Below the pieces are notes generated by a model. It made no database searches, was not told the DNA's origin, and worked only from the letters and a program-made list of their open reading frames with translations. A DNA stretch of 64,000 nucleotides. Source: Neolewinella xylanilytica. Its GTDB lineage: Bacteria > Bacteroidota > Bacteroidia > Chitinophagales > Saprospiraceae. Location of the stretch: positions 1,674,001 to 1,738,000 of the forward strand of contig NZ_PTJC01000005.1 in assembly GCF_002934605.1 (NCBI RefSeq). The letters run 5' to 3'. The position numbers were made by a program, and so were the translations under genes. Of the stretch, positions 1 to 64,000 are shown in pieces. Position 1 is the first letter of the stretch. Each line of letters begins with the position of its first letter.

Positions 1-997
1 CGTCGTGCATGTAGGGCGCGGTGAGGGCGACGTTGCGCAGGAAGGGTACCTTGAATACTCCGTCGAAGGCACTACCCCGGTGCTCGCCCACGCCGGCGTC
101 CGCCGAGATCCGGTCGAGGCCGTTGTTAGCGATGGCCACGAAGGGCTGGGTAAGGTTCGTGCCGTGGCAGCTGGAGCAGTTATCGTTGAACAGTTGCTGC
201 CCGTGGAGTTCATCCTCCGAGAAGGCCTCCAGGGGCGGGGCTCCGACGAAGCCGAAAGCGGCATCCATCAGGTCGTCGAAGGGGGAATCCATGCTGGAAA
301 TCGTGGCGCAAAACTTTTCGAGCGCCAGGGTGATGCGGTCCCCGGTCAGGTTTTCGCTGCCAAACGCTTTGCGGCTCAGGATGCGGTACATTTCCTGGCG
401 TTTCAGATCGTCGGCCAGCTCGTTGAGGTCACGGCCCATCTCCACCCGGTCCTGGATGGTGAGGGTGCTCTGCTCCTTGATGGTGGCGGCGCGCTCGTCC
501 CAGAAGAAGGCGACGCTGCCCTCGGTGAAGGAATTGCCGTCGGTGGAGGTTTCCCCGTAGCCGCTCACCTCGGTGGCGAAGGAGGGTACCGAGGCCAGGG
601 CGATGCTGTTACGCTTGGTGTGCCCGCCGTTGATGCCCTTGCTGAAGGCCAGGTCGTCGCCGAAGGCCAGCTCCTGTTTGTGGCAGGTGGCGCAGCTCGT
701 CTCTCCGGTGGCCGATAGCTGGGTATCGTAGAAGAGGACCCGGCCGAGCAGAGCCTTGGTCAGGTCGGCGGGATCCATAGCCAGGGTGGACTGGCCGGCC
801 GTATTTATGGCGATGTGGTCGGGTAACGCCACTTCCCGTTCGAAGGTCACGTTGCCGAGGGTAAGTTCCTGATTCAGTACCGCGAGTTCCTCGGCGGTGA
901 AGGGGGCCACGGCGAGGGCGGCGGGTTCGTTCCGTTCGTCTTCCAGACAGGCCGAGAACGTGAGGGAGACAACGACTAGGGGGAGGAGGTAGCGCAT
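1..997 (-). CDS. Di-haem cytochrome c peroxidase family lipoprotein (3' end cut by window edge)
   Basis: Read on the minus strand from an ATG at 997; the frame is open to base 1, so the C-terminus is missing (about 332 residues seen). The N-terminus is a short hydrophobic signal ending in LTFSAC, a lipobox, so an exported lipoprotein is likely. Two c-type haem sites are visible: CATCH (C102, C105, H106) and CSSCH (C274, C277, H278), with the order and spacing of the MauG/bacterial cytochrome c peroxidase family. Members reduce H2O2 or oxidise other substrates in the periplasm using two haems. The exact substrate cannot be told. The 233 bases between it and the divergent ubiD-like gene hold no other gene. 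Confidence 0.85.
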   Translation of the reverse strand, partial: MRYLLPLVVVSLTFSACLEDERNEPAALAVAPFTAEELAVLNQELTLGNVTFEREVALPDHIAINTAGQSTLAMDPADLTKALLGRVLFYDTQLSATGETSCATCHKQELAFGDDLAFSKGINGGHTKRNSIALASVPSFATEVSGYGETSTDGNSFTEGSVAFFWDERAATIKEQSTLTIQDRVEMGRDLNELADDLKRQEMYRILSRKAFGSENLTGDRITLALEKFCATISSMDSPFDDLMDAAFGFVGAPPLEAFSEDELHGQQLFNDNCSSCHGTNLTQPFVAIANNGLDRISADAGVGEHRGSAFDGVFKVPFLRNVALTAPYMHD

Positions 998-1230
998 AGG
1001 GGAGGGTGTGGGTGGTACGAAGGCCGGTGCGGAGAGCGCGAACCATCAACCGCTGAAGGAAGATACGGGGAAAGTCACGGCACTGCAAGACCAGTGTCAC
1101 TGCAATGTCAGTACATGGACGATGGCGCGGGCCCATTCGTTAGCGCTTTAGGTCATATTTAACAGATTTATTTTACCGTACCCCGACTGCCCCCGCGCAA
1201 CCAAGTACCCGCATCGCCTATTTACCACGC

Positions 1231-3045
1231 ATGTATGCTTCCCTGCGCGACGCCGTCGACGACCTAGAACGCTCCGGTCAACTTCTCCGCATTCGAGCCG
1301 AGGTCGACCCCGATTTGGAAATGGCCGAAATCCACCGGCAAGTCTTCGACGCCCGCGGCCCGGCCCTGCTCTTCGAGCGGGTTAAGGGAAGCCCCTTCCA
1401 GGCCGTATCGAATCTCTACGGCACCTACGAACGCACCGACTTCCTCTTCCGCGATACGCTGCCCGGCGTTAAGAAACTGGTGGAACTCAAGGCCGACCCG
1501 GCAAGCGTGGCGAAGAACCCGCTGCGCTACCTCGGGACACCAAAAACCGCTTTCTCCGCCCTGCCCCGCCGGCACCTGCGCCCCGCCGTCCAGTACGCCC
1601 AAACGACGATCGACCAGCTCCCGCTGGTTAAGTCCTGGCCCATGGACGGCGGCGCCTTCGTCACCCTGCCGCAGGTGTGCACCCTGCCCCCCGGCAGGCG
1701 CAAACCGATGGAGAGCAACATTGGGATGTACCGCATCCAGCTTACCGGTAATGAGTACGCGACCAATAAGGAGATCGGCCTGCACTACCAACTCCACCGC
1801 GGCATCGGCGTCCACCACACCGAATACAACCGCTCCCGCGAACCCTTCCGCTGCTCCGTCTTCATCGGCGGACCGCCCAGCCACGCCTTCTGCGCCATCA
1901 TGCCGCTGCCCGAGGGACTCAGCGAGATGACCTTCGCCGGTATGCTCGCCGGTCGCCGCTTCGGCTACGCCTGGGACCGCGACTGGCTCCTCTCCGCCGA
2001 CGCCGACTTCGTCATCACCGGCACCATCCGCAAGGGGGAGAAAAAACCCGAGGGCCCCTTCGGCGATCACCTGGGGTACTACTCCCTGCAGCACGACTTT
2101 CCGGTCATGGACGTGGAAACCGTCTGGCACCGCAAAGATCCCCTCTGGCACTTCACCGTGGTGGGCCGCCCCCCGGCCGAGGATTCCAGCTTCGGCTACC
2201 TCATCCACAAGATCGTCAAGGACCTTACCCCCGGGGAGTTTCCCGGCATCCGCCAGATCAACGCCGTGGACGAAGCCGGCGTCCACCCCCTGCTGCTGGC
2301 CATCGGCTCGGAGCGCTACATGCCCTTCCGGGAAAAGGTGCCCGAAGAGATCATCACCCAGGCCAACCGCATTCTGGGCAGCGGGCAGACCAGCCTCGCC
2401 AAGTACTGCCTCATCGCCGCCGAGGAGGACGACCCCGAGCTGGACGCCAACGACCAGCCCGCCTTTTTCCGCCACCTGCTCGAACGCTTCGACCCCACCC
2501 GCGACCTCCACTTCCAGACCCGCACCACCATCGATACCCTCGATTATTCCGGCTCCGGCTGGAACGCGGGCTCCAAGCTCATCTGGGCCTGTCGGGGGCC
2601 GGTGCGGCGCACGCTGTCCGCGGAAGTGCCCGCTGCCCTCGACCTGCCGGAAGGTTTCTCCCGTCCGCGCATGGTCGCGCCGGGCATCCTGGCGGTAGAG
2701 GGACCGCCCTTCGCGGGAACGGAAAGCTACGCCACGCTGGAACCATTTTTGCGCCGGGGCGCGGGTGAAAAGCTCCTGGAACAAACGCCATTGATCGTGG
2801 TGTGCGACGACAGTGAGTTTTTGGCCGCCGATTTCGCCAACTTCGTCTGGGCCACCTTCACGCGCAGCAACCCCAGCCACGATATCCACGGCATCGATGC
2901 CTTCACCGAGCATAAGCACTGGGGCTGCCGCGGACCCGTAGTGATCGACGCCCGGATTAAACCGTGGCACGCCCCGGGCTTGGTCACCGATCCCAAGGCG
3001 GTGGAAAGCGCTAGTCGGATCCTCCACGCCGCCGGCTTCCGGTAA
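1231..3045 (+). CDS. UbiD family decarboxylase
   Basis: A 604-residue protein of the UbiD family, prenylated-FMN-dependent (de)carboxylases. The hallmark block PEGPFGDHLGYYS is present (E274 and D279 at the expected catalytic positions), as is the N-terminal SLRD...L...GQL..I..EVDP...EI segment. Bacteroidota homologues of this length are usually annotated as menaquinone-biosynthesis or UbiD-like decarboxylases. No other quinone gene lies nearby, so the substrate (quinone precursor or another aromatic/unsaturated acid) is open. The ATG at 1231 is the first in frame and precedes the conserved N-terminus closely. The last 35 bases overlap the antiparallel 3' end of the next gene. Confidence 0.85.
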   Translation: MYASLRDAVDDLERSGQLLRIRAEVDPDLEMAEIHRQVFDARGPALLFERVKGSPFQAVSNLYGTYERTDFLFRDTLPGVKKLVELKADPASVAKNPLRYLGTPKTAFSALPRRHLRPAVQYAQTTIDQLPLVKSWPMDGGAFVTLPQVCTLPPGRRKPMESNIGMYRIQLTGNEYATNKEIGLHYQLHRGIGVHHTEYNRSREPFRCSVFIGGPPSHAFCAIMPLPEGLSEMTFAGMLAGRRFGYAWDRDWLLSADADFVITGTIRKGEKKPEGPFGDHLGYYSLQHDFPVMDVETVWHRKDPLWHFTVVGRPPAEDSSFGYLIHKIVKDLTPGEFPGIRQINAVDEAGVHPLLLAIGSERYMPFREKVPEEIITQANRILGSGQTSLAKYCLIAAEEDDPELDANDQPAFFRHLLERFDPTRDLHFQTRTTIDTLDYSGSGWNAGSKLIWACRGPVRRTLSAEVPAALDLPEGFSRPRMVAPGILAVEGPPFAGTESYATLEPFLRRGAGEKLLEQTPLIVVCDDSEFLAADFANFVWATFTRSNPSHDIHGIDAFTEHKHWGCRGPVVIDARIKPWHAPGLVTDPKAVESASRILHAAGFR

Positions 3046-4213
3046 GGGTATAGCCGACGTGCCACTCTACGAAGTCCGCCACGCTAAACTGTCGGGCGTT
3101 GACCAGGGTGGCGAGGTACACCCGATCGGAGAGCCGGTACTTCAGGCCGAGGCGCTGCCGGAAGCGATCCACGGGGTTCATGTCACCCGGCGCGACAACG
3201 TAATACTCCGCCTGCACCATTACCGACCAGCGGTGAAATATCAGTTCGTAGGAGGGGAAGACGCCCAGCCGCAGTCGGTCGCCCACGGAGCCCGCCGCGT
3301 GATGGTGTAGTTGCCCGTCTTCGGTCCAGGCCGACACGCGGTTCCCGTCGTGGTACATCAGGGAGCCACCCAGGCCAATCTTGGAGCCGTAGGATAGCCG
3401 TCTACCCACCGTCACCGCGATTCCGCCCAGCCCGTGGGTCAGGCCGCGGTACTTCTCCGATGGTGGTAAGTTTTCGGTTTGGTAGAGTCGCTTCTCCACA
3501 CCGCCGAAGAAGGATATGCTGAGGTCCGTATACGGGGAGAACCGCGGTAGGGGCGGAAGCACCGCCGGTGGCACTTCCCGAATTGCGTAGCGCAGGCCGA
3601 TCCCGGCCGACACGGCGTTCAGCCCCGCGTTCGGCCGCTTGACGTTGCCGTTGGAGACGTGGGTGAGCCCGGCGTCCAGCTGCAGGGCGAAGTGATCGCT
3701 CAGCGGCACCTTACCCGCCACCCGCAGGCGAAAGTAGGCCGTGAGGTAAGTGCTGATGAGCTTATTGAAGGGGTTGCGGTCCGCATCGTAGCGTCGCCAG
3801 CCGGCGGCCAGGCCGATATCGGCACCGTAGGCCAACCGGATTCCGTCACGTTCCCAGAGCGGGGCCAAAAAGCTGCGGTGGAGGGCGACGGGCCGGCCCA
3901 GTTCCCGGCGATTGTGGTAGTGGAGAAACGTCAGTCCGAAGCCAAGTTCCGGCCGCCCGTGGCGCCGTTCCCATTCCCGGTGGCCGGCCGTCCGCACCAG
4001 GAAGCTCGCCGTAGTGGCACCGAAGCGGGTGAGGGGAGCACCACTCAGGTTTTCGCCCCGTAGGAAGGGCTCCACGGGCAGGAGCATCCCCACTTGGTGA
4101 CCGGCGGTCACGGTCCATGGCCGCCGGTTGTCGGCGGTATTCCGGTCGTGCTGCGCCGTGGCGATCGCGCTGATCAGGAACAGGAGATGTACGACGAGGA
4201 GGGCCTGGCGCAT
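3011..4213 (-). CDS. PagL-like acyloxyacyl hydrolase (lipid A deacylase family)
   Basis: A 400-residue protein with a signal peptide (hydrophobic residues 4-20, ending ATAQ) and alternating beta-barrel sequence. The motif HVSNGNVKRPNAGLN places His185 and Ser187 in the H-x-S arrangement of the PagL/acyloxyacyl hydrolase family, outer-membrane enzymes that remove an acyl chain from lipid A. Bacteroidota members typically show HxSNGN..KPN.GLN as here. Length is greater than enterobacterial PagL because of extra barrel or loop sequence. Convergent with the ubiD-like gene, overlapping 35 bases. A perfect GC hairpin abuts the start codon (4214-4231). Confidence 0.75.
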   Translation of the reverse strand: MRQALLVVHLLFLISAIATAQHDRNTADNRRPWTVTAGHQVGMLLPVEPFLRGENLSGAPLTRFGATTASFLVRTAGHREWERRHGRPELGFGLTFLHYHNRRELGRPVALHRSFLAPLWERDGIRLAYGADIGLAAGWRRYDADRNPFNKLISTYLTAYFRLRVAGKVPLSDHFALQLDAGLTHVSNGNVKRPNAGLNAVSAGIGLRYAIREVPPAVLPPLPRFSPYTDLSISFFGGVEKRLYQTENLPPSEKYRGLTHGLGGIAVTVGRRLSYGSKIGLGGSLMYHDGNRVSAWTEDGQLHHHAAGSVGDRLRLGVFPSYELIFHRWSVMVQAEYYVVAPGDMNPVDRFRQRLGLKYRLSDRVYLATLVNARQFSVADFVEWHVGYTLTGSRRRGGSD

Positions 4214-4231
4214 GGGCGGCGGAAGCCGCCC
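4214..4231 (-). other. Perfect 7-bp hairpin abutting a start codon
   Basis: On the minus strand GGGCGGC-TTCC-GCCGCCC ends directly at the ATG of the PagL-like gene. All seven pairs are G-C. If transcribed it would sit in the 5' leader and could limit ribosome access. A regulatory role is inference only. Confidence 0.4.
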
Positions 4232-4361
4232 TTAGTGGCCGGGATCCGCTATGCTACGGGAGCGGGGCTTTCGGGGTTCGGCGCTTTCGAAAAGAAATGT
4301 CGACCCGGTGCCAGCGGCGGTAAATGGACGCCCGGGATTGCCGGGGCCACACCGGTGAAGA

Positions 4362-4919
4362 CTATTTCGGCCCGCCGAACAGGGTCGGGGCGATCATGAT
4401 ACCTACGTAGTCGGATAGTTGGTTACCGAAAAGGAGGTTGTACTCCACCGCAATGCGCAAGTGGCTCAACTCAAGGCCAAGGCGCGGTACCAGCCCCAGC
4501 GCCGAATGGAGTTGGAGATCTCCTTCGTCCATCCTATTGCCGTTGTCGTCGTAGGTGGTGGTCGTACCGACAAATCCGCCGAAGCCGAGTCCGGCAAAGG
4601 GGCGGAAATTACCCTCCGTGCGCAGGTAGTAATCGCCGACGGCGACCACGCTGAGCGTGGTCCCGATGTCGGAAGCGCCTCGGTCAGGATCGGAGATGGA
4701 GGCTAAAAGTTCGTTGCGCAGACCGATGGAGGTGCGGTCGGAGGCGTTGTAGCGAACTTCGGTCCCCATGGCTACCGCCAGGTCGAAGCGCTCCCCGCCC
4801 GGGATTGCGTAGCCAAGCCGCACTACATCCCACTCAAACGCGCGGTAGTTAATAGACTGGGCCGTCAGTACCCCGGAAAGTAGTAGGAAGAGCAGGAAGG
4901 AGAGGTGCGCTTTATGCAT
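4362..4919 (-). CDS. Small outer-membrane beta-barrel protein
   Basis: A 185-residue protein with an N-terminal signal peptide (MHKAHLSFLLFLLLSGVLTAQ) followed by alternating hydrophobic/polar strands and glycine turns (VVAVGDYYLRTEGNFRPFAGLGFGGFVG), typical of an OmpW/OmpA-like eight-stranded barrel (OMP_b-brl type). No enzymatic motif is visible. It lies upstream of the PagL-like gene in the same orientation, 148 bases away, so the two may be co-transcribed. A specific function cannot be assigned. Confidence 0.65.
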   Translation of the reverse strand: MHKAHLSFLLFLLLSGVLTAQSINYRAFEWDVVRLGYAIPGGERFDLAVAMGTEVRYNASDRTSIGLRNELLASISDPDRGASDIGTTLSVVAVGDYYLRTEGNFRPFAGLGFGGFVGTTTTYDDNGNRMDEGDLQLHSALGLVPRLGLELSHLRIAVEYNLLFGNQLSDYVGIMIAPTLFGGPK

Positions 4920-5085
4920 AACAGGCTAATGCGGTACGCTCCTCCCCAGCCGGAGGAACCGGTTACTGGAATGACGCTACCTAACGCCCGCTCCCGACAA
5001 CGCATTGTTCAGCAACTCCGATAAGCTGATTCCATCGCTCCGGGCCCACCGCTGGTGATTACCTTCATTCAATTAAAGCTTTACG

Positions 5086-6276
5086 ATGCTCGACTATCCT
5101 GCCGCTTTGGCGCTTACCCTGGCACCGACATTTGACTGGGGAGAAGAAACCGTTCCGCTAGCCACGGCCACCGGCCGCGTGCTGCGGCAAACGGTGACCG
5201 CCGACCGCGACCAGCCCCCCTTCGACCGGGTCGCCATGGACGGGGTGGCCATCGCCTACGCTGCCTACGCCGCCGGGCAGCGCCGCTTCCCCGTCTCGCA
5301 CATGGCCCCCGCCGGTACCGCTCCCCGACCGCTAGCGGCCACCGATCAGTGCGTCGAGGTCATGACCGGCGCGCCGCTGCCCCCAGGTACGACGACGGTG
5401 ATTCGCTACGAAGATGTGCGCCAGGACGGGGAGGCCTTCGTCTTGCCCGACGGAATAGCCGACGCAACCAGCATCCACCGCCGGGGTACCGATGCCCGGG
5501 CCGGCGATCGTATGTTGGACGATCGGCGGGTGATCGGTCCCGCGGAAATGGCCGTGCTGGCAACCTACGGCGTGGCGGAAGTAACCGTCAGCCGCTGGCC
5601 GCGGGTAGCGATCGCGTCCACCGGCGACGAGGTCGTTTCGGTAGACCGCGATCCCCTCCCACACCAGATCCGCAGTTCCAACGTCCACCAGCTGGCCGCC
5701 CTCTTCCGGGCTGTGGGGATCGAGCCGACCCTGGGGCACCTCGGTGACGATCCGGCCGGTGGGCGGGCGGATCTGGTCGAGCTGGTCCGCGACCACGACG
5801 TGGTCCTCCTCAGCGGTGGCGTATCGAAGGGGAAGCTCGACCACGTTCCCGACTGGCTCGCGGCGGCGGGTATCGAAAAACTGTTCCACCGCGTAGCCCA
5901 GCGCCCCGGTAAACCGCTGTGGGTGGGCCGCGACGCCGCTACCATGGTGTTCGCCCTGCCCGGTAATCCGGCATCGAGCCTGGTCGGCGCGGTGGCCTAC
6001 GTCGGCGCCTGGTTACGTAAGCAGTTGGGCATTTCCCGGCCGGACCGGTCCGTGCGCCTGCTCGAAGCCGTGGACTTTCCGCCCGAACTGACTTTATTCC
6101 GCTCCGTACGGCTCGATCAAACCACGGAAGGGGAAGGCGCCCGGCCGGTATCCAACAACGGGAGCGGAGACCTGGTGAACCTGGCGGCTAGCGACGGATT
6201 CCTGGTTTTGCCCGCCGACCGCGCTAACTTTTTGCCGGGCCATTACTTTCCGTATCTACCCCTCCGGTTCTTTTAA
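5086..6276 (+). CDS. moeA: Molybdopterin molybdotransferase MoeA
   Basis: A 396-residue MoeA (family norm about 400), which inserts molybdate into adenylylated molybdopterin in the last steps of molybdenum-cofactor synthesis. Visible features are the N-terminal block with DRDQPPFDRVAMDG, the TGDEVV motif and the SGGVSKGKLDH motif (S243-G-G-V-S247) of the MoCF-binding domain, and a C-terminal domain IV. It is 10 bases upstream of the mobA-like gene and heads the nitrate-assimilation island, whose nitrate reductase needs this cofactor. A weak -7-like TACCTTCA lies at 5060-5067. Early pathway genes (moaA, moaC and others) are not in the window. Confidence 0.93.
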   Translation: MLDYPAALALTLAPTFDWGEETVPLATATGRVLRQTVTADRDQPPFDRVAMDGVAIAYAAYAAGQRRFPVSHMAPAGTAPRPLAATDQCVEVMTGAPLPPGTTTVIRYEDVRQDGEAFVLPDGIADATSIHRRGTDARAGDRMLDDRRVIGPAEMAVLATYGVAEVTVSRWPRVAIASTGDEVVSVDRDPLPHQIRSSNVHQLAALFRAVGIEPTLGHLGDDPAGGRADLVELVRDHDVVLLSGGVSKGKLDHVPDWLAAAGIEKLFHRVAQRPGKPLWVGRDAATMVFALPGNPASSLVGAVAYVGAWLRKQLGISRPDRSVRLLEAVDFPPELTLFRSVRLDQTTEGEGARPVSNNGSGDLVNLAASDGFLVLPADRANFLPGHYFPYLPLRFF

Positions 6277-6286
6277 TTCGCTCCTT

Positions 6287-7390
6287 ATGCACCAGAAGCA
6301 TCCCAAAATGACGCGTCCGGCCCTCGGTCACTACGGCCGCACGGAATTCGCCCTCGTCGGCACCACCTGCGAGCGTATGGAACGACTGATGGCGGAATGG
6401 GCGGCCCGCTTCGCCGAATACCGTTGCCTAACCGTAACGGGCGAGCACCGGGACCACCCCACGCCGGCGTCGATTCGGTACGGCCGCAAACACTTCACCC
6501 CCGGTATGGACGACTGGAACGAATACGACGACCGGCTACTCGGCCAGGACTACGACCTGGTGCTGGTAAACGGCAATCACTACCCGGCCAAGCGGCAGAT
6601 CGTATTCGTCGACGAGGCGAAAGCCGCCACCCTCGAAAGGCGGAAGGAGCAGCTCACCGACATCTTCGCTATCGTGCACGTCAACGGCCCCGCGGCCATG
6701 CCGGAGTGGTTAAAGACCCTGGCGAGTCAGCAGCACTGTCCGCCGATCACCACCACCATGAGCCTCCTCGAACCACTCGCCGACGGTATCGGGCGGGCAC
6801 TGAAAAGCGGCGTTCCCCGCCTGCGCGCCCTCATACTGGCCGGTGGCGCCAGCAGCCGGATGGGGGAAGACAAGGGCCAGCTCGTGTACCGGAACGGGCA
6901 AACGGAAGTCGAGCGGCTCTACCATCTCTGCCTTTCCTGCGGGGTGGCGGCGAGCATTTCCGTCCGCGAGGGCACGGATGCGGAGGCATATCCCGCTCCG
7001 GTCATCCCGGATCGTTTCCTCGGCATGGGGCCGGCGGGGGCCATCTGTTCGGCTTTCCTGGAGGATCCCGACGCCGCCTGGCTGGTACTGGCTTGCGATC
7101 TGCCCCTGCTGGATACGGACACCCTCCGCCAACTCATCGACGCCCGCGCTCCGGAGCGCTACGCCACCGCCGTCCGCGGACCGGAGCGGGAATGGCCCGA
7201 ACCCCTAATTGCGATCTACGAACCCCGTGCCTACCAGCGACTCCTACGGTTCCTGACGTTGGGCTACTCTTGTCCGCGGAAGCTGCTCATCAATAGCTCG
7301 ATCCAGCTGGTCAACCTGGACGACATGCTCCCCCTCACCAACGCGAATACGCCGGAGGAGCGCGACCGGGTCCGGAGCATCTTTCGGTAG
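6287..7390 (+). CDS. mobA: MobA-type molybdenum cofactor guanylyltransferase with N-terminal MobB-like domain
   Basis: A 367-residue two-domain protein. Residues from about 180 form an NTP transferase with the nucleotide-binding loop LILAGGASSRMGEDKG (from L182) and VLACDLPLLD, as in MobA, which attaches GMP to molybdopterin. The first about 175 residues recall MobB (YDLVLVNGNHYPAKRQIVFVDEAK resembles the MobB segment around the metal/GTP site) but show no Walker A loop: the expected place reads ALVGTTCERMERL. This domain is therefore called degenerate. It follows moeA by 10 bases. An alternative ATG eight codons in (MTRPALG) would remove only MHQKHPK. Confidence 0.85.
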   Translation: MHQKHPKMTRPALGHYGRTEFALVGTTCERMERLMAEWAARFAEYRCLTVTGEHRDHPTPASIRYGRKHFTPGMDDWNEYDDRLLGQDYDLVLVNGNHYPAKRQIVFVDEAKAATLERRKEQLTDIFAIVHVNGPAAMPEWLKTLASQQHCPPITTTMSLLEPLADGIGRALKSGVPRLRALILAGGASSRMGEDKGQLVYRNGQTEVERLYHLCLSCGVAASISVREGTDAEAYPAPVIPDRFLGMGPAGAICSAFLEDPDAAWLVLACDLPLLDTDTLRQLIDARAPERYATAVRGPEREWPEPLIAIYEPRAYQRLLRFLTLGYSCPRKLLINSSIQLVNLDDMLPLTNANTPEERDRVRSIFR

Positions 7391-7439
7391 GCGGCCACTG
7401 GAAAGCAAAGAACGAGAGCGAGGGAAATTTTTACAGGGC

Positions 7440-7471
7440 TTGCGTAGTTACGTAGAATATACGTAGATTTG
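7440..7471 (+). promoter_or_regulatory. Predicted nirB promoter (TTG-N21-TAGATTTG)
   Basis: The -7 box TAGATTTG (7464-7471) fits the Bacteroidota TAnnTTTG consensus and has a TTG at 7440-7442, 21 bases upstream. The box overlaps the TACGTA at 7460-7465, making the composite TACGTAGATTTG, which recurs exactly on the minus strand in front of the porin-nrt operon. The ATG of nirB is 42 bases downstream of the box. Confidence 0.6.
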
Positions 7472-7500
7472 CTTACGTAGCAATCTACGTATGCTACGTA
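7449..7500. promoter_or_regulatory. Cluster of five TACGTA palindromes upstream of nirB (candidate operator)
   Basis: TACGTA occurs at 7449-7454, 7460-7465, 7474-7479, 7486-7491 and 7495-7500. Three of them are embedded in a larger near-perfect inverted repeat: TACGTAGATTTGC (7460-7472), a central TTACGTA, and GCAATCTACGTA (7480-7491). Sites lie on the -7 box and in the 5' leader. The same hexamer clusters in the nrt/nas divergent promoter region, so it is probably bound by a nitrate-regulon regulator. That protein's identity is not shown. Confidence 0.65.
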
Positions 7501-7513
7501 AACGCCAGCCACT

Positions 7514-10021
7514 ATGCAAATCGTCGTCATCGGGAATGGAATGGTCGGACACAAGTTCTGCGACCTATTCGCCCGTCACCCCCGCCGCGGAGAATTTCAA
7601 CTGACCGTCTACGGCGAGGAATGCCGGCCGGCCTACGACCGCGTCCACCTCAGCGCCTACTTCAGCGATCGCGACGCCGGGAAGCTTTCCCTCGCTACCC
7701 GGGAGTGGTACGCGGAAGCGGGCATCACCCTGCGTACCGGCGAGTTGGTCACCGAACTCGACACCGACAAGCGCGAGTTACGTACCCACCTCGGTAACGT
7801 ACAGCGCTACGACTACCTGGTACTGGCCACCGGCTCCGTCCCCTTCGTACCCCCCGTTCCCGGTCGGGACAAGAAGGGGGTCTTCGTGTACCGTACGATC
7901 GAGGACCTCGAGGCGATTCTCGGTTACGCCGATCAACTGAAGCAACGCCCGGGCGCCCGTTCCGTGGTAATGGGCGGCGGCCTGCTCGGACTCGAAGCGG
8001 CCAAGGCGACCCTCGACATGGGCTTGCCCACCGACGTGGTGGAGTTCGCCCCCCGCCTGATGCCCCGCCAGCTGGATGAGGTCGGTGCCGCCACACTCAC
8101 CAGTACCCTGACCGAGTTGGGACTCGGCGTCCACCTGTCTAAAAGCACCACCGCCATCGCGGGCAACGGCTCGATCACCCACCTGGAGTTCAGCGATCGG
8201 TCGACCTTACCCACGGATATGCTGATCATCTCAGCGGGAATCCGGCCGCGGGACGAACTGGCACGCAAAGCCGGCATCGAAGTCGGCCCCCGCGGCGGCA
8301 TTCTCGCCGATGAATACCTGCGCACGAGTGCCCCCGACGTCTACGCGATCGGGGAGGCGGCCCTGTACCGCGACATGATTTACGGGCTCGTCGCCCCGGG
8401 TTACGACATGGCCCGGGTGGCGCTGGGGTCGATCATGGCCGACGCCGACGGGGGCTGCATGCCGGAATCGATCGACCTGTCCACTAAGCTGAAACTGATC
8501 GGTACCGACGTAGCGAGTTTTGGCGACTGTTTCCCCCCGGCCGAAGCATCCCGCTCCATCGTTTACCACGACGAATCCCGGGGTATCTACAAGCGGATCA
8601 ACATTAGCCGAGACGGCAAACGATTGCTGGGGGGCATGCTGGTGGGCGACGCCGGCGACTACAACATGCTCCACCAAATCTACAAGAACGGTATGCCCCT
8701 GCCCCCGCAGCCGGAAGACCTGATCCTGGGGGCCCGTGGGGTAGGGGGGCAGCCCGGCGCCGGCGTGCTGGACCTGCCGGACGCGGCCGTCATCTGCTCC
8801 TGCGAAAACGTCACGAAGGGGAAACTCTGCGGCCTGCTGGAAGACGGGTCGGCCGCCTCGGTAAAGGAACTGGTAGGCTGCACCGGGGCCGGAACGGGCT
8901 GCGGCGGCTGCAAGCCCATCCTGAGCGACGTGGTCGAAAATTACCTGAAGGCCCAGGGCAAGGTAGTCCGCAACGTCATCTGCGAGCACTTCCCCTTCAC
9001 CCGCCAGGAACTGCGGGACCTGGTGCAGCTAAAGGAGCTGCGTACCTACGACGAAGCCCTCGATACCCTCGGCAGCGGCCACGGCTGCGAGGTCTGCAAG
9101 CCGGCGCTCGCGAGCATCTTCGCTACCGTCTACGCCGAAACCGCTAACCCCCAGGCGCAGATTCAGGATACCAACGACCGCTTCCTGGCCAACATCCAGC
9201 GGAACGGTACCTACTCGGTGGTGCCGCGTATCCCCGGGGGGGAGATCACGCCGGACAAGCTGCTCGCCATCGGTCGCGTAGCCAAGAAGTACGACCTCTA
9301 CACCAAGATCACCGGCGGGCAGCGTATCGATCTGTTCGGCGCCCGGCTGGAGGAGCTGCCCCCGATCTGGGAGGAGCTGATCGCCGCTGGTTTCGAGAGC
9401 GGACACGCCTACGGTAAATCGCTCCGCACGGTGAAAAGCTGCGTCGGCAGTACCTGGTGCCGCTACGGGATGGACGAGTCCGTCTCCTTCGCCATCGAGA
9501 TCGAGGAGCGGTACAAGGGCCTCCGGTCCCCGCACAAGCTCAAGGGTGGGGTGAGCGGCTGTATCCGGGAATGTGCCGAGGCCCGGGGCAAGGATTTCGG
9601 CCTGATCGCCGTGGAAGAAGGCTATAACGTGTACGTCTGCGGCAACGGCGGTGCCCGCCCCAAACACGCCGAGCTACTCGCGGGGCCGGTAGATCGGGCC
9701 ACCGCCGTGAAGTACCTCGATCGCTTCCTCATGTTTTACCTGCGCACCGCCGCCCCCCTGGTCCGCACCGCCAAGTGGCTCGAGGGCCTGGACGGCGGCA
9801 TCGCCTACCTGAAAAGCGTGGTGGTGGACGATGCCCTCGGCCTGGCGGAGGAACTGGAAACGGAAATGCAGGGCCTGGTGAACGGCTACGCCTGCGAGTG
9901 GAAAGAGGCCATCAGCGATCCCGCCATGCGGCAGCGCTTCCGCCCCTTCGTGAACACAGAGGACAGCGAGGAGCTCGCCTTCGTTCCCCTCCGTGAGCAG
10001 AAAATGCCGAAACCGTGGTAG
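7514..10021 (+). CDS. nirB: NAD(P)H-dependent assimilatory nitrite reductase, large subunit NirB
   Basis: An 835-residue NirB, the normal family length. It reduces nitrite to ammonium with six electrons from NAD(P)H in the cytoplasm. Domain order: N-terminal FAD/NAD-binding reductase (IVVIGNGMVGHKF; second dinucleotide fold at VVMGGGLLGLEAA), BFD-type [2Fe-2S] domain (CSCENV...GCGGCKP), a second BFD-like segment (GCEVCKP), a ferredoxin-like half domain (GTYSVVPRIPGGEI), and the siroheme/[4Fe-4S] site with C643, C649, C683 and C687 in the expected C-x5-C...C-x3-C pattern. It starts an operon with nirD, a DUF4202 gene, narX and narL. The first ATG after the TACGTA cluster is taken as the start. 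Confidence 0.96.
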   Translation: MQIVVIGNGMVGHKFCDLFARHPRRGEFQLTVYGEECRPAYDRVHLSAYFSDRDAGKLSLATREWYAEAGITLRTGELVTELDTDKRELRTHLGNVQRYDYLVLATGSVPFVPPVPGRDKKGVFVYRTIEDLEAILGYADQLKQRPGARSVVMGGGLLGLEAAKATLDMGLPTDVVEFAPRLMPRQLDEVGAATLTSTLTELGLGVHLSKSTTAIAGNGSITHLEFSDRSTLPTDMLIISAGIRPRDELARKAGIEVGPRGGILADEYLRTSAPDVYAIGEAALYRDMIYGLVAPGYDMARVALGSIMADADGGCMPESIDLSTKLKLIGTDVASFGDCFPPAEASRSIVYHDESRGIYKRINISRDGKRLLGGMLVGDAGDYNMLHQIYKNGMPLPPQPEDLILGARGVGGQPGAGVLDLPDAAVICSCENVTKGKLCGLLEDGSAASVKELVGCTGAGTGCGGCKPILSDVVENYLKAQGKVVRNVICEHFPFTRQELRDLVQLKELRTYDEALDTLGSGHGCEVCKPALASIFATVYAETANPQAQIQDTNDRFLANIQRNGTYSVVPRIPGGEITPDKLLAIGRVAKKYDLYTKITGGQRIDLFGARLEELPPIWEELIAAGFESGHAYGKSLRTVKSCVGSTWCRYGMDESVSFAIEIEERYKGLRSPHKLKGGVSGCIRECAEARGKDFGLIAVEEGYNVYVCGNGGARPKHAELLAGPVDRATAVKYLDRFLMFYLRTAAPLVRTAKWLEGLDGGIAYLKSVVVDDALGLAEELETEMQGLVNGYACEWKEAISDPAMRQRFRPFVNTEDSEELAFVPLREQKMPKPW

Positions 10022-10068
10022 TGCCCGAAACCTCATTCCCTTCCGTAATCCCCTCCAAATCATCCGCC

Positions 10069-10434
10069 ATGACCGCTTACACCACCACCTCCCCGGAACG
10101 GGTCACCACCTGGTTCCGCGCCGGCCACACGAGCCAGTTTCCGGTAGGCGCCGGGGCCACGATCAAGTACGGCGACCGCCAGATTGCCGTTTTCTACTTT
10201 CACCGTACCGACCGTTGGTACGCCTGCCAGAACCTGTGTCCACACAAGCTGGAAAACGTACTCGGCCGGGGCCTGATCGGCGAGCAGGACGGCATTCCGA
10301 AAGTAGCCTGCCCGCTGCACAAACGCACTTTCAGCCTGGAGACGGGGGAGAACCTGAACGGGGAGTGCCCACCGGTAGCCGTGTACCCCGTGAAGATCGA
10401 AAACGACTACGTATACGTAGGATTCGCCGACTAG
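10069..10434 (+). CDS. nirD: Nitrite reductase small subunit NirD (Rieske-like)
   Basis: A 121-residue Rieske-fold protein that partners NirB. Both cluster motifs are visible: C57-P-H59 and C81-P-L-H84, so a [2Fe-2S] cluster is plausible (many enterobacterial NirD proteins have lost these ligands). I chose the ATG at 10069, which starts just before the conserved domain. A GTG at 10015 would add 18 residues and overlap nirB by 7 bases, which looks less likely. The gap to nirB is 47 bases, consistent with translation from the same message. It ends 16 bases before the DUF4202 gene. Confidence 0.9.
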   Translation: MTAYTTTSPERVTTWFRAGHTSQFPVGAGATIKYGDRQIAVFYFHRTDRWYACQNLCPHKLENVLGRGLIGEQDGIPKVACPLHKRTFSLETGENLNGECPPVAVYPVKIENDYVYVGFAD

Positions 10435-10450
10435 CGCTTACCTTTCGGCT

Positions 10451-11050
10451 ATGTCCGCTACCGATGACCCGAAACTGACCGCCGCATTCGCCGCCTTTGA
10501 TGCCGCCAACGCCGCCGACCCCCGCTACGTGGATTCCGGCGCCGACGAGGTGCCCTACGAGCTCCTGTACGCACAAAGAATGACGGAGGAATTGAACCGG
10601 TACCTTCCCGAGGCCCCCTTGCCCCTGCGCCTCGCCGCCCGCGCCCAGCACCTCGAACGCTGGCGTAGCCCGCGGGAAGATTACCCCATGGACCGGGAGG
10701 GCTACCTGCGGTGGCGGGCGGACCTGAAAAAGTTCCACGCGGCCCGCGCCGGGGAGATACTGAGTGAGGTGGGCTTCGGAGCGGAAGTCATCGAGCGCGT
10801 GGCCTTCCTGCTGCAGAAAAAACGCTTGAAGCGGGACGACGATACCCAGGCGCTGGAAGACGTGATCTGCATCGTTTTTCTCAAGTACTACGCCGCCGCC
10901 TTCGCCGCCGAGCATCCCCACGAAAAGGTCATCGACATCCTGCATAAAACCCTACGGAAAATGTCGGACCGCGGCCGCGATGCCGCCCTCGCCGCCGAGC
11001 TGCCGGAAGCCGTGCGCGGCATGGTGCTCGAGGCGATGAAAGGGGCGTAG
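10451..11050 (+). CDS. DUF4202 domain-containing protein
   Basis: A 199-residue protein that covers the DUF4202 family end to end (conserved YELLYAQRMTEEL, ARAQHLERWRSPREDYPMDREGYLRWR and FLQKKRLKRDDDTQALEDVICIVFL segments). It has no signal peptide and is mostly helical, with several conserved His/Asp residues (HLERW, DDDTQ, ED) that could bind metal, which recalls HD-like proteins. This is impression only. DUF4202 genes are often found beside nitrite-reductase genes. Here it sits between nirD and narX with gaps of 16 and 3 bases, so a role in nitrite reduction or its regulation is likely but undefined. Confidence 0.8.
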   Translation: MSATDDPKLTAAFAAFDAANAADPRYVDSGADEVPYELLYAQRMTEELNRYLPEAPLPLRLAARAQHLERWRSPREDYPMDREGYLRWRADLKKFHAARAGEILSEVGFGAEVIERVAFLLQKKRLKRDDDTQALEDVICIVFLKYYAAAFAAEHPHEKVIDILHKTLRKMSDRGRDAALAAELPEAVRGMVLEAMKGA

Positions 11051-11053
11051 GCC

Positions 11054-12778
11054 ATGGGAGAAAACCGCATCTTCTCCCGTCTCCGCCGCGCCTACCTGCT
11101 GGCCCTTTCGCTCATCGCCCTGGCGTTGATCGGGGAGCTCGTACTGGTGGACGGCTACCTCACGGACCAGGAGCGCGACGCGGAAATCATCAACGTGGCC
11201 GGACGCCAGCGTATGCTGAGTCAGCGCATCGCCAAAATGGTCGCCCTCAATCCGCCCGCCGACGCCGCGGACGTGGAAGAATGGCAGCTGCGCCACGGGT
11301 GGCTGAAGACCGAACTCAGGGGCCTGCCCGTTCGCCAGGAGCTAGCGGGACTGGACAGCCTGGTATTGCGGCTTTCCAGCCTCGCGCGGGAGGGAGGGGG
11401 CGCCGGAGCGCGGGTAGCGGAAGTGGACCGGTTATCCAATGCCTTTCTCCTGCGGATGGACGCCATCGTGGACGACCTCAGCGACATCGCCACCCGGAAG
11501 GTGGACCGGCTGCAGGGGGTGAATAAGTGGCTCACCTTACTGACGCTCTTCATCCTCTTCCTGGAACTGCTTTTCATTTTCCGGCCCCTGTCGCAGTTCG
11601 TGCGGCGGCAGTTCACCCAGATCCAGACCGAACGCCAGGCGCAGGAGGAAGCCCGGCACGAAGCCGAGGTGGCGGTGCGGGAGAAGGACGCTACGCTGCG
11701 CCAGCTCTACGCCCTTAACAGTGCCATCGACGAGGCGGCGCTCTTCGCCTCGTTGCGGGCCGACGGTACCGTGATCCACCTGAGCAAGAAGTTCCGGAGC
11801 CTGCTAGGAACGGATGAGCAGCTCGCTAACCGCTCCTTCGCCGAAATCCTGAACCGGGAGGAAGGGCGCCAGGCCCGCATGGAGGAGATCCTGCGCAACG
11901 TTGCCGTGACTCCCTGGCGGGGCGAATGGCAGCTGGTGGACGCCCGCGAGCAGCTGCGCTACCTGGAACTGAGCATCCTGCCCGCGCGCCGTGCCGGGGT
12001 GGATACCGATCGCTTCGTGCTGGCCACGGACATCACCGAAAGCCACCTCGCCCGCAAGGAACTGAACCGGATGACGGAGCGGCAAATCGCCGAGGAAAAG
12101 CAACGCGCCGATCAGCGTGCGCGGCAGACCAGCGAAGCCCAGGAAAAGGAACGGCTGCGCGTTGCCCGCGATCTCCACGACGGGGTGGGGCAGAACCTGA
12201 CCGCGCTGAAGTTCAGCCTGGAAAGCCTCAAACTGGAAAAAACGGAACGCAACCAGGCCGATCTCGATCGCCTCAAGCGGCTGGCGGGCGACATCATCCG
12301 CGGGGTCCGCATGGCCACCTTCAATCTGCGCCCGCCGGAGCTGAGCGACTACGGACTGGCCATCACCCTGGAACGGATGGCCCGCGAGCTGAGTCGGCTG
12401 ACGGGCGAACGGGTGGTCTGCCAGGTGGATACCTTTGACGTGGAGCTGGACCCGGCCGTCGAACTCAACCTCTACCGCATCACCCAGGAGGCAGTGAATA
12501 ACGCCATCAAGTACGCGGGGGCGAACTACATCCTCGTCACCCTCTCCGCCGGGGATAACCTCGTCAGCATCACGGTCGACGACGACGGGCGGGGCTTCGA
12601 CCCGGAGACGGTCAAGACCCGTACCGACGGTTCCGGCCTGGGATTGGCGAGCATGGAGGAACGCATCGCCCAATTGCACGGTCGCCTATTCATCCGTAGC
12701 TCGCCGGAAACCGGAACGCGGATCACCATCAACGTACCGCTGCCGAGCCGAACCACGCCTACTTTGCCTCCCGGCTGA
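11054..12778 (+). CDS. narX: NarX-like nitrate/nitrite sensor histidine kinase
   Basis: A 574-residue membrane kinase. TM1 lies at about residues 13-32, followed by the P-box-like segment NVAGRQRMLSQRIAKM (47-62), the nitrate/nitrite-sensing motif of NarX/NarQ and PilJ-type sensors. TM2 is near 155-180, then come a coiled linker, a PAS-like region (LFASLRADGTVIHLSKKFR) and a HisKA_3 domain with the phospho-acceptor in RDLHDGVGQ (H375). A C-terminal HATPase ends with GLGLASMEERI. It pairs with the downstream NarL-type regulator (47-base gap) and is only 3 bases after the DUF4202 gene. A GGCGCCGGAGCGCGGG repeat lies inside it at 11399-11414, in frame, encoding GAGAR in the sensor domain. Confidence 0.88.
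   Translation: MGENRIFSRLRRAYLLALSLIALALIGELVLVDGYLTDQERDAEIINVAGRQRMLSQRIAKMVALNPPADAADVEEWQLRHGWLKTELRGLPVRQELAGLDSLVLRLSSLAREGGGAGARVAEVDRLSNAFLLRMDAIVDDLSDIATRKVDRLQGVNKWLTLLTLFILFLELLFIFRPLSQFVRRQFTQIQTERQAQEEARHEAEVAVREKDATLRQLYALNSAIDEAALFASLRADGTVIHLSKKFRSLLGTDEQLANRSFAEILNREEGRQARMEEILRNVAVTPWRGEWQLVDAREQLRYLELSILPARRAGVDTDRFVLATDITESHLARKELNRMTERQIAEEKQRADQRARQTSEAQEKERLRVARDLHDGVGQNLTALKFSLESLKLEKTERNQADLDRLKRLAGDIIRGVRMATFNLRPPELSDYGLAITLERMARELSRLTGERVVCQVDTFDVELDPAVELNLYRITQEAVNNAIKYAGANYILVTLSAGDNLVSITVDDDGRGFDPETVKTRTDGSGLGLASMEERIAQLHGRLFIRSSPETGTRITINVPLPSRTTPTLPPG
11399..11414 (+). repeat. Dispersed 16-base element GGCGCCGGAGCGCGGG (exact), inside narX
   Basis: One of four exact copies in the window (others at 22379, 55351 and, inverted, 31620). 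Here it is read in frame within the sensor domain of the NarX-like kinase. Confidence 0.6.
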
Positions 12779-12825
12779 AGCTAGCGTTTCCCCTTATTTT
12801 GCCCCCTCAACCTTAGCTACCGATC

Positions 12826-13479
12826 ATGCCCACCCAAATCTTACTCGCCGACGATCACGCACTGGTGCGCGACGGTATTCGCCGCCTGCTGGAAGACGAA
12901 CCCGATCTCCAGGTGGTCGCCGAGGCCGATGACGGGGTCGGCATGCTGGAAATGGTGGAACGCGTCAAACCGGACCTGGCCATCGTCGACATCCGCATGC
13001 CCCGCCTGAACGGCATCGAAGCGGTCCGGCAGCTACGGGATAAAGGGGACAAAACCCCCTGCCTGATGCTCTCCATGCACGACAGCGAGGAATACGTGCT
13101 ACAATCCATCGACGCCGGGGCCTTCGGTTACCTGCTGAAGGACGCCAGCCGGGAGGAATTCCTGCGGGCGGTGCATACTATCGTCGGGGGCGATCGCTAC
13201 TTCAGCGGTGATCTATCCAATATCCTGATTCGCCAACTAATGAAGTCCGACCGGGGGGTGAGCAGTGCGTCACCTGCCCGGGAGGAAGTCGTCCTGACGC
13301 GGCGGGAGCGGCAGATCCTGCCCCTCATCCTCGAGGGGGCCACGAACCAGGAGATTGCCGATCGCCTCGACGTCAGCCGTCGAACCGTAGAGACTCATCG
13401 CTTCAACATGATGAAAAAACTCGGCGTCAGCAACAGCAGCGAACTGAATCGTCGGGTACGGGAGCTGGGCCTTCTCTAA
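12826..13479 (+). CDS. narL: NarL/LuxR family response regulator
   Basis: A 217-residue two-domain regulator. The N-terminal receiver has the acidic pair DD near residues 9-10, phospho-acceptor D55 (VDIRMPRLNG) and the conserved K in YLLKDAS. The C-terminal LuxR-type helix-turn-helix is clear (LTRRERQILPLILEGATNQE, DRLDVSRRTVETHR). It follows the NarX-like kinase by 47 bases, so the two are very probably a pair that responds to nitrate/nitrite. It is the only obvious DNA-binding protein in the island and hence the first candidate to bind the TACGTA clusters. TACGTA does not match the enterobacterial NarL heptamer exactly. Its stop is 2 bases from the end of the convergent nrtD. Confidence 0.88.
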   Translation: MPTQILLADDHALVRDGIRRLLEDEPDLQVVAEADDGVGMLEMVERVKPDLAIVDIRMPRLNGIEAVRQLRDKGDKTPCLMLSMHDSEEYVLQSIDAGAFGYLLKDASREEFLRAVHTIVGGDRYFSGDLSNILIRQLMKSDRGVSSASPAREEVVLTRRERQILPLILEGATNQEIADRLDVSRRTVETHRFNMMKKLGVSNSSELNRRVRELGLL

Positions 13480-13481
13480 TT

Positions 13482-14285
13482 TCAGTGCTCGAGGAAGCCG
13501 ATGAGGTGCTCCCGGTAGCCGTAATAATCGGGGTGGTTCAGGATCTCCTTCCGCATGCGCGGCCGCTGAAAGCCGATTTCCAGGATGTCGCCGATCTGGG
13601 CCCGGGGGCCGGAGGTCATCATAATCACCCGGTCGGCCAGGAAGATCGCCTCGTCAACGTCGTGGGTAATCTGGATGGCGGTGATCTTTTCCTTGTCCCA
13701 TACCTCTAACAATACGTCCTGAAGTTCGGCCCGCGTCAGGGAATCCAGCATGCCGAAGGGTTCGTCGAGGAGGAGGATCTTCGGTTTCAGGGCGAAAGCG
13801 CGCGCGATGCCCACCCGCTGCTGCATGCCCTGGCTGAGTTGATTGGCACGGCGGTACATCGACTGGCCGAGCCCCACCTTGTCCAGGTAGTATTTGACGA
13901 TATCTTCCCGTTGCTTGCGGGTGCCGTGGGGGAAGACCTGCTCCACGCCCAGCATGACGTTGTCGAAGGCGGTCATCCAGGGAAAAAGGCTCGGCGATTG
14001 AAAGATGACGCCCCGATCGGGCCCCGGACCGGTGATGGGAAATTCATTCAGCAGGATCTCCCCCCGCGAAATGGCATTCAACCCGGCGATCATGGTCAGC
14101 AGGGTGGTTTTCCCGCAGCCGGAGTGCCCGATGATGGATACGAACTCCTCCTTTTTGATCTGGAGCTGCAGGTTTTCGAGTACGACGTAGTCGCCGGTCG
14201 GGGTAGGGTAGATTTTAGTCAGATCGCGGAAGTCGAGCACGACGTCGCGGAGGTTGACGGGGGCGGTGGGGGCGGTAGCTTGCAT
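13482..14285 (-). CDS. nrtD: Nitrate ABC transporter ATP-binding protein (NrtD-like)
   Basis: A 267-residue ABC ATPase of the nitrate/sulfonate/taurine (NrtD/SsuB) group. Walker A is GHSGCGKT, the signature LSQGMQQR, Walker B ILLLDEP and the switch histidine ITHDVDEA. The length is that of a single ATPase domain. It is the last gene of the minus-strand operon porin-nrtA-nrtB-nrtC-nrtD, 10 bases after the second ATPase, so the importer probably uses a heterodimer of the two. Which one corresponds to cyanobacterial NrtC or NrtD cannot be fixed from sequence alone. Confidence 0.88.
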   Translation of the reverse strand: MQATAPTAPVNLRDVVLDFRDLTKIYPTPTGDYVVLENLQLQIKKEEFVSIIGHSGCGKTTLLTMIAGLNAISRGEILLNEFPITGPGPDRGVIFQSPSLFPWMTAFDNVMLGVEQVFPHGTRKQREDIVKYYLDKVGLGQSMYRRANQLSQGMQQRVGIARAFALKPKILLLDEPFGMLDSLTRAELQDVLLEVWDKEKITAIQITHDVDEAIFLADRVIMMTSGPRAQIGDILEIGFQRPRMRKEILNHPDYYGYREHLIGFLEH

Positions 14286-14295
14286 GGATTCCGTT

Positions 14296-15168
14296 TTAGG
14301 CGCGACGCCACTTGCTTACGAAGCTGCGGCTGCCGGGTTTGATGGGCTGGATGTCGGGAAGGGTGAGGGAGGCATCACGGTCCGGCCGTCCCGCTTCACC
14401 GAGTTGGACGAGGTAGTTGAGGATGTCGGTGCGGACGCGTTTGAAGTGGGGGTCGTGGTTCATGTCCGTCTTGTCGCGCGGCCGTTCGAGCTCGATGCGG
14501 AATTCCGGGCCCAATCCCGCCGCGGGGCCGGGGTCGAGGGGGATGATGCGATCGGCCATGTAGATGCCTTCGTCCACGTCGTTGGTGATCAGCACGGCAC
14601 TGCGGCGGTTGGTGCCCCAGATCTGGAGGATTTCATCCTGGAGGTTGCCGCGGGTGAGGGCATCCAGGGCTCCGAGCGGTTCGTCCATGAGCAAGAGATC
14701 GGGGTCGGTGGCCAGTACCCGGGCGATGGAGACCCGTTGCCGCATGCCGCCGCTCAGTTCCGCCGGGTGCTTGTCGACCGCGTGACTGAGGCCCACCATT
14801 TGCACGAACTTCCGGATGTGCAGATTGCGCTGCTCCTTCGTCCAGTAGGGATACACTTCGTCGACCGCGAGTCCGACATTCTGGTACACCGTATACCACG
14901 GGAGCAGGGAGTAATTCTGAAAGATGATCCCGCGCTCCGGCGCCGGTCCGGTGATGGGCTGGCCGCGGTACAGCACCTCCCCTTCGCTGGGTTGCAGCAG
15001 TCCGGTCATCAGGTTCACCAAGGTCGTTTTGCCCGAGCCGGTGAAACCTACGATGGCCAAGAATTCACCTTCCTCGATCGTCAGGTTGATGTTAGAGAGC
15101 ACTTCGGTGCGGGTGTTGCCGTGGCCGTACCATTTGCTTACGTTTTTGAATTCTATTATTGGAAGCAT
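14296..15168 (-). CDS. nrtC: Nitrate ABC transporter ATP-binding protein (NrtC-like, without regulatory domain)
   Basis: A 290-residue ABC ATPase with Walker A GFTGSGKT, signature LSGGMRQR, Walker B LLLMDEP and D-loop GALDALTR. The H-loop position reads ITNDVDEG, so the usual switch histidine appears to be asparagine, which suggests one weakened ATP site in a heterodimer with the neighbouring ATPase (ITHDVDEA). The C-terminal substrate-binding-like regulatory domain of cyanobacterial NrtC is absent. Upstream of it (15169-15545) is an unusual 377-base spacer with heptamer repeats separating it from nrtB. Confidence 0.88.
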   Translation of the reverse strand: MLPIIEFKNVSKWYGHGNTRTEVLSNINLTIEEGEFLAIVGFTGSGKTTLVNLMTGLLQPSEGEVLYRGQPITGPAPERGIIFQNYSLLPWYTVYQNVGLAVDEVYPYWTKEQRNLHIRKFVQMVGLSHAVDKHPAELSGGMRQRVSIARVLATDPDLLLMDEPLGALDALTRGNLQDEILQIWGTNRRSAVLITNDVDEGIYMADRIIPLDPGPAAGLGPEFRIELERPRDKTDMNHDPHFKRVRTDILNYLVQLGEAGRPDRDASLTLPDIQPIKPGSRSFVSKWRRA

Positions 15169-15235
15169 TTTTAGTCTTTTAGCTCTTTAGTCTTTTAGGG
15201 GCCGGCTTCGCCGTCGGTTACTCTTTAGGGGGGAG

Positions 15236-15291
15236 TTGTCTGTTGTCAGTTGTCAGTTGTCAGTTGTCAGTTGTTAGTTGTCGATTGTCAG
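15236..15291 (+). repeat. Heptanucleotide tandem array (TTGTCAG, 8 units)
   Basis: Eight consecutive 7-base units: TTGTCTG, then TTGTCAG four times, TTGTTAG, TTGTCGA and TTGTCAG. The same unit family recurs at 15350 and 30370. Comparable short tandemly repeated heptamers (STRR) are known in cyanobacteria. Confidence 0.85.
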
Positions 15292-15349
15292 ATTTCGGTT
15301 GGGCTTGCCAATTGTTGGTCAGCTTCGCTGGTTAGCCTTTGGGGGGGAG

Positions 15350-15377
15350 TTGTCAGTTGTCAGTTGTCGGTTGTCGG
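15350..15377 (+). repeat. Heptanucleotide tandem array (TTGTCRG, 4 units)
   Basis: Units TTGTCAG, TTGTCAG, TTGTCGG, TTGTCGG, in the same spacer as the 8-unit array and following the same G-run context. Confidence 0.8.
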
Positions 15378-15545
15378 CCGAGCTTGGTAATTGTTGGTCA
15401 GCTTGGCTGGTTTTGTCATCGGTTAGTCGCCTTCGGTAGGTAGTGCGGTAGTAGCTGGCTTAGTGGTTGTTGTTCTCCAGGTTCGGGAAGCTCTCATTGG
15501 ACTACCCGAAAACCGATAACCAACAACCAAAAATCCAACAACCCC

Positions 15546-16649
15546 TCAACCCACCGCCTTCTCGAAACTAACCCGCTGCTGCACCCAGAACATGATCCGG
15601 TCGAGCAGGAAGCCGACCAGTCCGATGACGAACATGGCGACGATGATCTTGGCGTTGCTGTCCGAGCCGCCGTTCTGGAATTCCTCCCATACGAAAGAAC
15701 CGAGGCCCGGGCTCTGCGCCAGTAGCTCGATGGCGATGAGGACCATCCAGGCCACGGATACCGTAATGCGCATACCGGTGAAGATGACCGGAATGGCGGA
15801 GGGCAGGATCACCTTGAAGATCTTCTTCCCGATACCCAGGTTCAGGACGCGGGCCACGTTCAGGTAGTCCTTGTTGACTGAAGAGACGCCAAGGCTCGTA
15901 TTGACCAGGGTAGCCCACATCGAGCAGAGCCCTACGCTGATGCAGGAGATGAGAAAGGAGGTGTCGGAATCGCTACCCAGGGTCAGGGTCTTGACGATCA
16001 TGAATACGAGCAGTAACCACACGACCGGGGAGACGGGTTTGAAGACCTGGATCATCCAGTTGAAGGCGATCCGCAGGGTATCGTTCAGGCCGATGACGAT
16101 GCCGATCGGAACGGCGATGAGCAGGGAGATCAGAAAGCCCACCGCCACGGTCTTCAGGCTGGTACCGATCTGATCCACGAAGGAAGGGCGGCCGGTGTAG
16201 ACGATCGGATCCAGGCCCTGTTCTTCCCGTACCGCGTTGAGTTCGGCGGTTTCGGCGCCGAATTCCGCTTTTTTGGAGCTAATCGCGCGGTGGTCGGCCA
16301 GGAGTAATCCCGCGGCGTGGACCACCTCGCTGGGGAATGGCAGGGTGTTCGGTTTGCAGCTTACCGCACCGCTGGCGATACAGGCTTCCATTTCTGCGCC
16401 GGCTTCCGGTCCCTGTTCCTGCACCGTCCGTTCGATGCGGGCAGCGGCCTCCACCCCGTAGAGGTAGCTTGCGCTGAGTTGCCACAGGAGGAGGAAAACA
16501 GCCATGGATGCCAGGGAAATGCCGAGGGTGCGCACTACGCCCGGGAACCGACTCCGGACCTTACTGCGGGCCGGGAGGTAGCGACCTAGTCCGGCCAGGG
16601 ATGCTTTCGGGGCGGAGGCTACGGGAGCGTCGAAGGGGGGTTGTCCCAT
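15546..16649 (-). CDS. nrtB: Nitrate ABC transporter permease (NrtB-like) with large loop insertion
   Basis: A 367-residue permease of the NrtB/SsuC group (usual length about 260-320). TM1 is at about 40-62 (LGISLASMAVFLLLWQL). It is followed by about 100 mostly polar residues (GVEAAARIERTVQEQGPEAG through GRPSFVDQI), then the binding-protein-dependent transport domain with several TM segments (VAVGFLISLLIAVPIGIVIG; SVAWMVLIAIELLAQSPGLG, the EAA-like loop). The polar insertion between TM1 and the core probably lies outside the membrane and contains two cysteines (ACIASGAVSCK). It follows nrtA by 56 bases and provides the channel for nitrate uptake. Confidence 0.88.
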   Translation of the reverse strand: MGQPPFDAPVASAPKASLAGLGRYLPARSKVRSRFPGVVRTLGISLASMAVFLLLWQLSASYLYGVEAAARIERTVQEQGPEAGAEMEACIASGAVSCKPNTLPFPSEVVHAAGLLLADHRAISSKKAEFGAETAELNAVREEQGLDPIVYTGRPSFVDQIGTSLKTVAVGFLISLLIAVPIGIVIGLNDTLRIAFNWMIQVFKPVSPVVWLLLVFMIVKTLTLGSDSDTSFLISCISVGLCSMWATLVNTSLGVSSVNKDYLNVARVLNLGIGKKIFKVILPSAIPVIFTGMRITVSVAWMVLIAIELLAQSPGLGSFVWEEFQNGGSDSNAKIIVAMFVIGLVGFLLDRIMFWVQQRVSFEKAVG

Positions 16650-16705
16650 GGTAAGTTGTCTTTGGTAGTTTCGGATGCCGCAGATCGCGGTAAGGGGGTG
16701 AAGAA

Positions 16706-18073
16706 TTACTGGTCTTTATTGCCGATGGCGAAGCTGGAGAGGTAGCCGATCGGGTCCTTGCCGTCGTAGGTGTTGCCGTCGATGAAGGCATCGGTGGCGG
16801 GCTTGTAGCCGTCGGTATCCGGGATCTCCGTGGCGGGGATGTGGCCTTCGGTCACGAGTTCTTCCGCCGCTTGCCGCCAGATATCGGGACGGTAGATTTC
16901 CTTAATGGTGCCGTGGTACCAATCGGCCGGCTTGGCTTCCGGGATCTGCCCCCAGCGCCGCATTTGGGTGAGAAACCAGATGCCGTCGGAGTAAAAGGGA
17001 TAGGTGGCATCGTGGCGGTAAAAGACGTTGAAGTCGGGCATGGAGCGCTTGTCGCCCTTCTCGTACTCGAAGGTGCCGGTCATGGAGTTAGCGAGCACGA
17101 TGGAGTCGGCACCGACGTAATCGGAGCGGGAAAGAATGCTTACCGCCTGGGTGCGGTTAGCGGGGTCGTCGAGCCAGCGGCCGGCGCGGATCAGGGCCTT
17201 GGTGATGGCCTTCGTGGTATTAGGGTACTTGGTGGCGAAATCGGCCCGCATCGCGAATACTTTTTCGGGGTTGTTCTGCCAGATGTCGTAGTTCGTGACT
17301 ACGGGCACGCCGATCCCCTTGAATACGGCTTGCTGGTTCCAGGGCTCGCCCACGCAGTAGCCGTAGATCGTTCCGGCTTCCAGGGTGGCGGGCATCTGGG
17401 GCGGGGGGGTGACGGAGAGCAGCACGTCGGCGTCTACCTGCCCCTGGATGTTGTCGGCGGTGTAGAAGCCCGGGTGGAGGCCGGCCGCCGCCAGCCAGTA
17501 GCGGAGCTCGTAATTGTGGGTGGAGACCGGGAAGACCATCCCCATCTTGAAGGGGTTCCCGGCGTTGCGGTATTCCTCGACCACCGGCACGAGGGCGTCC
17601 GCCGCGATCGGGTGGACGGGCTTGCCGCTGTCGTCCATATCGAGGTGGGGCTTCATTTTGTCCCAGACATCGTTCGAGACCGTGATGCCGTTGCCGTTCA
17701 GGTCCATGGAGAAGGGGGTGATGAGCTGCGCCTGCCGCCCGAAGCCCGCTCCCGCCGCGATGGGTTGGCCGGCGAGCATATGCGCCCCGTCGAGCTGGCC
17801 GTCGATCACCCGGTCGAGGATATTCTTCCAGTTGGACTGGGCTTCTACGGTCACGAACAGGCCCTCGTCGCGGAAGTAGCCCATTTCCTTGGCAATCGCC
17901 AGGGGTGCCATGTCCGTCAGTTTGATAAAGCCGAAGGTTAACTGGGGTTTTTCAATGGCCGCCAGTTTGCTGGCCCGGGGATTCGCTTCCGCGGAGCCGG
18001 TCTGGGCGTTGCTTTCGCCGCAGGAGTGGAGGAGGTAGGAGCAAGCCAGTAGGAGTAGGAATACATGCTTCAT
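16706..18073 (-). CDS. nrtA: Nitrate-binding lipoprotein (NrtA-like ABC transporter substrate-binding protein)
   Basis: A 455-residue protein with a lipoprotein signal ([19 protein letters not shown]18 is the likely lipidated cysteine). The mature part carries NrtA-type signatures: [40 protein letters not shown] and [16 protein letters not shown]. In NrtA these segments surround the nitrate site. Length agrees with cyanobacterial NrtA (about 445). It is the second gene of the minus-strand operon, 58 bases after the porin and 56 bases before the permease. Specificity for nitrate over nitrite, cyanate or sulfonate is inferred from context and the GFIKLTD motif. Confidence 0.9.
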
Positions 18074-18131
18074 GACGGGAGATTTTTAAGGGAGGCTGGT
18101 TGGGAATCCGGGCGGGCGGTGGCCCGGGGAT

Positions 18132-19412
18132 TTATTTCTTCTTGTTTTCCGTTTTCAGCAGGCTGGGCTGAAAAGTGATCATGGTCCAGGCCCAGTTATT
18201 GGACTGGCGGTTGCCGGGGCGCAGGGTGGTCAGCGTTTCCGTGCCGAGGAGGTGGGAGTAGCCGACGTGCAGGGTGACGGCGTCGGCGAGCTTGCGCACG
18301 TACACCAGGTCGAGCTCCGTGCCCAGGGAAGCGCTCAGCTTGTCACCGCTGTCGTCCAGTTGTTCGGAGGCCGTTAGAAAGTGGTGACCGTGGGCGAGCA
18401 GGGCGGCCTTGCCCACTTTCCACTTCGTTTTCAGGTAGAGGTCCGTTACGCCGACCGTACCGTTGGCCGGTCCGACGAAGAAGTAGTCCATAAAGCCGTT
18501 AAAGGCGTGATTCGTACCGTAGGAGGGGTCGAACCAGGTCACGTCGGCGGATTCGTCGGTATCGTCCTTGCCCGAGATGTACTCGAAGCCCAGCGTCAGG
18601 GGAGTAGCCTTGGTGGGATAGGTGGCGTTGATGCCGCCGAGGAGCGCACCCACCGTGTTCCCGCCGAGGCGGCCGGTCTGGGCGTAGAGGTCGCCGGAGA
18701 GGGTCACCTTACCCACTTGGTACGTGAAGTAGGTGCCCAGCGTCTGCCGGTTCGAGACGGTAGAGTCGGCATTCTGTAGCGTCTCGTTCATCGCCAGTAG
18801 CGAGAGCGTGCCCTTTTCCTCGGCGAAGGTGCGGTTGAACCAGGCGTACTGCAGGCTTTTGTAATTGCCGCTGACGGAGTAGAAGTTGGCGCCGGGGCGC
18901 TGGAGCAAAGCCGGCTCGGGAATATCGTCATCGGAATTAAAGGCGAAACCCAGGTGCAGGCGGTTCACTTTCTTTTCCCCTTCGAACTGGAAGAGGAGGG
19001 CATCGTGCCGCCGTCCCTGCTGCGCCCATTCCAGTGCGCCGAGGATGCGCTCGTTGTCGTAGCTGATGATCTGGCGGCCCGCTTTCACGGAGAAGCCGGG
19101 CGTGAAGCGGTACTGGCCCCAGGCTTCGCTGAGGAAGGTGTTGCCGCCTTCGTTCTTGAAGATCTGCGGCACCTCGCCCCAGAGGCGAACGTCCTGCAGC
19201 GCCAGGCGGAAGGTGTACTTTTCTTCGGCGTAGTCCAGGTAGAGGCGGCTGCGCTGCTCCACGAAGAAAGCGGGGTCGAAACCGGAGGAGCTCGGCGTCT
19301 TGAAACCGTTGCGGAATTCGGCGCGCGGCCGTACTTCGGCGCTGAGCTCGAACTGGGCGGAGAGCCCGGCGCCCAGCGAGAGGAAGAGAAGAAGGAAGGC
19401 GATCTTTTTCAT
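18132..19412 (-). CDS. Alginate-export-type outer-membrane porin, probable nitrate porin
   Basis: Start placed at the ATG at 19412 (MKKIAFLLLFLSLGAGLSAQ, a good signal peptide); an upstream ATG at 19472 would put 20 odd residues before it and lie inside the promoter region. The 426-residue protein has the features of the alginate_exp/porin family: ELSAEVRPRAEFRNG at the start, AWGQYRFTPGFSVKAGRQII and strands with aromatic girdles throughout. Members are 18-stranded outer-membrane channels. As first gene of the nrt operon it probably lets nitrate or nitrite through the outer membrane. This role is inferred from position. Confidence 0.75.
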   Translation of the reverse strand: MKKIAFLLLFLSLGAGLSAQFELSAEVRPRAEFRNGFKTPSSSGFDPAFFVEQRSRLYLDYAEEKYTFRLALQDVRLWGEVPQIFKNEGGNTFLSEAWGQYRFTPGFSVKAGRQIISYDNERILGALEWAQQGRRHDALLFQFEGEKKVNRLHLGFAFNSDDDIPEPALLQRPGANFYSVSGNYKSLQYAWFNRTFAEEKGTLSLLAMNETLQNADSTVSNRQTLGTYFTYQVGKVTLSGDLYAQTGRLGGNTVGALLGGINATYPTKATPLTLGFEYISGKDDTDESADVTWFDPSYGTNHAFNGFMDYFFVGPANGTVGVTDLYLKTKWKVGKAALLAHGHHFLTASEQLDDSGDKLSASLGTELDLVYVRKLADAVTLHVGYSHLLGTETLTTLRPGNRQSNNWAWTMITFQPSLLKTENKKK

Positions 19413-19469
19413 AGCTTGTAATGACTTAGCGAGTGGGTATGCCGTCGGACGTCCGAATGCCCGATGAAA

Positions 19470-19477
19470 CAAATCTA
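19470..19477 (-). promoter_or_regulatory. Predicted -7 box of the porin-nrt operon (TAGATTTG)
   Basis: On the minus strand TAGATTTG fits TAnnTTTG and joins the TACGTA at 19476-19481 to give TACGTAGATTTG, identical to the nirB promoter element. No TTG lies at the usual -33 distance; a TACGTA (19495-19500) lies 17 bases upstream instead, which would suit activator dependence. Confidence 0.55.
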
Positions 19478-19586
19478 CGTAGTGGAAATCAAACTACGTA
19501 ATTAAATACGTACTTATCTAAGTAATTTTTTCATTGCCCCGCCGAATTACGTATGTTTGTAGCGTCCTAAATGGCCCAATTACGTA
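19476..19586. promoter_or_regulatory. Five TACGTA palindromes in the nrt/nas divergent promoter region (candidate operator)
   Basis: TACGTA at 19476-19481, 19495-19500, 19507-19512, 19548-19553 and 19581-19586, all within the 191-base intergenic region between the porin and the nitrate reductase. The first overlaps the minus-strand -7 box and the fourth overlaps the plus-strand -7 box. The region is AT-rich against its neighbours. Confidence 0.65.
19552..19559 (+). promoter_or_regulatory. Predicted -7 box of the nitrate reductase operon (TATGTTTG)
   Basis: TATGTTTG fits TAnnTTTG and overlaps TACGTA 19548-19553, giving TACGTATGTTTG. The ATG is 44 bases further on. No well-placed TTG is present upstream; a T-run at 19526-19531 is near the -33 position. 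Confidence 0.55.
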
Positions 19587-19603
19587 GTTAATAACCCCGC
19601 CCT

Positions 19604-22600
19604 ATGGCACTGAACCAAGTGAAAACAACCTGTTCGTACTGTGGCGTAGGCTGTGGTATCATCGCTACGCGGGACGGACAGGACCGCCTCACCGTCGAGG
19701 GGGACCCCGATCATCCCGCCAATCGGGGCCAGCTCTGCTCGAAGGGCCGTAACCTGAACTACGTAGTTCAGGATCGGTCCGACCGCCTGCTGTATCCCCA
19801 AGCGCGGCTCCACCGTCATCACCCCCTGCAGCGGGTCAGTTGGGACCAGGCCCTGGATCGCGCCGCCGCCGTGTTCCGTAGCATCATGGAGGAGCACGGT
19901 CCCGACAGCGTAGCCTTTTATATATCCGGACAGTGCCTCACCGAGGAGTACTACCTGGTGAATAAGCTCACCAAGGGCTACCTGGGCACCAACAACATTG
20001 ATACCAACTCCCGCCTCTGCATGAGCTCCACCGTGGTGGCCTACACGAAGGCGCTGGGAGAGGACGTCGTGCCGGGCACCTACGAGGACATCGACCATAC
20101 CGACTGCCTCTTCGTAGCCGGCGCCAACCCCGCCTGGTGCCACCCCATCATCTGGCGCCGGGTCGAGGCCCGCAAAGCCGCCCACCCCTCCATGAAGATC
20201 ATCGTGGTCGACCCGCGACGCACCGATACCTGCGCCCTGGCCGACCTCCACCTGCAGATCAACCCGGGTACCGACGTGCTGCTCTACCACGCCATCGCGC
20301 GCCGCCTCTACGATACCGACCGACTGGACCTCGGCTTCATCCGCGATCACACGGAAGCGGACGAGAACTATCTCCGCATCCTGAAATCCTTGCACCTGCG
20401 CTCCGCCGCAAAAACCTGCGGCGTCAGCCTGGACGACATCAAGACCGCCGCCAACTACATCGGTGACGCCCGCGCCTTTATGTCCATGTGGGCGATGGGC
20501 CTCAACCAGAGCCGCGTGGGCGTGGAAAAGAACGGTGCCCTCATCAACCTGCACCTCCTCACCGGCCAGATCGGCAAGCCAGGGTCCGGCCCCTTCAGCC
20601 TCACCGGTCAGCCCAACGCGATGGGCGGGCGGGAAGTGGGGGGCATGGCGAGTCTGCTGGCGGCCCACCGCGTGCTCGCCAATAAGTCGGATCGGGAAGA
20701 GGTAGCCCGCTTTTGGGGGGTGGACCGCATCCCCGCCGAACCCGGGCTTACCGCTACCCAGATGTTCGATGCCCTCGAGAGTGGAAAGCTAAAGGCCATC
20801 TGGATCATCTGCACCAACCCCTCCGTAAGTCTCCCGAATGCCAACCACGCCGATTCCGCCCTGCGCAAGGCCAAGTTCGTGGTGGTGCAGGACATCAGCC
20901 ACCGCAGCGATACGGCCGACTACGCCGACCTGCTGCTGCCCGCCGCCGGCTGGCTAGAAAAGACGGGCACGATGACGAACTCCGACCGCCGGGTCAGCTA
21001 CCTTCAGCCTTTGGTGCCGCCCCCCGGCGAAGCCCGCCCCGACGCCGATATCATCTGCGATTTTGCCCGCCGCATGGGCTACTCCGGCTTCGACTACCGC
21101 GACGTCAGCGAGGTGTACGACGAGTACGTGCGCATGACCGCCGGTACCCACATCGACGTCAGCGGCCTGAGCCACGACCGCCTCCGCCGGGAGGGTACCT
21201 TTCAGTGGCCGGTGCCTTCACCCGTGCACCCCGGCACGCCGCGGCTGTTTACCGATCACCGCTTTTATACGCCGTCCGGCCGCGCCCGCTTCCTGTCTAC
21301 CATCTCCCACAACGAGAAGCCCCCGGTAGCCCCGCCCGACCGCCCGTACATTCTCACCACCGGGCGCATCCGGGACCAGTGGCACACCATGACCCGTACC
21401 GGCAAGGTGGCCCGGCTGCGCCGCCACATGGACGTGCCCTGCCTGGACATCCACCCGCTGGACGCCGCGGCGGAAAAACTGGAGGACAACCAACTTGCGG
21501 TGGTGCACGCCGGCAACGGGGAGGTACGGGTACGCATCCGCTACCAGACCACGCTGAAACGCGGGGTGGTCTTCCTGCCGATGCACTGGGGCAAGACCCT
21601 CGGCTCCTCCCTGACCCGCGCGAACAACCTGACCGACGATACCCTCGACCCGTACAGCAAGCAGCCCAACTTCAAATTCGGCTTCGTCGGGGTGAAGGCC
21701 TACGTCAAGGCACGGGAGGACATCCTCGTCATCGGGGCCGGCGCGGCGGCCTACCGCTTTATCGCCAGCTACCGCGAGCACAATACGCGCGACCGCATCA
21801 CGGTCTTCTCCCGCGAGAAAAACGCCTTCTACAACCGGGTCCTCCTGCCCGAATACGTCACCGAGCACCTGAGTTGGGAGCAACTCGAGAAGATCCGCGA
21901 ACGGGAGCGGCAACGGCTGGACTTCGATCTCCAGCTGGAAACCTCCATCGAGCGGATCGACCGCGAGCACCGGGTGGTGTACACCGCCGCCGGCGACGCC
22001 TTTACCTACGACCGGTTGATCATCGCTACCGGTAGCCGCCCCTTCGTGCCCCGCGACGTTCCCCTGCAACTGCCGGGGGTATTTACCATGCGCCGGCGTG
22101 AGGACGCGGACCGGCTCAGCCATTACCTGCGCATACCCGAGCGGCCGCGCGACGCACACGTGCTCATTGTCGGCGGCGGGTTGCTGGGGCTGGAACTGGC
22201 GGCCAGCATGCAGGACATCGGCGTACGCATTACCCTCGTCCAGCGCAGCAACCGCCTCATGGAGCGGCAACTGGACGCCACGGCCAGCCAGCTGCTGGCG
22301 GAGGACGTCGGCGAGCGGGGCATCCAAACGTACTTCCGCAACGAGGTGGACACCATCTTCCCGGTGGGGGCGGGGGAGGGCGCCGGAGCGCGGGAAGCGA
22401 TGCGGGTAACTTTCAAGAGTGGTATTTCCCTGGTATGCAACGCGGTCGTCTACGCCATCGGCACGCGGCCTAACCTGGAGGTAGCGCGGACCGCCGGACT
22501 GAAGTGTACGGGAGGCATCGTGGTAGATGACCGCCTGACGACCAGCGATGCGCACGTGCACGCGATCGGGGAGGTGGCCGAATGGCGGGGTAAACGCTTC

Positions 22601-23140
22601 GGCATCACCGCCGCGGCCGAGCAGCAGGCGGACGTCCTGGCGGCTTACCTTTCCGGCGACCTCAGCGCCGTCTACGAAGGATCCGTGCCGATGAATATCC
22701 TCAAGTTCCGCGACCTGGACCTGTGCAGCCTGGGGGAGGTAAGCGTACCCTCCGGCGCTCCGGGCTACGAGGAGGTGGTGTTCCGTGATCTGAGTCGGCG
22801 CTACTACAAGAAATGCGTGATCTACCAGGACCGGCTGGTCGGCGCCGTGCTGATCGGCGACAAGCACGAATTCGCGGAGTACCGGGCGTTGATCGAGGAC
22901 CGCATCGAGTTGGGGGACCGGCGAGAGGAGCTGCTGCGGTCGGCGGGGAGTAAGGAACCCGTCTTAGGTCGGGTGGTCTGCAGCTGCAACAACGTTGGCG
23001 AAGGCAACCTGATCAAGGCCGTGACCGAGGGGTGCCACGGATTCAACGAACTGGTGACCCGGACGGGGGCCGGTTTGGGCTGCGGCAGCTGTAAGCCGGA
23101 AGTGAAATCGATTTTGGACCACCAACTCGCCAGTGTATGA
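19604..23140 (+). CDS. nasA: Assimilatory nitrate reductase fused to FAD/NAD(P)H reductase and BFD [2Fe-2S] domains
   Basis: A 1178-residue fusion. Residues 1 to about 700 are a NarB/NasA-type molybdopterin nitrate reductase: the N-terminal [4Fe-4S] site has C10, C13, C17 and C45, and C139 (NSRLCMSST) is the expected Mo ligand. From about 705 comes an FAD-binding reductase (ILVIGAGAAAYRF) with a second nucleotide fold at about 853 (VLIVGGGLLGLELA), like the NasB/NirB reductase module. The C-terminus is a BFD-type [2Fe-2S] domain with C1126, C1128, C1160 and C1163. One polypeptide could thus pass electrons from NAD(P)H to nitrate in the cytoplasm (inference). The 4-base ATGA overlap with the next gene implies coupled translation. 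It is divergent from the porin-nrt operon. Confidence 0.93.
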   Translation: MALNQVKTTCSYCGVGCGIIATRDGQDRLTVEGDPDHPANRGQLCSKGRNLNYVVQDRSDRLLYPQARLHRHHPLQRVSWDQALDRAAAVFRSIMEEHGPDSVAFYISGQCLTEEYYLVNKLTKGYLGTNNIDTNSRLCMSSTVVAYTKALGEDVVPGTYEDIDHTDCLFVAGANPAWCHPIIWRRVEARKAAHPSMKIIVVDPRRTDTCALADLHLQINPGTDVLLYHAIARRLYDTDRLDLGFIRDHTEADENYLRILKSLHLRSAAKTCGVSLDDIKTAANYIGDARAFMSMWAMGLNQSRVGVEKNGALINLHLLTGQIGKPGSGPFSLTGQPNAMGGREVGGMASLLAAHRVLANKSDREEVARFWGVDRIPAEPGLTATQMFDALESGKLKAIWIICTNPSVSLPNANHADSALRKAKFVVVQDISHRSDTADYADLLLPAAGWLEKTGTMTNSDRRVSYLQPLVPPPGEARPDADIICDFARRMGYSGFDYRDVSEVYDEYVRMTAGTHIDVSGLSHDRLRREGTFQWPVPSPVHPGTPRLFTDHRFYTPSGRARFLSTISHNEKPPVAPPDRPYILTTGRIRDQWHTMTRTGKVARLRRHMDVPCLDIHPLDAAAEKLEDNQLAVVHAGNGEVRVRIRYQTTLKRGVVFLPMHWGKTLGSSLTRANNLTDDTLDPYSKQPNFKFGFVGVKAYVKAREDILVIGAGAAAYRFIASYREHNTRDRITVFSREKNAFYNRVLLPEYVTEHLSWEQLEKIRERERQRLDFDLQLETSIERIDREHRVVYTAAGDAFTYDRLIIATGSRPFVPRDVPLQLPGVFTMRRREDADRLSHYLRIPERPRDAHVLIVGGGLLGLELAASMQDIGVRITLVQRSNRLMERQLDATASQLLAEDVGERGIQTYFRNEVDTIFPVGAGEGAGAREAMRVTFKSGISLVCNAVVYAIGTRPNLEVARTAGLKCTGGIVVDDRLTTSDAHVHAIGEVAEWRGKRFGITAAAEQQADVLAAYLSGDLSAVYEGSVPMNILKFRDLDLCSLGEVSVPSGAPGYEEVVFRDLSRRYYKKCVIYQDRLVGAVLIGDKHEFAEYRALIEDRIELGDRREELLRSAGSKEPVLGRVVCSCNNVGEGNLIKAVTEGCHGFNELVTRTGAGLGCGSCKPEVKSILDHQLASV
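19753..19772. other. Perfect 20-base palindrome with central TACGTA inside nasA
   Basis: CCTGAACTACGTAGTTCAGG is self-complementary over all 20 bases and is centred on TACGTA (19760-19765), about 160 bases inside the coding sequence (codons for LNYVVQ). It could be an intragenic operator site or coincidence. Confidence 0.4.
22379..22394 (+). repeat. Dispersed 16-base element GGCGCCGGAGCGCGGG (exact), inside nasA
   Basis: In frame within the FAD-reductase part of the nitrate reductase fusion, encoding GAGAR in a loop-like stretch (VGAGEGAGAREAMRV). This is the same peptide as the copy in narX. Confidence 0.6.
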
Positions 23141-24582
23141 GCGCCCAACTGTACCGCGTATCCGTGAAGGGAGGCATTCTTTCCCCCAGTGAGCTACTCA
23201 CGGTGATCGATCTGGCCCGGGAGCTGGGGTTGGACGGGTTGCACTTCGGCTCCCGCCAGGATATCCTCTTCCCGGTCCGGGAGGAGCAGGCCGACCTACT
23301 CCAGCGCTACCCCCGGCTGACGATCGAGTCGCTCGCCGCGAAGCACCACGCCAACATCATGTGCAGCTACGTGGCGGCGGATATCTTTCCTTCCACGCCC
23401 TGGCTCACCAGTTCGACTTACCTCTACATCCTCGAGCAGTTCGCCTTCGCCACGCCGCTGGAAATTAACCTTACGGACCCCCGGCAGCGTCTGGTGCCGC
23501 TGTTTACGGGTCACCTCAACTTCGTGGCATCGGACGAGGAGGATTTCTGGTACCTCTACGTGAAGCTGCCCGGGTGGCTGCGCATGGAGACCTTCCCCGC
23601 CCTCATCCACAGCTGGGACGTGGGGCGAGTAGCCGGCGCCCTCTGCGCCGCTCCGGACGCCGAGAACCTGGACGAAGTAGTACTGACGGCCCACGAAAAC
23701 GAGGACCTGAACCTGCGCGACGTCCGGAAGGACCTGGCCATTACGTTTAAGCCCTTTCCCTACTACGAGGGTATGAACCGCCTGGATCGCGACCACTACT
23801 GGCTGGGACTGTACTGGCGCAACAACTGGTACTCCCTGGACTTCATGGCGGCGGCCTGCGAGCTCTGTCTGGAGCAGCGCATTGGCAAGCTGAGCATTAC
23901 CCCCTGGAAGAGCTTCATCGTGAGCGGCATTCCGGAGACCGGTCGGCTGACCTGGGAAAAACTGCTGGGCCGGTTCGGGATCAATGCCCGCCACAGCAGC
24001 CTCGAACTCAACTGGCACCTGCCGGTAGCGGACGGCGACGCGCTGGAGCTGAAGCGGTACCTGGTGCGGGAATTCGACCGACGGGACATTAGCACCTACG
24101 GGCTCACCTTCGGGGTAAGCCGGGGGCGGGACGTGCCCTTCACCAGTATCGTGGTCGAACGGGAGGAACTGCGCTCGGGACTGGTGGACGGATTTGCCGT
24201 GCGACCGCTCTACACCCTGAAGTGCGCCAGAAACTTTGACCCCAACACCCGGGAGTACGCCGAATACGCCCGCCGCGTGGACCGCTCCGAGCTCGCCGAG
24301 CTCATGGTCGAGATCAGCCAGCTGTACTTCGAGCAACTTAACGAGGAGCAGGAAGAGATCATCGAGAGCAGGACGGCCGCCCAGGAACCGGTACCCACCC
24401 GGCAGTTGCAGCAGTGCGGGCGCTGTCGTTCGGTTTACGATCCGGACTACGGGGAGCCGGCGTCGGGCATTGCGGCGGGTACGGCGTTCGCTGGGCTGCC
24501 CGCGACCTACCGTTGCTGGACCTGCGGTGGCGGGAAAGAACAATTTTCGGCCATTGTCCTGGCCGTTCCGGTGGGGGAATAA
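23137..24582 (+). CDS. Sulfite/nitrite-reductase-like protein without siroheme-site cysteines, with C-terminal rubredoxin domain
   Basis: A 481-residue protein overlapping nasA by 4 bases. The N-terminal half resembles the ferredoxin-like half domain of sulfite/nitrite reductases (LDGLHFGSRQDILFPV is like the TTRQNxQ-type segment), and the rest keeps the general repeat of that fold. The four cysteines that bind the [4Fe-4S]-siroheme centre in NirB (C-x5-C...C-x3-C) are absent; remaining cysteines (MCSY, LCAAP, ACELC, KCARN) do not form that pattern. The C-terminus is a rubredoxin with C427, C430, C460 and C463 and an expected Y/W-rich surround (YRCWTCG). I infer an electron carrier or assembly partner of the nitrate reductase. 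No catalytic role is shown. Confidence 0.75.
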   Translation: MSAQLYRVSVKGGILSPSELLTVIDLARELGLDGLHFGSRQDILFPVREEQADLLQRYPRLTIESLAAKHHANIMCSYVAADIFPSTPWLTSSTYLYILEQFAFATPLEINLTDPRQRLVPLFTGHLNFVASDEEDFWYLYVKLPGWLRMETFPALIHSWDVGRVAGALCAAPDAENLDEVVLTAHENEDLNLRDVRKDLAITFKPFPYYEGMNRLDRDHYWLGLYWRNNWYSLDFMAAACELCLEQRIGKLSITPWKSFIVSGIPETGRLTWEKLLGRFGINARHSSLELNWHLPVADGDALELKRYLVREFDRRDISTYGLTFGVSRGRDVPFTSIVVEREELRSGLVDGFAVRPLYTLKCARNFDPNTREYAEYARRVDRSELAELMVEISQLYFEQLNEEQEEIIESRTAAQEPVPTRQLQQCGRCRSVYDPDYGEPASGIAAGTAFAGLPATYRCWTCGGGKEQFSAIVLAVPVGE

Positions 24583-24605
24583 ACAATTTCCACGGCCGGC
24601 GAGGT

Positions 24606-24613
24606 TATCTTTG
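24606..24613 (+). promoter_or_regulatory. Predicted -7 box (TATCTTTG) for the tRNA-protein transferase-like gene
   Basis: TATCTTTG fits TAnnTTTG and lies 25 bases before the TTG start at 24639. This placement argues against longer upstream starts that would overlap the preceding gene. Confidence 0.5.
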
Positions 24614-24638
24614 TACCGACCCAGTTATTCTTTTTTCC

Positions 24639-25724
24639 TTGGCGACCCATATCATTCACCCCCGACAGTTTCTCGATCCGGACCAGCTTGATGCGTTCCT
24701 GGAGCGTGGCTGGCGACCGACGGGGCAATCGATTTACACTTCCGACTACCTCCGTACGGACGATGACGAGCTGCACGGCTGTCTGCAGATTCGGCTTCCG
24801 CTATCGGGATTCGATTTCAAGAAACGGCACCGGAAGCTCCTGCGCCGCAATGCCAGGCGGTTCCGGGCCCAGCACGCGAAGGCCGGCATTCCCGACCAGG
24901 AGTTGCGCGCCGTTAATCGCCGCTACATGGCCGAGCACCCGGACAAAACGCGGGAGGACCTGGAGTACAACGTGATTAACGAGGCGGGGCAGCAGGTGCT
25001 CAATACCCACGTGCTGCGCATCTTCGAGGGCGAGCGGCTGGTGGCCTTTAGCTACTACGATCTGGGCCAGCGGGTTGTGTACGCCAAAGCGGGGATTTAC
25101 GATCCGCTGTATGCTTCGGCCAGTCTGGGCCTGTACACCATGCTCCTGGAGGTGGAGCGGGCACTGGAACTGGGCTTTACGCATTACTATCCGGGCTATT
25201 ATTCGCCGACCTTTCCGGCCTTCGATTACAAACTGCGGCTTGGGTCGATGGAATACCGGGACATATCAACCGCAGAATGGCGGGCCCATACCACCGATCC
25301 GAATACCCAACCCGAGGACCCGTTGCGGATCAACCGCCGTAAACTGGTGGAAGCCCGCGATACCCTCGTGGCGGCTGGCATCCGCGCCGAGTTTCGGGAG
25401 TACCCCTCCTTTACGGGACGTTTTCGGCCGGTGCAACAGGGGGAGAACATCATGCTGGACGCGCCGCAGTTGCTGCTGATCGGCCGGCCGTTGCCACTGG
25501 AATTCTACTTCGTGCTCACGTACGATAACGAAGTGGGTCGCTACCGCTTCGACGTGGTGCGTACCGCGAATCTGTACGACATGCGGGTGCAGCTACTGAG
25601 TCGGGAGGGCGTACCGCGCTTTACGACGCCGGTCGTGGTGCATAGTCGGATCGTGGAAAGCGAACTCCTCCCGGTGGTCGTACGAAAGGTACGGGAGCGG
25701 TTGGCCGGGACTTCCCCCGCCTGA
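24639..25724 (+). CDS. Arginyl/leucyl-tRNA-protein transferase-like protein (ATE/Bpt family, GNAT fold)
   Basis: Start taken as TTG at 24639 (MATHIIHPRQFLD, 361 residues). The frame is open further upstream but that part overlaps the rubredoxin protein and lies across a -7 box. The segment YYPGYYSPTFPAFDYKLRLG matches the conserved YxGYxxxxxxKxxYKxxF block of ATE/Bpt aminoacyl-tRNA-protein transferases. RHRKLLRRNARRF and TREDLEYNVI also fit the family. Such enzymes add Leu or Arg to N-termini to mark proteins for degradation. The usual N-terminal cysteine cluster of eukaryotic ATE1 is not evident. Bacteroidota homologues are generally named arginine-tRNA-protein transferase. The substrate is unproven. 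Confidence 0.7.
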   Translation: MATHIIHPRQFLDPDQLDAFLERGWRPTGQSIYTSDYLRTDDDELHGCLQIRLPLSGFDFKKRHRKLLRRNARRFRAQHAKAGIPDQELRAVNRRYMAEHPDKTREDLEYNVINEAGQQVLNTHVLRIFEGERLVAFSYYDLGQRVVYAKAGIYDPLYASASLGLYTMLLEVERALELGFTHYYPGYYSPTFPAFDYKLRLGSMEYRDISTAEWRAHTTDPNTQPEDPLRINRRKLVEARDTLVAAGIRAEFREYPSFTGRFRPVQQGENIMLDAPQLLLIGRPLPLEFYFVLTYDNEVGRYRFDVVRTANLYDMRVQLLSREGVPRFTTPVVVHSRIVESELLPVVVRKVRERLAGTSPA

Positions 25725-25728
25725 TCGT

Positions 25729-25736
25729 TACATTTG
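25729..25736 (+). promoter_or_regulatory. Predicted -7 box (TACATTTG) of fabI
   Basis: TACATTTG fits TAnnTTTG, with the fabI ATG 24 bases downstream. A TTG at 25701-25703 lies 25 bases upstream, a little further than usual. Confidence 0.5.
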
Positions 25737-25760
25737 CGGCCCACTTAAAAAGGTATCAGC

Positions 25761-26561
25761 ATGAGCAGCCAACTCCTCGCCGGCAAACGCGGCGTCATCT
25801 TCGGAGCCCTAGACGATCAGAGCATAGCCTGGCAGGTTGCCGAGGTCTGCGCCGAACAGGGCGCCAAATTCACCCTCACCAACGCCCCGGTTGCCCTGCG
25901 CTTCGGGAGCCTGAACGAGTTGGGTGAACGGCTGGGTGCCGAGATCATTCCGGCGGACGCCACCAGCATCGAGGACATGGAGAACCTGTTCACGAAATCG
26001 GAGGAGATCCTGGGGGGTAAGCTGGACTTCGTCCTGCACGCCATCGGGATGTCGCTGAACGTGCGCAAAGGCAAAACCTATACCGACCTGAAGCACGACT
26101 GGATGCTCAAGACCTTCGATATCAGTGCCATCAGTTTCCATAAGATGTGCCAGGTACTGTATAAGGGGAATCATATGGCCGACTGGGGCAGCATCCTGGG
26201 GCTTACCTACATCGCCGCCCAGCGTACGTTCCCGGATTACAGCGAGATGGCCGAAAGCAAGGCCTTGCTCGAGAGCTTCGCCCGCAGCTTCGGCTACCAT
26301 TTCGGGGAGAAGAACCACGTACGCGTGAATACCATCAGCCAGTCGCCCACCATGACCACCGCCGGTAAGGGGGTGAAGGGCTTCGACGAGTTTTTCGGTT
26401 ACGCGGATAAAATGTCGCCCCTCGGCAACGCGCCGGCGAAAGCCTGCGGGGAGTATTGCGCCATGCTGTTCAGCGACTTCACCCGCTACGTGACCATGCA
26501 GAACCTGTTCCACGACGGTGGCTTTAGTAGCATGGGGATGAATCCCAAGGCATTGCAGTAG
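25761..26561 (+). CDS. fabI: Enoyl-[acyl-carrier-protein] reductase FabI
   Basis: A 266-residue short-chain dehydrogenase with the FabI pattern: N-terminal GKRGVIFGALDDQSIAWQVA (dinucleotide fold with the FabI-specific spacing), HAIGMS, and catalytic residues Y150 and Y160 with K167 (Y-x6-K). It reduces the enoyl-ACP double bond with NAD(P)H in each fatty-acid elongation cycle, and is essential in most bacteria that lack FabK/FabV. Length is normal. It has its own promoter and is not evidently in an operon. The 184-base region after it contains GCTCGCGG-type short repeats but no gene. Confidence 0.95.
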   Translation: MSSQLLAGKRGVIFGALDDQSIAWQVAEVCAEQGAKFTLTNAPVALRFGSLNELGERLGAEIIPADATSIEDMENLFTKSEEILGGKLDFVLHAIGMSLNVRKGKTYTDLKHDWMLKTFDISAISFHKMCQVLYKGNHMADWGSILGLTYIAAQRTFPDYSEMAESKALLESFARSFGYHFGEKNHVRVNTISQSPTMTTAGKGVKGFDEFFGYADKMSPLGNAPAKACGEYCAMLFSDFTRYVTMQNLFHDGGFSSMGMNPKALQ

Positions 26562-26731
26562 CGCTCACTGTGTTCGCGGCAGAGGTCAAACTCGCCACGC
26601 TCGTCTGGCGGTAGTGCTGGCTTAGCTCGCGGTAGCAGGGCATAGCAAGGCGGGGTCGCTGGATGTAAATGCCGAATGGTTGCTGGCTGACGTGGGCAGC
26701 AGGTGAGAGAAGGTGCGATATTGAGGTGTTG

Positions 26732-26739
26732 TACGTTTG
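26732..26739 (+). promoter_or_regulatory. Predicted -7 box (TACGTTTG) with near-leaderless spacing
   Basis: TACGTTTG fits TAnnTTTG. The ATG at 26746 follows after only 6 bases, so the transcript would have almost no 5' leader. Confidence 0.45.
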
Positions 26740-26745
26740 CTAATT

Positions 26746-28719
26746 ATGGTGAGGAGACGCTATCGGATCGGGTTGCTGTTGGTGCTGATGTGCGGGGCGG
26801 GGCTGCGGGCCCAGATTGTCGATCCCAGCGAGACCATCGAGCTCGATCCGGACGACCCGGACTACGATGCATCCTCGGCGCGGCAGGGAGCCCCCCAGCA
26901 GCAGCGGGTCATCGAACCGGACACCTTTGGTATCTACCTCTACGGCGCGGACAACCCGAACCGGGAACAATCCTTTTCCGATAGCTTACTTTCGGGCTTC
27001 CAGCAGTACGAGCCGGATCGGCGGGTACCCTTCGACTACGCTACCCTGGGTCAGATTGGGTCGGCCGCTTACCGGATGCGGTACGAACCGGAGTACCGGC
27101 GCGGACTCGAGATCGGGCTTCGGCAGTTCGATCTGTACCGACTCAATGTGGACAATCTGGACTTTTACCGGCTCGAGCGTCCCTTTACCTATCTACGCTA
27201 TTTGCGGGGCAGTGAGCAGCAGGACGGGATGCTGGAGGCGCGCTTTAGCCGCAACTTCGCCGACGGCGTCAATCTTCTGCTCGGCTACGACCGCATTTTC
27301 CAATTGGGGGAGCAGGACCAATACCCCGGCACGGCGATCCGCAACACCAACGTAACCGTGGGGCTATCGGTCCGGCCACCCGGCAGTCGCTACAGCGGTT
27401 ATTTCAGCTATACGGCCAATACCTTCGAGAACCGGCAGAACGGGGGTATCGCCGAGTACCAGGAAGATGACATCGGCGAGATTGACAATCCGGGCGTCCT
27501 TACGCCCTTTCTGGCCGAAACCCGGATCCGCCACGCCTACCGCCAGGTCGCCGCAACCCAGTATCTCCAGTTCGGTGCCGCCACGGATACGCTGACGGGG
27601 CGGGAGCGTCGCGCCTTTACCCTCAAGCATCAGTTGCGCATCGAGCGGCAATTCTTCCGGATGACGAGTATCCGTACGGTGACGGATACCAGTTTCTACG
27701 CCCGCTACCCCGCGCTGGATCTGGACTTCCGGGGCTTGCGAAGCCAGGTTACCGACAACATCATCAGTAACGAAATCGGCTTTTCGACCTTTCGAAGGAG
27801 CCGGTCGGCCAGCCAGGAAACCGTACAGCGCGATTTGCTGGAACTGGGGTTGACCCACCAGTACCATCGCGTGGGTCGGGAGACCGGCGACAGCAGCTTG
27901 CACTTCGTTCTCGCCACGGGTAGGGTGGGGCTCCGGCCTAGCGACCGCATCAATTTATTGGTCGACGGGCAGCTGAACCTGATCGGGCAAGTGGGGGACT
28001 ACCGCGTGGCCGCGCGGGGCGAACTGGACCTGGGCGTAGCGGGTAAGCTGGAAGTGGGCGCCGTTAACCAACTGTACGCGCCCGACCTGATCCAGCGCAC
28101 CTACCTGCTCAACGGGGGGACGTATTACGACCGGGACTTTGGCAAAACGCTGGAACTGCGCGTGGAAGGAGCCTATACGCTGCCGTTCCTGGGTATTCGT
28201 GCGGGGCTTGCCTATACGGTACTTACCAACTACATCTACCGGGATACGGAAGGAATACCCCAGCAAAGCGACGGGCCGAATAGCATCCTGCAGCTCACCG
28301 CCGAGCGAAATTTCTCCTTCGGTGCCTACCGGATCGACAACCGCATCCTGCTGCAGGAAGCCGATCAAAGCGTTTTTCGCTTGCCCCGGCTGTACGGCGA
28401 GCACAGTCTGTACTTCGCCGGTAAGTGGTTTGGCGTCCTCAATGTAAACTTGGGTGCGGATGTCCGCTACGCTTCCGGATTCGTGCCGCAGTACTATAAC
28501 CCGATCCTCCAGGCCTTCCACTTGCAGGACCGGCAGGCCGTACCGTTTGCCTTCCAGGTGGATCCTTTTTTCAGTTTGCGGGTAACGCGGTTTCGCTTTT
28601 TCGTGAAGTATATCCAGGCCCAGACCCTGCTTACCGGCGACTACTTGTTCCTTACGGCGGAGCACCCTTATCCGGATGGGGCTTTGCGGCTGGGGGTAAG
28701 CTGGCGGCTTTTGGACTAG
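26746..28719 (+). CDS. Porin_10-type outer-membrane beta-barrel protein
   Basis: A 657-residue protein beginning MVRRRYRIGLLLVLMCGAGL (signal peptide, cleaved near RAQ). An acidic, disordered N-terminal stretch (ETIELDPDDPDYD) is followed by PDTFGIYLYGADNPN and about 550 residues of alternating beta strands (FTYLRYLRGSEQQDGMLEAR, VLNVNLGADVRYASGF), as in the Bacteroidota putative porin family (PF14121). The C-terminus LRLGVSWRLLD ends in a typical last strand. A TTG three codons earlier is possible but would sit in the -7 box. Cargo is unknown. Confidence 0.8.
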   Translation: MVRRRYRIGLLLVLMCGAGLRAQIVDPSETIELDPDDPDYDASSARQGAPQQQRVIEPDTFGIYLYGADNPNREQSFSDSLLSGFQQYEPDRRVPFDYATLGQIGSAAYRMRYEPEYRRGLEIGLRQFDLYRLNVDNLDFYRLERPFTYLRYLRGSEQQDGMLEARFSRNFADGVNLLLGYDRIFQLGEQDQYPGTAIRNTNVTVGLSVRPPGSRYSGYFSYTANTFENRQNGGIAEYQEDDIGEIDNPGVLTPFLAETRIRHAYRQVAATQYLQFGAATDTLTGRERRAFTLKHQLRIERQFFRMTSIRTVTDTSFYARYPALDLDFRGLRSQVTDNIISNEIGFSTFRRSRSASQETVQRDLLELGLTHQYHRVGRETGDSSLHFVLATGRVGLRPSDRINLLVDGQLNLIGQVGDYRVAARGELDLGVAGKLEVGAVNQLYAPDLIQRTYLLNGGTYYDRDFGKTLELRVEGAYTLPFLGIRAGLAYTVLTNYIYRDTEGIPQQSDGPNSILQLTAERNFSFGAYRIDNRILLQEADQSVFRLPRLYGEHSLYFAGKWFGVLNVNLGADVRYASGFVPQYYNPILQAFHLQDRQAVPFAFQVDPFFSLRVTRFRFFVKYIQAQTLLTGDYLFLTAEHPYPDGALRLGVSWRLLD

Positions 28720-29036
28720 GGTAGCGGAGCTCGCCGCGCTCGCGGCAGCGGCTGCGCGGGAAGAAATCGCCGCGCTCGCAATCGAGGCTGCGTGGCAGGG
28801 GAAGTTAATTGGGGGGCAGGTACCGGACATACCTTTCTGAAGGCGAAGCTCTACCGGGGAGCGAAGCGACCCTAAATCACCGTACCCCAAAAAAAAGAAC
28901 CTCCAAACCCGCAAAAAAGGGTCGGAGGCTCACTTTACACTCACTAGTATATATGAAACTTAATCAACTGCTTACCTAACTACGCGACTGGAGGATTTGT
29001 TACTAAGAAGCTCAAGTTTTTTGATCCTCTTAACAC
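28720..29036. other. 317-base intergenic region: GC repeats and a terminator, no gene
   Basis: The first about 80 bases contain repeated GCCGCGCTCGCGG/GGCTGCGCGGG-like motifs similar to 26569-26640. A minus-strand terminator lies at 28889-28931. The rest is AT-rich with no supported reading frame. Confidence 0.6.
28889..28931 (-). terminator. Rho-independent terminator of the GGR-type oxidoreductase gene
   Basis: On the minus strand CCTCCGACCC - TTTTTTGC - GGGTTTGGAGG forms a stem (one unpaired region) followed by TTC and eight T residues (plus-strand A-run 28891-28898). It is about 107 bases past the stop of the minus-strand gene ending at 29037. Confidence 0.7.
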
Positions 29037-30305
29037 TTATCTTCCTTTTTCGGCTGCGGCTGGAAGCTTTCCGGTCTTGGTCCGGAAGAGTTTCCACCAG
29101 AAGGTCGGTCGGACCAGCTGTTTGCGGAGTTCGAAGTCGGTATACATTCTACAGAGTACTTCAATGACCTTAGGGTTGGCTGCGACGATGCCGGTAAGCA
29201 AATTTGTTATCCATTTGTATTGCATGATTTGCTGCAGCCGGTAGCTGAGGCGCAGTTCGGTACGCAAAACCCGCTCGATACGAACGTCGTAGGCGGCCAG
29301 GAAGGCTGCGTCGAAGCGTTGTTGGGCGAGGCATTTTTCCGCGAGTTCGGCGGCGATGAAGCCGGAGTACACGGCGTTACCGATGCCTTCGCCGGTGAGG
29401 GGATCGATGAGGTGGCCCGCGTCGCCGGTGAGGAGGTAGTGATCCCCGGAAAGCGTGCGCTCCTTCGAGCCGAGCGGAAGTCCGTAGCCGGTGATCGGCC
29501 CCATCGGTTCGGCGTGTGCAAAACGTTCCCGGAAGGCGCCGCTGGCGACGATATTCGGTAATTCCTTGCGCAGGTTTAGTCCCCGCTTTTTCACGATATC
29601 GGACCGCATGCCGAGTCCGACGTTGGCTTCTCCGTTGGGCAGCGGGAAGATCCAGAAGTAGCCCGGATTATAGGCATCGAGGAAGTGAAGTTCGATAAAA
29701 TTATCGGGGTGGAAGCCGGTAACTCCCCGGTAATACTGGCGTACGGCGGCTGCGTGGTGGTCTTTGTCCACTTCCTGTCCCGCTTCGTGGCGACTGAATT
29801 TGCTGTGGGCCCCGCTGCCGTCGATAAGTAAGTTCGCCTCCCATTCGCGGCCATCCTTGGCTTGAATGCGGTAACCTGCCTGCGTGCGGGTGGTGGCGAC
29901 GATCTCCGTATTGAGCTGGAGGTCGATGTCGGAGCGGCGGCGCACCTCCTCGATCAGGAAGGCGTCGAAGTCGATCCGCTTGCTCACGTAACCGGGCGCT
30001 TCGTCGGGAATGCGCTCGTAGCCGATCTTAAAGGGCAGCTCGATCAGTTTGTTGCTGGGCGGGTAAAAACGGATGCCCCAGACGTCGCTCGGCCGGAATC
30101 GTTGGCGGAAGCGGTCCATGATGGCCGGGTCGAGGCGATTCAGCAGGGTAGGCACCTTCCCCGAAATCGCGTCTCCGCATATCTTGTCGCGCGGAAAAAT
30201 CGCCTTGTCGATCAGTACGCTGGGGATGCCGAGGTAAGAAAGCGTGAGTGCCGTTGCCGCTCCGGCTGGCCCTGCGCCGATGATGACTAGGGGGGTGGGG
30301 GTCAT
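29037..30305 (-). CDS. Geranylgeranyl-reductase family FAD-dependent oxidoreductase
   Basis: A 422-residue flavoprotein. The N-terminal FAD-binding Rossmann motif is GAGPAGAATA (from G11), followed by the family-specific PRDKICGDAISG and later YLLTGDAGHLIDPLTGEGIGNA, which contacts FAD. This is the geranylgeranyl reductase/GGR-like group of p-hydroxybenzoate hydroxylase-fold enzymes. Bacterial members reduce isoprenoid chains or act on other lipids. No isoprenoid pathway genes flank it, so the substrate is unknown. Its -7 box (TACCTTTG on the minus strand, 30310-30317) lies only a few bases from the ATG, implying a leaderless transcript. Confidence 0.82.
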   Translation of the reverse strand: MTPTPLVIIGAGPAGAATALTLSYLGIPSVLIDKAIFPRDKICGDAISGKVPTLLNRLDPAIMDRFRQRFRPSDVWGIRFYPPSNKLIELPFKIGYERIPDEAPGYVSKRIDFDAFLIEEVRRRSDIDLQLNTEIVATTRTQAGYRIQAKDGREWEANLLIDGSGAHSKFSRHEAGQEVDKDHHAAAVRQYYRGVTGFHPDNFIELHFLDAYNPGYFWIFPLPNGEANVGLGMRSDIVKKRGLNLRKELPNIVASGAFRERFAHAEPMGPITGYGLPLGSKERTLSGDHYLLTGDAGHLIDPLTGEGIGNAVYSGFIAAELAEKCLAQQRFDAAFLAAYDVRIERVLRTELRLSYRLQQIMQYKWITNLLTGIVAANPKVIEVLCRMYTDFELRKQLVRPTFWWKLFRTKTGKLPAAAEKGR

Positions 30306-30309
30306 TGGG

Positions 30310-30317
30310 CAAAGGTA
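30310..30317 (-). promoter_or_regulatory. Predicted -7 box (TACCTTTG), near-leaderless
   Basis: Minus-strand TACCTTTG ends 4 bases before the ATG at 30305. Transcription would begin at or just after the start codon. Confidence 0.5.
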
Positions 30318-30369
30318 GGAGGTTAGTTTTTTAGGGGGTAGTTTTTTAGTCGCTCACTTCGTTCGCGGG

Positions 30370-30425
30370 TTGTCGGTTGTCGGTTGTCGGTTGTTGGTTG
30401 TCGGTTGTTGGTTGTCGGTTGTCGG
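30370..30425 (+). repeat. Heptanucleotide tandem array (TTGTYGG, 8 units)
   Basis: Eight units of TTGTCGG or TTGTTGG in a row. It is flanked on both sides by TTTTAGTCGCTCACTTCG followed by TTCGCGGG, the second copy (30432-30457) leading into two and a half more units (30458-30478). Same unit family as the arrays in the nrt operon. Confidence 0.85.
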
Positions 30426-30431
30426 GTAGTC

Positions 30432-30478
30432 TTTTAGTCGCTCACTTCGTTCGCGGGTTGTCGGTTGTCGGTTGTCTT
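30432..30478 (+). repeat. Direct repeat of GTCGCTCACTTCGTTCGCGG plus heptamers
   Basis: The block from TTTTAGTCGCTCACTTCG through TTGTCGGTTGTCGG occurs twice (about 30344-30383 and 30432-30471), so the array and its flank were duplicated together. Confidence 0.75.
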
Positions 30479-30497
30479 TTAGTCGGGGGGGATGCTT

Positions 30498-30512
30498 GCG
30501 GCGGAGCGCGGG
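30498..30512 (+). repeat. Variant of the dispersed element (GCGGCGGAGCGCGGG)
   Basis: Differs from the last 15 bases of GGCGCCGGAGCGCGGG at one position. Intergenic, next to the heptamer array. Confidence 0.45.
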
Positions 30513-30558
30513 AGCAGGGGAATAGCGTACGATGTTGCTCTTGGCGAGAAGGAGGGAT

Positions 30559-31344
30559 TTACAGGGGGAGGCTGGCCTTGAACGCCTGGAATTCGGATTG
30601 ATCGCCAGTGGCGATGGAGCAGTTTTGTTCCTGGGCGCGGGCGTTGATGTCGGCGACGCGATCCTCGGGGTTGGGATGGCTGCTGAGAAAGGCCGGGGGG
30701 CTGCCGCCGTCCTGAATCGACTCGAAGAAGCCGGCGGCACCGTTGGCGGCGTATTCGGTGTTGCAGAGGTAGTCTACCGAGCGGGCGTCGGCCTCTTCCT
30801 CGTCGCTGCGGCTAAAACGCAGGGAGAGCAGGCTACCGGCTATTTCGCTCAATAAGCCGGGATCGCCGCCCGTGACCACGCTGATCAGCGTAGAGAATCC
30901 GTACTGTGTCGTCAACTGATCGGTGGAGTGGCGTTCGGCCGAGTGGGCGATCTCGTGGGCCAGCACGCCGGCAAGTTCGCTCTCGTTGTCCAGGGCTCCG
31001 ATCAAGCCGGTGTATACGTAAAGGAAACCGCCGGGGGTGGCGAAAGCGTTTTCCACGTCCTGGTCGATGATGGCCACTTCGTAGGGGAAAACGTCGGCGT
31101 AGTCTACTTCTCCCTGTTGTACAATGTCGTTGACCATGCCCTGCAGGTAGGTATAGGCTTGTGGGTAATCGGCTGGATCCAGAATAGGAAATTCCGAGGG
31201 GTTGCTGCGGATCTCCTGATTGGTTTGGCGGCCGAGTTCCAGATCCTGTTCGACGGAGAAGACGTTCAGGTCACCATCCTCGGAGCAGGACGCGAAGAAA
31301 AGCAGGGCAAGGAGCGGTAGGAGCGGGCTGGTACGGATATTCAC
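30559..31344 (-). CDS. M48 family metalloprotease, lipoprotein
   Basis: A 261-residue protein with a lipobox signal (LLALLFFASC; C20 likely lipidated). The zinc-binding motif HEIAH is at H130-E131-H134 (LAHEIAHSAERHS), and the downstream glutamate ligand probably lies in RSDEEEADARSVDYL. FATPGGFLYVYTGLI is the typical M48 strand segment. Homologues (LoiP/BepA-like) act in the envelope on misfolded outer-membrane proteins. The lack of membrane helices sets it apart from HtpX. No partner gene is nearby. Confidence 0.87.
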   Translation of the reverse strand: MNIRTSPLLPLLALLFFASCSEDGDLNVFSVEQDLELGRQTNQEIRSNPSEFPILDPADYPQAYTYLQGMVNDIVQQGEVDYADVFPYEVAIIDQDVENAFATPGGFLYVYTGLIGALDNESELAGVLAHEIAHSAERHSTDQLTTQYGFSTLISVVTGGDPGLLSEIAGSLLSLRFSRSDEEEADARSVDYLCNTEYAANGAAGFFESIQDGGSPPAFLSSHPNPEDRVADINARAQEQNCSIATGDQSEFQAFKASLPL

Positions 31345-31752
31345 GGTATTACTTTTTACCTATAACCGTATCCCTTCGGGACGGTGTTCAGCCCGGGAGG
31401 GTGATCGCGGGACGGCCGAAGAAGATACCCGTCCGGAAGGGGGGGCGGATACAAGCAGGGGTGAGTGGACAAAAGCGTACGCCGGGTCACCGAGCTCCTG
31501 GATTTCTCCCTACGGCGAAGCATACCGAAGCCACAAGCTGATCCCGCTACGGTTGAATACCGCGGCCCGGCTCCTGACATCCGGGGCGGTGAAGGGCAGA
31601 ATCGAGTAAAATCCTTTCACCCGCGCTCCGGCGCCCTAACAAACTTATGCGGGTATAGGCTGTTCCGGAAGTTATTACACATACCCAATACACGTTGCGC
31701 CACCATCCGCGCACCGATCGCCCAAAGGGGGCGGTCGCACTTTTTACAGTAC
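31345..31752. other. 408-base region upstream of rnr, no gene
   Basis: An open frame runs through part of this stretch into rnr, but its predicted residues show no family features and the conserved RNase R start is at 31753. An inverted copy of the dispersed 16-mer lies at 31620-31635. No clear TAnnTTTG box is seen. Confidence 0.55.
31620..31635 (-). repeat. Dispersed 16-base element (exact, inverted), in the rnr leader region
   Basis: The minus strand reads GGCGCCGGAGCGCGGG followed by TGAAA, and shares those extra bases with the copy at 55351. It lies 118 bases before the rnr start. Confidence 0.6.
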
Positions 31753-34005
31753 ATGCCTAAGAATAAGACGAAGAGCGGCAAGCTCAAGGCCCGCGATTTA
31801 GAGCGCGTAGTCTACCAGGAGTTCAAAGCGAACGCCCGCAAGCCCCTCAACCCCAAACAACTCCAGCGAAAACTAAAGGTCAAGAACAGCAGCGAAAGCA
31901 TTCAGTCGGCCCTCGACAAACTGGTCAGTAGCGGCAAGGTCAAAAAGACCGACGATCATCGCTACCAATTCAACCGCAGCGATAAAGAGAAACGCTCCAG
32001 CACCTTCGCGGAGGGCCGGGTGGATATGACCCGTAGCGGCTCGGCGTACGTCATCATGGATGGCGAGAAGAACGACATCTTCGTCTCCCAGAACCGGCTG
32101 CAAAACGCCCAGGACGGTGATAAAGTAAAAGTCCGCTACTGGACGCCCGGCGGCCGTCGCAAGCCCGAGGGGGAAGTGGTCGAAGTGCTGGAGCGCAGCG
32201 TGAGCCACTTCGTCGGCACCCTGAAGATTCACGAGAAATACGCCGAAGTGGTAGTGGACGGTCCGGGCGGCAAGAAGCTGAGCGTGGCCGTGCACCGCTC
32301 CGAATTGATCGGTGCGAAGAGCGAGGAAAAGGTCGTGGTGAAGATCGTCGACTGGGAAGAGAACCGCTTCGGCCAGATTAGCGGCCAGATCACCGCCGTA
32401 CTCGGCGAGCCGGGAACCAGCAACATCGAGATGCAGGCCATTCTGATCAACAACGGTTTCCAGATCACCTTCCCCGATGCCGTACTGGCGGAGAGCGAGG
32501 CCCTGCCGGGGGAAATCTCGCCCCAGGAAATCAATATCCGGCGCGACATGCGCGAGGTGACCACCTTCACGATCGATCCGCTGACGGCCAAGGACTTTGA
32601 CGACGCCCTGTCGATCCAGACCCTCGAGGACGGGCAGATCGAGATCGGCATCCATATCGCCGACGTAAGCCATTACGTCCGGCCGGGCAGTGCCCTGGAC
32701 GAGGAGGCGGCCGACCGCACGACCAGCGTTTACCTGGTCGACCGGGTGTGCCCCATGCTGCCCGAGCGCATCAGCAACGAGCTCTGCTCGCTGCGGCCGA
32801 ACGAGGATAAGCTGACCTTCAGCGCGGTCTTCAAGTTCAATTCCCAGACGCTGAAGCTGACGGATCGCTGGTTCGGTCGCACGGTGACCCACTCCGACCG
32901 TCGCTTTACCTACGAGGAAGCCCAGGAGATACTGGATGCCGGGGAAGGCGACTTCATTAACGAATTACAGCAACTCGACATCATCTCAAAAAAGCTGCGC
33001 AAGCAACGCTTTAAGGAAGGATCGATCGACTTCAACACGAACGAGGTCCGGTTCAAGCTGGACGAGGACGGCAAGCCGCTCGAGGTCTACATCAAGGATC
33101 GTATCGATACCAATATGCTGATCGAAGACTTCATGCTGCTCGCCAACCGGGAGGTAGCCACCTTCATCAAGCAGAAGGAAGAGCGGCTGAAGCAGAATAT
33201 CCCCTTCGTGTACCGGGTGCACGACGAGCCCGATATGGACAAGGTGGCCGAGCTGGCCAACTTTGCCGCCGCCCTGGGGTACGAGATGGATTTGAGCAGT
33301 CCGAAATCCGTCACGAAAAGCTACAACGCGCTGCTGTCGAAGGCCGACGAGGATCCGATGGTGAAGATGTTGTCGCCGATTGCCATCCGCACCATGTCGA
33401 AGGCGGTCTACACCACCGAAAACATCGGGCACTACGGCCTGGGCTTCGACAACTACACCCACTTCACCTCGCCGATCCGCCGCTACGCCGACGTACTGGT
33501 GCACCGCCTGCTGGAAAAGAACCTGGAGGAAGGCAGCCTGTACAAGGCCAACGGCGCCAAGCTGGAGGAGACCTGCCAGCACATCAGCAGCCAGGAACGC
33601 AAAGCCGTTACGGCGGAGCGGGAAAGTATTAAGTACAAGCAGACCGAATTCATGCTGGACCACGTCGGCGACGAATTCGACGGGGTGATCAACGGACTGG
33701 CCGATTTCGGGGTCTTCATCGAACTGATCGAGAACTTCGTGGAGGGCATGATCCCTTTCGATAAGATGGACGAGCCCTACGACCTGAGCGCCGGAAAACT
33801 TTCCATTGTTGGGAAGAAGTCCGGGAAAAAGCTCAAGATGGGCGACGTGGTACGCATCAAGATCGAGGACGTAGACATGGACCGCCGTCGGATCGACATG
33901 TCGCTCGTCGAAGTGCTCAAAGTGCACGGAGACAACGGGAACCAAGAATCGAAGAAGAAAGACAAGGAGAAGCGCCGGGGCGGCCGGCGGAAGATGCGGG
34001 AATAG
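31753..34005 (+). CDS. rnr: Ribonuclease R
   Basis: A 750-residue 3'-5' exoribonuclease of the RNB family. Start chosen at ATG 31753 (MPKNKTKSGKLKARDLERVV), where similarity to a winged-helix N-terminal domain begins. Then come cold-shock-like OB domains, the RNB catalytic centre with TIDPLTAKDFDDALSI (D281, D283 and D284 among the metal ligands) and HYGLGFDNYTHFTSPIRRYA (the RNB C-terminal signature). An S1 domain follows near 635-720 (DGVINGLADFGVFIEL), then a basic tail (KKDKEKRRGGRRKMRE). RNase R degrades structured RNA. It is monocistronic as far as can be seen. Confidence 0.95.
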   Translation: MPKNKTKSGKLKARDLERVVYQEFKANARKPLNPKQLQRKLKVKNSSESIQSALDKLVSSGKVKKTDDHRYQFNRSDKEKRSSTFAEGRVDMTRSGSAYVIMDGEKNDIFVSQNRLQNAQDGDKVKVRYWTPGGRRKPEGEVVEVLERSVSHFVGTLKIHEKYAEVVVDGPGGKKLSVAVHRSELIGAKSEEKVVVKIVDWEENRFGQISGQITAVLGEPGTSNIEMQAILINNGFQITFPDAVLAESEALPGEISPQEINIRRDMREVTTFTIDPLTAKDFDDALSIQTLEDGQIEIGIHIADVSHYVRPGSALDEEAADRTTSVYLVDRVCPMLPERISNELCSLRPNEDKLTFSAVFKFNSQTLKLTDRWFGRTVTHSDRRFTYEEAQEILDAGEGDFINELQQLDIISKKLRKQRFKEGSIDFNTNEVRFKLDEDGKPLEVYIKDRIDTNMLIEDFMLLANREVATFIKQKEERLKQNIPFVYRVHDEPDMDKVAELANFAAALGYEMDLSSPKSVTKSYNALLSKADEDPMVKMLSPIAIRTMSKAVYTTENIGHYGLGFDNYTHFTSPIRRYADVLVHRLLEKNLEEGSLYKANGAKLEETCQHISSQERKAVTAERESIKYKQTEFMLDHVGDEFDGVINGLADFGVFIELIENFVEGMIPFDKMDEPYDLSAGKLSIVGKKSGKKLKMGDVVRIKIEDVDMDRRRIDMSLVEVLKVHGDNGNQESKKKDKEKRRGGRRKMRE

Positions 34006-34483
34006 GTTTTCCTTCGCGATGCCCTCCGCTTCGGTGCCGCCATCGCGGCCCGGGCCGTAGCTTCCGATCGTGCGCGGTTGTGGAAGCGACGTTTCTTTAT
34101 CGGAAAGGGAGCCACGCCGACGCAGGGCGCTGGAGCCCCTTCTGGATGCCGGATGGAATTCTCTTTTTGAGCACAGCTAGCCCTGGAAACGGGACGTCCC
34201 GCCCCGCCTCCGACCAGGCCGGGCCCTACGGAATAGCAGCCGGTAAGCACCTTCGGGCCATTTAGCTCCGCCGGGTGGATCGCCGCGAGCCGTTAATATT
34301 GCGTTAAACCAGGCCATGGGTTTCGGCGGAAACCCTGTCGCAAGGCGTTGTAGTACAGTGGGTTAGACGCCTGGAAGGAGAATTAATTCTTTCTTACCGA
34401 AGTAACTTCCTAATTCTTTAAGCGTCTATTCCTTAGCAGATCGGCACCCGCCTCTGTACTTTTGTGATCCAAAATTTATCCCT
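34006..34483. other. 478-base intergenic region, no gene
   Basis: No supported reading frame on either strand. A perfect hairpin GGGTTTC-GGCG-GAAACCC lies at 34318-34335 without a following T-run. The skp promoter is at the right end. Confidence 0.55.
34457..34464 (+). promoter_or_regulatory. Predicted -7 box (TACTTTTG) of the first OmpH gene
   Basis: TACTTTTG fits TAnnTTTG; the ATG is 19 bases downstream. Confidence 0.5.
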
Positions 34484-35002
34484 ATGCGTTTTCGCAATTT
34501 CCTGATGGTCGCTTTATTAGCCTTCGCGGGCTTCGGCGCCCAGCTTTCCGCCCAAAAGATTGCCTCCGTAGACATGGAGAAGATCCTTACCAGCATCACC
34601 GAATACCAGGAAGCCCAGGACCAGCTGGATCAGCTTGCCGCCAAGTGGCAGCAGGAGATCAACCAGGAGTACGATGCCATTAAGGGCCTGTACAATAAGT
34701 ATCAGGCCGAGCAGGTACTCATGACTGACGAGCAGCGCCAGGCCGAAGAGCAGGCCATCTTCGATCGCGAAACCAAAGTGCGGAATATGCAGGCCGACCG
34801 TTTCGGCCCCGAAGGCTCGCTGTTTCAGCGCCGCCAGGAGCTTATTCAGCCCATTCAGGACGCCATCTACGAGGCCATCGAAACCTACGCCAACCAGAAC
34901 AACTACGATTTCATCTTCGATCGGGCGGGTTCCGCCGGAATCATCTTTTCGAGCGAACAGTACGACAAGACGGATGAAATCCTACGAACGCTCAAAAACT
35001 AG
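34484..35002 (+). CDS. OmpH/Skp family periplasmic chaperone (first copy)
   Basis: A 172-residue protein with a signal peptide (MRFRNFLMVALLAFAGFGAQLSAQ) and the Skp pattern: a short N-terminal strand (KIASVDMEKILTSITEYQEA), a long charged helical arm rich in Q/E/R (coiled coil), and a C-terminal strand NNYDFIFDRAG. Skp trimers carry unfolded outer-membrane proteins through the periplasm. A second homologue follows 75 bases later, as is usual in Bacteroidota, where they often sit near bamA. BamA is not in this window. Confidence 0.87.
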   Translation: MRFRNFLMVALLAFAGFGAQLSAQKIASVDMEKILTSITEYQEAQDQLDQLAAKWQQEINQEYDAIKGLYNKYQAEQVLMTDEQRQAEEQAIFDRETKVRNMQADRFGPEGSLFQRRQELIQPIQDAIYEAIETYANQNNYDFIFDRAGSAGIIFSSEQYDKTDEILRTLKN

Positions 35003-35077
35003 GGTGTACGCCTCAATAAATCAGCGCTTACCACCGTACTATCCCTCTACACTCCAACTCCGAACTAAACTATAATC

Positions 35078-35581
35078 ATGAAATTCTTTAAATTCACTTT
35101 CGTAGCGCTTATGCTACTGGTCGCTACGGCCACCGCTTCGGCTCAGAAATTCGGCTACGTGAATTCCGCGGAACTCCTTTCCGAGCTGCCCGCCACCAAA
35201 GCCGCCGAATCCAACCTCGAAGGATTGCAGAAGCAACTCCAGAAGAAAGGTCAGTCGCTGGTGGAAAGCTTCCAAACCGACTACCAGACCCTGCAAACCG
35301 CAGCACAGCAAGGTACCCTGAGCCCCAAACAGCAGCAGGAAGAAGCCGCCAAACTGCAGAAGCGGGAGGAAGAAATCTCCAGCTTCGAGCAGCAAATGAT
35401 GAGCGACCTACAGAAGAAGCGGCAGGAACTGCTCACGCCGATCTACGACTCCATCAACAATGCCATCAAGGAAGTTGCCGAGGAGAACGGTTTCCAGTTC
35501 ATCTTCGACGAGCAAGTGTTGCTTTACGGCCAGGATAGCCAGGACGTTACCTCCCTCGTCCGCGCCAAGCTCGAAATCTAA
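35078..35581 (+). CDS. OmpH/Skp family periplasmic chaperone (second copy)
   Basis: A 167-residue paralogue of the preceding gene: signal peptide MKFFKFTFVALMLLVATATA (cleaved near SAQ), FGYVNSAELLSELPATKAAE, a Gln/Glu/Lys-rich helical hairpin, and the end strand NGFQFIFDEQVLLY. It probably forms trimers and may mix with the first copy. It is followed after 9 bases by murI. The spacer upstream contains ACCGTACTATCC, a 12-mer also found inverted before tsf. Confidence 0.87.
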   Translation: MKFFKFTFVALMLLVATATASAQKFGYVNSAELLSELPATKAAESNLEGLQKQLQKKGQSLVESFQTDYQTLQTAAQQGTLSPKQQQEEAAKLQKREEEISSFEQQMMSDLQKKRQELLTPIYDSINNAIKEVAEENGFQFIFDEQVLLYGQDSQDVTSLVRAKLEI

Positions 35582-35590
35582 ATCCGGCCG

Positions 35591-36415
35591 GTGTTCCTGC
35601 CCGATCATATCGGATCCATTGGAGTCTTCGACTCCGGCATTGGCGGCCTCTCGGTCGCCAATGCTATTTCCGGGCTATTGCCCCGAGAAAGTATGCTCTA
35701 CGTAGCCGACAACGGCAACGCTCCCTATGGGGCCCGCACCAACGAGGAGGTACTGGCGTTCAGCCGCCGCATCACCGACTTCCTCCTCGCCGGCGGCGTC
35801 AAAATGGTTGTGGTCGCCTGCAACACCGCCACCAGTATGGCCATTGACACCCTGCGCGAGTTGTATCCGGAGGTGCCGTTCGTAGGGCTGGAGCCCGCGG
35901 TTAAACCGGCCGCCACGGGAGTACGTGTCGGCGTGATGGCAACGGCGGTAACGCTGCGCAGCGCGCGCTACCTGGCCCTGCGGGATAAATATCTTTCGGG
36001 CCATCAGGTTTGGGAGAATCCGTGTGCCGGGTTGGTGCCCCTCATCGAGGAGTACGGCCCGGGTTCGCCGGAAATTCGTCGCTACCTCTCCGAATTGCTC
36101 GCTCCCGCCGGTCCGCTGGACACCGTGGTGCTCGGCTGCACCCACTATCCGCTCATCGCTGCGGACATCGCGGCGGTGCTACCGCCGGGTGCCCGGGTAA
36201 TCGATCCTTCCGGGGCGGCGGCGCGGCAGGTGCAACGCTTGCTCGAAAAACGCGACCTTTTAGTCGCGACCGACGGCCAAACCCGCTACGACTTTCTGGC
36301 TACTGCCGGCGGGGCGCCACTTCAACGTACGTTACGGGCGCTCGACCAGCTTAACCGAAACCGGAGATGGCTGGTGCCAGCGGTCACCGTTTCCCGGGCC
36401 GCGATTAACTTCTAG
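35591..36415 (+). CDS. murI: Glutamate racemase MurI
   Basis: A 274-residue racemase providing D-glutamate for peptidoglycan. The family blocks are GVFDSGIGGLSVANA, VVACNTATS with catalytic C77, and VLGCTHYPLI with catalytic C183. The start is GTG at 35591 (MFLPDHIGSIGVFDSG), since no ATG lies between the stop of the Skp gene and the conserved N-terminus. The 9-base gap suggests co-transcription with the Skp-like genes. An in-gene TACGTA (35699) encodes Y-V and is probably chance. Confidence 0.95.
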   Translation: MFLPDHIGSIGVFDSGIGGLSVANAISGLLPRESMLYVADNGNAPYGARTNEEVLAFSRRITDFLLAGGVKMVVVACNTATSMAIDTLRELYPEVPFVGLEPAVKPAATGVRVGVMATAVTLRSARYLALRDKYLSGHQVWENPCAGLVPLIEEYGPGSPEIRRYLSELLAPAGPLDTVVLGCTHYPLIAADIAAVLPPGARVIDPSGAAARQVQRLLEKRDLLVATDGQTRYDFLATAGGAPLQRTLRALDQLNRNRRWLVPAVTVSRAAINF

Positions 36416-36450
36416 TACGCGATCCGGTTAAGGAAAGAAAGCTTTCGCTC

Positions 36451-36954
36451 ATGCCCGCTACCGCTCAGCAAGTCCTCGACGACCACCACCGAATCCGGCG
36501 CAACCTACTGGGCTTACTCGACGCCTTTAGTGTGGCGCAGCTCGGTGAGATTCCCCCCTTCCTCAACAACAACTTGCTCTGGAACGCGGGCCACATCGTG
36601 GCCGTACAGGAGTTGCTCACCTTCGCGCTTGGGGGCCACCGCTCCCCGAGCGGCAAGGAATTCATCGGCCGGTACCGGGGCGGAACGCGTCCCTTTTCCG
36701 GAATGGAGGAGGAGTGGCCGTTTATTCGGGCTCAGCTGGCGGAAGGCAATCAGGTCCTGCGGGATGCGTACACCGATCGGGATTGGTCCGGCTTTCAGCC
36801 GTTCACCACCCAACTCGGCATTGAAGTACGAAGTATCGACCACGCCCTGATTTTCAATAACCTGCACGAAACCCTCCACCTGGGGACGATGCTGGCCATC
36901 CGCAAATGGGTAGTGGCCAACGGCGGGTCAGGAAAGGAAGTGCCGGTCGAGTAG
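36451..36954 (+). CDS. DinB family protein
   Basis: A 167-residue four-helix-bundle protein of the DinB/YfiT-like superfamily. The pattern is H-rich: DDHHRIRRNLLGLL near the start, NLLWNAGHIVAVQELL (metal-site His) and NNLHETLHLGTMLAIRKW with the HxxxH pair near the end. Members bind a divalent metal and include thiol transferases, but most are uncharacterised. No partner is evident. The 3' end overlaps the convergent response-regulator gene by 27 bases. Confidence 0.8.
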   Translation: MPATAQQVLDDHHRIRRNLLGLLDAFSVAQLGEIPPFLNNNLLWNAGHIVAVQELLTFALGGHRSPSGKEFIGRYRGGTRPFSGMEEEWPFIRAQLAEGNQVLRDAYTDRDWSGFQPFTTQLGIEVRSIDHALIFNNLHETLHLGTMLAIRKWVVANGGSGKEVPVE

Positions 36955-37329
36955 GGTGCGTAATTTTTCCTGCGTCAGGGGTTTGGCTTCGTGGCCGTCG
37001 ATAGTGGCGTAGGCGTGAGCGCGGGAATAGTCGGAATCGCCGACCGAGCTCGTCAGCATGACGATCGTGACCCGAGCGCGTTGGGCTTCCGGGAGAACCT
37101 GGTAGGCATCGAGAAATTCCCAGCCGTCCATCACCGGCATATTGATATCCAGGAACAGGATATCGGGACGCCCGTCGGGATCTACCGTGGTGAGGTAGTC
37201 GAGGCCCTGTTTTCCGTCCGCTCGGATAACGATTCGTTCGGCGATGCCCATTTTGGTCAGTCTGCGAGAGTGGATGAAATTATCCGTCTCCGAATCATCA
37301 ACCAACATAATGCACCCTAGCTTCTTCAT
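36928..37329 (-). CDS. Single-domain (CheY-like) response regulator
   Basis: A 133-residue receiver domain without an output domain. Acidic pocket VDDSETD, phospho-acceptor in LFLDINMPVMDGW, the conserved T/S in IVMLTSS and the lysine in HEAKPLTQEK are all present. Its 5' end overlaps the upstream histidine-kinase gene by 32 bases, so the two are translated together. This is the Rcp1-like arrangement seen beside phytochrome-type kinases. The target of the phospho-signal is unknown. Confidence 0.9.
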   Translation of the reverse strand: MKKLGCIMLVDDSETDNFIHSRRLTKMGIAERIVIRADGKQGLDYLTTVDPDGRPDILFLDINMPVMDGWEFLDAYQVLPEAQRARVTIVMLTSSVGDSDYSRAHAYATIDGHEAKPLTQEKLRTLLDRHFLS

Positions 37330-38806
37330 GCGTCAAACTGCTGGGTAAGGTCACGGTAAAAGTACAGCCAAGTTCCGGTTCGCTTTCAACGGCAATGGTA
37401 CCTTGGTGCAAGTGTACTATTTTTTGACAGAAAGCAAGACCGATGCCCTGCCCTTCCTGCATTTGAGAAGAATCTAAACGCGTAAAAAGCTGAAAGATTT
37501 TCTCCTGATCTGATTTTTTTATACCCATTCCGTAATCCTTGATGGTGATCTGCACCTGAGTGTCGGTTTTTTTCCCATGAATTTCAATTCTGGGAGGTTT
37601 GCCGGGTAAATGGAATTTCAGGGCATTGGCCAGCAGATTCTGAAACAGCTGCCGGAGGGCCACCGGGTATCCCTCTACGGTGGGCAGGTCGCCGATCGTG
37701 ATCCGGGCCGCTGATTCCTCCACGCGCAGGGCCAGGTTTTCGAGGGCTTCCCGGACGGGTTGAATCAGGCCGATATGGGTCGGGGTTTCGGATTGGCCGA
37801 TGCGGCTGTAGAGCAACAGACTGTCGATCAGCCCGCGCATTCGATCGGTGGCGCGGTGAATGGTTTCCAGATATTCCTTACCGTCCCCGTCGAGGCGATT
37901 TCCGTAGTCTTCGCTGATCACCTCGATGTAGTTACTCACCGTGCGTAAGGGCTCCCGGAGGTCGTGGGAAGCGATGTAGGCGAACTGGTCCAGCTCCTGG
38001 TTCTTGGCGTTCAGGTTTTCGATCAGTTCGCGGTTCTGCCCTTCCACCCGCCGCCGCTCTATGTTTTCCTGTTTTAGCCGCTCGTTGGAGCTGGTAATGG
38101 TGTCGAAGAGGGGGCGTACCTGGGAGTAGATGTAGTAAAAAACGAAGGCGAGTCCCACGACACCAAGAAAGCGGAGCACGGTGGTCACCGTACTGAGCTG
38201 AGCGAGTTGGGCCTGCCGGATCCGAATGTCGCGGATTTCCGCCTCCCGGAGCAGGTCGACGTAGTAGCGGATCCGGTCCATGGCCTGCAGCCCCATATTC
38301 GTTTCCAGAAGTTGTATCAGCGCGGTGGTATCCCCGCGGCGGACGAGGGTGATGGCGCTGTCCAGTTCGTTGAATTTGACTTCAGTCGCCTTGCGCACCC
38401 AGGCTACCCGGCGCAGCTGCACGGAATCCCGGCTTACCTCCCGGGAAATCTGCTGGAGCAGGGTGTCGTAGTTTTCCCGCGCCGATAGATAGGGGTACAG
38501 GTAAGTGAGATCATGGGTCAGCAAGTAGCCCCGCTGGCCGGATTCCGCGTCCTGGGTGAGGGTCAGTAACTGGCTAAGGTCCTGCTCCAGTTCCAGGGCA
38601 TTATTCATCTTCTTCCGCACTTCGATAGCCGTTACCTCCGGTATTACCGACGCGAGGACGATTACCGTCAGGAGGGTCAGCCCAACGAAGACGACACGAA
38701 AGAGCCGGTAGCTTTTATGGCTTCCGGTCAGCGAATGATCTGGTGGCAAGAAGAAGATAGGGTTTGCTGGTTTCGTAGAATGGCAATGACAAGATAGGAA
38801 CGCCAA
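37298..38806 (-). CDS. CHASE3-domain sensor histidine kinase
   Basis: A 502-residue membrane kinase. The first TM is near residues 35-60 (FRVVFVGLTLLTVIVLASVI). A CHASE3 sensory domain follows (LTQDAESGQRGYLLTHD), then TM2 at about 210-230 (FLGVVGLAFVFYYIYSQV) and a coiled linker. HisKA carries the acceptor in YIASHDLREPLRTVSNYIE, and the HATPase has NLLANALKFH and GIGLAFCQKI. It overlaps the receiver gene. The start is uncertain: the first 25 residues (MAFLSCHCHSTKPANP...) look poor, and a TTG further in is possible. Confidence 0.85.
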   Translation of the reverse strand: MAFLSCHCHSTKPANPIFFLPPDHSLTGSHKSYRLFRVVFVGLTLLTVIVLASVIPEVTAIEVRKKMNNALELEQDLSQLLTLTQDAESGQRGYLLTHDLTYLYPYLSARENYDTLLQQISREVSRDSVQLRRVAWVRKATEVKFNELDSAITLVRRGDTTALIQLLETNMGLQAMDRIRYYVDLLREAEIRDIRIRQAQLAQLSTVTTVLRFLGVVGLAFVFYYIYSQVRPLFDTITSSNERLKQENIERRRVEGQNRELIENLNAKNQELDQFAYIASHDLREPLRTVSNYIEVISEDYGNRLDGDGKEYLETIHRATDRMRGLIDSLLLYSRIGQSETPTHIGLIQPVREALENLALRVEESAARITIGDLPTVEGYPVALRQLFQNLLANALKFHLPGKPPRIEIHGKKTDTQVQITIKDYGMGIKKSDQEKIFQLFTRLDSSQMQEGQGIGLAFCQKIVHLHQGTIAVESEPELGCTFTVTLPSSLTHEEARVHYVG

Positions 38807-39247
38807 ATGGGGTGCCCAAATCGGCGGTTGTGCGATTCGCCCGCCGACCCCGGGGGCTGCGACCTGGCCTGCTGCCTAAGGGGCAAAGCTACAGGGGGGG
38901 CAGGAATTTTAGGGTATATAAGTTGGGTTTATCGACACGGTCGATGTACGTCAGCTGGGGGCGTGTGCAATTTTGTTAGGCGTGCGGAAAGTTTGCGTAT
39001 ATTCGCGGCGATACAAAATGACAATACGAACTGCCGCAAAAGTGCGGTATCCGTCGGTCTGCAGCGACCCCCGGCGGGATTGAAAGAAACACGGTGGCTA
39101 TCTACCACCCAGCGCGGCCGTTTACCGGGTCTTTTTGCACCTGCGCTCCGCCGCCCCTTTTCCTTTCCCCAAGGTGGTTTTTTTGTGTCAACGCCCCTGC
39201 CCGCCAGGGCGCAACAACGCATATTATCATTTAAAGTCCAATCAATA
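38807..39247. other. 441-base region upstream of pnp, no gene
   Basis: An open frame extends through the region into pnp, but its sequence is not protein-like and the conserved PNPase N-terminus starts at 39248. A TATATTCG box (38998-39005) is a plausible weak -7 element. An inverted variant of the dispersed 16-mer lies at 39140-39155. Confidence 0.5.
39140..39155 (-). repeat. Variant of the dispersed element in the pnp leader (GGCGGCGGAGCGCAGG)
   Basis: Two mismatches to GGCGCCGGAGCGCGGG. It has the same orientation relative to the downstream gene as the copy before rnr. Confidence 0.4.
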
Positions 39248-41524
39248 ATGGGTAATCAAACCCCAATGTCGGTGAACTTCAATCTGCCTAACGGGCGGGA
39301 AGTCACCATCGAGACCGGCAAGCTCGCCACCCAGGCTGACGGCTCGGTCGTCGTCAAATGCGGCAAGACCATGCTGTTTTGCTCCGCCGTCTCCAGCACC
39401 AGCGTTCGCGAAGGACAGAGTTTCTTCCCCCTCAGCGTGGATTACCAGGAAAAATTCGCCGCCGCCGGCCGCATCCCCGGTAACTTCTTCCGTCGGGAGG
39501 CGCGCCTCAACGACTACGAGATCCTCATCTCCCGCCTGGTCGACCGGGCCATCCGTCCGCTCTTCCCCAAGGGCTACATGTTCGATACCCAGATCATCAT
39601 CAACCTGATCTCCCTCGACGAGGAAGTGATGCCCGATGCCCTCGCCGGTCTGGCCGCCTCCGCCGCCCTGACCTGCTCGAATATCCCCTTCGAAGGCCCC
39701 ATCTCGGAATGCCGGGTCGCCCGCATCAACGGGGAGTACGTCATTAACCCCGACCGCAGCCAGCTCGCCAATGCCGACCTGGACCTGATCGTTGCCGCCG
39801 ATAAGGGCAACATCATGATGGTCGAAGGCGAAGGCAAGGAAGTAGAAGAGAAAGCCATCCTGGAGGCCCTCAAGGCCGGCCACGAGGCTATCCGCACTAT
39901 GTGCGACGCCCAGCTGCGCCTGAAGGAAATGGTCGGCGACAAGGCCACTACCCGGGAAGTGGAAATCCACGAGATCGACGCCGACATCCTCAGTTACGTT
40001 GAAAAATCGATCAAGAGCGAGATCCTCCGCGTAGCTAGCTCCGCCTCCGATAAAGCTACCCGCAAGGATTCTTTCAAGGAAGTGAAGGACAACTTCAAGG
40101 AAGTCGCCCTGGCCGAGAAAGGCGAGGAGTGGATGACCGAAAATAAGGAAGACGTCAGCGCCGCCTACGACAAGGTTCAGAAGAAGCTGATCCGCAACAT
40201 GATGCTCGACGAGAAGAAGCGCCTGGACGGACGCGCCTTCGACCAGGTGCGCCCCATCTGGACGGAAGTGGACTACCTGCCCAGCGCCCACGGTTCGGCC
40301 ATCTTCAACCGCGGAGAAACGCAGTCGCTCACCAGTCTCACCCTCGGTACCAAAACCGACCAGGCCATGGTGGACATTGCCCACAGCAATAGCTACGATA
40401 ACTTTATCCTGCACTACAACTTCCCCGCTTTCTCGGTGGGGGAAACCAAGCCGATGCGCGGCCCCGGCCGCCGGGAGGTAGGCCACGCCAACCTCGCCGG
40501 ACGCTCGATCCGCCAGGTATTGCCGGACGACATGACCCACACCATCCGCCTCGTGTCGGACATCCTCGAATCGAACGGTTCCAGCTCGATGGCTACCGTC
40601 TGCGCCGGCTCGCTGGCCCTTATGGACGGCGGCGTACAGATCAAGCGCCCCGTAGCCGGTATCGCCATGGGTATGGTGGCCGAAGGCGGTAGAATCGCCA
40701 TCCTGAGTGACATCCTCGGTGACGAGGACGCACTCGGCGATATGGACTTCAAAGTCACCGGAACCAGCAAGGGCATTACCGCCTGCCAGATGGACATCAA
40801 GATCGACGGTCTGCCCTACGAGCAGCTCGAGCAGGCGCTGGAGCAGGCCCGCGTCGGTCGCCTCCACATCCTCGGCGAGATGAACAAGACCCTGAGCGAG
40901 CCCCGCGAAGACATCAAGCCTCACGCCCCGCGGATCGTCAAGCTCATCATCGAGAAGAGCTACATCGGTGCCGTCATCGGACCCGGCGGTAAGATCATCC
41001 AGGAGCTGCAGGAGCTCACCGGTACCAACATCAACATCGACGAGATCGACGGCAAGGGCCACGTGTCCATCGCCAGCTCCGACAAAGCGGCCATCGAAGA
41101 CGCCGTGGCGCGGATCAAGAAGATCACCTTCACCCCCGAAGTGGGCGAGGTCTACGAAGGCACGGTGAAGACCATCATGCCCTACGGCGTATTCGTCGGA
41201 TTCGAAGGCGGTCGCGACGGTCTCCTCCACGTGAGCGAGATGAGCCACAGCCGCATCGACAGCGTCGAAGACGAGTTCAACGAAGGCGATAAAGTCAAAT
41301 TCAAGATCGTCGACATCGACGAGCGCACCGGTAAACTGCGCCTCAGTCGCAAGGCCATCATGCCCCGCGCCGACGGAACCATTCCAACGGACGAGGAGCT
41401 GGAAGAAGAGCGCAAGGCCGCCAAATCCCGTGGCCGCGAACGTCGCAACGACGACCGGGGTGACCGGGGTGATCGCCGTGGTGGCGGTGGACGCCGTGGC
41501 GGTCGGGATCGTGATCGCGACTAG
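39248..41524 (+). CDS. pnp: Polyribonucleotide nucleotidyltransferase (PNPase)
   Basis: A 758-residue PNPase. Start at ATG 39248 (MGNQTPMSVNFNLPNGREVT), about where family members begin. Two RNase PH-like domains are separated by a helical linker. The second carries GPGRREVGHANLAGRSIRQV near residue 404, and SDILGDEDALGDMDFKV supplies catalytic acidic residues. A KH domain (IGAVIGPGGKIIQELQ) lies near 570 and an S1 domain (YEGTVKTIMPYGVFVGFEGG) near 636. The tail is Arg/Asp/Gly-rich (DRGDRGDRRGGGGRRGG). It degrades RNA phosphorolytically from the 3' end. A strong terminator follows. Confidence 0.97.
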   Translation: MGNQTPMSVNFNLPNGREVTIETGKLATQADGSVVVKCGKTMLFCSAVSSTSVREGQSFFPLSVDYQEKFAAAGRIPGNFFRREARLNDYEILISRLVDRAIRPLFPKGYMFDTQIIINLISLDEEVMPDALAGLAASAALTCSNIPFEGPISECRVARINGEYVINPDRSQLANADLDLIVAADKGNIMMVEGEGKEVEEKAILEALKAGHEAIRTMCDAQLRLKEMVGDKATTREVEIHEIDADILSYVEKSIKSEILRVASSASDKATRKDSFKEVKDNFKEVALAEKGEEWMTENKEDVSAAYDKVQKKLIRNMMLDEKKRLDGRAFDQVRPIWTEVDYLPSAHGSAIFNRGETQSLTSLTLGTKTDQAMVDIAHSNSYDNFILHYNFPAFSVGETKPMRGPGRREVGHANLAGRSIRQVLPDDMTHTIRLVSDILESNGSSSMATVCAGSLALMDGGVQIKRPVAGIAMGMVAEGGRIAILSDILGDEDALGDMDFKVTGTSKGITACQMDIKIDGLPYEQLEQALEQARVGRLHILGEMNKTLSEPREDIKPHAPRIVKLIIEKSYIGAVIGPGGKIIQELQELTGTNINIDEIDGKGHVSIASSDKAAIEDAVARIKKITFTPEVGEVYEGTVKTIMPYGVFVGFEGGRDGLLHVSEMSHSRIDSVEDEFNEGDKVKFKIVDIDERTGKLRLSRKAIMPRADGTIPTDEELEEERKAAKSRGRERRNDDRGDRGDRRGGGGRRGGRDRDRD

Positions 41525-41550
41525 TCATCAACCGCTGACTGAATGAACAA

Positions 41551-41587
41551 GCGCCCGGTAGCAACTTGCTGCCGGGCGCTTTTTTTA
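41551..41587 (+). terminator. Rho-independent terminator after pnp
   Basis: Stem GCGCCCGG...CCGGGCGC with inner GCA/TGC pairs, followed by a run of seven T residues. Confidence 0.9.
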
Positions 41588-41622
41588 TCGGTCGACCAAA
41601 TGGCGACTTCACCGATCAGCCC

Positions 41623-41763
41623 CTAGCGCTGCTGCTTCCGGCGGAAGAAAAAGTAGACCAGTGCCGCTATTGGCAGAACACTGATCAGGATAACGGCCCA
41701 GAAAATGAGTCCGATGTCTGGCTTAAGAAGGGTAAAGTCTGCTAGTATAGGTAGGTAATGCAT
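41623..41763 (-). CDS. 46-residue single-pass membrane protein
   Basis: A short minus-strand frame, ATG at 41763 to TAG at 41623: MHYLPILADFTLLKPDIG, then a strongly hydrophobic span (LIFWAVILISVLPIAALVYF) and a basic end FFRRKQQR. A single TM helix with a positive-inside C-terminus is clear. A weak -7-like TATCTTGT lies just upstream on the minus strand. No family recognised. Similar tiny membrane proteins are common in Bacteroidota. It lies convergent to pnp beyond its terminator. It could be spurious, but the hydrophobic profile is unlikely by chance. Confidence 0.5.
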   Translation of the reverse strand: MHYLPILADFTLLKPDIGLIFWAVILISVLPIAALVYFFFRRKQQR

Positions 41764-41822
41764 TGGTACAAGATAAGAAATGCCGGTAGTACTTCAAAAG
41801 GGCTCAGGTTGCTGCATTTCGC

Positions 41823-41830
41823 TACCTTTG
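41823..41830 (+). promoter_or_regulatory. Predicted -7 box (TACCTTTG) of the T9SS cargo gene
   Basis: TACCTTTG fits TAnnTTTG; the ATG is 43 bases downstream. Confidence 0.5.
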
Positions 41831-41873
41831 TATGCTTCATCGGGAGTCTTTTGACTCGTTGATCACGTAATGG

Positions 41874-43775
41874 ATGAAAGCATATCACCTTCTCCTGGCC
41901 GTCCTGCTAGCGGGTTGCCATTGTTCCTCCTTGTTCGGACAAAACGGTAACGTGCTGCTTTTCGACGGCCAGTCCGATTTTTTCAGCATCCCGGATGACG
42001 ACGAACTGGACTACCAGCAAGCCATTACCCTCTCGGCCTGGATCCATCCGAACTGCGGTGACGGCCTGCGGTCCATCATTAGCAAACAGTGGTGCCAGGG
42101 CGACTACGGCTACTACTTTGGCGTCCGCGACAACCGCCTGATCTGGTCCTACAATATCGATGGCAACTGCAACGACCCGAACGCCGTAGTCTCCCGCGAC
42201 ATCTTCTTCACGGCGTTGCGGTGGTACCACGTGGCCGTCACCCACGACGAAACGGCCATCCATTTATTCATAGATGGTGTCGAGGTGGAGCAGGAGCAGT
42301 ACGAAGGGCGCTTCACGGCCATTCGCAACAACCGCCAACCCTTCCTGATCGGGGGATACCGGTACCTCAACGGGACCGTGGGCAACTTTTTCAGCGGACT
42401 CGCCGATGAACTACGCTTCTGGAAAACCGCCCTTACGCCCGCGGAGATAGCCGCCGAAGCCGCCTCGCCGGTCGCCCTGCGGACCGACGGAGCCGTATTG
42501 AGCTATCACCTGGAAGGGGCAAGTTCGGGACCCATCCCGGCGCTCACGAACGACCTGCCCAATGGAAAGCCCTTCCGGGCGACCGCTAGCGGAAATCCCC
42601 GGGTGGTAGCCGCTGGGTATTACGACTCCGACCCGGAATTCGCGATCGACACGGTAGGTACGGCGTGTGCCGCCTCCGTGATGCTGGTCGTTCAACCCCT
42701 GGGGTATGCCGAGATTCAATGGAGTACGGGGGAGTCGACCGACGAGATCGAGGTTACGGAAGCGGGCCGCTACTCGGTCACGGTCACGACCGATGACTGC
42801 CGCAGCTATTCCGACACCCGCCTGGTAAACCCGGGCTTAGCCGTAACGGAGGTCAGCATTCCCCTCTGTCGGGGAGACACCCTGGAGGTGAACGGCCGGC
42901 TCGTTTACCGTGCCGGGTACCTTATTGACACCTTGGTAAGCAGTGCCGGCTGCGACAGCATCGTAGACTACACCTTCACGGAGACTTCGGCGGACACGAT
43001 TGAACTGGTGGTACCCGTCTGCCGGGACGAGCCCATCGAGCGCTACGGCGTCACCCTTTACCCCGGAGTGCGGCAAACGGTGACCGTACCGGCCGAGCAG
43101 GGATGCGATACGCTCTACTCCGTGCTGGTCACCTATCAGCCGGCCACAAAGCGCGATACCTTGGTTTACGTCTGTTCCCCGGTCGAGATGGTAGCTTTCG
43201 GGGGCCGGGAATTAGCCCTCGGCGATAGCCTGTTGGTAACGGGCCGTAATGCTGCGGGCTGCGATTCCCAACTATTGGTCCGGGTAGCCCTGTCGCCTTC
43301 CGAGCCGCTGCTGCCGGATTCGCTGATCGCCTGCGACGACGCCCTGCTGATTCGCACCTCGCGTTCCGACGTGATCTGGAATACCGGGGTGGTCGACCGC
43401 CACCTTTACGTCACCGAACCCGGACTGTATACCGCCTCCTATACCAGTGCTACGGGCTGCCCCCGCACCGATAGCGTGACGGTCACCTTCGCCCAACCGC
43501 CGATCTACGTACCTACGGCCTTTTCCCCGAACGGAGACGGAAGAAACGACTGCGTGGGACCGATGATGGGTGCCCTACCTGACTTCACCGATTACCGCTT
43601 CGCGATTCACGGCCGCTGGGGCGATTTGGTGTATACCACCGACCGGCCTGGTGAATGCTGGGACGGGGCGGGCGGCACCCCAGGTAGCCAGGTTTACATC
43701 TGGTACCTGACGTACCGGGTAGCCGGATGTCCGGAAGGTTACCGCCTGGCGGGCACCATCAATCGACTGCCATAG
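41874..43775 (+). CDS. Secreted LamG-domain protein with T9SS type B (CHU_C) sorting domain
   Basis: A 633-residue exported protein. Signal peptide with a possible lipobox (LLLAVLLAGCHC). Residues about 25-205 form a LamG/concanavalin-like domain (VLLFDGQSDFFSIPDDDELD, LTPAEIAAE). The middle holds repeated short Cys-containing modules (PVCRDEPIERYGVTLYPGV, CSPVEMVAFGGRELALGD) typical of Bacteroidota adhesins. The last about 90 residues are the gliding-associated CHU_C/type B sorting domain (IYVPTAFSPNGDGRNDC, WDGAGG). It is therefore probably exported by the type IX system and attached to the surface, perhaps binding a carbohydrate or protein. No T9SS machinery is in the window. Confidence 0.85.
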   Translation: MKAYHLLLAVLLAGCHCSSLFGQNGNVLLFDGQSDFFSIPDDDELDYQQAITLSAWIHPNCGDGLRSIISKQWCQGDYGYYFGVRDNRLIWSYNIDGNCNDPNAVVSRDIFFTALRWYHVAVTHDETAIHLFIDGVEVEQEQYEGRFTAIRNNRQPFLIGGYRYLNGTVGNFFSGLADELRFWKTALTPAEIAAEAASPVALRTDGAVLSYHLEGASSGPIPALTNDLPNGKPFRATASGNPRVVAAGYYDSDPEFAIDTVGTACAASVMLVVQPLGYAEIQWSTGESTDEIEVTEAGRYSVTVTTDDCRSYSDTRLVNPGLAVTEVSIPLCRGDTLEVNGRLVYRAGYLIDTLVSSAGCDSIVDYTFTETSADTIELVVPVCRDEPIERYGVTLYPGVRQTVTVPAEQGCDTLYSVLVTYQPATKRDTLVYVCSPVEMVAFGGRELALGDSLLVTGRNAAGCDSQLLVRVALSPSEPLLPDSLIACDDALLIRTSRSDVIWNTGVVDRHLYVTEPGLYTASYTSATGCPRTDSVTVTFAQPPIYVPTAFSPNGDGRNDCVGPMMGALPDFTDYRFAIHGRWGDLVYTTDRPGECWDGAGGTPGSQVYIWYLTYRVAGCPEGYRLAGTINRLP

Positions 43776-43805
43776 GCCCCATGCGCCGGATAGCCGGAGT
43801 AATCG

Positions 43806-43813
43806 TAAGTTTG
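43806..43813 (+). promoter_or_regulatory. Predicted -7 box (TAAGTTTG) of the CitMHS-AtuA operon
   Basis: TAAGTTTG fits TAnnTTTG; the ATG is 22 bases downstream. Confidence 0.5.
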
Positions 43814-43835
43814 GCACATTGCTTACGACAGCTTC

Positions 43836-45131
43836 ATGCTCGCCTTTCTCGGATTGCTCACCATCCTTCTCCTGCTGGTTCTTATTATCAGCAAGATCCT
43901 GTCGCCCGTAGTGGCACTCGTAGCCGTACCGGTTACCACGGCCTTACTGGGGGGATTCGGCTGGGAGATATCCGCCTTCATCACCGACGGCCTGACGACG
44001 ATTGCTCCTACGGCGGTGATGTTCGTCTTCGCCATCCTCTTCTTCGGCATCATGACCGACGCGGGCACCTTCGAGCCGGTGATCGGGCGACTGTTGCGGG
44101 CGGCCGGCAACGACCCGGCCCGGATCACGGTCGTGACGGCCTTGCTGGCCATGCTCGTCCACCTCGACGGCTCCGGGGCGGTCACCTTTCTCATCACCGT
44201 TCCGGCCATGCTGCCGCTATACGATGCCCTGGGTATGCGCCGTACCACGCTGGCGACGGTGGTGGCCCTGGGGGCCGGTACGATGAACATCCTGCCCTGG
44301 GGCGGCCCGACCATTCGTGCGGCTACCGCGCTGGAAGTGCCCGTGACGGAGCTGTTCAATCCGATTTTGCTGCCCGTATTGGTGGGCCTGGCCTCCGTGC
44401 TGGTCATCGCGTGGTGGCTCGGCCGGCGGGAAGGTAACCGGCTGGCGGACGAACTACCCGCCACCTCCGTACCATTGCCCGGCACCGGCGCACCGCCGCC
44501 CGACTATCGTCGTCCGGGTCGGCTGTGGTTTAACGGGCTGCTCATTCTGGTAGCCGTCGGGTTGCTGATCACGGCCGTGCTGCCGCCCCATGTCGTATTT
44601 ATCGGTGCGTTCGTGATTGGCCTGACGGTCAATTACCCCCGACCGGCGGACCAACGGGAACGCATCGACGCCCACGCCAAGGCGGCCCTCCTGATGGCGA
44701 GCATCCTGTTCGCGGCCGGCTGCTTTACGGGCATCCTCAAATCGTCGGGCATGATCGCCGCCATGGCGGACGCGGCGGTCGACCTCCTACCGGTAGCGAT
44801 CGGGGAGCGGCTCCCCGTGCTGACCGGATTGGTCAGCATGCCAGCCTGCCTGCTGTTCGATCCGGATTCCTTCTATTTCGGTATCCTGCCTTTGCTTAGC
44901 TCGACGGCCACGGAGTTTGGCGTGGACGGGCTCGAGGTCGGCCGCGCCGCGATTATGGGGCAAATGACCACCGGTTTTCCGGTCAGTCCGCTCACCGGAT
45001 CGACCTACTTGCTGGTGGGGCTCACCGGCGTGGATTTGGGCGATCACCAGCGCCGGACGATCCCGCTGGCTTTTTTGGTGACCCTGATTATTCTCTTCGT
45101 GGCCATTCTGATCGGTGCCGTAAGTATCTGA
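43836..45131 (+). CDS. CitMHS family transporter
   Basis: A 431-residue membrane protein with about 11-12 hydrophobic segments and the CitMHS/ion-transporter signature (MFVFAILFFGIMTDAGTFEP, LVHLDGSGAVTFLITVPAML, GTMNILPWGGPTIRAA). Characterised members carry metal-citrate complexes in symport with H+. It is 2 bases ahead of the AtuA gene, so its real cargo may be the substrate of that enzyme set, for example a carboxylic or isoprenoid acid. That link is inferred from operon structure. Length is normal. Confidence 0.87.
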   Translation: MLAFLGLLTILLLLVLIISKILSPVVALVAVPVTTALLGGFGWEISAFITDGLTTIAPTAVMFVFAILFFGIMTDAGTFEPVIGRLLRAAGNDPARITVVTALLAMLVHLDGSGAVTFLITVPAMLPLYDALGMRRTTLATVVALGAGTMNILPWGGPTIRAATALEVPVTELFNPILLPVLVGLASVLVIAWWLGRREGNRLADELPATSVPLPGTGAPPPDYRRPGRLWFNGLLILVAVGLLITAVLPPHVVFIGAFVIGLTVNYPRPADQRERIDAHAKAALLMASILFAAGCFTGILKSSGMIAAMADAAVDLLPVAIGERLPVLTGLVSMPACLLFDPDSFYFGILPLLSSTATEFGVDGLEVGRAAIMGQMTTGFPVSPLTGSTYLLVGLTGVDLGDHQRRTIPLAFLVTLIILFVAILIGAVSI

Positions 45132-45133
45132 CA

Positions 45134-46450
45134 ATGCAAACTATTCGAATTGGCGGCGGCGCGGGCTTTTCGGGCGATCGGCTCGAACCCGCCGTGCTGC
45201 TCGCCCAAGAGGGGAACCTCGATTACCTCGTGCTGGAATGCCTGGCCGAGCGGACCATCGCCCTGGCCCAACGCCGAAAACTTCAGGATCCCGACGCCGG
45301 GTTCGACCCCCTGCTGGAGCGCCGGATGGAAGCCTTGCTGCCGGTCATTACGGCGAAGGGAGTACGGCTGATCAGTAATTTCGGAGCCGCCAATCCGGTA
45401 GCTGCGGCCCGCAAGATCGGGCAAATAGCCCGGCGGTTAGGACTGTCCATCCGGGTAGCGGCCGTAACCGGCGACGACGTACTCGACCGCATTTCCCCAA
45501 GTATGTCTGCGATGGAAACCGGTCGGCCGCTTTCCGAGTACGGTCAGCTGGTTTCCGCCAACGCCTACCTCGGTATTGACGCCCTGCTGCCCGCCCTGCA
45601 GACGGGAGCGGAAGTGATCGTAACCGGTCGGGTAGCGGACCCCTCGCTCGTACTGGCCCCCCTGGTGCACGCATTCGGCTGGTCTTCCACCGACTATGCG
45701 ACCCTCGGCCAGGGAACGGTGATCGGCCATCTGCTGGAATGCGGCGCCCAGATCTGCGGGGGGTACTTCATGGACGGCGACCGCAAACAGATACCCGATC
45801 CGGCGAACCTGGGCTTTCCCATCGCGGAAGTAACGGAAGACGGCTCGGCCACGATCACCAAAATCAGCGGCACCGGCGGGCGCATCGATCTGCGGACGGC
45901 CAAGGAGCAATTACTCTACGAGGTGGTCGATCCGCACGCCTACCTCACGCCCGACGTGGCGGCGGATTTCACCACGGTTCGCCTGGAAGAAACGGGTGCC
46001 GATACCGTATCCGTAACGGGAGGCACCGGAGCGAGACGACCGGATCGCCTCAAAGTCAGCGTCGGCTACCGGGCCGGCTTCCGTGGAGAGGGTGAAATCA
46101 GCTACGCGGGGCCGGGCGCGGAAGACCGGGCACGACTGGCCGGCGACATCGTGGCCACCCGGCTGAACGGCTGTCTGGATCGCCTCCGGGTCGATATCAT
46201 CGGCATCGATTCCGTGCACTTCGGTCCCGGGGGGGAGGCAAAAAGCCGGGAGGCGCGGGTAAGGGTCTCGGGTTCGAGTGCCGACGAGGGCACCGCCGCC
46301 CGGGTCGGGGAGGAAGTGGAAGCGCTCTATACCAACGGCCCCTACGGCGGTGGGGGCGCCCGCAAGTCCGTCACGGAAATGATCGGTATCGTTTCGGTAC
46401 TGATGGACCGCCGGCTTATTCACCCATCCGTGGACATCTTTACCGCATGA
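45134..46450 (+). CDS. Acyclic terpene utilization AtuA family protein (DUF1446)
   Basis: A 438-residue protein of the AtuA/DUF1446 family: IRIGGGAGFSGDRLEPAVLL near the start, LISNFGAANPVAAARKIG, TGRVADPSLVLAPLVHAFGW and GGYFMDGDRKQIPD. AtuA is needed for growth of Pseudomonas on citronellol/geraniol-type terpenes, but its reaction is not known. The downstream gene, overlapping by 4 bases, encodes the small partner domain that some species fuse to AtuA. The rest of a terpene pathway is not present here, so a wider role in branched or unsaturated acid catabolism is equally possible. Confidence 0.85.
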   Translation: MQTIRIGGGAGFSGDRLEPAVLLAQEGNLDYLVLECLAERTIALAQRRKLQDPDAGFDPLLERRMEALLPVITAKGVRLISNFGAANPVAAARKIGQIARRLGLSIRVAAVTGDDVLDRISPSMSAMETGRPLSEYGQLVSANAYLGIDALLPALQTGAEVIVTGRVADPSLVLAPLVHAFGWSSTDYATLGQGTVIGHLLECGAQICGGYFMDGDRKQIPDPANLGFPIAEVTEDGSATITKISGTGGRIDLRTAKEQLLYEVVDPHAYLTPDVAADFTTVRLEETGADTVSVTGGTGARRPDRLKVSVGYRAGFRGEGEISYAGPGAEDRARLAGDIVATRLNGCLDRLRVDIIGIDSVHFGPGGEAKSREARVRVSGSSADEGTAARVGEEVEALYTNGPYGGGGARKSVTEMIGIVSVLMDRRLIHPSVDIFTA

Positions 46451-46767
46451 AGCTCTACGACATCGCCCACTCCCGGGCCGGAGACAAGGGGAATACCCTC
46501 ACGCTGAGTTTGATTCCGTACTCGCCGGCGGACTACGACATGCTGCAAAGGGAGATCACGGCCGAACGGGTGGCCGCCCACCTCGCGACCAGCGTACGGG
46601 GCGAGATCCGGCGCTACGAAATGCCCCGTATTCACGCGCTGCTTTTCGTCTGCGAGGGCGCCCTGGACGGTGGCGTGACCACCTCCCTGGCCGCGGATAC
46701 CCACGGTAAATGCATGAGCGGCGTCCTGCTCGATATGGAGATAGGGGGCGGCGGAGCGCGGGAGTAA
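46447..46767 (+). CDS. AtuA-associated small protein (AtuA C-terminal/ferredoxin-fold-like domain)
   Basis: A 106-residue protein, ATGA-overlapped with the AtuA gene. The sequence MKLYDIAHSRAGDKGNTLTL with LRGEIRRYEM-like and RIHALLFVCEGALDGGVTTS segments corresponds to the extra C-terminal domain of longer AtuA proteins; here it is a separate gene. It probably forms a complex with AtuA. The last codons (IGGGGARE) are encoded by a variant of the dispersed GC element (46747-46762), which suggests the repeat supplied the C-terminus. Confidence 0.75.
   Translation: MKLYDIAHSRAGDKGNTLTLSLIPYSPADYDMLQREITAERVAAHLATSVRGEIRRYEMPRIHALLFVCEGALDGGVTTSLAADTHGKCMSGVLLDMEIGGGGARE
46747..46762 (+). repeat. 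Variant of the dispersed element at the end of the AtuA-like partner gene
   Basis: GGCGGCGGAGCGCGGG, one mismatch to the consensus, encoding the last residues of the protein. Confidence 0.5.
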
Positions 46768-46864
46768 CAAATTCCCGTCGCGTTGATATACGTAAGTCAC
46801 CCCCTGGTCGGAAAAGGCCCCAACATTCGGTAGTGGCCCGGTACATTCGAGGCAAAACACAAGC

Positions 46865-47026
46865 ATGCGCAACCGCCATATCATCTACGCACTCGGCTGG
46901 GCGGCCATCCTCCTCGCCTCCGCCTACTTTATCGGAGATTGGGAGGGGTATCCGTACCTCTCCGCCGCCCTCCTCATCGGCTTCGCCCTCACCAATCGAC
47001 AGCGGGGTGCATGCCGGCCGACGTAA
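46865..47026 (+). CDS. 53-residue membrane protein
   Basis: Short frame from ATG 46865 to TAA 47026: a basic start (MRNRHIIYALGWAA), hydrophobic segment ILLASAYFIG, a loop DWEGYPYL and a second hydrophobic segment SAALLIGFALT before a basic tail. Two TM spans with a short connecting loop are plausible. A TACATTCG box (46842-46849), a variant of the -7 consensus, ends 15 bases upstream. No family recognised, and function unknown. Confidence 0.45.
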   Translation: MRNRHIIYALGWAAILLASAYFIGDWEGYPYLSAALLIGFALTNRQRGACRPT

Positions 47027-47148
47027 GCGGCACCAGTGGGTCGGTAAGCAGGCATCCGGTCCGCTACCTCAGCCACTGGCCCCTGGCGATGATCCGCTTC
47101 GGCTACTTTCTTGTAGGAGAAAGGTAAGCTCCCTTCAAAACCGGAACC

Positions 47149-48081
47149 TCAATCCGGAAAAGTATCCCGTAGCTTTTGCAATTCCCCCTTCGTCACCCGT
47201 ACCACCGTACCGTGTCGCGTCCCCTCTGGAAAGCTGAGCTGGTCCGATATGTCCGTCCAGTTTTCCAGGTCCGACGACCGCACGGCGCCCATCGCGTGAT
47301 TCGTGTAGCGATCGAAATAGACGACCCAGTCTCCGTCGATTATCGTGACGGTGGGCCCCTCCACCCAGTGGCCGGTGATGGGCGCGCCCGCCGGCGTATA
47401 CGGACCGGCTAATTCCTTCGCCGTGGCGATCCGGATATTCTTCTGGGCGACGGGGTGCTTCGTCTCGTCCTTCAGGAACATAACGTATTCCCCGTTGGCT
47501 GGCTGGATGGTGGCGTCGATCACGTTGAAGCCCCGGTCGTAGAGCACTGCTGTGGGGGTAAATTCCTGAAAATCCTCCGTGAGCGTGTAGTACATCCGGT
47601 GGTTGAGGCCGTTGTCGCCGCTGCTGTCGGTTTCCGGGAAGCGCCCCGGGATGGTGGTGGCCCAGTAGATCAGGTAGCGGTCTTCGGTGGCGTCGTAGGT
47701 GATCTCCGGGGCCCAGCTGTTGCGGGCGTCGGGCTCGTGCTCCATCACCGGGAGGTAGCGCTGTTCGGACCAGTTGATCAGGTCGGGAGAGTGGGCGTAG
47801 CCGATGCCGCGCTCGTGCCAGCTGACGGTCCACACCAGGTGAAATTGCCCGTCACCACCGCGGATAATGCAGGGGTCGCGCATGAGCTTATCCTCGCCGA
47901 CGGCCGGCGTCAAGACCGGTTCGTTTCCATTGAGCGGCGTCCAGCTCAGTCCGTCGTAGCTGAAGGCCAAATGGAGGCCGTCTTCGCCGTTGCCCTGGAA
48001 GTACGAGAATACATAGGCCGAGTCCTGGGGCGGGGTGGGGGAGAGCCACCCCAGGGCGGTCAGCAGCAGGAGGAAATCCAT
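47149..48081 (-). CDS. Glycoside hydrolase family 43-like protein
   Basis: Start taken at 48081 (MDFLLLLTALGWLS..., a signal-like N-terminus); an upstream in-frame ATG at 48177 adds 32 unlikely residues. The about 310-residue protein has five-bladed beta-propeller features of GH43/GH32-type hydrolases: AFSYDGLSWTPL, LMRDPCIIRGGDGQFHLVWT (acidic residue of the first blade), NSWAPEITYDATEDRYLIYW and VEGPTVTIIDGDWVVYFDRY. This order, with D, D and E positions, suggests a functional exo-acting enzyme on arabinose/xylose-type sugars, but substrate cannot be read. A TACGTA at 48110-48115 sits next to a weak -7-like TATGTTAC. Confidence 0.75.
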   Translation of the reverse strand: MDFLLLLTALGWLSPTPPQDSAYVFSYFQGNGEDGLHLAFSYDGLSWTPLNGNEPVLTPAVGEDKLMRDPCIIRGGDGQFHLVWTVSWHERGIGYAHSPDLINWSEQRYLPVMEHEPDARNSWAPEITYDATEDRYLIYWATTIPGRFPETDSSGDNGLNHRMYYTLTEDFQEFTPTAVLYDRGFNVIDATIQPANGEYVMFLKDETKHPVAQKNIRIATAKELAGPYTPAGAPITGHWVEGPTVTIIDGDWVVYFDRYTNHAMGAVRSSDLENWTDISDQLSFPEGTRHGTVVRVTKGELQKLRDTFPD

Positions 48082-48190
48082 AACGAAGGGGGTTCGGTGA
48101 ACGGTAACATACGTACTTCCCGGTTTTTTGCGGACCCGGGGGGACTTCCCCTTTGAAACCCGCGCCCCGTCGCCCAACCCCTTTTTAGCT

Positions 48191-48206
48191 GGCGCCGGGG
48201 CGCGGG
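48191..48206 (+). repeat. Variant of the dispersed element (GGCGCCGGGGCGCGGG)
   Basis: One mismatch to the consensus; intergenic between the GH43-like gene and the lipoprotein gene. Confidence 0.5.
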
Positions 48207-48337
48207 AAGCAGGGCTCCCGACCGGTTATCGTGGCAATAGCGACCCAATTACCAACGTTTGGGGGAGTATCTATTGGTTCCTTCGTGCTCGCTATTGCGG
48301 TCGAAGGAGCCCATCCACCGCCCATTTCAATTTTCCT

Positions 48338-49660
48338 ATGAAGCGTTTTTTCCACTGTGCCCTGCTACTGCTCCTGCTCGGCGCCATTTCCTGCGAGAAG
48401 GAGGTGATCGAGCCGGCCGTAGTGGTCGTAGAGCCTGAACCGGAGCCTGAGCCCGTTCCCGCCGTCGATACCATCCGCTACGACTACGTGGGCGGCTACG
48501 TGCAGAAGGGGCCCTACCTGAACGGTACCTCGATACAACTCGTCGAGTTGGACGACCAGCTGGCCCCGACCGGCAAGAATTTCCAAACCCAAATCGTCGA
48601 TAACCGGGGCACCTTCGAGGTCCGCAACGTCGAGTTCGTTTCCCCATACGTGCAGCTGAAAGCGGACGGCTTCTACTTCAACGAGGTCACCGGCGAAAAT
48701 TCCGCCGCCCAGCTTACCCTCTACGCCCTCAGCAACCTCGAAGATTACAGCGCCCTTAACGTAAACCTCCTGACCACCCTGGAACGGGCGCGGGTGGATT
48801 ACCTGGTCTCCCGCGGCAGCGCGTTCGGGCCGGCTAAGCTCCAGGCCCAGCGGGAGATTCTGGACATCTTCGAGATGAGCAACGCCGACGTGGCCAAATC
48901 CGAACTGCTCGACATCACGAAGGGTGGGGACGACAATGCCCGGCTGCTGGCCATGTCCGTTATCCTGCAGGGGTACCTCAGCGTAGCCGACTTATCGGAG
49001 CTCGTCGCCAACCTGAGCACGGACCTGCGGGCGGACGGGGTTCTGAACAGCGACCGCCTGGGAAGTACACTGGTCAATAACGCCGTAGCCCTCGACCTGC
49101 CGGCCGCGCGTAAGCACCTGGAAGAGCGCCTGGATGAGCTCGGGCTGGAAACCACCATTGACGATTTTGAAACCCATGTTCAGCATTTTCTCGACAATAC
49201 CGAGTTCGCGCATACCGATACGATTCAATACCCCGTACAGGGCGAGTATGGACCGAACCTGCTAGCGGGGGAAAGGACCGACTTTGCTGCGGGAACCTAT
49301 TCTCTGCTGGCTAAGTTGCCGCGAAAAACCTCCTTACGCGTTCGCATCAGTGGCCCGAACTGGACATGGTGGAACATTGGATCGAGTAGTTGGGAAGAGA
49401 CTTACTTCGACAACGCCCACTTTGCCCGCGAGTATACCATTGCAAGCCCCATAGAAATCGCCGACCTGGAGATCAGACTTTACGAGCGGGATCCGTGGCC
49501 GGGCCAGGAACGGGACGGTCCCATCGTCAATCCACCGGACTCCACCGGCTACGTGAACCCGAATCCCGATCAACCAACCGACACCACGCGAATCATCGTC
49601 TACGAGAATGGTTCGGAGGTACCTAGCTGGACGAAGAAATTCGTGCTGAAGTCAGAGTAA
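48338..49660 (+). CDS. Conserved Bacteroidota lipoprotein of unknown function
   Basis: Start at ATG 48338 (MKRFFHCALLLLLLGAISC; lipobox cysteine C19). The open frame upstream has no protein-like content. The 440-residue product has a Pro/Glu linker (EPEPEPEPVP), then the recurring block YVQKGPYLNGTSIQLVELD, NRGTFEVRNVEF, VQLKADGFYFNEV and LTLYALSNLED, which I recognise from uncharacterised Bacteroidota lipoproteins with a carboxypeptidase-regulatory-like fold. The helical middle region and beta-rich C-terminus (GPNWTWWNIGSSSWEE) have no known signature. It is probably anchored in the outer membrane. It sits between the GH43-like gene and the esterase. Confidence 0.75.
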   Translation: MKRFFHCALLLLLLGAISCEKEVIEPAVVVVEPEPEPEPVPAVDTIRYDYVGGYVQKGPYLNGTSIQLVELDDQLAPTGKNFQTQIVDNRGTFEVRNVEFVSPYVQLKADGFYFNEVTGENSAAQLTLYALSNLEDYSALNVNLLTTLERARVDYLVSRGSAFGPAKLQAQREILDIFEMSNADVAKSELLDITKGGDDNARLLAMSVILQGYLSVADLSELVANLSTDLRADGVLNSDRLGSTLVNNAVALDLPAARKHLEERLDELGLETTIDDFETHVQHFLDNTEFAHTDTIQYPVQGEYGPNLLAGERTDFAAGTYSLLAKLPRKTSLRVRISGPNWTWWNIGSSSWEETYFDNAHFAREYTIASPIEIADLEIRLYERDPWPGQERDGPIVNPPDSTGYVNPNPDQPTDTTRIIVYENGSEVPSWTKKFVLKSE

Positions 49661-49735
49661 CCTCCGTCCGGATCGGGTTGCGCAAGCGGGGCAATCGGGA
49701 AATATGGTTAGGTTAGCGGGGAAAGCTCGTTGACC

Positions 49736-51286
49736 ATGCCCGTACACCCGAGAGGTCTAGGCCGCGCCTATCTTCTTTCTGCCTGCTTAGGGCTGATTAC
49801 CCTCACCTTGTCGGCCCAGCCAGCGGTCGAAACCTACTACGGTCGGGTAGTCGGAGAGACTTCGGCGGACGGCACCATCAACATCTTTCGAGGGATCCCC
49901 TTCGCCCGGCCTCCGATTGATTCGCTGCGGTGGCGAGCTCCGGAGCCTCCCGATTCGTGGACCGGCACCAAAGTCTGCACCACCTTCGCCGCCAGCCCCA
50001 TGCAGCGCAGTCCGGAGCCATTCAGCATGTGGAGCGAGGAATTCCTCATTCCCAAAGAGCCCATAGGGGAAGACTGCCTCTACCTCAACGTTTGGTCCCG
50101 GGCCGGTGCCACCCAGCAGCCCGTGCTGGTGTGGATCTACGGGGGCGGCTTTAACAGCGGGGGCAGCGCCGTGCCCATTTATGACGGGGAGGCCATGGCG
50201 CGGGAGGGGGTGGTCTTCGTCAGCATCAACTACCGGGTCGGGCCCTTCGGCTTTCTCGCCCATCCGGAGCTCAGTGCTGAGGCCCCTTACGGCAGTTCCG
50301 GCAACTACGGATTACTGGACCAGATCGCCGCCCTCCACTGGGTGCGCGACAACATCGCCGCCTTTGGCGGCGACCCGAACCGCATCACGATCGCCGGACA
50401 GTCGGCCGGGGCCGCCAGCGTCAACGCCCTGGTCGCGTCCCCGCTCTCCTACGGACTCTTTCACCGCGCCATCGCTGAGAGCGGGGGGCTGCTGACGCGG
50501 GAGCCCGTGAGCCTGGCCGCCGCTGAGGATAATGGCCTGCGCTTCGCCGATTCCCTGGGAGGGACCGATCTGGAGGCTATGCGTGCCCTCCCCGCCGCCA
50601 CGATCCAGGCGACCCCCGCCCCGCTGCTGCGGCCCATACTCGACGGCTACGTGCTGCCGCTGCCGGTAGCGGAATTACTGGGGCCGGGGCGGGCCCGTGA
50701 GGTAGAGTTGCTTACGGGCTGGAATGAAAACGAAGGCCTGCTGCCCGGGCCGCTCGTCGATGCGGCGGCTTACCGCGCGCGCATTCGCGAACGTTACCCG
50801 GACCGGGCGGAGGAGTACCTGTCCTACTACCCGGCCACCAACGACAGTATCGCCCGACGGTCGCAGGAGGATGCGGCCCGCGATGCTCTTTTCGGTATTC
50901 AGAACTACGGCTGGTCCAACCTCCACGCCGGCTATTCGGACCGGCCCGTCTACCTCTATCGCTTCACCCGGCGGGTCCCCGGCGAAGGGAAGTACGCCGA
51001 CTACGGTGCCTTCCACACCGGGGAGGTGCCCTACGCCTACGGCAACCTCGACCGGGTGGACCGCCGCTGGACCCCCGTCGATCACGAGTTGTCCGAAACC
51101 ATGCGTACCTACTGGGTCAACTTCGTCAAGCACGGCAACCCCAACGGTGTCGGGCTGCCCGCCTGGCCGGCCTATTCCGCGGCGCGGAAGGAAGTGATGC
51201 TCCTGGGCGACCGGGTTCGGGCGGAGCTGCTGCCCGACGCCGAGCGCCTCGACTTTATGTTTTACCTGCAAAGTTTGGATGAATGA
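49736..51286 (+). CDS. Type B carboxylesterase/para-nitrobenzyl esterase family protein
   Basis: A 516-residue exported esterase. Signal peptide (AYLLSACLGLITLTLSAQ); ATG at 49736 preferred to TTG at 49730. Family marks are FRGIPFARPP, EDCLYLNVW, the oxyanion segment IYGGGFNSGG, the nucleophile elbow GQSAGAASV, and the glutamate/histidine ends of the triad (HTGEVPYAYGN; the usual catalytic His near there). It overlaps the GH106-like gene by 4 bases (ATGA), so both act together, for example removing acyl groups from a rhamnose-containing polysaccharide. That joint role is inference. Confidence 0.9.
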   Translation: MPVHPRGLGRAYLLSACLGLITLTLSAQPAVETYYGRVVGETSADGTINIFRGIPFARPPIDSLRWRAPEPPDSWTGTKVCTTFAASPMQRSPEPFSMWSEEFLIPKEPIGEDCLYLNVWSRAGATQQPVLVWIYGGGFNSGGSAVPIYDGEAMAREGVVFVSINYRVGPFGFLAHPELSAEAPYGSSGNYGLLDQIAALHWVRDNIAAFGGDPNRITIAGQSAGAASVNALVASPLSYGLFHRAIAESGGLLTREPVSLAAAEDNGLRFADSLGGTDLEAMRALPAATIQATPAPLLRPILDGYVLPLPVAELLGPGRAREVELLTGWNENEGLLPGPLVDAAAYRARIRERYPDRAEEYLSYYPATNDSIARRSQEDAARDALFGIQNYGWSNLHAGYSDRPVYLYRFTRRVPGEGKYADYGAFHTGEVPYAYGNLDRVDRRWTPVDHELSETMRTYWVNFVKHGNPNGVGLPAWPAYSAARKEVMLLGDRVRAELLPDAERLDFMFYLQSLDE

Positions 51287-53967
51287 ATTATCGCCACTGG
51301 CCGTTGATCGTGCTGCTCCTGCTCCTGTTTGGCTCGCTGGCCGGGGCGCAGGTGACCGAGCGGACCGCCCGTCCCTGGACCTACTGGTGGTGGATGGGCA
51401 GTGCCGTAAACAAGCAAGACATTACCCGTCAGCTCGAGCAGTTCGCCGCGTCAGGGCTGGGCGGGGTACACATCATTCCCATTTACGGGGCAAAGGGCTA
51501 CGAGGACCAATTCCTCGATTTTCTCTCCGAACCCTGGATGGAAATGGCGGCCTATACCATCACCGAGGCCGACCGCCTCGGGATGGGGGTGGACCTGTCC
51601 CTCGGCACGGGATGGCCCTTCGGCGGGCCCTGGGTCGATGCCAGCCACGCCGCGCGTAGCCTCACCGTGGATACCTTTTCGCTAACCGCCGGGAGCGCTT
51701 TTCTGCCGGACCCGGAGCGGTTGGCCGACCAACTGCAGCTCCAGGATGTGGAAGCCGTATTTGTCACCGACGGCCGGCGGCAGTATAATCTGTCGCCCTT
51801 CCTGGGAGGGGGCCGGGACGCCTGGGCGGTGCCCGCCGGCGACTGGCGGGCGGTGGTCTTCGGCGTCCGCCCCACCGGTCAGCGGGTGAAGCGGGCCGCG
51901 CCGGGGGGCGAGGGCCTGGTAGTGGATTACTTCGACCGCGGCGCCGTGGACGAATACCTGGCGCACTTCGATTCCGTGTTCTCCCAATCGGCTAATCCAC
52001 CGGAGGTGCGGGCCATCTACCACGACAGCTACGAGGTGTACGGGGCCCAGTGGACGGAAGCGTTCGCCAGTGCCTTCCGGAGGCAGCACGGTTACGATGT
52101 CCGGGCGAGCCTGCCCCTGCTTGCCGATACCTACCACCGGGATCGCGGCTTGTTGCTCCATGATATTCGCGCTACCATCTCCGAGCTGCTGTACGAATCC
52201 TTCGCCCGCCCCTGGACGCGGTACGGAGAGCGGGCCGGCTGGCTCACCCGCTACCAGGCCCACGGTTCCCCGGGCAATATCCTCGACCTGTACGCCCTGG
52301 CTACGATCCCGGAAACGGAGTCCTTCGGCTGCGCGGAATTCGGGATTCCCGGCCTGGCCTGCGACCCCGACTTCGAACCCGAGACCTTCGGCCGGCCGAG
52401 CACCCTGATGACGAAGTTCGCCTCTTCCCCGGCCCACCTTTACGGCAAGCCGCTGGTCAGCTCCGAAACGGGTACCTGGCTGGGCAACCACTTTCGGGTG
52501 TCGCTGCGGCAAGTGAAACCCCACCTCGACCAGCTGTTCGTGGGCGGAGTGAATCACGTGTTCTTCCACGGCAGTACGTACTCGCCCGCGGAGGCCGGCT
52601 ATCCGGGATGGCTGTTCTACGCGTCCACCAATTTCGGGCCCACCGCCCACTTCTCCGACGAGCTCCCCCTGTTGAACGACTACATCGAACGGTGCCAGTC
52701 TGCCCTCCAGGCGGCCCGGCCCGACAACGACGTACTCCTCTACTTTCCCATTCACGATCGCTGGTCTTCGTCCGACGAGGATATCCTGCTGCAACTGGAC
52801 GTCCACCACAGCGAGGACTGGTTTGGCGCCACCCCCTTCGGCCAGACCGCGGAAGAACTGCTGGAGGCCGGCTACGCCTTCGATTACGTCTCCGACCGCC
52901 AACTGGCCTCCTTGCGGACGGATGCAACCGGTGGGGTAAGCCTGGACGGCCGCGCCAGCTACCGGGCCGTCGTGGTGCCGGCAACGACCTACCTGCCCGA
53001 GGCAACGCTGAACGTATTACACCAACTGAAGCGCGGCGGCGTGGAGGTGATTTTTCTCGACCGACTACCGGCCGCGTATCCGGGGCTGGGGGCGGATCGC
53101 CGCATTCCGGCCGATAAGCTTCGTGGACTTACCGCGGTGGCCGACGTGGCGCCTGCGCTGGCCGAAGCGGGAGTGCGTCCGGAAAGCGTAAAGAAGCTTG
53201 GTCTCGACTACATTCGCAAGCGCACCGACACAGGCGGCCTGTACTTTCTGACCAACCTGTCCGACCGCTTCGACCGGGGCTACGTTACCCTTTCCGGTGA
53301 TTACCGGAGCATCGTGCTTACCGATCCGCTGACCGGGGCTTCCGTATCGATCGCCACCCGCGACAGCTTCTTCCTCGAGCTGCCGCCGGGGAAATCCGTG
53401 CTGGTCGAAACAAGTACGAACGAAGCCGCCGCGCCAGCGAGGGATTTCCTCCGCGTCAGCGACACCCTGGCGATCGAGGGTCCGTGGACCGTAACCTTCG
53501 ACGACACCACCGGCCTGCAAGTCCGGGAGCGGTATACGCCGGAGCGGCTTACCTCCTGGACCGACTGGGACGAGGACCTTGCCTTCTTTACCGGCAAGGC
53601 TACCTACCGCACCGATTTTACCCTGGATGCAGCCGCGTTGGGTGCCGCGGGTTACCGGCTGACCTTCGATGGGGTGCACGAAAGCGCGGAGGTGATCCTG
53701 AACGGGGAGCCGGTGGGCACGGTATGGGCCTTCCCGAACGAGCTCGACCTGCCCGCCAACTTGCTGCGCGAAGCGAACCAGCTCACCATCGTAGTACAGA
53801 ACCTGTCGGCCAATTATATGCGCCGCTACGATCGCGAGCACCCCGAGTGGAAGAACTTCTACGACATTAACTTCGTCGACATCACTTACCGCCCCTTCGA
53901 CGCGGGTGCGTGGCCGCCGGCTTTATCGGGACTGACCGGCCGGGTGCGGCTCCTGACCCGGGAGTGA
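51283..53967 (+). CDS. GH106-type alpha-L-rhamnosidase-like glycosyl hydrolase
   Basis: An 894-residue exported enzyme: signal peptide MNYRHWPLIVLLLLLFGSLA (cleaved near GAQ), then the GH106 N-terminal block RPWTYWWWMGSAVNKQDITR, GGVHIIPIYGAKGYED and GMGVDLSLGTGWPFGGPW. The middle catalytic region includes YHDSYEVYGAQWTEAF and SETGTWLGNHF. The C-terminus is a galactose-binding-like/beta-sandwich part (YRLTFDGVHESAEVILNGEP). GH106 enzymes remove terminal L-rhamnose from pectin-like or algal glycans. Coupled to the esterase, and no SusC/SusD pair is seen. Length fits the shorter GH106 members. Confidence 0.85.
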   Translation: MNYRHWPLIVLLLLLFGSLAGAQVTERTARPWTYWWWMGSAVNKQDITRQLEQFAASGLGGVHIIPIYGAKGYEDQFLDFLSEPWMEMAAYTITEADRLGMGVDLSLGTGWPFGGPWVDASHAARSLTVDTFSLTAGSAFLPDPERLADQLQLQDVEAVFVTDGRRQYNLSPFLGGGRDAWAVPAGDWRAVVFGVRPTGQRVKRAAPGGEGLVVDYFDRGAVDEYLAHFDSVFSQSANPPEVRAIYHDSYEVYGAQWTEAFASAFRRQHGYDVRASLPLLADTYHRDRGLLLHDIRATISELLYESFARPWTRYGERAGWLTRYQAHGSPGNILDLYALATIPETESFGCAEFGIPGLACDPDFEPETFGRPSTLMTKFASSPAHLYGKPLVSSETGTWLGNHFRVSLRQVKPHLDQLFVGGVNHVFFHGSTYSPAEAGYPGWLFYASTNFGPTAHFSDELPLLNDYIERCQSALQAARPDNDVLLYFPIHDRWSSSDEDILLQLDVHHSEDWFGATPFGQTAEELLEAGYAFDYVSDRQLASLRTDATGGVSLDGRASYRAVVVPATTYLPEATLNVLHQLKRGGVEVIFLDRLPAAYPGLGADRRIPADKLRGLTAVADVAPALAEAGVRPESVKKLGLDYIRKRTDTGGLYFLTNLSDRFDRGYVTLSGDYRSIVLTDPLTGASVSIATRDSFFLELPPGKSVLVETSTNEAAAPARDFLRVSDTLAIEGPWTVTFDDTTGLQVRERYTPERLTSWTDWDEDLAFFTGKATYRTDFTLDAAALGAAGYRLTFDGVHESAEVILNGEPVGTVWAFPNELDLPANLLREANQLTIVVQNLSANYMRRYDREHPEWKNFYDINFVDITYRPFDAGAWPPALSGLTGRVRLLTRE

Positions 53968-53980
53968 AGCGACAGGTACC

Positions 53981-53988
53981 TATATTCG
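53981..53988 (+). promoter_or_regulatory. Weak -7-like box (TATATTCG) of the DUF2490 gene
   Basis: TATATTCG differs from TAnnTTTG at one position. The same octamer occurs before pnp, and TACATTCG precedes the 53-residue membrane protein. Confidence 0.35.
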
Positions 53989-54008
53989 CATCCTGATTGT
54001 TCGTTGCA

Positions 54009-54023
54009 CCTGCGTCCGGCGCC
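54009..54023 (-). repeat. Variant of the dispersed element in the DUF2490 leader
   Basis: The minus strand reads GGCGCCGGACGCAGG, the element with one base missing and one mismatch, ending 2 bases before the ATG. Confidence 0.4.
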
Positions 54024-54025
54024 CT

Positions 54026-54718
54026 ATGAAGTACGTTTTCTATTTTTTGCTTTGCCTGATTGTCCTTCCCCTTAGCGGTCAGTCCGCCGTCGATGAAGAC
54101 AAGCTCGGCGCATGGTACATGTACTTCTATTCCCATTCCTTTGGCGACGGCCCCTGGGGCATCCAGGGTGACGCCCAGTACCGCAACTGGAACCTGGGGG
54201 GCGATCTCGAACAATTGTTGCTCCGCTCCGGCCTGACTTATTCTCCGACCGACGCGGGCATCACCTTCACCCTGGGCTACGCCAACGTGACGAGCGGAGC
54301 TTACGGTGACAGCGACGCCACGAGTGGGGAAAGCCGGATATACCAGGAAGCGCTGTTTCCGCAGCGCATCGGCGGCCGCTTTTTGCTCACCCATCGCCTG
54401 CGCTACGAGCAGCGCTGGGTGGAGGGGCAGGATGTCCGTACCCGCTACCGCTACAATCTGTTCGTCAACGTACCGCTGAACGCCACCGATTTGGGGAAGG
54501 GCGTCATCAACCTGGCACTCTACAACGAGGTGTTCCTCAACGGGCAACTGGACATCGGTGACGGACGCAGCGTACAGTATTTCGACCGCAACCGCCTGTA
54601 CCTCGGCCTGGCTTACGGCATTACCGACCGGCTGCGCACCCAGCTAGGCTGGATGCGGCAAACGACCGTCGCCGTCGACAAGGCCCAGCTCCAGGTGAGC
54701 TTGCACCACAGCTGGTGA
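54026..54718 (+). CDS. DUF2490 domain-containing protein (probable outer-membrane barrel)
   Basis: A 230-residue protein with a signal peptide (MKYVFYFLLCLIVLPLSGQS) and the DUF2490 layout: LGAWYMYFYSHSFGDGPWGI, GDAQYRNWNL, LLTHRLRYEQRW, FDRNRLYLGLAYGITDRLRT and a C-terminal strand ending LHHSW. The aromatic, alternating pattern indicates an outer-membrane beta-barrel. Function of the family is unknown. Two small membrane-protein genes follow in the same direction. Confidence 0.82.
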   Translation: MKYVFYFLLCLIVLPLSGQSAVDEDKLGAWYMYFYSHSFGDGPWGIQGDAQYRNWNLGGDLEQLLLRSGLTYSPTDAGITFTLGYANVTSGAYGDSDATSGESRIYQEALFPQRIGGRFLLTHRLRYEQRWVEGQDVRTRYRYNLFVNVPLNATDLGKGVINLALYNEVFLNGQLDIGDGRSVQYFDRNRLYLGLAYGITDRLRTQLGWMRQTTVAVDKAQLQVSLHHSW

Positions 54719-54749
54719 ACCCGGTTGGCCGTTTCCGACTTGGAGCTGT

Positions 54750-54968
54750 ATGGACAATACACCGGAGGAGCAGGAGTCGAAATCCCTGCCCGACAAAGCG
54801 GCCGAGACCTACCAGTGGTGGGATAACCTGGCCACGATTCACGCAGAAGACCCCTTTCTCGTCGGTGCCGCTAAAATCGGCCTGCGGCTGTTCGGCGTCA
54901 TCGTGCTGCTGGCCCTGTCGCCCGTCATCCTGCTTGGCCTCCTCATCGCCTTCATCACGGTACTATGA
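54750..54968 (+). CDS. 72-residue membrane protein, unknown
   Basis: An acidic N-terminus (MDNTPEEQESKSLPDKAAE), a short Trp-containing segment (TYQWWDNLATIHAEDPFLVG), then one or two strongly hydrophobic spans (LRLFGVIVLLALSPVILLGLLIAFITVL). No family recognised. The stop overlaps the next gene by 4 bases (ATGA), so the two proteins are likely made together and may form a complex. Confidence 0.65.
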   Translation: MDNTPEEQESKSLPDKAAETYQWWDNLATIHAEDPFLVGAAKIGLRLFGVIVLLALSPVILLGLLIAFITVL

Positions 54969-55339
54969 ACGTCCTCCGTAACCCATGGTGGTGGGCCGCC
55001 GTACTGCTTTTCGTACTCCACCAGCTGCTGCAGCGGGTGCTCGGCTACCCGCTGGAGCTGATCGATAGTTATTTGGATCCCTTCCTGGCGCCGCCCATTC
55101 TGCTCGGGCTTTGGTTGTGGGAGCGGCAGCTGGTATGGCGCGCCCCCTACCTGCGGTGGTACGAAACGGCGGTCGCCGTACTCGTGCTGGCCGTCATCTT
55201 CGAGGAGGTCTATCCCCGCTACAGGGAGGCCTTCCGCTACGACGTTTGGGATTACCTCGCTTACGGCCTGGGGGCGGTCTACTTCTACTTCCTCATCAAC
55301 GTACCGCGGGAGGACGTGAAGCCGGGAGTGAGGCGGTAG
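54965..55339 (+). CDS. 124-residue integral membrane protein, unknown
   Basis: Four hydrophobic segments can be drawn: about 8-24 (WWAAVLLFVLHQLLQRVLG), 41-53 (LAPPILLGLWLWERQ), 66-80 (ETAVAVLVLAVIFEEVY) and 92-108 (YLAYGLGAVYFYFLINV), with a basic C-terminus. The pattern of Glu inside or at the edge of a helix (FEEVYPRY) is notable. No known family. Translationally coupled to the 72-residue protein. Confidence 0.7.
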   Translation: MNVLRNPWWWAAVLLFVLHQLLQRVLGYPLELIDSYLDPFLAPPILLGLWLWERQLVWRAPYLRWYETAVAVLVLAVIFEEVYPRYREAFRYDVWDYLAYGLGAVYFYFLINVPREDVKPGVRR

Positions 55340-56053
55340 TAAAACGGCGGGGCGCCGGAGCGCGGGTGAAACGAATACCATCAAACGGTGTTGCGCGGAA
55401 CCACCTTCGGTCTACCCCCTGATCTTCCGCGATAGTGGGTGAGGTGACCCTAAACGAAGTCCGTTCGCTACGCACTGTTGCTGCTTTTACCCGCCATCGC
55501 GGAAGCCCCGCAGGCTACGGTCTGCGAACTCACCGACCAGTACCCCGCCGTTTTCATTAGCTGCATTGGAACGGGACCGGTCCGCTGTCCATCAGTCACC
55601 GCGAACTCTACGGGCGGATGCAAACGCAGCTGCAGCCACGATCGACGCGGTAGCCGAACGTACACCGGCGCTCGACGAGCCGGCCGACGCCCGCCCCGCC
55701 GCGGTCGCGGCCCACGCGGACCTTGCCCCGGATGCCCGCGCCGGCTTCGTACCCGACCGGGAATCGCTCGGGCTCCTGACCGCCCGCCACCTGTAGTTCA
55801 GTATCCGCCCTGGCGAGCGGAATGCCCGGACGGGGGAGACCGACACCGTCACCCAGGACCTGTCGATCGCGGTACGGGCGATGATCGGCAGGCAACGCCG
55901 GATGACGCGGTTGTTTCTGAAATAACAGGTCCGGCTTCTCCGTTCGCCGTCCATCGCTCTCGGGAACCAACTGCTGGAAAATCGCCGGTGCCTTACCTCG
56001 TTGCGGGAAATACCAACCGTGAGCCTGCCGTCGTATCGTACCTTTACCGGACG
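55340..56053. other. 714-base stretch without a convincing gene, possible remnant
   Basis: The plus-strand frame of the following kinase is open back to about 55454, but the residues (RRAGRRPPRRGRGPRG and similar) are not protein-like. At 55454 an ACG codon is followed by KSVRYALLLLLPAIAEAP, which would look like a signal peptide if the first codon were ATG. A later frame reads TVTQDLSIAVRAMIGRQRRM. These could be traces of a decayed exported protein. A dispersed-element copy lies at 55351. Confidence 0.4.
55351..55366 (+). repeat. Dispersed 16-base element GGCGCCGGAGCGCGGG (exact)
   Basis: Followed by TGAAA, as in the inverted copy at 31620. It starts 11 bases after the stop of the 124-residue membrane protein. 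Confidence 0.6.
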
Positions 56054-57283
56054 ATGGTCCCTATCCCACCGAATGAAAATGCCAGATTGGCCAACCTGCG
56101 GGAGTTCGATATCCTCGACACCCTACCCGAAGACGAGTACGACGATCTCGTAACGTTGGCCGCCGAGATTTGCCAAACGCCCGTAGCGCAGATTGCGCTG
56201 GTCGATGAGGACCGGCTGTGGTACAAGGCGGAATACGGCTTCCAAATTCCGGGGCGACAGATCCCCAGGAATGACGGGTTCTGCACCCATACCATTCTGG
56301 AAAAGAACCGCCCGCTCATCGTTTCCGACATGCGCGTCGACGAGCGCTTTCGCCACAATCCTTTCGTTGCTCAGGACCCCAACGTGGTTTTCTACGCCGG
56401 CTTCCCCCTCTGTTCCCGCGAAGGGTACCCGCTGGGCTCGCTTTGCGTGATCGACCTGGAGCCCCGGCAGCTTAGCGAGGGGCAACTCAACTCCCTGCGC
56501 CGGCTCAGTAACCAGGCCGTCAAGCTGCTCGAGCTGCACCGGTCGGTACGGGTAAGCCAGGACCGGCTGCGGGAGAAAGAATACGCCTACCGGCTGCTCA
56601 GGGATTTCAGCCACATCATCGCTCATGACCTGAAGGCGCCGGTCCGCAACATCCGCCAGGTAGCGGAAATTCTACGGGAAGATCATCAGCGGGAGCTTTC
56701 GGCGGAAGCGGCGCACTTGTTTGCCATCATCGAGAGCCGGGCCGCGGATGCGGGTCGAATGATCGAAGGAGTTCTCCGGTATAGCAAAGTTTCCGGTAGC
56801 ATGGACGCCAAGAGCGAGCCGGTGGTTTTGGCCGACCTTATCCCCCTGATCGCCGCTCAGGTGGGGAAGGAAGCGTGCCGGATAGAATACGTCGGCAAGG
56901 TCGAAGCGCTGAACATCTCCCCCATTGCGCTGAAGCATATCTTTCAGAACCTGATCGGCAACGCCGTGAAGTTCAACGACAAGCCGGAGGGCCGGGTCGT
57001 TATCGACAGTTGGTATACGGAGGGCGTCGGGTGCACCTTTACCGTTAGCGACAACGGTCCGGGCATCCCCGAACGGGAAATCGGCGCCATTTTCCAGTTG
57101 TTCCATTCCGCCGGCGAGGAGCACCTGCGCGGGCATGGCGTCGGCCTGTCGATCGTGCGTCGGCTGCTGGAGGATTTGTCGGGTAGCGTTTCGGTAGCAT
57201 CGAAGTTGGGGGAGGGGGCGACATTCACCCTGGTCATTCCCTCGCGGCCGATCTCCGCGCCGACCCAGCTCCTGCGGCCCTAG
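56054..57283 (+). CDS. GAF-domain histidine kinase (first of two tandem paralogues)
   Basis: Start at ATG 56054 (MVPIPPNENARLANLREFDI), where similarity to its paralogue begins; a near-consensus -7 box TACCTTTA (56039-56046) ends 7 bases before it, so the longer upstream frame is rejected. The 409-residue soluble protein has a GAF domain (EICQTPVAQIALVDEDRLWY, GFCTHTILEKNRPLIVSDMR), HisKA with the acceptor in HIIAHDLKAPVRNIRQ, and HATPase (NLIGNAVKFNDK, GHGVGLSIVRRL). No membrane segments, so a cytoplasmic sensor. No response regulator is adjacent. Confidence 0.88.
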   Translation: MVPIPPNENARLANLREFDILDTLPEDEYDDLVTLAAEICQTPVAQIALVDEDRLWYKAEYGFQIPGRQIPRNDGFCTHTILEKNRPLIVSDMRVDERFRHNPFVAQDPNVVFYAGFPLCSREGYPLGSLCVIDLEPRQLSEGQLNSLRRLSNQAVKLLELHRSVRVSQDRLREKEYAYRLLRDFSHIIAHDLKAPVRNIRQVAEILREDHQRELSAEAAHLFAIIESRAADAGRMIEGVLRYSKVSGSMDAKSEPVVLADLIPLIAAQVGKEACRIEYVGKVEALNISPIALKHIFQNLIGNAVKFNDKPEGRVVIDSWYTEGVGCTFTVSDNGPGIPEREIGAIFQLFHSAGEEHLRGHGVGLSIVRRLLEDLSGSVSVASKLGEGATFTLVIPSRPISAPTQLLRP

Positions 57284-57309
57284 GCGCGCAGACGGGTCGG
57301 GAAATATCG

Positions 57310-57317
57310 TATGTTTG
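57310..57317 (+). promoter_or_regulatory. Predicted -7 box (TATGTTTG) overlapping the annotated ATG
   Basis: TATGTTTG fits TAnnTTTG and covers the ATG at 57311. If real, translation must begin downstream, for example at GTG 57323, with an almost leaderless message. Confidence 0.4.
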
Positions 57318-58525
57318 CCGGGGTGAGGCATTCCGACAACGAAGAGAAGCGACTAGAGGAACTGCGTCGCTATAAGATACTAGACACGCTGGCCGAAGAG
57401 GAATACGATGAGCTGACCTCCCTGGCGTCCCAGCTATGCGGAGCGAAGGTGTCGCTGATCAGCCTGATCGACCGCGACCGCCAGTGGTTCAAGTCACAGG
57501 TCGGCTGGGATCTCGGGGTGCGGCAGACGACCCGTGACCTAGCCTTTTGTTCGCACACCATTCTCGACCCCGATCGACCCCTGGTTGTTCGGGACGCCCG
57601 CGTCGACGAACGCTTCCGCCACAATCAGCTGGTCACCGACGATCCGAATATCGTATTCTACGCCGGGATGCCGCTAGTGACCCAGGAAGGGTACGCGCTG
57701 GGCAGCCTCTGTGTTATCGATCACGAACCCCGGGACCTTAGTGCGGAACAGTTGGCGGCCCTCGAGAAACTTGCCCGCCAAGTGGTGCGGCTGTTTGAAT
57801 TAAGGCGGGCGGTGGACCGGAGCCACAAACTGCTGCGGGAGCGGGAAGCCGCGTACAACGTGCTGCGGGATTTTAGCTATGTTATCGCCCACGATCTCAA
57901 GGCGCCGGTACGCAACATCAGCCAGGCCGGTGAATTCCTGGCCGAGGATTACGGCGACTTATTGCCCGAGGACGGTACGGCGCTCATCGGGATGATTCAG
58001 CAGCGGGCGAGCGATGCCTCCCGGATGATCGAGGGCGTACTGAAGTACAGCAAGGCCGCGCACACCCTCCGCATCGAAAATAACCGGGTGATCGTCCGCG
58101 ACATCATCGAACAGGCCGTGCGCCAGGTGGAGGTGCCGGCCGGTTGCGCGGTGGAATACGTCGGCGAAATCGAAACGTTGCACACTTCCCGGATCGCAAT
58201 GCTGCAGATCTTCCAGAACCTGATCGGCAATGCCCTGAAGTTCAACGACAAGGAAAGTTGTTCCGTCCGGATCTCCTCGCACCTGGATGCGGATGAGGGC
58301 TACGTTTTCGCCGTCCAGGATAATGGCCGCGGCATTCCTCCCCAGCACTTGGAGGCCGTGTTCCGGCTCTTTCATTCCGCCGTGTCGGATAACGATGCCA
58401 TGCGCGGGCACGGCGTCGGGCTGAGCATCGTAAAGCGGCTGGTCGAGGCCCTCGGCGGGACGATCCGCATCGCGTCGGAGGAAGGCCTGGGATCGACCTT
58501 CACCTTCACCATCGCCGACCACTGA
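57311..58525 (+). CDS. GAF-domain histidine kinase (second of two tandem paralogues)
   Basis: A 404-residue paralogue of the gene before it, with the same order: GAF (QLCGAKVSLISLIDRDRQWF, AFCSHTILDPDRPLVVRDAR), HisKA (YVIAHDLKAPVRNISQ) and HATPase (NLIGNALKFNDK, GHGVGLSIVKRL). Clear duplication in tandem, 27 bases apart. ATG at 57311 gives the longest product; a -7 box overlapping it makes GTG at 57323 (VRHSDNEEKRLEEL) a serious alternative, shortening the protein by four residues. Partner regulator not seen nearby. Confidence 0.88.
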   Translation: MFAGVRHSDNEEKRLEELRRYKILDTLAEEEYDELTSLASQLCGAKVSLISLIDRDRQWFKSQVGWDLGVRQTTRDLAFCSHTILDPDRPLVVRDARVDERFRHNQLVTDDPNIVFYAGMPLVTQEGYALGSLCVIDHEPRDLSAEQLAALEKLARQVVRLFELRRAVDRSHKLLREREAAYNVLRDFSYVIAHDLKAPVRNISQAGEFLAEDYGDLLPEDGTALIGMIQQRASDASRMIEGVLKYSKAAHTLRIENNRVIVRDIIEQAVRQVEVPAGCAVEYVGEIETLHTSRIAMLQIFQNLIGNALKFNDKESCSVRISSHLDADEGYVFAVQDNGRGIPPQHLEAVFRLFHSAVSDNDAMRGHGVGLSIVKRLVEALGGTIRIASEEGLGSTFTFTIADH

Positions 58526-58592
58526 TTCGACGAATAGGGAGCGGTTTGCCCGTACCGGCAAACATCCGCTCCCGGGCGAACGTAGGACTAAC

Positions 58593-60302
58593 ATGCGTAC
58601 GTTTTGTTATCTCCTTTTCTTTCTGCCGGGCATCCTCTGGAGCCAAAGCGGAGCTCCGGATACGCTGCCCACCCGGGACACGGTGGTGCAATCCGTTCCT
58701 ACCAGCCTGCCCGATACCCTTGCCCTCGGTGAATACGCGGAAGCCTACTTCCAGCTCGAGCGGCTGAATACGGGCTTACCCGACCGACCCACCACCATCA
58801 ACCTGCGCACGCCGCAGGCCGCAATGGAGCACTTCATCCTCTCGGCGCGGGAGGGGGATTTCGCCAGCGCGGCTTTCGCCCTTAACCTCAATCTTATGCC
58901 GGCCCGTGTGCAGCCACAGGAGGCTGCCGTGCTGGCCGAAAAGTTGTCGTACGTCCTCGACCAGCGGGTATCGCTGAGTTGGGATGCGCTGCCGGACCGG
59001 GCGGACGGACAGGTAAATGTTGCCTCCGCCGGGAAGCAAGCCGTGGCCGGTCAGCCCCGGCGGCTGATCTCGTTCGGCCAGCTGAGCCAGGGCGATCGCG
59101 ACATTCAACTCAACCTGCAGCGCGTACGAGTAGGCGAGCAGGCGCCGATATGGGTGATCGCCGCGCCGACGGTGGAGAACATCGAGGCGCTGTACGCCGA
59201 GTTCGGGCCTACGTGGCTGGACCGGAACGTGCCAGACTGGGCCGACCAGATCGTTTTGGGCATCTCGCTATGGAAGGTGGTGGCGGTATTGTTCCTGGGC
59301 TTCCTGTGCTACCTGTTGTTCCTCTTGATCCGCACCATTACCAAACGCCTGCTGAACCGCAGCGAGAGCGAGTGGCTGACCGACCTGAGTACGCACATTG
59401 CCACGCCTACGGCCCTGGCCCTGTCGATCTTCGTCTTCTACCTCTGTATGAATAACCTGCTGAGCATTGCCGGCGGGTGGTCGCCTTACCTCTACGCCCT
59501 GCTGCTGGTGGTCGTGGTGGGGACGGTCACCTGGCTGGTGATGAGCGTGATCGATTACGTCATGGAGCGGCTGACGGAAACCCAGGTCGAGGATGTCAGT
59601 GACGAGGAGAACATGGAGAGCCGGCGGACGCTGACGACGATCAGCGTGGCCCGGCGGGTGATCACCTTCGTGGTCATCGTAGTGGGCATCGGGGTCATTA
59701 CCAGTCAATTCCCCTCCTTACAGAATCTGGGGGTCAGCTTGCTGGCCTCCGCGGGACTGGCCACCATCCTCCTCGGTATCGCCGCTCAGCCTACGTTGGG
59801 CAACATCATGGCCGGGCTACAGATCGCCATCACGAAACCGGCGCGTATCGGCGACAGCGTCATCTTCGAAGGCGAATACGGCACCATCGAGGAAATCCGC
59901 TTTACCTACCTCGTCATTAAGACTTGGGATGCCCGGCGGCTGATCATTCCGTTGAAGTACTTCATCACCCATCCCTTCCAGAACTGGAGCATGAACGACC
60001 CCCACATGCTCAAGCCCATCGTGCTCCACGCCGACTTCAAAACGGACGTCGACCGGGTCCGGGAAAAGTTCTCCGAGCTGCTCAAGGGCCACGACCTCTA
60101 CGACGGGGAAAGCGAACCTAGCGTGCAGGTGGTCGACAGTGACACTACGGCCATGGAGATTCGCTGCCTGGTGTCGGCCCGTGACTCCAGCAGTGCCTGG
60201 GAGCTGCACTGCGACCTCCGCGAGGGGATGATCCGCTTTCTCGCCGGCCTTTCGGACGGTACCGCTTTGCCCCGGGAGCGGGAGCAAAAGGTCGTGGAAT
60301 AA
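58593..60302 (+). CDS. MscS-type mechanosensitive ion channel
   Basis: A 569-residue protein with a signal peptide (MRTFCYLLFFLPGILWS), about 200 residues of periplasmic domain, then TM helices at about 230-250 (LWKVVAVLFLGFLCYLLFLL), 270-290, 300-320 and the pore-lining TM3-like helix (GVSLLASAGLATILLGIAAQ, followed by PTLGNIMAGLQIAITKPARIG). The latter, with its Gly/Ala packing and the beta domain after it, identifies the MscS family, which releases solutes on membrane stretch. C-terminal alpha/beta domain intact. The large N-terminal domain resembles longer Bacteroidota MscS proteins. Confidence 0.9.
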   Translation: MRTFCYLLFFLPGILWSQSGAPDTLPTRDTVVQSVPTSLPDTLALGEYAEAYFQLERLNTGLPDRPTTINLRTPQAAMEHFILSAREGDFASAAFALNLNLMPARVQPQEAAVLAEKLSYVLDQRVSLSWDALPDRADGQVNVASAGKQAVAGQPRRLISFGQLSQGDRDIQLNLQRVRVGEQAPIWVIAAPTVENIEALYAEFGPTWLDRNVPDWADQIVLGISLWKVVAVLFLGFLCYLLFLLIRTITKRLLNRSESEWLTDLSTHIATPTALALSIFVFYLCMNNLLSIAGGWSPYLYALLLVVVVGTVTWLVMSVIDYVMERLTETQVEDVSDEENMESRRTLTTISVARRVITFVVIVVGIGVITSQFPSLQNLGVSLLASAGLATILLGIAAQPTLGNIMAGLQIAITKPARIGDSVIFEGEYGTIEEIRFTYLVIKTWDARRLIIPLKYFITHPFQNWSMNDPHMLKPIVLHADFKTDVDRVREKFSELLKGHDLYDGESEPSVQVVDSDTTAMEIRCLVSARDSSSAWELHCDLREGMIRFLAGLSDGTALPREREQKVVE

Positions 60303-60386
60303 CCGCCGTTCCGGCCCCCGTGCGAAATTTCCCCTGTTTTTCAGTGACTTACAGGGGTGGTTAACGAAAATAATGAGCGTAAACGC

Positions 60387-60417
60387 TTGTTTCTCGCCGG
60401 GGATAATCTTACCTTTG
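60387..60417 (+). promoter_or_regulatory. Predicted promoter of the ribosomal cluster (TTG-N20-TACCTTTG)
   Basis: TTG at 60387-60389 and TACCTTTG at 60410-60417 have the typical Bacteroidota spacing. rplM begins 76 bases later. Confidence 0.65.
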
Positions 60418-60493
60418 CGTCCGCTTTCGTGACCGCGTCTCCATCAGGGCGGCGTTGCGGCTGCGGTAAATCAGTTAAAATCAAGTATTTCCA

Positions 60494-60934
60494 GTGAATA
60501 CACTATCCTACAAGACGCAGTCGGCCAATACCGCCACCGTCGAGCGCAAGTGGCACGTGGTAGACGCAGAGGGAGAGATTGTCGGTCGCCTGGCCACCAA
60601 GATCGCCCGCGTACTGCGTGGTAAGCACAAGCCCGACTACACTCCCCACTTCGACAACGGCGACCACGTCATTGTTATCAATGCCGATAAGGTCCGCTTT
60701 ACCGGTCAGAAGTTCAACAAGAAGGTCTACCTGCGTCACACCGGCTATCCCGGTGGACAGCGCGCGGCTACCCCCCGCCAGATCATGGACCGCAAGCCGG
60801 AACTCGTGCTGGAGCACGCCGTAAAAGGCATGATGCCGAAGACCAAGCTCGGCCGCGCCCAGTATAAGAAGCTCTACGTTTACAACGGCCCCGAGCATCC
60901 CCACACCGCACAGCAACCGCAGGAACTGAAGTAG
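60494..60934 (+). CDS. rplM: 50S ribosomal protein L13
   Basis: A 146-residue L13 (KWHVVDAEGEIVGRLATKIA, GDHVIVINADKVRFTGQK, HAVKGMMPKTKLGR). Start is GTG at 60494 (MNTLSYKTQSANTATVERKW); no ATG precedes the conserved sequence. It is followed after 7 bases by rpsI, the near-universal L13-S9 pair, here continued by rpsB and tsf. Confidence 0.97.
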   Translation: MNTLSYKTQSANTATVERKWHVVDAEGEIVGRLATKIARVLRGKHKPDYTPHFDNGDHVIVINADKVRFTGQKFNKKVYLRHTGYPGGQRAATPRQIMDRKPELVLEHAVKGMMPKTKLGRAQYKKLYVYNGPEHPHTAQQPQELK

Positions 60935-60941
60935 AAGAATC

Positions 60942-61331
60942 ATGGAACAAATCAATGCAATAGGTCGCCGCAAGGCCGCCGTCGCCCGCGTCTACCTTAT
61001 GCAGGGTAAGGGCAATATCACCGTCAACGGTAAGGACTACAAGAACTACTTTCCCCAGACGCACGTCCAGGGCAAGATCGTTCAGCCCTTCCAGGTCATC
61101 GAGGTGGACAACAGCATCTACGACCTGAAGGTCAACGTAGACGGTGGTGGCTACAAAGGCCAGGCCGAAGCGATCCGGATGGCAATCAGCCGGGCTCTCG
61201 TGAAGCTGAACGAAGACTTCCGCAGCCCCCTGAAGAGCAACAAGCTGCTTACCCGCGACGCCCGCGTCGTAGAACGTAAGAAGTACGGTAAGCCCAAGGC
61301 CCGTAAGAGCTTCCAGTTCAGTAAGCGCTAA
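60942..61331 (+). CDS. rpsI: 30S ribosomal protein S9
   Basis: A 129-residue S9 with the N-terminal INAIGRRKAAVARVYL, GKDYKNYFPQ and the basic C-terminus RKKYGKPKARKSFQFSKR, whose tail contacts tRNA in the P site. Length is normal. It is 7 bases after rplM and 114 bases before rpsB. Confidence 0.97.
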   Translation: MEQINAIGRRKAAVARVYLMQGKGNITVNGKDYKNYFPQTHVQGKIVQPFQVIEVDNSIYDLKVNVDGGGYKGQAEAIRMAISRALVKLNEDFRSPLKSNKLLTRDARVVERKKYGKPKARKSFQFSKR

Positions 61332-61339
61332 TCCCTACG

Positions 61340-61370
61340 GTAGCACCGTACTACAAGGGTACGGTACTAT
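61340..61370 (+). other. Imperfect hairpin in the rpsI-rpsB spacer
   Basis: Arms AGCACCGTAC (61342-61351) and GTACGGTACT (61359-61368), one mismatch, extendable by two pairs. No T-run follows, so a terminator is unlikely. A leader-type structure for S2 control is possible. Confidence 0.4.
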
Positions 61371-61445
61371 CGACGGCAGCGCTTTATTCATCCGTAATTC
61401 AAAAATCCCCGGCTGGCTCGTCCTGCCGGACACTAATAAAAATCA

Positions 61446-62192
61446 ATGGCTAAGCCAACCCATCAGCAGCTTCTGGAGGCCGGCGTCCACTTCGGCCACC
61501 TGCGCCGTAAGTGGAACCCCAAGATGTCGCCCTACATCTTCACCGAGAAGAACGGCATCCACCTCATCGACCTGAACCGCACCCTCGAGAACATCGACCG
61601 CGCCGGAAACGCCATGCGGCAGATCGCCCGTGCCGGTAAGAAGATCCTTTTCGTGGCCACCAAGAAGCAGGCTCGCGACATCGTGACCGCCGCCGCCCGG
61701 GAAGTCAACATGCCCTTCGTCACCGACCGGTGGCAGGGTGGTATGCTGACCAACTTCAACACCATTCGCCGCTCCATCCGTAAGATGCAGAATATCGAGC
61801 GGATGCTGGCTGACGGTACCCTCGACAGCGTTACCAAGAAGGAACGCCTCACCCTCACCCGGGAGCACGACAAGATGAACAAGGTGCTGGGCGGTATCGC
61901 TGACATGCAGCGGATCCCCAACGCGATCTTTGTCGTCGACATCGTACACGAGCACCTCGCCATCGCCGAAGCCAAGAAGCTCGGTATGCGCACCTTCGGT
62001 ATCGTGGACACCAATGCCGACCCCACCAGCGTCGACTACGCCATCCCCGGTAACGACGACGCCAGCAAAGCCGTTGGTGTCATCACCAATTACCTGGTCG
62101 AATGCATCAAGGAAGGCCTCTCCGAGCGCAGCGAGGATAAGGACGCGAAGGAAAGCGCCGGTGAAGAAACCGAAGCCGCTACCGCGGAGTAG
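61446..62192 (+). CDS. rpsB: 30S ribosomal protein S2
   Basis: A 248-residue S2: LLEAGVHFGHLRRKWNPKMS, HLIDLNRTLENIDRAGNAM, VTDRWQGGMLTNFNTIRRS, GIVDTNADPTSVDYAIPGND. The acidic Ala/Glu-rich C-terminal tail (EDKDAKESAGEETEAATAE) is usual in this phylum. It stands ahead of tsf, the common rpsB-tsf order. Confidence 0.97.
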   Translation: MAKPTHQQLLEAGVHFGHLRRKWNPKMSPYIFTEKNGIHLIDLNRTLENIDRAGNAMRQIARAGKKILFVATKKQARDIVTAAAREVNMPFVTDRWQGGMLTNFNTIRRSIRKMQNIERMLADGTLDSVTKKERLTLTREHDKMNKVLGGIADMQRIPNAIFVVDIVHEHLAIAEAKKLGMRTFGIVDTNADPTSVDYAIPGNDDASKAVGVITNYLVECIKEGLSERSEDKDAKESAGEETEAATAE

Positions 62193-62220
62193 GGTTCAGG
62201 GTGGTAGGTAGTGGAAGGAT

Positions 62221-62255
62221 AGTACGGTAGGCTTTGTTACGGAGGCTACCGCACT
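62221..62255 (+). other. Imperfect hairpin in the rpsB-tsf spacer
   Basis: Arms AGTACGGTAG (62221-62230) and CTACCGCACT (62246-62255), one mismatch. It shares the ACGGTA core with the hairpin before rpsB. Preceding bases complete GGATAGTACGGT, the reverse complement of a 12-mer at 35033-35044. Confidence 0.4.
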
Positions 62256-62357
62256 ACGTACTTAGCACGACCAGCTACTCCCATACTTCCGGTTGGCAAC
62301 GCCAATCATTCGCGTACTACGCTTCAATTAACCGAAGAATATAAAATTAATAACAGA

Positions 62358-63188
62358 ATGGCCATTAGCGCTCAAGACGTAAAGAAATTACGGGACATGA
62401 CCGGTTCCGGTATGATGGATTGTAAGAAAGCATTGGCTGAGGCCGACGGTGATTTCGACAAAGCCATCGAGGTACTGCGTAAGCGCGGGGAGAAAGTCGC
62501 CGCGAAACGGGGAGACCGCGAAGCCAACGAAGGCGTGGTCATCGCCCAGGTATCCGACGCCAACGATTTCGGCATCGTCATCCGGTTGAGCAGTGAAACC
62601 GACTTCGTAGCCAAGAACGACGATTTCGTCGCCTTCGCCCAGAAGATCGCCGATATCGCCCTTACCGAGCGTCCCGCCGACATCGACGCCCTGCGTGCGC
62701 TTAAGATGGAAGGCAACCTTACCGTCGGCGACAAAGTCACCGAGATGGTCGGCAAGATCAACGAAAAGATCGATGTCACCGCCTACGAGCAACTGGAAGC
62801 CCCGATGGTGGCTCCTTACATCCACAGCGGCTACCGTGCCGGCGTGCTGGTCGCCCTCAATAAGCAGGACGAAAAAGCATACGATGCCGGTCGTGACGTA
62901 GCCATGCAAGTGGCTGCCATGAAGCCCGTCGCCGTCAGCAAGGAAGGCATCGACGAAGCCACCATTACTCAGGAACTCGACATCGCCAAGGATCTGGCCC
63001 GCCAGGAAGGCAAGCCGGAGGATATGCTCGAAAAGATCGCCAAAGGTCGCTTGAATAAGTTCTTCAAGGAGAATACCCTCGAAGAGCAGGCCTTTGTAAA
63101 GAGCGATAAGCAGTCCGTAGCTCAGTACCTCGACAGTGTGGAAAAGGGACTCAAGGTGACCGATTTCAAGCACGTCGCGCTTGGATAG
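62358..63188 (+). CDS. tsf: Translation elongation factor Ts
   Basis: A 276-residue EF-Ts, which exchanges nucleotide on EF-Tu. The N-terminal UBA-like domain (DVKKLRDMTGSGMMDCKKAL, ALAEADGDFDKAIEVLRKRG) and the core with LSSETDFVAKNDDFVAFA are both clear. Length is in the normal range. It is 165 bases after rpsB with a hairpin between them, and a perfect terminator follows. Confidence 0.97.
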   Translation: MAISAQDVKKLRDMTGSGMMDCKKALAEADGDFDKAIEVLRKRGEKVAAKRGDREANEGVVIAQVSDANDFGIVIRLSSETDFVAKNDDFVAFAQKIADIALTERPADIDALRALKMEGNLTVGDKVTEMVGKINEKIDVTAYEQLEAPMVAPYIHSGYRAGVLVALNKQDEKAYDAGRDVAMQVAAMKPVAVSKEGIDEATITQELDIAKDLARQEGKPEDMLEKIAKGRLNKFFKENTLEEQAFVKSDKQSVAQYLDSVEKGLKVTDFKHVALG

Positions 63189-63210
63189 GATTCCCAGCTA
63201 AACTTCTTAG

Positions 63211-63244
63211 GGGTCGACTTCCGTTAAGGAAGTCGACCCTTTTT
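63211..63244 (+). terminator. Rho-independent terminator after tsf
   Basis: Perfect 12-bp stem GGGTCGACTTCC - GTTAA - GGAAGTCGACCC, followed by five T residues. This is the strongest terminator in the window. Confidence 0.95.
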
Positions 63245-63283
63245 GCGTTGAACTTGTTGTGTGACCGTTAAATACAGCTATTC

Positions 63284-63499
63284 ATGACTGCCACCCTGAA
63301 ATCCTTTCAAACCAACATCAACTGCGGTAGCTGCGTACGCAGCATCTCGCCCTTCCTCGACGAACTGGATGGGGTGACCATTTGGCGGGTCGATGTGGAA
63401 GACGACCGGAAGGTGCTTACCGTGGAAGGTACCGCTTCCGACGCCGAGATTATTCGGGTAGTCGAGGATGCCGGCTACGATATCCGCCCCCTGAATTAG
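63284..63499 (+). CDS. HMA-domain protein (heavy-metal-associated, copper-chaperone-like)
   Basis: A 71-residue protein made of a single ferredoxin-like HMA domain. The metal motif is NCGSC (C14, C17), a CxxC variant without the usual leading M-x-C; the end VEDAGYDIRPLN is typical. Such proteins carry Cu(I) or similar ions to P-type ATPases or sequester them. No ATPase gene is in sight. It is followed after 4 bases by the truncated desulfhydrase-like gene. Confidence 0.85.
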   Translation: MTATLKSFQTNINCGSCVRSISPFLDELDGVTIWRVDVEDDRKVLTVEGTASDAEIIRVVEDAGYDIRPLN

Positions 63500-63503
63500 G
63501 GAA

Positions 63504-64000
63504 TTGTCCGGACTATCCACCAGTCCGCTACAGTCCCTCCCGCATCCGCTCGCGATCGCGGCCGGGGTGGCCCTGTACTGTAAGCGTGACGATCTGTACG
63601 CCTTCGACCCCGCAAGCCCGCTACAGGGGAATAAAGTCCGTAAGCTCCGGCCCTATCTGGCCGCCCCGGAAGCGTTGCGCGGTCGCACCATAGTCTCTTT
63701 CGGAGGTGCGTACAGCAATCACCTGGCCGCGCTTAGCGCCGCCGGGCGCCGGTTCGGTTTCTTCACCCGCTTTCTGGTTCGCGGCGAACCGGTCAGCAAC
63801 CCCACTCTCGATTATATCCGCGCCAACGGTAGTGACCTGCGCTTCGTAAGCCGATCCGATTACCGCCGTAAGAACGACCCCGAATTTTTGCAGGCCCTGT
63901 CCGTCGGACCGCAGGATCTGGTGATCCCGGAAGGTGGTGGCACCGCCGCTTCCCTGATCCACGCCGGAGCCCCTTTTTCCGAGTCCGTGGTTCAACTAGG
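63504..64000 (+). CDS. 1-aminocyclopropane-1-carboxylate deaminase/D-cysteine desulfhydrase family protein (truncated by window end)
   Basis: The frame runs from a TTG at 63504 (MSGLSTSPLQSLPHPLAIAA) to the window end, 165 codons seen. The features are those of the PLP fold II enzyme family: SPLQSLPHP near the start, LYCKRDDLYAFDPASPLQGN, the PLP lysine in GNKVRKLRPYL, and VSFGGAYSNHLAALSAAG, which binds the phosphate/carboxylate. IPEGGGTAASL follows. Members desulfurate D-cysteine or open ACC; the sequence alone does not separate them. No ATG precedes the homology, so TTG is the most likely start. Confidence 0.8.
   Translation, partial: MSGLSTSPLQSLPHPLAIAAGVALYCKRDDLYAFDPASPLQGNKVRKLRPYLAAPEALRGRTIVSFGGAYSNHLAALSAAGRRFGFFTRFLVRGEPVSNPTLDYIRANGSDLRFVSRSDYRRKNDPEFLQALSVGPQDLVIPEGGGTAASLIHAGAPFSESVVQL

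Follow-up and report, generated by a model that had tools for sequence, protein, structure and literature searches.

Within the window, meaning the whole 64,000-nucleotide stretch of DNA analysed here, TACGTA palindromes accumulate in front of nirB and again in the divergent region between the porin-nrt and nas genes (Table 1). Which protein reads these hexamers, and does it control nitrate uptake together with both reductases, as the initial annotation had proposed?

Table 1 Coordinates of the nitrate cluster and of its putative regulatory elements
Feature	Position	Strand	Basis or remark
nirB hexamer array	7449–7500	none	roughly −27 to +25, taking the −7 box as −12 to −5
nirB composite TACGTAGATTTG	7460–7471	+	−7 box TAGATTTG at 7464–7471
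nirB, NADH nitrite reductase large subunit	7514–10021	+	Pfam
nirD-like Rieske protein	10015–10434	+	Pfam
DUF4202 protein, no assigned function	10451–11050	+	Pfam
Sensor kinase (PilJ/NarX-type periplasmic domain, PAS, HisKA_3, HATPase)	11054–12778	+	Pfam
NarL-type response regulator, putative binder of TAC[G/T]TA	12826–13479	+	Pfam
nrt-type nitrate ABC transporter genes	13482–14285, 14296–15168, 15546–16649, 16706–18073	−	Pfam; substrate from context
Outer-membrane porin-like gene	18132–19412	−	weak Pfam Alginate_exp, below cut-off; start 19412 chosen, ORF from TTG 19472 also open
porin-nrt composite TACGTAGATTTG	19470–19481	−	includes −7 box
Divergent-region hexamer array	19476–19586	none	5 TACGTA and 2 degenerate copies
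nas composite TACGTATGTTTG	19548–19559	+	
Fused nitrate reductase	19604–23140	+	Pfam
NIR_SIR half-domain/rubredoxin protein	23137–24582	+	Pfam

Hexamer arrays at the nitrate promoters

Five TACGTA copies lie within 52 bp upstream of nirB (at 7449, 7460, 7474, 7486 and 7495) and five within 111 bp in the divergent region (19476, 19495, 19507, 19548 and 19581), exactly where the initial annotation had placed them. Degenerate hexamers occur beside them, TGCGTA at 7441–7446 near the nirB array and TACTTA (19511–19516) and TAAGTA (19519–19524) in the divergent region. The same-register composites that had been claimed for the nirB, porin-nrt and nas promoters are all present, each with a TAnnTTTG −7 box. 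The Bacteroidota sigma-A promoter likewise carries TAnnTTTG at −12 to −5 (PMC9723704); at the nitrate promoters the putative regulator hexamer shares the first TA of the −7 box. A TTG is found at 7440–7442, ahead of nirB.

The coupling of hexamer and −7 box recurs in other genomes. Before dereplication, TTTG follows TACKTA at offset +2 73 times, against 0–21 times at the other offsets from 0 to 24; after dereplication and in the gene-ward direction the counts are 31 and at most 5, and the composite is missing in 30 of 60 dereplicated promoters. Among these 60 promoters, which contain at least two hexamers each, a period of 10.5 bp describes the spacing best, with a strength matched in none of 2000 random placements. 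The hexamers are arranged as a helically phased array, and the element is a degenerate TAC[G/T]TA, not strictly TACGTA. Its dyad form is TAMGTA-N4-6-TACKTA, with spacing peaks at N4–N6; at distances of 9–14 bp TAAGTA precedes TACTTA nine times and the order is reversed once. The nirB spacing of 11/14/12 is found again in G194 and, on the opposite strand, in G068. A reading as the NtcA-type site GTA-N8-TAC was rejected because N8 fits one nirB pair only and the spacing peaks lie at N4–N6. The FNR/CRP operator is a TTGAT-N4-ATCAA-like dyad, which TACGTA does not resemble by eye. The NarL heptamer consensus is TACYNMT, with which TACTTAT variants of the element agree.

Conservation and co-occurrence with the kinase/regulator pair

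The initial annotation called for a comparison of orthologous promoters. Four near relatives (L033–L036) were compared: every one preserves the nirB composite in the same register, and the porin composite is exact in three and takes the TACTTA form TACTTAGATTTG in L033, with its register kept throughout; the nas composite, found in L033 only, is poorly conserved. A double hexamer, TACGTATACGTA, at 10408–10419 inside the nirD-like gene, shortly before the DUF4202, kinase and regulator genes, is also present in L033 and absent from L034–L036. Within the genus, a TACGTA triple occurs in 8 of 9 nirB-bearing genomes and in none of 8 genomes without nirB, and the element is found as far away as Flavobacteriaceae. 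The porin-like gene adjoins nrt in several relatives.

All 18 sampled kinase-bearing genomes have TACGTA in the 250 bp upstream of nirB and none of the 57 kinase-lacking ones does, although 43 of these 57 come from one family (f20) and the co-occurrence is thus partly confounded by lineage. The figures are 13/13 against 0/46 in the order sample and 5/5 against 0/11 in the class sample, examined afterwards. Over 39 kinase-bearing loci, TACGTA heads the ranking of the 2080 canonical hexamers for this interval (109 copies seen against 5.0 expected from first-order simulations, in 38 of the 39 loci), and none of 56 kinase-lacking loci contains it. These counts leave out L041 and L059, in which nirB has no usable start, the duplicates L145, L193, L196, L199 and L200, and loci L061–L112, whose matches are mostly limited to the kinase core; L192, with a partial nirB, is counted in 0/46 and left out of the 56. 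Kinase matches reach at least 297 bits in kinase-bearing genomes and up to 134 in kinase-lacking ones. Regulator orthologues were looked for in all 11 kinase-lacking genomes of the class sample and in 9 of the 46 from the order sample; they separate the two groups less sharply, with at least 207 bits in all 18 kinase-bearing genomes and up to 185 in the others. The NarL-type protein at 12826 had been named as the nearest candidate; it is the best candidate and not just the nearest.

The kinase P-box INVAGRQRMLSQ has the N-x-A-G-x-x-R pattern (INVAGRQR); N, G, both R and M are invariant in 17 aligned sequences and A occurs in at least 90%. Pfam matches at E ≤ 0.001 are PilJ (2.9e-9), PAS_9, HisKA_3, HATPase_c and HATPase_c_2 only; PAS precedes HisKA_3, and neither HAMP nor GAF matches at this threshold. 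Although the profile of the sensor finds the nitrate-binding domain of McpN (6gcv, 5.7e-9), its match to PilJ itself is stronger (7.7e-11), so nitrate is the presumed ligand. The regulator combines a receiver with a GerE output domain (Response_reg 6.8e-30, GerE 6.1e-20), as is typical of the NarL/FixJ type, and its closest solved sequence is NarL 1a04 (E 7.3e-38).

The pair resembles E. coli NarX/NarQ–NarL/NarP in its P-box sensor kinase, HisKA_3 core, NarL-type regulator and nitrate/nitrite gene targets, but the kinase here has PAS and no HAMP or GAF match, the recognition helix reads TVETHRFN instead of TVKVHVKH as in NarL, and the targets look assimilatory. Moreover, NarL/NarP of E. coli use inverted heptamers in 7-2-7 arrangement with TAC at the outer ends (a 7-2-7 example is given in PMC4549865), whereas the TAMGTA-N4-6-TACKTA dyads of the hexamer array have GTA...TAC inside. 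By its sequence, the kinase fits the HAMP-less class of Bacteroidetes nitrate sensors, a cluster which, in the sections of PMC8199190 used here, is described as lacking HAMP and GAF and having PAS, a conserved P-box and nitrate gene neighbours, all features of the present kinase. That study examined Joostella marina; Joostella atrarenae (L047) belongs to the genome set compared here. No operator or regulon for these sensors was found in the open-licence PMC literature, nor is one described in those sections of PMC8199190, whose outlook asks for the roles of such kinases in different organisms. We propose both for this class, a testable operator and core regulon from which nitrate assimilation control in Bacteroidota would become predictable by sequence alone.

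Proposed mechanism and sign of control

We consider it likely that the hexamers are the operator of the nitrate two-component system encoded in the cluster, switching nirBD, porin-nrt and nas together. The kinase would sense periplasmic nitrate via its NarX/PilJ-type P-box and phosphorylate the NarL-type regulator, dimers of which would bind TA[A/C]GTA-N4-6-TAC[G/T]TA dyads, and binding would spread cooperatively along one helix face with the 10.5-bp period. The bound regulator would then switch the three transcription units together and, in other lineages, probably also its own gene. We infer from sequence that this regulator binds, as dimers and cooperatively, as well as nitrate as the signal and the sign of control.

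As for the sign, activation by nitrate is somewhat favoured over repression, because upstream sites outnumber downstream ones and the −33 TTG is missing from most composites; in activation, a dyad over the −7 box would take the place of the −33 contact. In 30 anchored promoters, 77 hexamers lie upstream, 23 downstream and 39 in the core (mostly the anchors themselves). The −33 TTG spacing, part of the sigma-A promoter, is seen in 8 of 31 composites against a background of 0.08 per window (nominal p 0.0025), that is, above chance and yet usually absent. It is quite possible, if less than probable, that the same regulator acts on the same sites as a repressor over the nirB −7 box and start and leaves the DNA, by release or displacement, once nitrate is sensed, since sites over and downstream of the −7 box have repressor geometry. 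Four of the five nirB hexamers are so placed, and NarL represses frdA via a 7-2-7 site at −4/+6 (PMC4549865). The 23 downstream hexamers and the above-chance TTG also agree with repression, against which stand the 77 upstream hexamers in the same promoters and the upstream arrays of the porin promoter. Release from DNA on phosphorylation would also be unusual in the NarL-type family.

Activation could, speculatively and with less than even probability, extend to a Bacteroidota promoter class common to Saprospiraceae and Flavobacteriaceae, in which a NarL-family dimer would sit in the spacer at a MerR-like position, with one of its half-sites merged into the −7 box (TACKTAnnTTTG), replace the −33 contact and nucleate a one-face array upstream and past the start. 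The locus would illustrate cleanly how a regulator site can have bases in common with the unusual −7 box of the phylum.

Other binding factors and genome-wide rarity

It is improbable that a protein from another locus, be it CRP/FNR, Rrf2 or a different response regulator, binds the hexamers and happens to co-occur with the cluster. Several of the genomes do have more NarL-type regulators at ≤1e-25 (for example 8 matches in G182, 4 in G164), but the motif tracks the kinase exactly in 75 genomes, the regulator is the sole DNA-binding protein among 20 window ORFs scanned with Pfam, and its orthologues have the recognition helix pattern [RKV]RTxExHR[FYH] in common (printed alignment). In G226, where the regulator lies apart from nirB, the relocated regulator start is preceded at 34 bp by a composite (TACGTACTTTTG), which also argues against another factor. 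In G182, with a similarly separate regulator, TACTTA lies 42 bp before its start and TACGTA overlaps the start codon. G390, with kinase and regulator on another contig, agrees less well with the proposed operator: TACGTA falls within the opening codons of DUF4202, and the operon is preceded only by TACTTA, 38 bp upstream.

The window contains 23 TACGTA copies (shuffle mean 6.46; none of 100 shuffles reaches 23). The hexamer is common in the 5.38-Mb genome, with 1151 copies or about 13.7 per 64 kb, so the ten clustered copies roughly account for what the window has beyond the genome mean. With this genomic density, 7e-7 five-fold clusters of 52 bp and 1.5e-5 of 111 bp are expected per genome (Poisson). 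The genome-wide count suggested initially found four TACGTA triples (gaps of 1–25 bp), every one inside the two nitrate regions. Three of nine genomic copies of TACGTANNTTTG are the proposed nitrate promoters, against 0.02 expected in 12 kb; the other six are intergenic (two), overlap an ORF start (one) or lie within ORFs (three). Neither these six nor four further copies of the TACTTA form TACTTANNTTTG have a second TACGTA, TACTTA or TAAGTA within about 70–80 bp. Six or seven of the nine other TACGTA pairs lie inside ORFs of at least 145 aa, one precedes a MutL-like ORF and one falls between oxidoreductase-like ORFs (named by eye). A wider regulon in this genome was thus rejected, with composites isolated, pairs mostly within ORFs and no further nitrogen gene recognised.

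That the arrays reflect chance or a general promoter feature, the overlap being incidental to a common TACGTA and an ordinary TAnnTTTG −7 box, is hardly credible. In its favour, TACGTA is about twice as frequent across the genome as expected from the shuffled window, two or three of the six other TACGTANNTTTG are intergenic, and nine genomes outside the genus have triples, several apparently as repeats. Against it, the cluster expectation is below 1e-4, the element is conserved far beyond the genus and phased on the helix, and none of the 57 kinase-lacking genomes has it upstream of nirB. A single regulator for uptake and both reductases, as initially suggested, gains strong support from the conserved promoters, the rarity of the clusters and the complete co-occurrence with the adjacent pair.

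Used on its own to search the order, the exact TACGTA triple proved unspecific, matching 17 of 396 genomes, 9 of them outside the genus; a reversed control pattern likewise matches many. Among these nine, the triples of G257, G145 and G374 are repeats by eye and those of G382 and G163 probably so, and that of G252 precedes a short frame and a 137-aa ORF without a match to any cluster gene within the 20 kb examined. G379 and G009 aside, G182 has the only nitrate cluster of the nine, its triple lying between the regulator and the porin gene.

TACGTA clusters in the genome and its relatives

The hexamer positions given in the initial annotation were borne out by the window sequence. TACGTA occurs 1151 times in the genome (~13.7 per 64 kb) and 23 times in the window, where the two clusters, five copies in 52 bp before nirB and five in 111 bp in the porin-nrt/nas divergent region, account for ten. 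At this density, 7e-7 and 1.5e-5 such five-fold clusters are expected per genome (Poisson estimate). All four TACGTA triples of the genome with gaps of 1-25 bp lie in the two nitrate regions, as do 7 of the 16 pairs with gaps of 2-32. TACGTANNTTTG has nine copies in the genome, three of which are those in the nitrate regions.

Features of the nitrate gene cluster and of two loci in other genomes
Feature	Position	Strand	Basis or remark
moeA, MobA-like gene, nirB, nirD, DUF4202, sensor kinase, NarL-type regulator			cluster order, first part; Pfam
TACGTA cluster before nirB	7449-7500		five copies
Double hexamer TACGTATACGTA	10408-10419		within nirD's end, directly ahead of DUF4202-kinase-regulator
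DUF4202 gene	10451-11050		between nirD and kinase in many relatives
Sensor kinase	11054-12778	plus
NarL-type regulator	12826-13479	plus	receiver + GerE
nrt-type genes, porin		minus	after regulator; Pfam
TACGTA cluster, divergent region	19476-19586		five copies
Fused nitrate reductase	19604-23140	plus	after porin; Pfam; single 1178-aa chain: nitrate reductase, pyridine-nucleotide oxidoreductase, rubredoxin-reductase C-terminal and BFD domains
NIR_SIR/rubredoxin protein		plus	after porin; Pfam
TACGTA triple, L220	9535-9564		ahead of a short reading frame and a 137-aa ORF
DUF4202 start, L219 (G390:C115:1-12000)	near 3180-3226	minus	TACGTA in codons 2-3

For the fused nitrate reductase, several Flavobacteriaceae give near full-length matches. 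No paper on DUF4202 together with nitrate was found in the open-licence literature.

A search of public genomes for relatives of the kinase returned 80 loci, of which 28 were kept (L033-L060; L059 partial), from Lewinella/Neolewinella, other Saprospiraceae and Flavobacteriaceae (Galbibacter, Salegentibacter, Aureibaculum, Leeuwenhoekiella and others). The predicted conservation in orthologous promoters stood for nirB, which is preceded by TACGTA in nearly all kept loci with a readable nirB start, but not for the window's nas composite, which is absent in three of the four near relatives. In many kept loci TACGTA also lies ahead of the regulator, porin or nas. In one exception, Sinomicrobium (L042), nirB is preceded by TACTTA/TAAGTA variants alone, and the element is therefore given as TAC[G/T]TA.

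Co-occurrence of the kinase and the motif

Among 396 genomes of the order, 59 carry nirB at E 1e-100 or better (one partial). TACGTA lies within 250 bp upstream of nirB in all 13 with the kinase (>300 bits) and in none of the 46 without it (best 134 bits). A second, class-wide sample of 16 new nirB genomes gave 5/5 with the kinase (297-361 bits) versus 0/11 without a match at 1e-50. Pooled, these counts are 18/18 versus 0/57. The nominal Fisher value, 1e-17, takes no account of shared ancestry and should not be read literally, since a single family supplies 43 of the 57 negatives. Several families are represented among the positives, and two of the negatives (G336, G382) belong to the same family as the window. 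Within the genus, eight of nine nirB-bearing genomes have a TACGTA triple versus none of eight lacking nirB; the ninth (G228) has two hexamers instead.

Eight kinase-lacking loci (L155, L177, L179, L190, L191, L207, L208 and L215) have another kinase together with a NarL-type regulator in the vicinity of nirB, with TACGTA absent from the 250 bp before it; these pairs are perhaps other nitrate/nitrite regulators with a different operator. The triple in L220, whose genome lacks the nitrate kinase, precedes what by eye resembles a PIN-type toxin (the 137-aa ORF) and is probably an unrelated autoregulation site.

Promoter architecture

TACGTA is the most enriched of 2080 canonical hexamers upstream of nirB (109 versus 5.0 expected; 38/39 loci). 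In 60 dereplicated promoters, drawn from 86 with at least two hexamers, the strongest spacing period among 7-16 bp was 10.5 bp, equalled by 0/2000 random placements, and the sites therefore lie on one side of the helix. At 9-14 bp, TAAGTA precedes TACTTA nine times and follows it once, a polarity that indicates a dyad, TAMGTA-N4-6-TACKTA (M, A/C; K, G/T). TTTG stands at +2 after TACKTA, where the hexamer shares bases with the -7 box (TAnnTTTG), 73 times versus at most 21 at other offsets without dereplication, and 31 versus at most 5 for dereplicated, gene-ward sites; among variants, the counts are 13 for the TACTTA direction and 0 for TAAGTA.

With the -7 box placed at -12 to -5, following a portion of PMC9723704, the composite anchored 30 of the 60 promoters and left 30 unanchored. 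For the 19 anchored nirB promoters together, the bin centred ~10 bp ahead of the anchor contains 18 hexamers, and porin promoters carry arrays near -35, -45 and -60. Overall, 77 hexamers lie upstream and 23 downstream of the core, whose 39 are mostly the anchors themselves. The -33 TTG accompanies 8 of 31 composites, exceeding chance but in a minority.

A putative nitrate two-component switch

Among solved sequences the regulator is nearest NarL (1a04, 7.3e-38), but its recognition helix differs from that of NarL and, in the printed part of the alignment, is conserved among its orthologues. In the kinase P-box, N, G and both arginines are invariant (17 sequences). The sensor profile matched PilJ best (7.7e-11), then McpN (6gcv, so identified in an excerpt of PMC6381276; 5.7e-9), and more weakly NarX (0.027) and NarQ (0.069), and thus nitrate as the ligand leans mostly on context. 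By sequence, the kinase fits the HAMP-less, PAS-bearing Bacteroidetes nitrate-sensor class as presented in part of PMC8199190. No operator or regulon of this class was found in the open-licence literature. The kinase class itself is already known; the predicted operator is unlike the 7-2-7 site of NarL. The preferred reading is a nitrate two-component switch that probably acts via a phased array of the regulator. The sign is beyond the reach of site geometry alone, as NarL is an activator of narG when bound upstream and a repressor of frdA when bound at the start site (excerpt of PMC4549865); activation is the likelier reading over repression.

The regulator lies apart from nirB in three genomes, which provide one good, one fair and one weak case of support. 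In G226, 24 kb from nirB, composite TACGTACTTTTG lies 34 bp ahead of its start codon. In G182 (~446 kb), TACTTA lies 42 bp ahead of the start codon, with TACGTA overlapping the codon itself. A TACGTA triple, found blind earlier by the triple search, separates the regulator from the porin-nrt-nas genes. In G390, the regulator is on another contig together with DUF4202 and the kinase (L219); TACTTA lies 38 bp upstream of the DUF4202 start, and the sole TACGTA near the operon falls in DUF4202 codons, indicating that single copies may be coding.

The double hexamer at nirD's end is present in L033 and absent from L034-L036; it is possibly an internal promoter site, or else a coding chance.
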